Below are positions 1 to 23,742 of a DNA stretch of 23,742 bases, piece by piece. The notes below the pieces were generated by a model. That model was not told the DNA's origin. It was given only the letters and a program-made list of their open reading frames with translations, and ran no database searches. The stretch is taken from positions 1-23,742 of IMG/VR virus record IMGVR_UViG_3300047667_001523; one strand, given 5' to 3'. The position numbers were made by a program, and so were the translations under genes. Origin of the DNA: a virus. Position 1 is the first letter of the stretch; every line of letters begins with the position of its first letter.

Positions 1-338
1 AAAAGTAACGTGCGATCGTACGGCGTGTATTCTATAATGCGATGCTTATTTGTATTCTTAAAGTCACTTACAAAGTTAGTGTACGGGGAGTCATAATGTA
101 TTCTTTTGTTATGCGTAAAATTGCTGTCCACTAATATGATTTCGTCAAATGCGTCAGCAGTAAATTTGCTGGTTGGCGTTTGCTTATGATATTCCAGCGT
201 TCCAGCATCAGTAATTAGACATACTGGCTTGTCTGGCATCGCATAACGGGCGTACCGCGCTGCTATTATTGCCAGTTTAATATAATCAATTTCGTTTGTA
301 TTATAGGCAAATAAGACGACGCCGGAAGTTTCTGTCAT
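1..338 (-). CDS. Probable glycosyltransferase-like phage protein, N-terminal part (runs off left edge)
   Basis: The frame is open from an ATG at 336-338 to the window edge: 112 codons with no stop, so the 3' end lies outside. The product begins MTETSGVVLFAYNTNEIDYI, continues with LAIIAARYARYAMPDKPVCLITD, and the visible part ends with IEYTPYDRTLL. This layout (a VVLFAYN beta strand, a helix of K/R/A residues, a CLITD strand, then a TPYDRTLLLDxD-type segment) is one I recall from nucleotide-sugar transferase-like (GT-A fold) proteins of T4-like marine phages. The expected metal-binding DxD would lie just past the edge, so catalysis cannot be judged. The start overlaps the stop of the gene before it by one base (TAATG), which suggests translational coupling. 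The role, perhaps glycan modification of virion or host surface, is inference. The open frame is certain; the family is moderately sure. Confidence 0.72.
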   Translation of the reverse strand, partial: MTETSGVVLFAYNTNEIDYIKLAIIAARYARYAMPDKPVCLITDAGTLEYHKQTPTSKFTADAFDEIILVDSNFTHNKRIHYDSPYTNFVSDFKNTNKHRIIEYTPYDRTLL

Positions 339-685
339 TACCAATCCATTACCTTCTTGACGTTACGGGCAGTTGCAAGCTTTGCCAAATCAACAGAGTA
401 TTCATTTGTAGCCATAAAGTACGCGTTCATCAATTTATCTTTGAATACAAGCAAATCATTTACCTGTATTGTATTGCCACGAGTATCAATTAAAATAGCT
501 TCAGTATGTCCCCCCAGCAACAATGTGGCTGCAAATCCAATTGTTGTGCTGTCTGCGGTAAACACACCATCATTATGATGCACTACTATCATGGTTTCAA
601 ATCTACGTTTTAGTGCAATGCGGCGGTTTTCAATCGTGATACGATAATTTGAAAAGGCCAGCGCCTTTTCTAAACGGTCATCCAT
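338..685 (-). CDS. Small conserved phage protein of unknown function (115 aa)
   Basis: A 115-residue soluble protein with no signal peptide or membrane segment. It starts MDDRLEKALAFSNYRITIEN, is rich in Lys/Arg in the first 30 residues (RRIALKRRFE), has a beta-rich middle (MIVVHHNDGVFTADSTTIGF), and ends in a charged helical tail (LAKLATARNVKKVMDW). The ALxFSNYR start and the YFxATNEY segment resemble a small unassigned family I recall in cyanophage-type T4-like genomes; I know no function for it. The ATG at 683-685 is preceded by AAGGA (695-699) with 9 bases between. A strong sigma70-type promoter lies just upstream (711-738), so unlike the fibre genes it can be expressed by host polymerase early in infection. 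Its stop codon overlaps the ATG of the next gene, so the two are probably translated together. Confidence 0.82.
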   Translation of the reverse strand: MDDRLEKALAFSNYRITIENRRIALKRRFETMIVVHHNDGVFTADSTTIGFAATLLLGGHTEAILIDTRGNTIQVNDLLVFKDKLMNAYFMATNEYSVDLAKLATARNVKKVMDW

Positions 686-710
686 ATATATTCATCCTTA
701 TGATAACACC

Positions 711-738
711 ATTATAGCATCTATATGAATTTTGTCAA
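711..738 (-). promoter_or_regulatory. Near-consensus sigma70-type promoter with extended -10
   Basis: On the minus strand TTGACA (733-738) is followed after 16 bases by TATAAT (711-716). TG with one base between (TGCTATAAT, 711-719) makes an extended -10. Both hexamers match the bacterial housekeeping consensus exactly. The start of transcription would fall near 704, leaving about 18 bases of leader that hold the AAGGA site of the 115-residue gene. The promoter sits in the 66-base gap after the 689-residue structural gene. In T4-like phages such promoters serve early genes read by unmodified host polymerase. The assignment as an early promoter is inference. Confidence 0.8.
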
Positions 739-751
739 TGGAAACAAATAG

Positions 752-2821
752 TTAAAAGAGAGGAATTGGCTCAAAGTATACGTCTGTCATATCTACTACA
801 CCGCCGCCGCCTGACGTGCTGCTGAATGTGATATTGACTCGTGACACTGGACCAGCTATTTGGAACAATGCGCTTGCCGCTGCATCTGTTGGTAAAAATG
901 TACCACCAGTTGCTGCTACAGTTTGAGCTGTAACATTAAGGTTGGCGCCTGGTGTAATAACTACCGCAGTTTCATTGTTTGCAGCATCATATGCGATTAC
1001 TGTAATTGCTTCGTTGCGATTGGCACCTTCGTCAATGTCAGAAATTCGGAACGCAACATTATTGACATTAGATGATGCAGCTTGTCCAGGGTTAGCTTGG
1101 AATTGTAGCGAGAATGATGCTTGGTTGCCACTTGTGGTACCAGATCCTTGTTGCGTCATTGCACTACCGCTTGCATCAAAGCATTCACCTGTACCAACAT
1201 ATACCGCAGAAGTTGCTGTTATTGATGTGGCACCGCTTAGCAATGCTGTCCAGGCGTATACCACGTTCATAACACCAGTGTCTTGTGTAAATCCAGAGCT
1301 AAGGTCTGTTCCTGCGCCACCTTGCGTGATCCAGTTCAGTGATTCCTTACGATACGCAACACCAGCATTACTGGTATATGCACCAAATGCTGTACCATCT
1401 ATACCGTCAAGGCTGAATGTTGTGGCGTCAATTACGGTAACTGTGTAGCAATTACCGTTTAGTTCCGTCATGCCAACAACATCAGCAATACGTACCATCT
1501 CGCCAGTTGTCAATCCAGTTGTATCACTTACTGTAATTACTACTGGATTGGCCTGTGTGGCACCTGCGATTGTAAACGCTGATGCGAATGATGTACCAGT
1601 GCTAACAAAACTTTCTTGCGCTGTCAATGTAGGTATAAAATTAGTTACCGCATAAGTTGCACTATTGTCTATTACAGCCTCGGCTAACGTATATCCTGAA
1701 TTCTTTGTGGTTGTACCTTCTACAAATTGTGGAAAGTCTGTGTCATCCAACACTGCACGGATATCAATACTAACATTGCCTGCTGACGGGACGTTCTCTA
1801 ATAGGCGTGCCTCCCAGCGAATAACTAATGCATTATATGTTGAGTATGCGTCAGGTGTGCCGTCAGTGTCAATAGGGTTTGATGGGCTTGAGCTTGTAAA
1901 CACTGTTTGATAAGTTCCAGTAAGTTCATATGCACCAATACCAGATGTAATGCCATTTGAACCAGTTTGCCTGGCTGTATCATAGTTCATAATCAAGGTA
2001 CCCATTTCAGTTACCACTTGATTCCAGTTTGCGTAACCAGGGTTATTTGCATTGCCAGTCATACTCAGTGCGCTACGTATTTCGCAACCAGCATTTAAGA
2101 AATATCGTAGATCATTATATGTAGTCCATGAAAATCTGGTTGTGGCTGCTAGTTGTGCTGTCCAAGGTTCTGATCGGGCATATGTTAAAATACTACCAGA
2201 TACAACTGCTAAATCATTTGCCCAATAAGTACCGCCAGTTAAAATGTCAGCAGTGATAAAGTTTTGTACGGCCACAAATTCGGTTGGTGTAATTAAAGCA
2301 CCAACTGCAACGCGTGTTACTTCGTTTGTACCACCTGTGCGCAATTCAGTAATGTTCAATTTGTCAATAAGGTTATTTGTATTTGCCTCAACATAGGCCT
2401 GCAATGTAGCTTCATCAGACAAAATTTGATCACCAATTACAATTGGATGAACGCTTGCTTGCTGTCCCCACCCGTAACGGTGTGCTGTTCGTACATATGC
2501 AAAAATTTGCGTACCGGCTACCACTGGGCTAATAATTGTGACACTATCATTGCCTGATAAATTTATGCTTACTGTATAATCTGTTCCTGAGATCAGGGTT
2601 ACATCATTTAATGTGACCACAATAAAGTCAGCTGATGTAATTTGTCCTGTTAGAGTAAACTCAGTGCCTGCTGGTTGATCACTTCCCGGAATGGTATTCA
2701 ATATGATGTTTGAACTATAATACCCCAAGCCAACAGTATTATCACTATAAAGTCGATTGACTTCTAATGCTAATGTGTTGTAATCTTGAACCTCAATTGG
2801 TAGTCCGGTTGTTAATACCAC
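752..2821 (-). CDS. Virion structural / tail fibre-like protein with a FCCH-like domain (689 aa)
   Basis: A 689-residue beta-rich, Thr/Ser/Gly/Asn-rich protein with few Lys or Cys, typical of virion fibres. The N-terminus (IEVQDYNTLALEVNRLYSDN, then RYGWGQQASVHPIVIGDQI) resembles starts of marine T4-like structural proteins that carry a YGWGQ motif. It is followed by a LSDEATLQAYVEANTNNLID helix. At about residues 425-490 lies a domain with TGLTTGEMVRIADVVGM, ELNG, then DGIDGTAFGAYTSNAGV. This is the pattern of the fold known as the FCCH domain in ubiquitin-activating enzyme, often seen in phage tail proteins as a structural beta barrel. The C-terminus ends in a Gly-rich beta stretch (SSTSGGGGVVDMTDVYFEPI). 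The chosen start is a GTG at 2819-2821 directly after the TAA of the gene before, with AGGA (2831-2834) 9 bases upstream. No promoter is seen at the junction, so it is read with its two upstream neighbours. Confidence 0.85.
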   Translation of the reverse strand: MVLTTGLPIEVQDYNTLALEVNRLYSDNTVGLGYYSSNIILNTIPGSDQPAGTEFTLTGQITSADFIVVTLNDVTLISGTDYTVSINLSGNDSVTIISPVVAGTQIFAYVRTAHRYGWGQQASVHPIVIGDQILSDEATLQAYVEANTNNLIDKLNITELRTGGTNEVTRVAVGALITPTEFVAVQNFITADILTGGTYWANDLAVVSGSILTYARSEPWTAQLAATTRFSWTTYNDLRYFLNAGCEIRSALSMTGNANNPGYANWNQVVTEMGTLIMNYDTARQTGSNGITSGIGAYELTGTYQTVFTSSSPSNPIDTDGTPDAYSTYNALVIRWEARLLENVPSAGNVSIDIRAVLDDTDFPQFVEGTTTKNSGYTLAEAVIDNSATYAVTNFIPTLTAQESFVSTGTSFASAFTIAGATQANPVVITVSDTTGLTTGEMVRIADVVGMTELNGNCYTVTVIDATTFSLDGIDGTAFGAYTSNAGVAYRKESLNWITQGGAGTDLSSGFTQDTGVMNVVYAWTALLSGATSITATSAVYVGTGECFDASGSAMTQQGSGTTSGNQASFSLQFQANPGQAASSNVNNVAFRISDIDEGANRNEAITVIAYDAANNETAVVITPGANLNVTAQTVAATGGTFLPTDAAASALFQIAGPVSRVNITFSSTSGGGGVVDMTDVYFEPIPLF

Positions 2822-3895
2822 TTACTTTGTTCCTACTACTGCCTCAACGACACCTGCTTCGTCGTTAATTTTATTCTCTAGTGCACGGCCTATAACGGTA
2901 TATACGCTTGCACGATCTAATACGCCTGCCATTGCATGTCCTGGTACTGATGAAGCTACAAGCCTATCACCTTTATTTACTTTGCCAATAACTTTAACTG
3001 GAATTCTGCCTGCCAGGGCCACGTATGGGTGAGTCTTCTTTGTTCCTGCACCATCGTTCATACCAAATGCTGGTTTATCGGAAATAACACCAAACACATC
3101 TGTGCAATATTCAGTATCAGTCTGTGTAATTTCCTTAGTACCGCCAATTTTAACAACAGTGCCATAACTATATTCAGCATCTGATGCGTAACGTTCTGCA
3201 AGGTCAGCGTACAATGCTTTGGTTGCCGTTCCGCTGAATACATAATCTCCAGCTGTATTCAAGTTAATACCCTGGCGCACTAATGGAAATTCTGAAGATA
3301 ACACGGTAACTCCATTTTCCAAATACTCAGTATCTGCTCCACCATCGTTTTGTGGTGTCCAACCAGTTGCTCCAATATCATCTGAGCTTTGAATGCTTAC
3401 AATTTTTCCATTTACAATAGTTTCTATTGTACGATATTGGAAACCATTTGTTGCATTTCGGGTACGTGCCACAATGCGACTGTCACCTGCAACATCACTA
3501 AATGATATCCATGAACCGTTATAGTAAATATACAGCAAACCAGTGTCGCTGTCTAGCCAAAAATGACCGTCTGTCTCACCAACACTTGTTGGTGCATTTG
3601 ACTGCACCGCCATATTAGCTATTGACTTCCAATTACCAGAATTTGCTACTGTGTTATCAAAATATCTGAGTGAGTTAGATGCAGAGTCAAACCAAATTTG
3701 GCCCTCCACGGGTTTGCTAGGTGCAGAACCACTTGCAAAGTTTTCCAACAGATGCAGCATGTTTTCTGCTACTACTTCACCATAACCTTTATAGCCTCTT
3801 CCGACTAAGCCGATATTGGTGGTTGTATCAACCGCTGAGTTAGCAACTGTTATTGCTGTTTTGGTTCCGTTTGTGAAATCTACTGTATATGCCAT
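2822..3895 (-). CDS. Tail fibre-like protein with conserved ADLAERY-type end domain (357 aa)
   Basis: A 357-residue fibre-type protein. Residues 25-65 (TNIGLVGRGYKGYGEVVAEN, then LHLLENFASGSAPSKP) match an N-terminal module I recall in many marine T4-like fibres. Two copies of a W-containing beta unit follow: GQIWFDSASNSLRYFD at 65-80 and GHFWLDSDTGLLYIYYNGSW at 110-129. Residues 227-330 hold a C-terminal module recalled from cyanophage fibres: ALYADLAERYASDAEYSYGT, DVFGVISDKPAFGMN, then VALAGRIPVKVIGKVNKGDR and SSVPGHAMAG. It may act like the intramolecular-chaperone or end domains of other fibres, but I cannot assign protease residues. The ATG follows the upstream stop closely: GCAGGA spans the upstream stop region 6 bases before the start. 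The following gene begins on the base after its own TAA. The role in host contact is inferred. Confidence 0.87.
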   Translation of the reverse strand: MAYTVDFTNGTKTAITVANSAVDTTTNIGLVGRGYKGYGEVVAENMLHLLENFASGSAPSKPVEGQIWFDSASNSLRYFDNTVANSGNWKSIANMAVQSNAPTSVGETDGHFWLDSDTGLLYIYYNGSWISFSDVAGDSRIVARTRNATNGFQYRTIETIVNGKIVSIQSSDDIGATGWTPQNDGGADTEYLENGVTVLSSEFPLVRQGINLNTAGDYVFSGTATKALYADLAERYASDAEYSYGTVVKIGGTKEITQTDTEYCTDVFGVISDKPAFGMNDGAGTKKTHPYVALAGRIPVKVIGKVNKGDRLVASSVPGHAMAGVLDRASVYTVIGRALENKINDEAGVVEAVVGTK

Positions 3896-3898
3896 GTG

Positions 3899-4474
3899 TT
3901 ATCCTGCTGAGATCCTTACGGTGTAAATCACTTCGATTTTTCTGTTCTGTGATTTTTGAACTGGATGAAATATCAAGTGCGTTAGTAATCTACCTTGTTG
4001 CGAAACTAGACCAATCTCATCAAATACAAAGTCACCCTCTTGGCTGGCTGTATTGTCAAGTGGATCTTGCCCTGCGGGCTCACCATAATCTAGTGTGCAT
4101 GTCACGACCACATCACTGTATGTCGTTCCACCTGTGTGAACCACAGATGTATTATTTGCAATATCATCATTAACATTAAAGTTAACAATTTTTGTATAGG
4201 TTTTATTATATAATTCAGCAGTAACATCTGTTACATTTACTGTGTTATATGTAACATTGCCACTGCCATCAATAACTACACCACCATTACCAAAAGACAA
4301 TCCGTTAATAAATCCTGTGAATGAATTAATTCCTGAGGTATTGGTTAATGATGATGCAATTGCAAAGCTCATATTTTCACGATGAATTGCATTACGACGA
4401 TTTAAAATAATCTCGCCTGTAGCAGGGTCACGTATTAAAACGTGGCCTTCAACATGTAATTTTAGATGATCCAC
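3899..4474 (-). CDS. Conserved T4-like virion-associated protein (191 aa, GTG start)
   Basis: A 191-residue protein starting with GTG: residues 6-20 read LHVEGHVLIRDPATG, followed by RRNAIHRENMSFAIA, GFINGLSFGNGGVVIDGSG, TLDYGEPAGQDPLDN, FDEIGL and LLTHLIFHPVQKSQNR. This ordered motif set (VEGHVLIRD, NAIHxENMS, FGNGG, LDYGEP, FDExGL, THxIFHPVQKS) is one I recall as a small conserved structural protein in cyanophage-like T4 viruses and some alphaproteobacterial myophages. I do not know its exact place in the particle. The GTG at 4472-4474 is the first start after an in-frame TAG, with AGG (4484-4486) 9 bases upstream. A late-promoter-like GCTAAATA at 4499-4506 lies 24 bases before the start, making this the first gene of a three-gene unit ending at 752. 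Confidence 0.88.
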   Translation of the reverse strand: MDHLKLHVEGHVLIRDPATGEIILNRRNAIHRENMSFAIASSLTNTSGINSFTGFINGLSFGNGGVVIDGSGNVTYNTVNVTDVTAELYNKTYTKIVNFNVNDDIANNTSVVHTGGTTYSDVVVTCTLDYGEPAGQDPLDNTASQEGDFVFDEIGLVSQQGRLLTHLIFHPVQKSQNRKIEVIYTVRISAG

Positions 4475-4498
4475 AATGATATACCTATTCTATTCACG

Positions 4499-4506
4499 TA
4501 TTTAGC
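4499..4506 (-). promoter_or_regulatory. Probable T4-type late promoter octamer (GCTAAATA variant)
   Basis: The minus strand reads GCTAAATA in the 49-base gap between the stop at 4524 and the GTG at 4474, leaving 24 bases to the start codon. It differs by one base from the NATAAATA late-promoter consensus known in cyanophages (TATAAATA in T4). The same octamer lies ahead of the gene at 4524-5990. No -35 element is expected for this class. It would drive the unit 4474 to 752. Confidence 0.5.
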
Positions 4507-4523
4507 ATTATTAATCATAGCAA

Positions 4524-5990
4524 TTATGTCACTGTTCCAATTTCACCAGTTACATACCATGTATCAGTTGCTGCTTTATATAGTTTTGCTTCGCTCCATT
4601 GGGCCGTAATATTACCACTGCCAGTCAAAACACCATTTAATGTTACACCAGCACCGCCAGCACTTCCAGTAATTGTAGTAGCACCTGCACCAATTTGAAT
4701 AATACGAATTTCAGTACCAATAGGATAATCAATTGCAGTGCTGTCTGGTATTGTAAGTGTGTTAGATGCAGCATTGGCCATTGTTATGATTCTGGATTGA
4801 TCTGCCAATACACTGGTATATGTAGTGCCAGTCTGTGGATTAATTGTCCAAGTATGTTTAATTTCACCAGTAACGTTGAGTATCGCCCCGTTCCATGTAA
4901 GGTTATTGTTGCCTTCAACCAAGGAGTCGCTAGCCCATACAGCTATCTGGTTATCTGCTGGTGTACCACTCTTGGTGATATCTGTACCTGTATAAACATA
5001 ATATGTGTTGGCTGTGCCAGAATATACTGCAACAGCAAATGTATCAAAAGGAGTTGGGCAGATAATAACTGTACTTTCACCACCACCTGCTTCAGTAAGG
5101 CCGTTAATAGTCACACCATTTGCCGCCCCAACAATTTCCATTGTTTGATTGGCTGCTTTGATAAAGGTGACAACCAACTGTGGTGGTGTGCCAAGTGCTG
5201 ACGAAACTGGTAGGGTCCAACGTGTGGTTCCTGTTGCGCCGGCGTTTGTTTGATAAGTCAAGTTATCTGTGGAACCAAGTACCTTTTCATTTCCAGATGT
5301 TGCATATGTTGTTGTGTTGTTTGCAACACGATTATTGTCAACTCGCAACAGCGCTTGATTGGTTGATGGATTAGTTACTGTAATACCATTGCCAGTTTGG
5401 AAGGTTAACGTAGTTGCATTAAATCCAGTTGCGCCAACACCATTTACAGGTGCGTTGCCTATTGAAATATTTTCAATTGGTGCTGTGGGAATACCATCAA
5501 GTTTTATACCATCTGTTGCAATATCTCTGCCGTCTACTGTGCCTGTAACCACCAAATTGCCAGTCAAAGTCAACGTTGTAGTGTTGCCATCCCATGTAAG
5601 TTCACCAAAGCCAACCAATGTTGTAGCATCTGCCCATACTGCAATTTGATTTATTGATGGGCTACCTGTTGCTGATAATGCAGATGCGTCTGCAAATGAT
5701 ATGTTCAACCATACTGCATTACTTGTGCTATTATCAGCACACATATAAGCAACGTCATTCGTCTCATCAATCCAAATGTCACCAAGTTGGAATGTACCAT
5801 TACCACTTGTGTTTGCATCATCGTCAGTAGCTGCTGGTGATGTTATAAACCCAGTTGATACAAAAGCAACTGAGTCTGCGATGTTTGTCCATTGGCCACG
5901 CAAATCGCCAGCGCTAATTTCACCTAATGTGTTGTCTGGGAAAAGGGCGGTAGTTTGCGCTTTAAGTTCTGTGCTGTCTAATTTTGCCAT
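4524..5990 (-). CDS. Modular tail fibre protein with internal repeats (488 aa)
   Basis: A 488-residue Thr/Asn/Gly-rich beta protein. Residues 16-42 (ALFPDNTLGEISAGDLRGQW) form a module common at the N-terminus of phage fibres and shared with the 925-residue fibre nearby. Residues 68-95 carry LGDIWIDETNDVAYMC followed by AVW. A NQIAVWA...L.G...LTW.G...L.VTG unit occurs twice, at 114-150 and 347-375. Residues 385-488 (QTGTTYTSVLADQSRIITMA to the end) form a C-terminal module about half identical by eye to the end of the 344-residue protein at 9658-10692. A more diverged copy seems to sit at 255-323 (TRWTLPVSSALG, VTINGLTEAGGG). The ATG at 5988-5990 has AAGGA (5996-6000) 5 bases upstream, and a late-promoter-like octamer lies at 6009-6016. 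Probably a trimeric fibre; the receptor is unknown. Confidence 0.85.
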   Translation of the reverse strand: MAKLDSTELKAQTTALFPDNTLGEISAGDLRGQWTNIADSVAFVSTGFITSPAATDDDANTSGNGTFQLGDIWIDETNDVAYMCADNSTSNAVWLNISFADASALSATGSPSINQIAVWADATTLVGFGELTWDGNTTTLTLTGNLVVTGTVDGRDIATDGIKLDGIPTAPIENISIGNAPVNGVGATGFNATTLTFQTGNGITVTNPSTNQALLRVDNNRVANNTTTYATSGNEKVLGSTDNLTYQTNAGATGTTRWTLPVSSALGTPPQLVVTFIKAANQTMEIVGAANGVTINGLTEAGGGESTVIICPTPFDTFAVAVYSGTANTYYVYTGTDITKSGTPADNQIAVWASDSLVEGNNNLTWNGAILNVTGEIKHTWTINPQTGTTYTSVLADQSRIITMANAASNTLTIPDSTAIDYPIGTEIRIIQIGAGATTITGSAGGAGVTLNGVLTGSGNITAQWSEAKLYKAATDTWYVTGEIGTVT

Positions 5991-6008
5991 GTCAATCCTT
6001 GTTGTTTA

Positions 6009-6016
6009 TATTTAGC
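6009..6016 (-). promoter_or_regulatory. Probable T4-type late promoter octamer (GCTAAATA variant)
   Basis: The minus strand reads GCTAAATA 18 bases before the ATG of the fibre gene at 4524-5990, within the longest gap of the window (5991-6064, 74 bases, AT-rich). It is identical to the octamer at 4499-4506 and one base from NATAAATA. The rest of the gap holds the AAGGA ribosome site and no convincing terminator. Confidence 0.5.
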
Positions 6017-6064
6017 TTCGCAATACGTAGCGATTTCATATTATGACGTATGTATTAGTCAAGT

Positions 6065-6574
6065 TTAAAAGTTTTTGACTTCATCTGGCGTTGCATCAAT
6101 CGATGCTTGTGCCCGGCTACGCTCTGATTCGTCTGTTACAATAGCTGGGTTCGCCACTTGCTCTACTGTTGTGGTACCATCGTCAGAGTATATTGCTATT
6201 TCCACAGTTGCCGGCAACGCTTCAATTGCTGTCTGTCCTAATATAAGTTCAGTTACGGCTACACCTTCATCATCGATCTCACCAGTGTCTTGTTGATAGT
6301 AAACCTCTTCACGGCCAACTGCTAATTCATATTTTTCAAGTCGTAGTGTTGCTCTTCGGTATCGTAATAGATCAAGATTAAAGACGTTATTTGTCTCACT
6401 AATCTGATTGTCGTGTATCCAGTTCATTGCCCATGCTTCATAATATGTGGGATCTGAAACCTGAAGGGCTGTTCGTTGATGTACAGCCATCTCTAGATTG
6501 TATATTGCCAGGCCTCGATTATACGCCTGAGCAACAGACAAATACGCATCGCCTTTTTGCATGAATACTGTCAT
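6065..6574 (-). CDS. Unassigned fibre-cassette protein, possible tail fibre assembly chaperone (169 aa)
   Basis: I do not recognise the family with confidence. The product (MTVFMQKGDAYLSVAQAYNR...) is mixed helical and acidic. It has DPTYYEAWAMNWIHDNQ, a basic helix LLRYRRATLRLEKYELAVGR, then an acidic beta-like tail (QQDTGEIDDEGVAVTELILG) and an end rich in Asp/Glu. Its place as the last gene after a receptor-type fibre, its size and the RYRR helix suggest an assembly chaperone for that fibre, like gp38 or Tfa in other phages. This is inference. I prefer the ATG at 6572-6574, which overlaps the upstream stop as ATGA and has GAGG (6582-6585) 7 bases upstream. A longer form starting at 6589 would add MRGVR but begins inside the upstream gene without a good ribosome site. 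The gene is probably translated by coupling. Confidence 0.78.
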   Translation of the reverse strand: MTVFMQKGDAYLSVAQAYNRGLAIYNLEMAVHQRTALQVSDPTYYEAWAMNWIHDNQISETNNVFNLDLLRYRRATLRLEKYELAVGREEVYYQQDTGEIDDEGVAVTELILGQTAIEALPATVEIAIYSDDGTTTVEQVANPAIVTDESERSRAQASIDATPDEVKNF

Positions 6575-6858
6575 TCTGACACCTCGCAATCTATGTCTAC
6601 AAATACCACTGCCGGAGCCACAGCAAATACTACTGAGTATATGAAACCATCAAACGTTACAGTATAATCATTACCTGATCCTTCACGCTTCCTTGCTCCA
6701 TCAGAGTAGACAAACTTAGGTTCCCATCCGTTGGGTAGAGCGAAGGTTGTTTCTGAGCTGTCGCCTGTAAAAGCAAAGGTTTCGATGCGATATTCTGCGG
6801 CACCCTTGTTTAGTTCTTTCCGCAAATTGATTGCTGGTTTGCTTATTGATACGGTCAT
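6571..6858 (-). CDS. Small beta-rich tail-associated protein (95 aa)
   Basis: A 95-residue protein: MTVSISKPAINLRKELNKGA, then FAFTGDSSETTFALPNGWEP, FVYSDGARKREGSGNDYTVT, and an end rich in Val/Phe/Ala (YSVVFAVAPAVVFVDIDCEV). The TGDxSxTTFxLPNG...VxxDGxxxxxGxDYTVT pattern is a beta-sandwich module widespread in phage tail and fibre proteins, here free-standing. The hydrophobic end probably forms the last strands of the domain and is not clearly a membrane segment. The ATG overlaps the stop of the LamG fibre gene (ATGA), with GGAG (6867-6870) 8 bases upstream. Its own stop overlaps the next start in the same way. It may cap or decorate the fibre, but that is inference from position. Confidence 0.8.
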   Translation of the reverse strand: MTVSISKPAINLRKELNKGAAEYRIETFAFTGDSSETTFALPNGWEPKFVYSDGARKREGSGNDYTVTFDGFIYSVVFAVAPAVVFVDIDCEVSE

Positions 6859-9632
6859 TGCTTAATCTCCATTTCGTCAACCACTGATATAAAGGTGGTG
6901 ACTGCTGTTGCGTCCCTTGAGACTGGTGTGATGCCTGAGATAGTAGCCATGCCGCTTGCACCACCAACATAAAGCAAATCGGTCACTGGATCGTGGGACA
7001 AAGCGGTGACAGCATCGGCAGACAGGACTGACAAAGCATTGTCTTGGAACAAGTGCTTTTCATCGTTGTAGATTTTGGCGATCTGTGCGGCAGTTAGTGC
7101 GGTTGCTGATATGCGAAGAAGGGCAAGTGAACCGACCTCGAAAGCCTGCGAGTTGCCTGCGGCTAAATTGCCAATAACAAAAGTCGGAGTGGTTCCTGAT
7201 ACATCTCCGGCATTTGTTGATGATGTGATTAGCAGACCATCTATATACAGGCTAACCGTCGTGCCACTACGGATCAGTGCGAAGTTTCCCCATTGCCCTG
7301 TAATATTGCGAACCACCGTTGTCAGTACGTTGTTAATGTATATGTACCAAGTCCCAGTAGAAGCGATGTAGCCAAGAGCTAACTCTGTGGTGTCACGTCC
7401 AAATATATAGTCTTGCCCTGCCCCTTGTGTGGCGTCAGGTTTAACCCAGCCCATAATCGAGAAGTCACCAGTCCCGAAATCGAGATCAGCGTTGTAAGGC
7501 TGCTCAAGATAGTTCGCTGCCGAGAACCCTGAATAGCCCACAAGCTCCGCACCAGTAGCGACAGCCGCTCGTGCGATTGTGCCGTTGACGATCAAGCCTT
7601 TGGCGTTCACGGATCGATCAGCGTCTACCTCATACACCTTCACATCTCGTATTCTAAAATTATTGCCAATTGATGTGTTAGCGCTTTCAATCAGAAATCT
7701 CATGCGCCCATCACCAGTTGGACTGCCATAAGATGTGTAAGTACCAGCCCCATTTGGATAGATGGTCGGTCCACCCGAAAACATCGACGCGGCCATCGTG
7801 TTACTTGCAGAAACAATAGTGTATTCAAGTCCGTAACGTTTAGACCCATCAGTTACCATCAAGTTTGTTGCCCACTCAACCCCCGGTCGGGTTTGCCCAC
7901 CTGCGGTATCCGTAAAGGTATAACTGCCGTCACCGTTATCTACCCAAGTGCCAGTTCCCACTGTCACAAATTCTGATAGACTTGGACTTATGTTACCAGA
8001 GCCAACCAGCGACACCGTAGACACCGAGGACAGGAACGCACCCTTGATGTCGCCAACCATCCAGCCTGTATTAAAGGTGGAATTTAGGAAAACCGCCATA
8101 CCTTTTGAAAAGTCGCTATAGTTAACACTGTTTATAGAAACTCCGAATTTTTTTAAACCCGAAAATGCCGTTCCTATAGACGCCAAAAGAGCTGTACCAT
8201 ATGGCAAAACTGAGTTTGTGGTTGCAGAAACGGCGGGGATTTTCATTGTGTTTGTTAGATCACTCCCTCCAAAACCAGCGGCAAAAGTAGTTGAATAAAG
8301 AGTAGTCCGTCCATAGTTGTTTCGGGTCATCCAAAGGCCCCCACGATCATCAAATTCAACTGTGTTTATCCCAACCGTAGTCCCGCTATTTGTTACAGTC
8401 CCATCATTATTGATAACACTCACACCGCCATCAGTACCCACTGCAATCGTAGGGATTTGCAAGCCGGTTGCAGGATCGATTGGCGCGTTGGGATAACAAT
8501 GCATTGTTACGTCGTTGACTGCACTGTTCACCAGCGGGGAGAGTAATCCCGTAACAACATCTGCTGTTCCGACGTTTCGATTTGCAATTATACAGCCATT
8601 AAACTCACTTGTTGTTGAGCTTCTTAGATAGCTATAATCGCGAACAAAATTAATTTGAGCCAAGCCTCCAAAAGCAAGTTGACCGATCACAAGCACACCT
8701 TGCTTGGCTGAAACACAGGATATGGTTTTGTTGTAAACTGGACGGCCAAGGCCACCGTTAAACACCATCCACATTGGTAAAGCCGGATCAGTTCCATCGT
8801 AGATCGTGACCTTATTGGCCTCTGCCAAAATAACGGCAGGGTCAGGAAACGCACGAGTTGCGCCCCGTGTTGCAGTGTTCAGTGGCTCGTTAAACCAAGA
8901 ACTGGCACGAGCTTTTGCACCGTCGATCCAATCGCCACCATCCTTATCAAGTGAAGCGCTGTAAACCATCCCGGCAACCGCTGTGATGCCTTTGGATTGC
9001 GCAATGGCAAGTAGTTCTGTTAGTCCTGCTAATTTAGTTTCCTCTGCGGTGGTATAGCTTGCTGTTGTGTTCTGAAGCACAGATGAATATGCTTGTGCAG
9101 TAACACCAATTGCTGCGGGCTGTAATGCGGTATCTGCAAGAGCGCCTTGCGCGCTTGATGCAACACCAGTTAAAGCTGCCCCGTCTCCTGTAAAATCTGT
9201 CGCTGCCACAGTGCCTGTAACACTTAACACGCCACCAGTATATGTCAGTGCTGATGTTCCCACTACTATTTTGTCATCTTGCCAAACTGCAATTTGACTT
9301 ATGGCACCATTACCATCACTAATTACAGGGAAGTTTGTAGCTGTTATTTGCCAAATTGCAGCGCCAACAGTATTAGCTGTACAGATATAGGTGCTACCAG
9401 TTGCGCTGTCTACCCAAAAATCACCAACCCCAAATGATCCATTACCAGCAGTACCATTTATATCGTCAGTAACAATGGGCGGAATTGCTGACGACGTATG
9501 TCTAAACGGCACACTATCTGCTAAATTAACAAATTCATTGCGCATATCTGCTGGTGAAATTTCACCAGAAGTATTATCAGGTAGGTTGGTTGCAATACTG
9601 CTTAATATGGTTTCTCTACTTGTTTCAGTCAT
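6855..9632 (-). CDS. Receptor-binding tail fibre with LamG-like lectin domain (925 aa)
   Basis: The protein has a phage N-terminus and a likely adhesive tip. Residues 10-45 (TNLPDNTSGEISPADMRNEF) match the module of the 488-residue fibre, followed by VGDFWVDSATGSTYIC and a QIAVW...L.VTG unit up to about 160. From about 210 the product changes: DKDGGDWIDGAKARASSWFN, VTIYDGTDPALPMWMVFNGG, and a propeller-like strand IPTIAVGTDGGVSVINNDG near 390-410. Residues 546-671 resemble a carbohydrate-binding beta sandwich (DNGDGSYTFTDTAGG, then FRIRDVKVYEVD). Residues 708-860 are LamG/concanavalin A-like (DFGTGDFSIMGWVKPD, VSLYIDGLLI, LTAAQIAKIYNDEK). A last propeller-like strand pair follows (ALSHDPVTDLLYVGG). 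The coding DNA from 6855 to about 9000 is GC-rich compared with its N-terminal part. The ATG has AAGGA 6 bases upstream and a late-promoter octamer at 9652-9659. Host-surface glycan binding is inferred. Confidence 0.86.
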   Translation of the reverse strand: MTETSRETILSSIATNLPDNTSGEISPADMRNEFVNLADSVPFRHTSSAIPPIVTDDINGTAGNGSFGVGDFWVDSATGSTYICTANTVGAAIWQITATNFPVISDGNGAISQIAVWQDDKIVVGTSALTYTGGVLSVTGTVAATDFTGDGAALTGVASSAQGALADTALQPAAIGVTAQAYSSVLQNTTASYTTAEETKLAGLTELLAIAQSKGITAVAGMVYSASLDKDGGDWIDGAKARASSWFNEPLNTATRGATRAFPDPAVILAEANKVTIYDGTDPALPMWMVFNGGLGRPVYNKTISCVSAKQGVLVIGQLAFGGLAQINFVRDYSYLRSSTTSEFNGCIIANRNVGTADVVTGLLSPLVNSAVNDVTMHCYPNAPIDPATGLQIPTIAVGTDGGVSVINNDGTVTNSGTTVGINTVEFDDRGGLWMTRNNYGRTTLYSTTFAAGFGGSDLTNTMKIPAVSATTNSVLPYGTALLASIGTAFSGLKKFGVSINSVNYSDFSKGMAVFLNSTFNTGWMVGDIKGAFLSSVSTVSLVGSGNISPSLSEFVTVGTGTWVDNGDGSYTFTDTAGGQTRPGVEWATNLMVTDGSKRYGLEYTIVSASNTMAASMFSGGPTIYPNGAGTYTSYGSPTGDGRMRFLIESANTSIGNNFRIRDVKVYEVDADRSVNAKGLIVNGTIARAAVATGAELVGYSGFSAANYLEQPYNADLDFGTGDFSIMGWVKPDATQGAGQDYIFGRDTTELALGYIASTGTWYIYINNVLTTVVRNITGQWGNFALIRSGTTVSLYIDGLLITSSTNAGDVSGTTPTFVIGNLAAGNSQAFEVGSLALLRISATALTAAQIAKIYNDEKHLFQDNALSVLSADAVTALSHDPVTDLLYVGGASGMATISGITPVSRDATAVTTFISVVDEMEIKQ

Positions 9633-9651
9633 TGACTTTCCTTATTCATGG

Positions 9652-9659
9652 TATTTATT
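9652..9659 (-). promoter_or_regulatory. T4-type late promoter octamer (AATAAATA) overlapping a stop codon
   Basis: The minus strand reads AATAAATA, a full match to NATAAATA, 19 bases before the ATG of the LamG fibre. It shares two bases with the TAA stop (9658-9660) of the upstream fibre gene, so the promoter is packed into a 25-base gap. It would drive the three-gene cassette 9632 to 6065. Confidence 0.58.
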
Positions 9660-10692
9660 ACGCGATTGTACCAATAACGCCGTCCACGATCCAAGTATCA
9701 CTTGCAACATGTCTGATTTTTACAACATCGTATTGGGCAGTGATCACACCGCCACCAGCAGCCACACCATTCAGGTTTACTGCGGCACCTGCTTGTATCG
9801 TTGTTGCGCCAGCGCCAAGTTGAATAATTTCACAAGTAAATCCAACAGGATATGCTGTCGTTGCAACAGGATCAATTGTAAATACGTTTGATGCTGCGTT
9901 GGACATTGTTATCATTGCGTTGGCATCTGTTAGAACAGTTGTGTATGTTGTTCCGGTTTGTGCGTTTACTTGGTGTGCAGTGGTGACGTATCCGTTTGAT
10001 GTGGTAATATTTCCAGTAACTCCTACACCACTGTTGAAGTAGTTATACTGAATATGTGTGAAAATACTGGTTGCGTGGTCGTAATTGGATATACTCTTTA
10101 CATATGCACCTGCTGCATCAACCTCGTTTATGGCATATGAACTTCCTGTGGTGTCAGCACCAATAACTTGACTTGCGAAAGTTACACCAAAGTTACCTGA
10201 CGTAGCGCCGTTGGATAACCATAGGATACCGCCACTATATTGTGTTGTTGCTGATCCACTGACATTCAAGGTACCTGTGCCTGCGGTAACTACAAGGTCG
10301 CCCTCTACGGTGGTATCGCTCAGAGTTTTATTAAATAAAGTTTCTGTACCTGTAAGTGTGGCAACACCAGCAAGGGTAACAGTAGCTACCCCACTGATGT
10401 CAGTAATAGTAATATTGTTGCCCACAAAATTCCACGTAGCTGCATTGTCAAGAACAGTTACACCTTCTTCTTGGATCGCAGGTCGAATACCAGTTGTGAT
10501 GCCATTTTCAATATCAGCAATAACTTTCTGAACATTTTTAACACTGCTACCGTTACGTGTTGTTACCAAGCCTGGGCCAACTCCGCTGCCAGTGGCAGTT
10601 GCAGCATCATTAGATATTGCGCCAAGAACTGTTACATCTTGATCAGCCAAATTAAGCAATGCAACCAGATCGTTAATTGTGTTTACTACCAT
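9658..10692 (-). CDS. Tail fibre-like protein with shared C-terminal module (344 aa)
   Basis: A 344-residue beta-rich protein. The start (MVVNTINDLVALLNLADQDV) is helical and unlike the N-terminal module of the other fibres. Residues 105-150 have repeating strands with ITDISGVATVTLAGVATLTG and LFNKTLSDTTVEGDLVVTAG, the latter a common fibre-shaft unit (NKTL.DTT..G.L.V). Residues from about 245 to the end (QTGTTYTTVLTDANAMITMS, IIQLGAGATTI, NLNGVAAGGGVITAQYD, DTWIVDGVIGTIA) form the module shared with the 488-residue fibre. It lacks the PDNTxGEIS start, so it may attach through another protein or be a fibre half. The ATG at 10690-10692 has AGGA 7 bases upstream, and a late-promoter octamer at 10716-10723. 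It follows the giant gene after 46 bases. Confidence 0.84.
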   Translation of the reverse strand: MVVNTINDLVALLNLADQDVTVLGAISNDAATATGSGVGPGLVTTRNGSSVKNVQKVIADIENGITTGIRPAIQEEGVTVLDNAATWNFVGNNITITDISGVATVTLAGVATLTGTETLFNKTLSDTTVEGDLVVTAGTGTLNVSGSATTQYSGGILWLSNGATSGNFGVTFASQVIGADTTGSSYAINEVDAAGAYVKSISNYDHATSIFTHIQYNYFNSGVGVTGNITTSNGYVTTAHQVNAQTGTTYTTVLTDANAMITMSNAASNVFTIDPVATTAYPVGFTCEIIQLGAGATTIQAGAAVNLNGVAAGGGVITAQYDVVKIRHVASDTWIVDGVIGTIA

Positions 10693-10715
10693 TTCATCAT
10701 CCTATAAGTTTATAT

Positions 10716-10723
10716 TATTTATT
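10716..10723 (-). promoter_or_regulatory. T4-type late promoter octamer (AATAAATA)
   Basis: The minus strand reads AATAAATA in the 46-base gap between the stop of the giant gene and the ATG at 10692, 23 bases from the start. It is a full match to the NATAAATA consensus, in AT-rich surroundings, with the AGGA site between it and the start. Confidence 0.58.
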
Positions 10724-10738
10724 GATATTCAAAGTGCA

Positions 10739-13700
10739 TTATACCAACGACACTTCCATTATCTCAATTAATTCTTCCAATTCTGACTGTAATGATGCAA
10801 TTGCAATATTTGATTCTTGTTTTGTTAACCATTGCGCATGTTGTATATTACCATATGGGTCAATTGTACCAAAACCATCAGCACGTATACTAATTGCATT
10901 TGGATTATCATTAGTGGCTGACAACAAACTATCGCCAAGTTCATTCCAAGCTGGTGACAAGTTATTTGTTTGCCCAGTTGTTGTCGCTCCGTAAGTACTC
11001 AATGCTGTATTTTCAGTCAATGCATGATTAGTTTCATCTTCAATAATATCAGCAAAGCTGTGGCCTCTGGCAATTGTGCCTTGTGTACCACGTGTTATAC
11101 CTGTCAAAAGTTCAACACCAGCAAAGCCATCACTAAATCCTGCACTAAACCCACTGATAGCAGTTGCTACACCAAGCGCATTTTGTGCAGTAAGCACAGT
11201 CTTACCAGTATATGTTATACGTTCGCCATTTATCCAAATTGCACCACTTGCTTCTGATAATACACCAGTTCCTGTGTTCAGGAATGGTATAACGGTATCG
11301 CTTGGGCCAATATTAATTCCCAGTAGTACTTTGCCTGCATCGACAATCTGACTTGAATAATTGTTGCCATTTGTACCAACATGCATACGGAACGAACGAG
11401 TGGTTGTTTCGTTAATTGTGCTGTCCACTGGATTAGTCTGCACACGGATTTCAACAGTATCAAGAGTGGTAATATCCACGCTGTCATCAGCTATTTTACG
11501 CACAATTGCATCACGTATCTTACTATGGAAAGGTTTAACTGTATTGACATAGTCAAAGAAGTCATCAACGTTTTCTGTAAAGTAACGATTAAACTGCTTT
11601 TCTAATACGTCCTCTGCAATCAAATTGAAATAACTGCTTTTAAACAACCAATCAACTTCATTTTGTTCACGCAGGACATGCTTGGCCATATACAACCATA
11701 AGTCGGCATATAAGCTACTACGCTCTTCAATCCAAATACTGGTGTAGAAACTGTCAAAGATCTCAGCTAACACGCTGCTAGCTTCTTTGTCCCAACTGTT
11801 GGTATCAAATCCAACTATATCCCAACCAGTATCTCCCTGGCTGCTATCCCAAAGCAAGTCATTAAATTTAATAGTTGCTCTTTCTTTGTATATAAGATTC
11901 CATTGCGCGCCTTCATATTTCCATACGCTACGACGGATACGGTTATCAATATCAGTGCTGCTCTCTACTTGTGCAATGTCACCTTCTACTGCGGCTATGC
12001 CAGATAATTCACTAGTTGTTTGGATGAAATAATCACCAACACCACGTTCAAATGTGAATCCATTAATAGACCAATCTGCAAAATTCCAATAGTCGGTAAT
12101 ATCATACTCAAGTGCACCAACAGAGAATTTACGCTCAAATATCGCCTGCCAAGGAATATCACTATTGATAATATTGATGTTGCTAAATTGATCATTAATC
12201 TTATCAAGTAAAACTTCACGTGCATTATCAATTGATTTAAACCAAGTCTGGTGCGGACGAGTTTCCAGACCATATCGAACTGCTGGGTGCAGGGTGCGGT
12301 CTGGAATGCTTTGTGCTGCATTCAGACGTACAATATCAATACCATTATAATCACCGTCTGGATTATCTTTGTTGGCTTCCAATAGTGTCCAAAAATTGTT
12401 ATTGGCATCGCTATCAGGATTATTATTAGTTGTGGTTGTATGGCAACGGAAAAACTGCTCTAATGTGCTCTTTACTATATTTCCTGGTGAATAGGTTGTA
12501 CTATTGCTCCAAGCCACGTATTCAGAATCAACTGTGTTCTGTGCAAAGCCTGCAAGGCTATCGCGTAGGCTGATGTGCAGCCATTCAGGAATGTGCAACT
12601 TTGGATCATTTTCTGCCAACAATACAAATTCCTGATGGTAATCACTTGTATTGACATCAAAGTTTACTTGCATTACAAGATCTGTATATCCTGTTGCATT
12701 AGGCAGGCTACTGACTAATAATGTATTATCACCTGTTGCAGCTAACCAATCCACTTGTTGAGTGGTTGGATCTGCTATAACCGCTGCTAGCTGCACAACA
12801 CTATAGTTACGTTCCAAGGTGGGCGTTGTTGTTTTGTTGCTAACCCAGAAGTAATAGTATGTTTCAATCTGATTGGTATTTCGATTTACCTCTAGTTCTT
12901 CACTCCAACTGTATTGTGCTTCACCAAACTGGTCTTCCAAAACATATGGTGTCCCCGTCAATTCAATACCATCAATGATTGTGCCAGCGTTTACGGCTGC
13001 AAGATATTCATCAGGTGTTACTGGACTTTTAGTCCATTCATAAATGTCAATGCTACCTGTTGGGAATAGTTGCCCCCATTGCTCTTGACGGTATTCTGGT
13101 GTGCCCTGGTCATAGTTTAGATATATAGCATTCTGCAAGTCCCACCATACAGTACCAATCTGCTTTTGGCCCCATGCATTTTCAATACGTACTTCCAACT
13201 CAGGGTCAGTTGAACTGTTATAGTATGCAAAATCAACATCACTACGTAGATTGATTTCGATATCTGCAATACCAGGGATGATACCTTTCAATGGGTCAAA
13301 TACTTCAAAACGTGTTATTGTTTCTCCATCTGTATTGTTATACAGGATACCATTCTTAATTTTGCTGTTGTCTGTTTTACCATTTTCATTACGAACCAAT
13401 GTTAAGCCAGCGCCAGTATCAGTTCTTCCAATAGTATACACTGCTCCATATCCCAAACTGTTATCATTGCTATCCAATAGTGCATCAACGTATATATAAT
13501 CATTAGTACGCAGACCCAATGACGCTTGTACATAAGATGTATTGCTTAGTGCATTGGTCGCGTCCGCTGAGTTAGAGAAGCGAACTGAACGAATTGGTAT
13601 TACTTTGCCAGTAAATCCCTTCTGCTCAATATACCTATCTATGTAAAATCCAAACTCGCCCTGCAATGACGTAACCTGGTGGATTCCATCCACGCTGGGA

Positions 13701-16700
13701 ATACATGTTGAATTAATAATGAATACATACTCGCCAACCGCAAGGGTATGCTCTTTATTGACGAACACCAACGCATCATCACCATTTTCGTTACCAGCGC
13801 AAATTTCAGTTACACCAATTTGAAAATCTAATGTTTGATAAACGTCATAACGATTGGTTGTGCTACTAGGACCTATGGAATTAGCCCCAATATTGTCAAT
13901 TGTCCAAATATTAAAGTGTGCAGGTTCCTGTGCTACATTCCAATCAGCTTCATTAAATATGTTCTGTACTGCATCAGTTAAGCTGCTATACACATTTTCA
14001 TCAATACCCAATTCAATATTAGCTGTACCTGCACCAATTGTAAGTACACTACCAACGAATGTAATCAATAATGCGCCTTCAACCTGACTGGCTGTAATGC
14101 CAGTGATTGCTGCATTGTTAATTTGTGTTACTACATCACCAATGGCCAAATTAGTAAGCACCACTGATGTGTTGGTGGTTGCATTAATTGTTCCAAAATT
14201 AACACCAATGTTGGTGTTGGCTGTACCGCTACCTATTATCAAATTTTGATTAGTGCTGGAAATTTGCATTTTATTGTTAATTGCTTGCGCACTAACACCA
14301 GTTATACTTGCATTGTTTACCGCTGTCACAGCTTCTGACAACGTTAAATCAACAGGTCCTGTTACCGTTGTACTCTGTGTGGCAACATCATTGTCAGCAA
14401 CCGTATATCCTAAAGCAGTATCAATTGATACACCCAAGCGGGATCCAACCAAATTACTTGTGCGTCGCAACGTAATAACATTGCCAGTTAAGGAAACGGT
14501 GATGCCAGCTGGTGCGTTAGCCAATGCTAATGCGGTAGTAATTTTGTTGCCAATTGTAGCAAGAGTATCTGTTATGTATTCTGTTGGGTTGGTTACTGTT
14601 ACTTCAGTACCATCTGCAATAGATGTTCCCCCATTGGCTGCAACAAAAGCTCTAAAGTCTTGTAAATTTTCATTTACATCAGATGCTGTATTGTTGAAAT
14701 CCAACAAGTTATTAACTGATAATACATCAGCATCAAACGTCGCACTATTATTATAGCTGCCGCGACCAGAAACTAATGTGTTTTCTGTTTCTGTATGCGT
14801 TCCTGCTAATGATGTGAGCAAATCCAAGTCTAATTGGATTAGAGTGCGGGCTGCACTTTCCCATGTAGCACCTATGTTGGCGGCTACTTGATCACCAACA
14901 TATTCAGGATTAACATAACGGTCAGGGTTAACTGCGGCATTATAATAGTTGCCAATCCAAGTTTCCCATGCTGCTATGCTGGTCGCTGTTGTGTACGCTT
15001 GGCGCAGTGTTTCAAGTGCTGTCAAACGGCTTGCTGTTTTGCCCAGCGGATCTGATTCAGATGTGGCACTTAATACAGCAACCCAGATTGCTTGCATGGT
15101 TAAAGTAGTGTTTAACTCGTTAAATGCCACTGTTACTGGTGTAAGCGTGTTGGTAGCATTACTTGCATAACTGATCGTTAATTCACGTGATGCACTGTTT
15201 TGTATAGTTGGGTTGGTTACATTACCATCAATTACAATATCACCAAACGAAGTTGTAGTTTGAGTTTTAATAAAGTTGACATTGATACTATCCAATGTTA
15301 GAGTGCTACCGCTTGATATTACAGGATTAGTTACAGTACCATTAACTACAATGGTATCATATGTAATATTAGTACTAGATTTTGCGAACGTAACAGTATT
15401 GCCATTGGCAACAAATGTCAAGCCATTATTAACCAACGGGAATACTTGTGTGCCACGAACCACAATGTCATCTTGTATGGCAGTGAGACCAGTTGTTGCA
15501 ATTGCTAAGGTGTGTACTTTACCAAATCTACGTACCATGTCGCCTTGAATGTATGCAGTTGTCTCGCTCCAATTTGGGATAAGTGCATATTTTTGTGTTG
15601 GGTCATAAATGTCACCAATATCGTCAATTGATCCTAGGAAATAATCAATTTCATTAACAATAGGAAGACCAGCATCACGAGTAAACGTTTGATACTTATT
15701 AAGGGTCTGTATACTTGTGTTGTCCAATCGCAGCACGTCAAAGACGTCAAACGGTGTACTAAAATTACCGCTGATCGCATCAGATGCACCTTTGTGTAAA
15801 TCTACAATTAAATCTTCTTGACGATCACTTACAAAGGTGTCATTAAATCTAAAGTGCTGTGGATCAGTTTTTATTTTATTAGGATCAACAGCAAACTGCA
15901 ACGGGTTACGCTCAGACACATCACCATAATCACCCAAACGTACCATCCATTCTTCGTAAAGTTCATGGTTAAAGGATGTACCAAAGATGTTTTTGTTTCT
16001 GGCCATTGCAGAAATCGCTGCTGATGTTCCCTTATACTTGCGCTGCCCTTTTTCAAAGTTGTATGCGCTTTTATCAGAAATAAACATATTGGTCATATAT
16101 GTTGGCTTTGAGTATCCAACATTGTAGCCAATTGTTTGACGCGTTAGTCGCTCAAGTGCTTTACTTTCTGCTGATACCCAATCTTGTTCTAGTTCACGGA
16201 CGCTACTTTCAATATTGAGCACAAGTCCACGATCTTGTACAATATATCCTGGTGCCTCAACACGGCCATTCCAGTTGCGGGTACGTTCACCTATTAAGTG
16301 CACACGCTTCTGGCCCACACCAATTTCTGGCTGGTAAATTGGATCATTGAACGTTGTATTATTTTGCAGAGTGATGATATGTTCAAATTCAATTACGCGA
16401 ACACCAATTCCATAAATGCGATCAGACTGGTCCGCCATACCTATTTCAGTCTTTGTGTTATCTCGTAGTACCAGCATTTCTGAACGTCTAATTTTCTTAA
16501 ACTTATTATCCAAAATGTTGACTGCGCCATCATAATTGACATCAATTGTTTGAAGCAGACCACGCTCCCCCTGGTAATAATCTAATGCAGTGACAATACC
16601 ATTCACAAAAAACGGTTCTGTTTGTGTAGCATCAAGTGCCCATGCAATAGCTTCAAGAGCATCTACTTCCCATTCAGCAACTACATCAAATCCAATACTG

Positions 16701-19700
16701 TCATAATACTTGCCAAGACCTAATAGAAACTGATACAACTCTTGACGTTTAATAAATCTGCTACGGTATGGAATACGTTTTATTTCATTGCGCCATTTAA
16801 GATGCTTGACAACCTCAGTATTACCAACGTTTACGCTAACAGCTTTGCCAGCTGTACTTGGTGATAGGAATTGGAAATAAGCACTGTCTAAGTCATAACC
16901 TGTTACCTGATAGCTGGAGTCAGCTAGTTTTTCAATTTTGACACCAGAATAAAAGGCGGTCTTGATAGGTGCATTACGGTCAATTAAGATATCATAACTA
17001 TTGTCTGGAATTTTAATGTTTCCGCTTGAAAAGTCGCCATCGATTTCTATTGTCATAATACGCTTGTCAGTGTAGCCACCAACGTGTAGCATATAGTTCA
17101 ATTCCAAATTTTCCAGGCGGTCTGCCAAGTTATTAGTATGGGTTTCAATCTCACGGTATTCCTCAGCTGGTAAACTATTAAATCCAAGATGTGTTACTAC
17201 AAAGTCAAAATCCAAGCTAAATTCTAGTTCTGCGCCTACCGCACCTGTGCTCCCTGTAAGGACAACTGTTGGTGCGTTATTAAAGCCTCTACCTGGCTGT
17301 TGTATAGAAACACCAACAACTCCGCCGCTGTTTGTATAAGCAACAGCCTCTGGGTTGTGGTAGCATACATTATCTGCTATAAATGCAAGGTCCAAGGTTG
17401 TATAACCAGTGCCAGGAGCAGTCACTTTAATTTTACTGATGACACCATCAGTAATTAATTGGTTGTGCAATTCTGATATATGCTGACGTTGGCATGTGTC
17501 TGGATCAATCCATTGTTCCTGTGTTACTGTACGATTGCGCTCCCATCTGGCAAGTTGCCAGAATGTTTCATGTGTACGGTATGGTTTTAGTTGCAAATAT
17601 ACTTCAGCAAGAGCAAACAGATACTCGCTACTTTTACGCCACTTGTTTTCGATTTCACTCCAGTCACCAAATACAAAGCTCTGGCTGGCAGGCTGTGCTG
17701 ATGGTGATGGTACCACTTGTCCGCTAACAGGATTATTTAAAACTGCTAATCCGTTATCACTGACAATCGAATTTGCAGACCAATTATAGCTGTTTCTTGC
17801 ATAACGTACATCAACAAAGTCTGCGCTGGTTGCGTTGCCTGTTATACCATATGTAAGCGCATTTTCCAACGCGGTGCGCAATGCTCCTGCAGTCCAAGAA
17901 TACGTTGCATCCCACCAAACTGGCTTTACTGAGTGACCAAGCATCTCCCAAGGATGAGTATGTGGGCGATCTGTACCAAAATAATAAACATAAACTGAAC
18001 GCCAGCTACCTAAATTAGGGCCAACTGATGAATAGTTCCAAGTAAATTCGTTACCATTATCGTACGCAACATCATCAATTACACTGACATTATTGCGCAC
18101 TGCCCAACGATTGTACCAATCATCAAGCCGTATATTTAGATCTGCAACATTGTACGCAAGTTTGCGGTGCGGCCCAGGATAAAACTCATTCATGTCAGCA
18201 ACAATATCATCACCAACAAAGTGCGCATCAACAAGGTTGTTATATATACGAAGTTCAAAATCCCACAATACAGCGGTTTCAATATCAAAGCTTGTGGAGT
18301 TCATATCAACTACACTTGTACCAGTTATTGCATGCCGTGAACCATCGTGCCCTATTAGTTCGTCGCCTACAATTTCCACCTGAGTGGGCTTAAAGAATCC
18401 TAGCTTAACTGCGCTAAATGGCACATGGCTAACCTGTTTGTGATCATACCAACGAATTGTAACCACTGCACCGTTTGTTACGGCAGTAGTTAATGTGATA
18501 TTTGGACCCTCTATAATGTATTCAGTACCTCTGACCAGCGGACGTTCCAGAATTACACCAGCAGCGGAAACAAATTCTTTAACATAAACTTGCACGTGAT
18601 TTTGTGTATCACCATAGCGGTTAACAACTTCTGGCAAGGCCAATGTGGTTAACGTTGTGGTAATATTATATGTAAGTGAACGCGCTTGTTTGTAATAAAG
18701 CATATCGCTATGCGCGTACTTAAATGTATCATTCTTGCCCAAGTTAATATCACTTAATGCGCGATCAGTCAACTCACGTATATTGCTCCAGCTTTCTGTT
18801 GTCCATAGCTGTTTAGCCTTGCTTCGCAGTGATTTCTTAAAGTTTGCATAATCAATCGAAAAGCTCTTCAGGGCACGGATAGGATTAATATCCTCCTGGT
18901 CCATTAAATGCTGTACATTTTTTGTGCGGAATCGCTGTTGACGGATTAGGCCATCAAATGTATTTAGGCGCAATGTGTTGTAATAATTATTGACTCCAAC
19001 TGTGCTACCAGTAAATCCTGGCAATGCCGCCATCTGTCGTGTAAGGTGATTAATTATGTCATCATATCCAGCACCAGTAAACGCCTTGTTATCATTGTTA
19101 TAGAAATGCACAGGTGCAACATCGTATACTGCATTTACAAGATCAGTGTTGGCAATATATTGCAATTCAACAACATCGTATACCACGCAGCCTGTAACTG
19201 TAATACTTGATCCAGCGCGTGTGAAGTCTTGGTTTTCAATTAACCGCTGTCCATTTTTTACAATTGAATAGCGTTCATGGTTATTATTATTGATAAAGAT
19301 CTCACCAAATTGTGTTTGTATTTGTCTATTTTCATATATAACACGGTCATATTTGTATTGACTGCTGATGTTAAGTGTGTATGTTGTATTGTTAATTTGT
19401 GTTAATGTAATATCCCCGTCAAAGATTTCAATTGCACCGCCAGAGATCCAAGCAGTATAATCACCACTGTCAGTTCCCTGCAATTCAATTGTAGTACCAT
19501 TGATTACTGTAATTACTTTGGTAATATCATTTAATTCTACACTACCAACAGTATTGGTTATTTTTACACTATCGCCAGTTTTCAAGGCAGCGGTTGCTGC
19601 AACTGTTAATTGTACAGGGTCATTGGAAACTAATGTGACTCCTGTTATATTCATTGGCGCCACACGCATTGGCGACACAAACTGGATAGGTGTTGTACTA

Positions 19701-21739
19701 TCGTCAACCAAAACATTGATTGTATAATCAGTATCTGATTGCCACACAAAGTCTGGATTCGCATATCCTATTGCCGTAAGGTCAATATAACTGTGATCAT
19801 ACCATTGGTATGCACCATTTTCGTATGTTACCGTAAATTCAGTAGGTTGTGAAACTGCCGTTGTCCCAAGGTCAAATACAATGTTGTCATTGTTTGCTGC
19901 AACTTGCGTCTGCATAACTGGAACACGTTGTCCACCACGGATGTTACTCCATCCATTGTAGTATTCAACATTGACAGAATCTTTCCAATAATATAGACCG
20001 CGTATTTCAGAACTGTCAGTCAATACACTCTGATTATAGCGATTGTTATTAAGTGTCCATTCAAATCTGTAATTACTAAATGATCCCTGATCATTAAATG
20101 CTGGTGAAAAGCCTAATTCACGGTCAAAAGCGCCAGCAGTAGTTTCCTGGTAACCAAAGATTTTATCACCAACAAAATCAGAATCACTATACGCATCTAG
20201 TGCTGTTAATTTATCATCATAAAGAACAAATTTTGGAAAGTCTCCACGACTTTCTTTATTTTGTGCCTGTTTCCAAGTAGTGCCATTAAAGCAATAAATT
20301 GCTCCGTTATCTGTTCCTTTAACAACAATAACATAATCGTCAGCAATAAAGTTATCAATAGGAGAAGGTGCCTCAGTAATAGTAATGCTGGAGCCCACTC
20401 CGCCCACTACGTAAGCTTTGTTGGCAGTTGCCGCCTGTACTCCACGATTGAATGATGGACCAAAACTTGGTCCAAATGCGCCGACGGAAGATAATTCAAG
20501 ATCTGCTAGTGCGTCAAATGCTACAAGAATAATGTCGCCATTCTGAAGTGCATTTTCGCTATCAATGTTGTAAGCAGGTATACCACTGAGTATTTCTGTA
20601 ATTTGGTCTATGTTAACGGCATAATCTACAGTGTCAACATAATTTTTGCAGGTATTGAATAATTCCATGTTTGCATGGAATTCAATAATTGGCCTGTCAG
20701 AACGGGTACGAGTGTTAATATACGCTTCCAGATCCAGAGTATTGTACTCGACTGCGGTACGCAATGCATGTATACTAAACCACTTGTTTGAACGTGCCCA
20801 GGGATTTTTGTCCTGGGACCAGCGCTCCATAACAACGTAGCTTTTATTCAAACTAAGATCATCGCGCAGCGCGGTGGTGGTAACATTATATTCCTGGAAA
20901 TTTGCAACTCCATCCCATGCAGTGGTATCATAATCAACAGTATCATAACCTTCAGATGCTGCAATTGCATAAGGCGTATTTGATACAAATGTAATCTTAC
21001 CTGTTGCATTTACTTGCTCAATTAGTTTGATACCATGTCTACCGCCAACGTTCTCTACATAATAAATTGCATCCACTGCATAGTTACCACTGGTGCTGGT
21101 TGCATGTGCACCAATAAATTGTACACGGATACCGCTGACAAATTTTACACTTTGATAATTTTCAAGACTTGGTGTAGTATATTGGCTCTGGGAAGTAATA
21201 TCATCAATATCAATTGGATTGGCTATAGTAGCTTCAATTACAATAAGCGGAATCTCACCTTCAAGCCAGTAGTAGTTGCGATAGTTAACAAGCATATCAG
21301 AGTTAATTGGTAAATCCAATACATAGCCTGGTTCACTAAAGGTGCGGTCATGGTTGTTAAGATTTGCGCCCAGGCTTTCAATACGGTCTAACCAATTGAT
21401 ATAGCTGGTTGTTTGTTGTGTTACACCAGCTGCACGTTGTACAACACCTGGCAGGAATTGGTAATTTAACCGCTTATCGTCTGTTTCGGGATTGAATAAT
21501 TCGGCATTAGGATTATAATTGCGGCCGCTGAGGCGACCCCAGTATGCATCAATACTTTGTGTTGAGCCAGAGCTTAAAAGTTGATTTACTGTGGAACCAA
21601 AGAACCGCTGTAATGATTCAGTGCGATTAATTTCTGGTAGGAATTCACTATAATCTTGAATATCCTGTGTTAAATTGCTCTCTAAACTTTGTGTAAAGTT
21701 CTTTACGTTTGTTGGTTTGGCGCTGTAGTCGTTAGCCAT
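10739..21739 (-). CDS. Giant virion structural protein, cyanophage-type (3666 aa)
   Basis: One uninterrupted frame encodes 3666 residues, Asn/Thr/Asp/Tyr-rich and without a signal peptide or clear membrane segment. Motifs I recall from large virion proteins of cyanophage-like T4 viruses appear in order: KNPWARSNKWFSIHAL (about 310), FVGDKIFGYQETTAGAFDRE (about 520), VKLGFF with IGHDGSRH (about 1110-1135), TDRPHTHPWEMLGHSVKPVW (about 1255-1275) and YVNTVKPFHSKIRD (about 3395). A FCCH-like domain lies near 700-775 and GTGY/GRGF beta repeats near 1433-1508. A DVNYDGAVNILD loop lies near 1733. CBM5/12-like WSxxTxYxxGxxV motifs lie near 2050 and 3071, and three copies of a beta repeat near 2380-2580. 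A WINGERITYTGK...ITRGTQGTIARGH end unit is common in phage tail proteins. The ATG lies 4 bases after the preceding stop; AAGG (21747-21750), within the end of that gene, is 7 bases upstream. A baseplate, tail or long-fibre location is inferred. It may be processed, but no cleavage site is evident. Confidence 0.9.
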   Translation of the reverse strand: MANDYSAKPTNVKNFTQSLESNLTQDIQDYSEFLPEINRTESLQRFFGSTVNQLLSSGSTQSIDAYWGRLSGRNYNPNAELFNPETDDKRLNYQFLPGVVQRAAGVTQQTTSYINWLDRIESLGANLNNHDRTFSEPGYVLDLPINSDMLVNYRNYYWLEGEIPLIVIEATIANPIDIDDITSQSQYTTPSLENYQSVKFVSGIRVQFIGAHATSTSGNYAVDAIYYVENVGGRHGIKLIEQVNATGKITFVSNTPYAIAASEGYDTVDYDTTAWDGVANFQEYNVTTTALRDDLSLNKSYVVMERWSQDKNPWARSNKWFSIHALRTAVEYNTLDLEAYINTRTRSDRPIIEFHANMELFNTCKNYVDTVDYAVNIDQITEILSGIPAYNIDSENALQNGDIILVAFDALADLELSSVGAFGPSFGPSFNRGVQAATANKAYVVGGVGSSITITEAPSPIDNFIADDYVIVVKGTDNGAIYCFNGTTWKQAQNKESRGDFPKFVLYDDKLTALDAYSDSDFVGDKIFGYQETTAGAFDRELGFSPAFNDQGSFSNYRFEWTLNNNRYNQSVLTDSSEIRGLYYWKDSVNVEYYNGWSNIRGGQRVPVMQTQVAANNDNIVFDLGTTAVSQPTEFTVTYENGAYQWYDHSYIDLTAIGYANPDFVWQSDTDYTINVLVDDSTTPIQFVSPMRVAPMNITGVTLVSNDPVQLTVAATAALKTGDSVKITNTVGSVELNDITKVITVINGTTIELQGTDSGDYTAWISGGAIEIFDGDITLTQINNTTYTLNISSQYKYDRVIYENRQIQTQFGEIFINNNNHERYSIVKNGQRLIENQDFTRAGSSITVTGCVVYDVVELQYIANTDLVNAVYDVAPVHFYNNDNKAFTGAGYDDIINHLTRQMAALPGFTGSTVGVNNYYNTLRLNTFDGLIRQQRFRTKNVQHLMDQEDINPIRALKSFSIDYANFKKSLRSKAKQLWTTESWSNIRELTDRALSDINLGKNDTFKYAHSDMLYYKQARSLTYNITTTLTTLALPEVVNRYGDTQNHVQVYVKEFVSAAGVILERPLVRGTEYIIEGPNITLTTAVTNGAVVTIRWYDHKQVSHVPFSAVKLGFFKPTQVEIVGDELIGHDGSRHAITGTSVVDMNSTSFDIETAVLWDFELRIYNNLVDAHFVGDDIVADMNEFYPGPHRKLAYNVADLNIRLDDWYNRWAVRNNVSVIDDVAYDNGNEFTWNYSSVGPNLGSWRSVYVYYFGTDRPHTHPWEMLGHSVKPVWWDATYSWTAGALRTALENALTYGITGNATSADFVDVRYARNSYNWSANSIVSDNGLAVLNNPVSGQVVPSPSAQPASQSFVFGDWSEIENKWRKSSEYLFALAEVYLQLKPYRTHETFWQLARWERNRTVTQEQWIDPDTCQRQHISELHNQLITDGVISKIKVTAPGTGYTTLDLAFIADNVCYHNPEAVAYTNSGGVVGVSIQQPGRGFNNAPTVVLTGSTGAVGAELEFSLDFDFVVTHLGFNSLPAEEYREIETHTNNLADRLENLELNYMLHVGGYTDKRIMTIEIDGDFSSGNIKIPDNSYDILIDRNAPIKTAFYSGVKIEKLADSSYQVTGYDLDSAYFQFLSPSTAGKAVSVNVGNTEVVKHLKWRNEIKRIPYRSRFIKRQELYQFLLGLGKYYDSIGFDVVAEWEVDALEAIAWALDATQTEPFFVNGIVTALDYYQGERGLLQTIDVNYDGAVNILDNKFKKIRRSEMLVLRDNTKTEIGMADQSDRIYGIGVRVIEFEHIITLQNNTTFNDPIYQPEIGVGQKRVHLIGERTRNWNGRVEAPGYIVQDRGLVLNIESSVRELEQDWVSAESKALERLTRQTIGYNVGYSKPTYMTNMFISDKSAYNFEKGQRKYKGTSAAISAMARNKNIFGTSFNHELYEEWMVRLGDYGDVSERNPLQFAVDPNKIKTDPQHFRFNDTFVSDRQEDLIVDLHKGASDAISGNFSTPFDVFDVLRLDNTSIQTLNKYQTFTRDAGLPIVNEIDYFLGSIDDIGDIYDPTQKYALIPNWSETTAYIQGDMVRRFGKVHTLAIATTGLTAIQDDIVVRGTQVFPLVNNGLTFVANGNTVTFAKSSTNITYDTIVVNGTVTNPVISSGSTLTLDSINVNFIKTQTTTSFGDIVIDGNVTNPTIQNSASRELTISYASNATNTLTPVTVAFNELNTTLTMQAIWVAVLSATSESDPLGKTASRLTALETLRQAYTTATSIAAWETWIGNYYNAAVNPDRYVNPEYVGDQVAANIGATWESAARTLIQLDLDLLTSLAGTHTETENTLVSGRGSYNNSATFDADVLSVNNLLDFNNTASDVNENLQDFRAFVAANGGTSIADGTEVTVTNPTEYITDTLATIGNKITTALALANAPAGITVSLTGNVITLRRTSNLVGSRLGVSIDTALGYTVADNDVATQSTTVTGPVDLTLSEAVTAVNNASITGVSAQAINNKMQISSTNQNLIIGSGTANTNIGVNFGTINATTNTSVVLTNLAIGDVVTQINNAAITGITASQVEGALLITFVGSVLTIGAGTANIELGIDENVYSSLTDAVQNIFNEADWNVAQEPAHFNIWTIDNIGANSIGPSSTTNRYDVYQTLDFQIGVTEICAGNENGDDALVFVNKEHTLAVGEYVFIINSTCIPSVDGIHQVTSLQGEFGFYIDRYIEQKGFTGKVIPIRSVRFSNSADATNALSNTSYVQASLGLRTNDYIYVDALLDSNDNSLGYGAVYTIGRTDTGAGLTLVRNENGKTDNSKIKNGILYNNTDGETITRFEVFDPLKGIIPGIADIEINLRSDVDFAYYNSSTDPELEVRIENAWGQKQIGTVWWDLQNAIYLNYDQGTPEYRQEQWGQLFPTGSIDIYEWTKSPVTPDEYLAAVNAGTIIDGIELTGTPYVLEDQFGEAQYSWSEELEVNRNTNQIETYYYFWVSNKTTTPTLERNYSVVQLAAVIADPTTQQVDWLAATGDNTLLVSSLPNATGYTDLVMQVNFDVNTSDYHQEFVLLAENDPKLHIPEWLHISLRDSLAGFAQNTVDSEYVAWSNSTTYSPGNIVKSTLEQFFRCHTTTTNNNPDSDANNNFWTLLEANKDNPDGDYNGIDIVRLNAAQSIPDRTLHPAVRYGLETRPHQTWFKSIDNAREVLLDKINDQFSNINIINSDIPWQAIFERKFSVGALEYDITDYWNFADWSINGFTFERGVGDYFIQTTSELSGIAAVEGDIAQVESSTDIDNRIRRSVWKYEGAQWNLIYKERATIKFNDLLWDSSQGDTGWDIVGFDTNSWDKEASSVLAEIFDSFYTSIWIEERSSLYADLWLYMAKHVLREQNEVDWLFKSSYFNLIAEDVLEKQFNRYFTENVDDFFDYVNTVKPFHSKIRDAIVRKIADDSVDITTLDTVEIRVQTNPVDSTINETTTRSFRMHVGTNGNNYSSQIVDAGKVLLGINIGPSDTVIPFLNTGTGVLSEASGAIWINGERITYTGKTVLTAQNALGVATAISGFSAGFSDGFAGVELLTGITRGTQGTIARGHSFADIIEDETNHALTENTALSTYGATTTGQTNNLSPAWNELGDSLLSATNDNPNAISIRADGFGTIDPYGNIQHAQWLTKQESNIAIASLQSELEELIEIMEVSLV
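13985..14605 (-). repeat. Three diverged copies of a beta repeat inside the giant protein
   Basis: The giant protein holds two clear copies and one weaker copy of a unit of roughly 55-60 residues. The clear copies read AVTAVNNASITGVSAQAINN...LIIGSGTANTNIG (about 14200-14356) and VVTQINNAAITGITASQVEG...LTIGAGTANIELG (about 14005-14165). The weaker copy is KITTALALANAPAGITVSLT...ITLRR...GSRLGVS (about 14420-14605). The common pattern is INxAxITGITA, a beta hairpin, then LTIGxGTANxxLG. The DNA is diverged, so this is an old duplication. The unit resembles beta domains repeated in other phage and surface proteins. Confidence 0.7.
15177..15360 (-). repeat. Two copies of an xVTNPxI beta unit inside the giant protein
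   Basis: Two adjacent units share the plan IVVNGTVTNPVISSGSTLTL (about 15291-15360) and IVIDGNVTNPTIQNSASREL (about 15177-15243), separated by a short linker. They look like an internal duplication of a beta-hairpin unit, probably part of a shaft-like section. Confidence 0.6.
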
Positions 21740-21743
21740 ATGT

Positions 21744-23742
21744 TTACCTTAATGCGTTCAATGAATCGACAATGTCGATATCTCTTAATGTTACGTCTGG
21801 AATGAATAGTTCATTGCTTTCTGGGATGATTTGGAATAAGTCTCCAAATACACTGTTACTTTGCGTCGGCGTGATAACAATGCTAGCTATTACACCTGGC
21901 AGTTGCTGGTGTATGTATGCACTTAGTTCAGTAAAGTAGAAAGTTTCACCGAAATCCCAATTATCAATATTAAAAAATTCGTTAATTGCGGTCAATACTT
22001 TAGATTTAATTTCGTTACTTGTCAATGTTGTACCTGATACTTTCACAATCTTAAATATACCTTGCAGTTCAACGTCAGCCAGCTCACCAAACAAAATTTT
22101 ATATTCTGCTGCACGATAAACAATACTATCGCTGATTGCTTTTTTACTTTCAATACCTGTAAACTGTTTTTCAAGTGCTATATCGGTTGGTGCGTCTGGT
22201 TTAGTTGCTGGTAGACGGCTATCTGCAATCCACTCTCGGTATTTATTATCGTAATTTTGGTTAAGAACGAAGATGTCAATAATGTTACTCAAACTAGGGT
22301 CAATACGGTAATTACTTGTACTGATACGGCGCCAGGTAAATGTTAGTTTTTCTCTGCCAGAAGTAGATACACCAGTGTCACTGCGAACTGTATAAGTATG
22401 CCCGTCCTCAGTGATAGTATTTAATGCAATCGTGTCTGTTCCAGCAAGCATTTTAAATGCAAGTGGGTTGTCAGGATAATTGTCATTGTCAATATCAGCC
22501 AACGTTACAATTACCTTACGATCATCAGTATAACCATCTGATTCTGTAAAATAACGATGGGTAAAGAAAGGCAGTGATTCTGCTAATGGAGAAAGTCCTC
22601 CGCCGGGCTGAGTATTTGTGCTGCTAATTAAAATACGATCACGTTCTGGTTTATTTGTTTCAACATTGAATCGACGCTTACCATTTTGGTTATAAAATCG
22701 AATGTTGGTGTCACTACCAAATACTATACGAGAACGTCGTGATATAAATTGCCATGCATTTGCACTATAATTTACACGTATAATCCAGCTATGGTCCAAG
22801 TTGCTATTTGAAGCATTACCAGCATTGGCAAAGCTAAAGTTATCTGGATCGTTTTCGCTAATTGGTGGCAAATCGCCAGCACGGATAATTTTCCATAGTC
22901 CTGTATCACTTTCAAAACGCAAACCGAAAGTATTAAGCGCTGCAATTTCATCAATTATGGCATTCTTTTCATCTGTGCTAAACACAGTATTGTAGGAAGG
23001 AAAAATACGGCTAACACGGGCAGTATTGGGGATGCTTTTATTAAGAATTATAGCACCTTGCCCTCTGCTGGTAATACCAGTTGGGTTACCATTATTATCA
23101 GTTATGCCCTGGCCTTCGCTTACTATATCAATAACCCTTGCCCAGCCACGAGTTGCAGTTGTTGCTGCCGCAACAACCATTGCACCAGTCCCGCTTCCGC
23201 CAATAATCTCAATTACAACAGGATTCTGATAACCAGAACCACCATTTGTAATTGTAACCACTGCCAATTGTCCGCCTGATATTGTTGCTGTGGCCGTTGC
23301 GCCTGTACCTGTTCCACGTATTGCAACTGATGGTTGACTAGTAAATCCTGAACCTGCATTAACAATAGTAAGTGTGGTACCAATAACACCAAGTGTTCCT
23401 GAATTATACGGTGACTCAATAAACTCTACAATGGAGCCAGGACCTGCATTACTTAAATCATTGACTGATGTGGTACCTGCCTTTTGTATTGCACTATTTT
23501 GTGTAAGGTAACCTGTTGATCCTTTATATCCAGATGTAATTTGCTGCCATTCATAGCTGGCGGCGACAGTGCTAAAGTCAACATCTTTAACAGTGTATTT
23601 GTCATAAAACAAATTGATAATTTCTGGGTTTTCAATTAGATCAGCAATGTATCTCTCATAAATCTGTTCGCTTGATAATGTTGCTGGCAAGGCTATGCTA
23701 TTGCGATACGTAACACCCTCGCTATAGATGTAACCATCGTCA
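21744..23742 (-). CDS. Virion structural protein with GxGY beta repeats, 5' end outside window
   Basis: The frame is open to the right edge. Upstream of a TTG at 23690 it continues as DDGYIYSEGVTYRNSIA without a stop, so the true start is outside and 665 residues are visible. Near 23185-23370 two GxGY units occur (VNAGSGFTSQPSVAIRGTGT and ITNGGSGYQNPVVIEIIGGS), a repeat common in marine phage structural proteins and also found in the giant protein. Around 22450-22560 lies FTESDGYTDDRKVIVTLADI followed by DNDNYPDNPLAF. The latter is an acidic loop that may bind calcium, in a segment I recall from cyanophage-like virion proteins. The C-terminal 170 residues are more helical (ITAINEFFNIDNWDFGE-like) and end ITLRDIDIVDSLNALR-like. 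The stop is 4 bases before the ATG of the giant gene, and the end of this gene contains the giant gene's ribosome site, so the two are co-expressed and probably act in the same tail or baseplate structure. Confidence 0.85.
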   Translation of the reverse strand, partial: DDGYIYSEGVTYRNSIALPATLSSEQIYERYIADLIENPEIINLFYDKYTVKDVDFSTVAASYEWQQITSGYKGSTGYLTQNSAIQKAGTTSVNDLSNAGPGSIVEFIESPYNSGTLGVIGTTLTIVNAGSGFTSQPSVAIRGTGTGATATATISGGQLAVVTITNGGSGYQNPVVIEIIGGSGTGAMVVAAATTATRGWARVIDIVSEGQGITDNNGNPTGITSRGQGAIILNKSIPNTARVSRIFPSYNTVFSTDEKNAIIDEIAALNTFGLRFESDTGLWKIIRAGDLPPISENDPDNFSFANAGNASNSNLDHSWIIRVNYSANAWQFISRRSRIVFGSDTNIRFYNQNGKRRFNVETNKPERDRILISSTNTQPGGGLSPLAESLPFFTHRYFTESDGYTDDRKVIVTLADIDNDNYPDNPLAFKMLAGTDTIALNTITEDGHTYTVRSDTGVSTSGREKLTFTWRRISTSNYRIDPSLSNIIDIFVLNQNYDNKYREWIADSRLPATKPDAPTDIALEKQFTGIESKKAISDSIVYRAAEYKILFGELADVELQGIFKIVKVSGTTLTSNEIKSKVLTAINEFFNIDNWDFGETFYFTELSAYIHQQLPGVIASIVITPTQSNSVFGDLFQIIPESNELFIPDVTLRDIDIVDSLNALR
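23185..23370 (-). repeat. GxGY/GxGF tandem beta repeat
   Basis: Two consecutive units of about 28-32 residues in the right-edge structural protein follow the plan V-x-N-x-GSG-F/Y-x-x-(Q)-P-x-V-x-I-x-G-x-G-x-GA. A related pair lies in the giant protein at about 17215-17440 (APGTGYTTL and QPGRGFNNAPTVVLTG). Probably a stacked beta element of the virion surface. Confidence 0.65.

Follow-up and report, generated by a model that had tools for sequence, protein, structure and literature searches.

Host-range switching by exchange of the fibre tip is already known for a few model phages. In the T-even gp38 adhesins (T2, S16, PP01), hypervariable segments are set between constant motifs rich in glycine (PMC12892980, PMC6851490), and one of their defining features is a polyglycine-II sandwich built from these motifs (PMC6851490). 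The marine Alteromonas phages A5, V22 and P24, which are otherwise unrelated, have a host-recognition module in common that contains a fibre together with a chaperone gene (PMC10579305).

The window analyzed here is a stretch of 23,742 nucleotides of viral DNA (IMG/VR record IMGVR_UViG_3300047667_001523) with a tail fibre gene of 925 amino acids (6855-9632, minus strand, as are all genes and gene parts described below). Like gp38, the tip of this fibre alternates conserved with hypervariable segments, and it does so in the presumed host-range tip of related phages. However, gp38 is a separate protein that caps the fibre trimer, whereas the tip described here is the C-terminus of the fibre and shares a single open reading frame with the anchor. 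The polyglycine-II sandwich and the short hypervariable segments of gp38 also contrast with conserved blocks of 27-85 residues that are not glycine-rich and with variable slots that span 76-123 residues, are of the LamG or CBM kind in two cases and are exchanged between unrelated phages and prophages. As the tip lacks two defining features of gp38, we regard it as gp38-like in its working, but not as a gp38. The Alteromonas module comprises about ten syntenic genes (PMC10579305), whereas the unit found here has three genes and begins inside the fibre gene at the hinge, and here single slots within the tip are exchanged. The domain in the region of the fourth slot is a member of Laminin_G_3 (PF13385) by its profile score, but it is only one part of the tip. 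As far as our searches go, and within the literature covered, the novelty lies in the tip family, the graft point inside a gene and the fact that slots the size of domains are exchanged independently between unrelated phages and prophages.

A native anchor and a foreign tip in one fibre gene

The baseplate wedge gene of the window (21744-23690; phrog_10646, E 5.9e-107) is 33% identical over 66% of its length to the counterpart in Agrobacterium phage Atu_ph07, and this homology places the marine window phage among the relatives of jumbo myoviruses. Another fragment, from a sister phage, is 159 kb long and has a wedge gene 75% identical to that of the window, whose own record is a 23.7-kb fragment. 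The lineage is known here from metagenomes alone, and its fibre island is not common to jumbo myoviruses of the Atu_ph07 type. The left edge of this variable island is a native fibre of 344 residues (9658-10692), whose N-terminus is 64-70% identical in several sisters, and the right edge is the gene at 3899-4474 (53-80% identity in sisters). The gene order is kept in sister phages on both sides at about 36-80% identity, to the left for the giant gene and the beginning of the 344-residue fibre and to the right for the genes at 3899-4474, 2822-3895, 752-2821 and 338-685. The fibres between these edges differ among sister phages in number and content. Inside the island, a native fibre of 488 residues (4524-5990) has the anchor in common with the 925-residue fibre (42% identity over aa 15-160) and a different C-terminus.

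The original prediction described a GC-rich tip on an AT-rich fibre gene from GC counts in 60-base blocks. All eight of these values could be reproduced, but the quoted blocks are extremes, and stretches of 300 bases give about 42-53% in the tip versus about 40%. The contrast is nevertheless real and, at synonymous positions, far beyond chance. The GC3s value is 0.217 for aa 1-180 of the fibre and 0.417 for aa 206-925, large neighbouring genes range from 0.24 to 0.30, and in the pooled wedge gene, giant gene and 344-residue fibre gene no run of 720 codons lies above 0.317. The shift is present at synonymous and at four-fold sites, and the sliding composition profile is not smooth. An unsupervised search for a GC3 changepoint within the fibre gene, which is blind to domains, returned aa 209 (0.22 to 0.42) with a log-likelihood gain of 13.8, a value equalled by none of 2000 permutations (maximum 11.0). 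Across the whole window, the best segment starts at aa 209 of the fibre and ends in the next gene at its aa 51; its gain is 30.6, whereas 60 permutations reached at most 11.0.

The breakpoints of composition and homology agree within about 6 codons. The N-terminal anchor (aa 1-165, 9138-9632) is common to the fibre at 4524-5990 and to three fibres of the sister phage L078/L104, which carry it at 49-72% identity with other C-termini. It is followed by a hinge (aa 166-204, 9021-9137) of the type AQGA.ADTALQ...TTAEETKL.G, which is 67% identical at the amino acid level to the hinge of a sister-type fibre of 810 residues (L106); this fibre matches the window fibre over aa 1-204, hinge included. As the native homology ends at aa 204, the homology to the foreign family starts at aa 206 and the changepoint is found at aa 209, the junction can be placed within aa 204-209 (9006-9023). 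The fibre gene is a chimera of a native anchor and hinge (about 204 residues) and a foreign tip (aa 206-925, 6858-9017). Comparison with the sister phages L078/L104 and L106 confirmed that the anchor (about 49-72% identity) occurs there with other sequence in place of this tip, and the sole full-length match of the fibre comes from another, near-identical strain of this phage. The predicted graft of a foreign tip onto a native anchor therefore holds, since both kinds of breaks coincide, but two of its details need correction. The composition does not change at the end of the module shared with the other fibre, which ends at about aa 160, but about 40 residues later, with the native hinge in between. 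Moreover, the span of 6855-9050 assigned to the tip does contain foreign DNA, but the change is located at about 9006-9023 and the foreign unit continues past 6855 through two genes to 6065. Hinge-like stretches are common among IMG/VR fibres. A role of the hinge as recombination site of the graft with recent exchange was rejected because the synonymous identity to the L106 hinge is near saturation (0.35) and gives no sign of such an event.

Among 37 relatives, the GC3 of the tip follows the GC content of the surrounding genome (r 0.97, residual s.d. 0.049), and tips in AT-rich phages are AT-rich as well (GC3 0.18-0.28 in L016, L020, L023 and L037). The window tip is the largest outlier from this line (z +3.2, above the line), and the tip of its closest relative, locus L004, lies 2.6 s.d. 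below it. As the tip GC3 tracks the carrier genome and the window is the largest outlier, the composition is no inherent property of the family, and the window tip is unadjusted to its present genome. Both tips have a GC3 of about 0.44, the value that the line predicts for a genome with a GC content of about 49%, and the donor genome may have had a similar one.

A three-gene cassette in phages and prophages

The tip is followed by gp95 (6571-6858) and gp174 (6065-6574, 169 residues from the ATG at 6574). The L004 counterparts are 49% (tip), 79% (gp95) and 61% (gp174) identical, and gp95 is directly downstream of the tip in this locus as well as in the prophage loci L088, L089, L092, L093 and L096. 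A first scan with the fibre sequence from aa 206 onward detected 40 further IMG/VR loci with a GC content of 0.34-0.62. The tip relatives in these loci sit on entirely different N-termini, and in many cases relatives of gp95 and gp174 lie downstream. Using a profile-based scan we identified 363 stretches in IMG/VR that encode tip relatives; the tip platform is common in environmental phage sequence.

The tip had originally been associated with alphaproteobacterial phages and prophages, and a scan of bacterial genomes confirmed this link. Of the 15 loci detected with the tip, almost all are alphaproteobacterial, with carriers such as Shimia, Pararhodobacter, Pseudooceanicola, Sagittula, Thalassovita and Sphingomonas, and one comes from an Opitutae bin. 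In most complete cases, relatives of gp95 and gp174 follow the tip. The Shimia locus (L088) is a prophage tail region with a tape measure protein, tail proteins and a baseplate hub, and L089 is a Pararhodobacter prophage. To judge from these loci, tip, gp95 and gp174 form a mobile cassette passed around between unrelated tailed phages and prophages, including many of Rhodobacterales or other alphaproteobacteria, and this distribution points to an alphaproteobacterial host of the window phage. A tblastn search of aa 212-415 (B1-B2, see below) against 50,697 cultured-phage records gave no match, and neither did a tblastn search of gp174 against cultured phages. The full fibre showed LamG similarity in cyanophages and nothing else among cultured phages, and the fibre itself had no match in PHROGs.

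The position of gp174 downstream of the fibre tip and its co-occurrence with the tip in unrelated genomes are as expected for a chaperone, and we propose that gp174 might be a tail-fibre assembly chaperone. Neither Pfam nor PDB sequences gave a match, and fold searches were without a confident match despite an AlphaFold2 model with a pLDDT of 93. Pfam searches with gp174 relatives returned scattered matches in single members only. The layout of a helix, two hairpins and a helix is reminiscent of prefoldin, but we dismissed this assignment as the best prefoldin row had a Z of 3.7 and an rmsd of 6.5. Furthermore, the GC3 of gp174 is native-like (0.29), and therefore the three cassette genes need not share one arrival event.

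Conserved blocks and variable slots of the tip

The alignment of the tip family revealed five conserved blocks, and each of the four gaps between them is filled by a variable slot. In detail, block B1 (aa 212-293, 8754-8999) is followed by slot V1 (aa 294-369, 8526-8753), B2 (aa 370-415, 8388-8525), V2 (aa 416-514, 8091-8387), B3 (aa 515-541, 8010-8090), V3 (aa 542-664, 7641-8009), B4 (aa 665-728, 7449-7640), V4 (aa 729-836, 7125-7448) and B5 (aa 837-921, 6870-7124). Among 85 non-redundant tips, the pair median of amino acid identity is 63-74% for the blocks and 21-27% for the slots, which are the most diverged parts of the tip. The tip had been regarded as one unit; it is foreign, but it is a mosaic of conserved blocks and exchangeable slots and not a uniform block.

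In 21 pairs of these 85 tips, at least one slot is 60-100% identical while another one is below 35%, and only 2 pairs have all four slots in common. For example, V4 is 100% identical between L239 and L265 with 24-31% in V1-V3, V2 is 94% identical between L091 and L233 with 22-24% in the remainder, and L246, L278 and L281 have V1 in common at 92-95%. Between the prophage loci L089 and L095, collinearity with about 88% DNA identity extends through the tip, V1 excepted, and the ends of alignments are at or near block edges. These patterns show that the slots are exchanged independently among natural phages and prophages. For the slots of the window, no partner above 34% identity was found in the 84 other tips, so the actual donor is not among the sampled tips and the graft event is not datable.

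At the DNA level, the window and L004 have short blocks of 85-95% identity in common, separated by stretches without detectable similarity: 85% at 8395-8531 (B2), 95.5% at 7995-8082 (B3) and 87% at 7459-7619 (B4); in the region of B5 the identity is 77% over 6357-7118. Identical amino acids are encoded by the identical codon in 147 of 209 cases in the blocks (0.70; 0.34 expected at saturation) and in 33 of 86 cases in the slots (0.38; 0.33 expected), a difference with a p value of 4.7e-7. The block codons are thus far from saturation and the slot codons near it, which indicates young blocks and slots that are old or unrelated. The GC content of the two records is 0.41 (window) versus 0.55. Compared with most relatives other than L004, the window blocks are near synonymous saturation. 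A quick tree of the tips contains many open forks, and its sole grouping used here is that of the window and L004.

A second IMG/VR record (L003, 26,026 bases) is 99.84% identical to the window over 14,135 bases with the same junction and gene order. Of the 22 SNPs between both records over this length, 13 fall into an 81-bp tract in B5 (6945-7025), in which two residues only are altered, and 20,000 random placements of the SNPs yielded at most 5 in any 81-bp stretch. The tract looks as if homologous recombination within a conserved block had replaced it, with assembly mixing in the metagenome possible in both strain records. The support for a recent replacement, as originally suggested, is only indirect: it comes from this strain-level tract and from the strongest composition outlier among the relatives, and is set against the saturated slots of L004 and the native-like gp174.

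The earlier reading described the tip as propeller-like strands, a carbohydrate-binding-like sandwich and a LamG-like lectin domain. The LamG match (PF13385, aa 716-852) reaches 64.6 bits, above the curated cut-off of 27.6, and has V4 as the core of this concanavalin-like domain; the fold of the region matches pentraxins, sialidase CBM40 and arabinanase domain 4 with a Z of about 16 over about 160 residues. The V3 family profile matches the CBM4 chains 1gui, 1gu3 and 1ulo, and CBM_4_9 (PF02018) was found by Pfam in 4 of 26 relatives, but Pfam finds nothing in V3 of the window fibre. Outside the LamG part, the window fibre has no match to a Pfam or PHROG family. In the model, about 230 residues at the start of the tip form beta-strand blades (pLDDT mostly 65-89), which makes a beta-propeller-like scaffold for the blocks plausible; the middle of the tip is modelled poorly (mean pLDDT 59). 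Matches of the whole tip to sialidases were not used (TM-score about 0.2). V3 and V4 thus seem to be of a carbohydrate-binding kind (CBM4-like and LamG-like), and the slots may bind surface glycans. We assume from its position and domains that the tip has a role in receptor binding and host range.

Alternative explanations and a model of slot exchange

The chimeric appearance of the gene could also arise by vertical inheritance and fast evolution of an old tip, with a composition dictated by amino-acid needs or expression and slots that are loops under diversifying selection. The strong divergence of the slots and the different amino-acid use of lectin-like domains would fit, but the shift extends to synonymous and four-fold sites, tip relatives in AT-rich phages are AT-rich, and sisters with a 72% identical anchor bear other tips. 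Point mutation can also not produce slots that are common at 87-100% between tips otherwise unrelated in their slots, and we consider this explanation very improbable. That an assembler joined the anchor and the tip of two phages is extremely improbable in our opinion: the record is a metagenome contig and the widespread hinge sequence could confuse an assembler, but the L003 record has the same junction and gene order over 14,135 bases and differs by SNPs, and the three-gene cassette and its native flanks are intact.

As a further alternative, the tip may have been acquired long ago as a single block, with the conserved blocks kept by purifying selection and no exchange of slots in the window phage. 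This is in line with the missing close partners of all window slots in the 84 other tips and with the near saturation of the blocks versus most relatives except L004. We nevertheless regard it as unlikely, as synonymous sites in the blocks that the window has in common with L004 are far from saturated despite the different GC content of the two records, the tract in B5 separates two otherwise near-identical strains and the composition of the tip is unadjusted. It is quite unlikely, too, that the tip is an enzyme, namely a glycan depolymerase with a propeller and accessory LamG or CBM domains as in sialidases and arabinanases. The top rows of Foldseek are indeed sialidases and the GH43 arabinanase AbnA, but over its whole length the tip superposes poorly (TM-score about 0.2, rmsd >20 A), only the LamG-like domain gives a good match and no catalytic family is among the Pfam matches.

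We therefore consider it highly probable that the fibre consists of a native anchor and a foreign mobile cassette with a scaffold of five blocks and four exchangeable slots, which are swapped by homologous recombination and alter the specificity piecemeal. The anchor would keep the fibre compatible with the virion, whereas the cassette would supply a new tip together with its helper genes. Phages that meet in one cell could then swap slots by homologous recombination at the conserved blocks, which is the presumed mechanism of slot exchange, and each swap may change the binding specificity piecemeal while the virion would not have to be rebuilt. Slot exchange probably alters which cells the phages bind. 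With somewhat less confidence, though still as the favored interpretation, we assume that this is a combinatorial platform across unrelated phages, in which the four slots of the five-block scaffold are filled from a large communal pool of putative binding domains, exchanged by recombination at the blocks and accompanied by helper genes.

The logic of tip exchange known from model phages would thus recur in a different protein, which many uncultured phages as well as Rhodobacterales prophages use. The exact slot boundaries together with natural pairs that differ in one slot make it possible to test with natural variants which part of the tip sets the specificity, a question that usually requires engineering. 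Furthermore, the tip family provides a sequence handle to read in metagenomes which phages may share hosts.

Hinge, fibre ends and the start of gp174

The hinge of the chimeric fibre (positions 9021-9185) is a widespread fibre linker, which was found in 166 stretches in IMG/VR and occurs more than once in each of the loci L108, L112, L113 and L119. The other two fibres, encoded at 4524-5990 and 9658-10692, end in a common domain (PHROG families phrog_8780 and phrog_21978) that spans about 105 residues with 51% identity and may represent the native fibre end. The chimeric fibre does not carry this domain.

Within the frame 6065-6589, gp174, the third gene of the tip cassette, probably begins at the ATG at 6574 rather than at the TTG at 6589, because the longer frame is broken by a stop codon in L004, the closest sampled relative.

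Giant gene and the 689-aa protein

A second SNP cluster relative to the near-identical strain record L059 is located inside the giant 3666-aa gene, with seven of the 16 SNPs falling within 143 bases (18676-18818). The giant protein (10739-21739) also contains, at about aa 690-770, a relative of the E1_FCCH-like domain present at aa 425-485 of the 689-aa protein (752-2821), a link that was seen via sister proteins in L087, L080 and L081.

Fibre genes of prophages and a sister phage

In some prophages two long fibre genes with similar starts lie side by side (L088, 7216-12214; L090, 9770-14880), and at least one fibre of each pair belongs to the tip family. The sister phage L078 encodes, within 5694-19551, at least three fibres bearing the same anchor as the window fibre, and the genes adjoining them have a GC3 of 0.46-0.55. 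Therefore, it is likely that the fibre island harbors further foreign modules.
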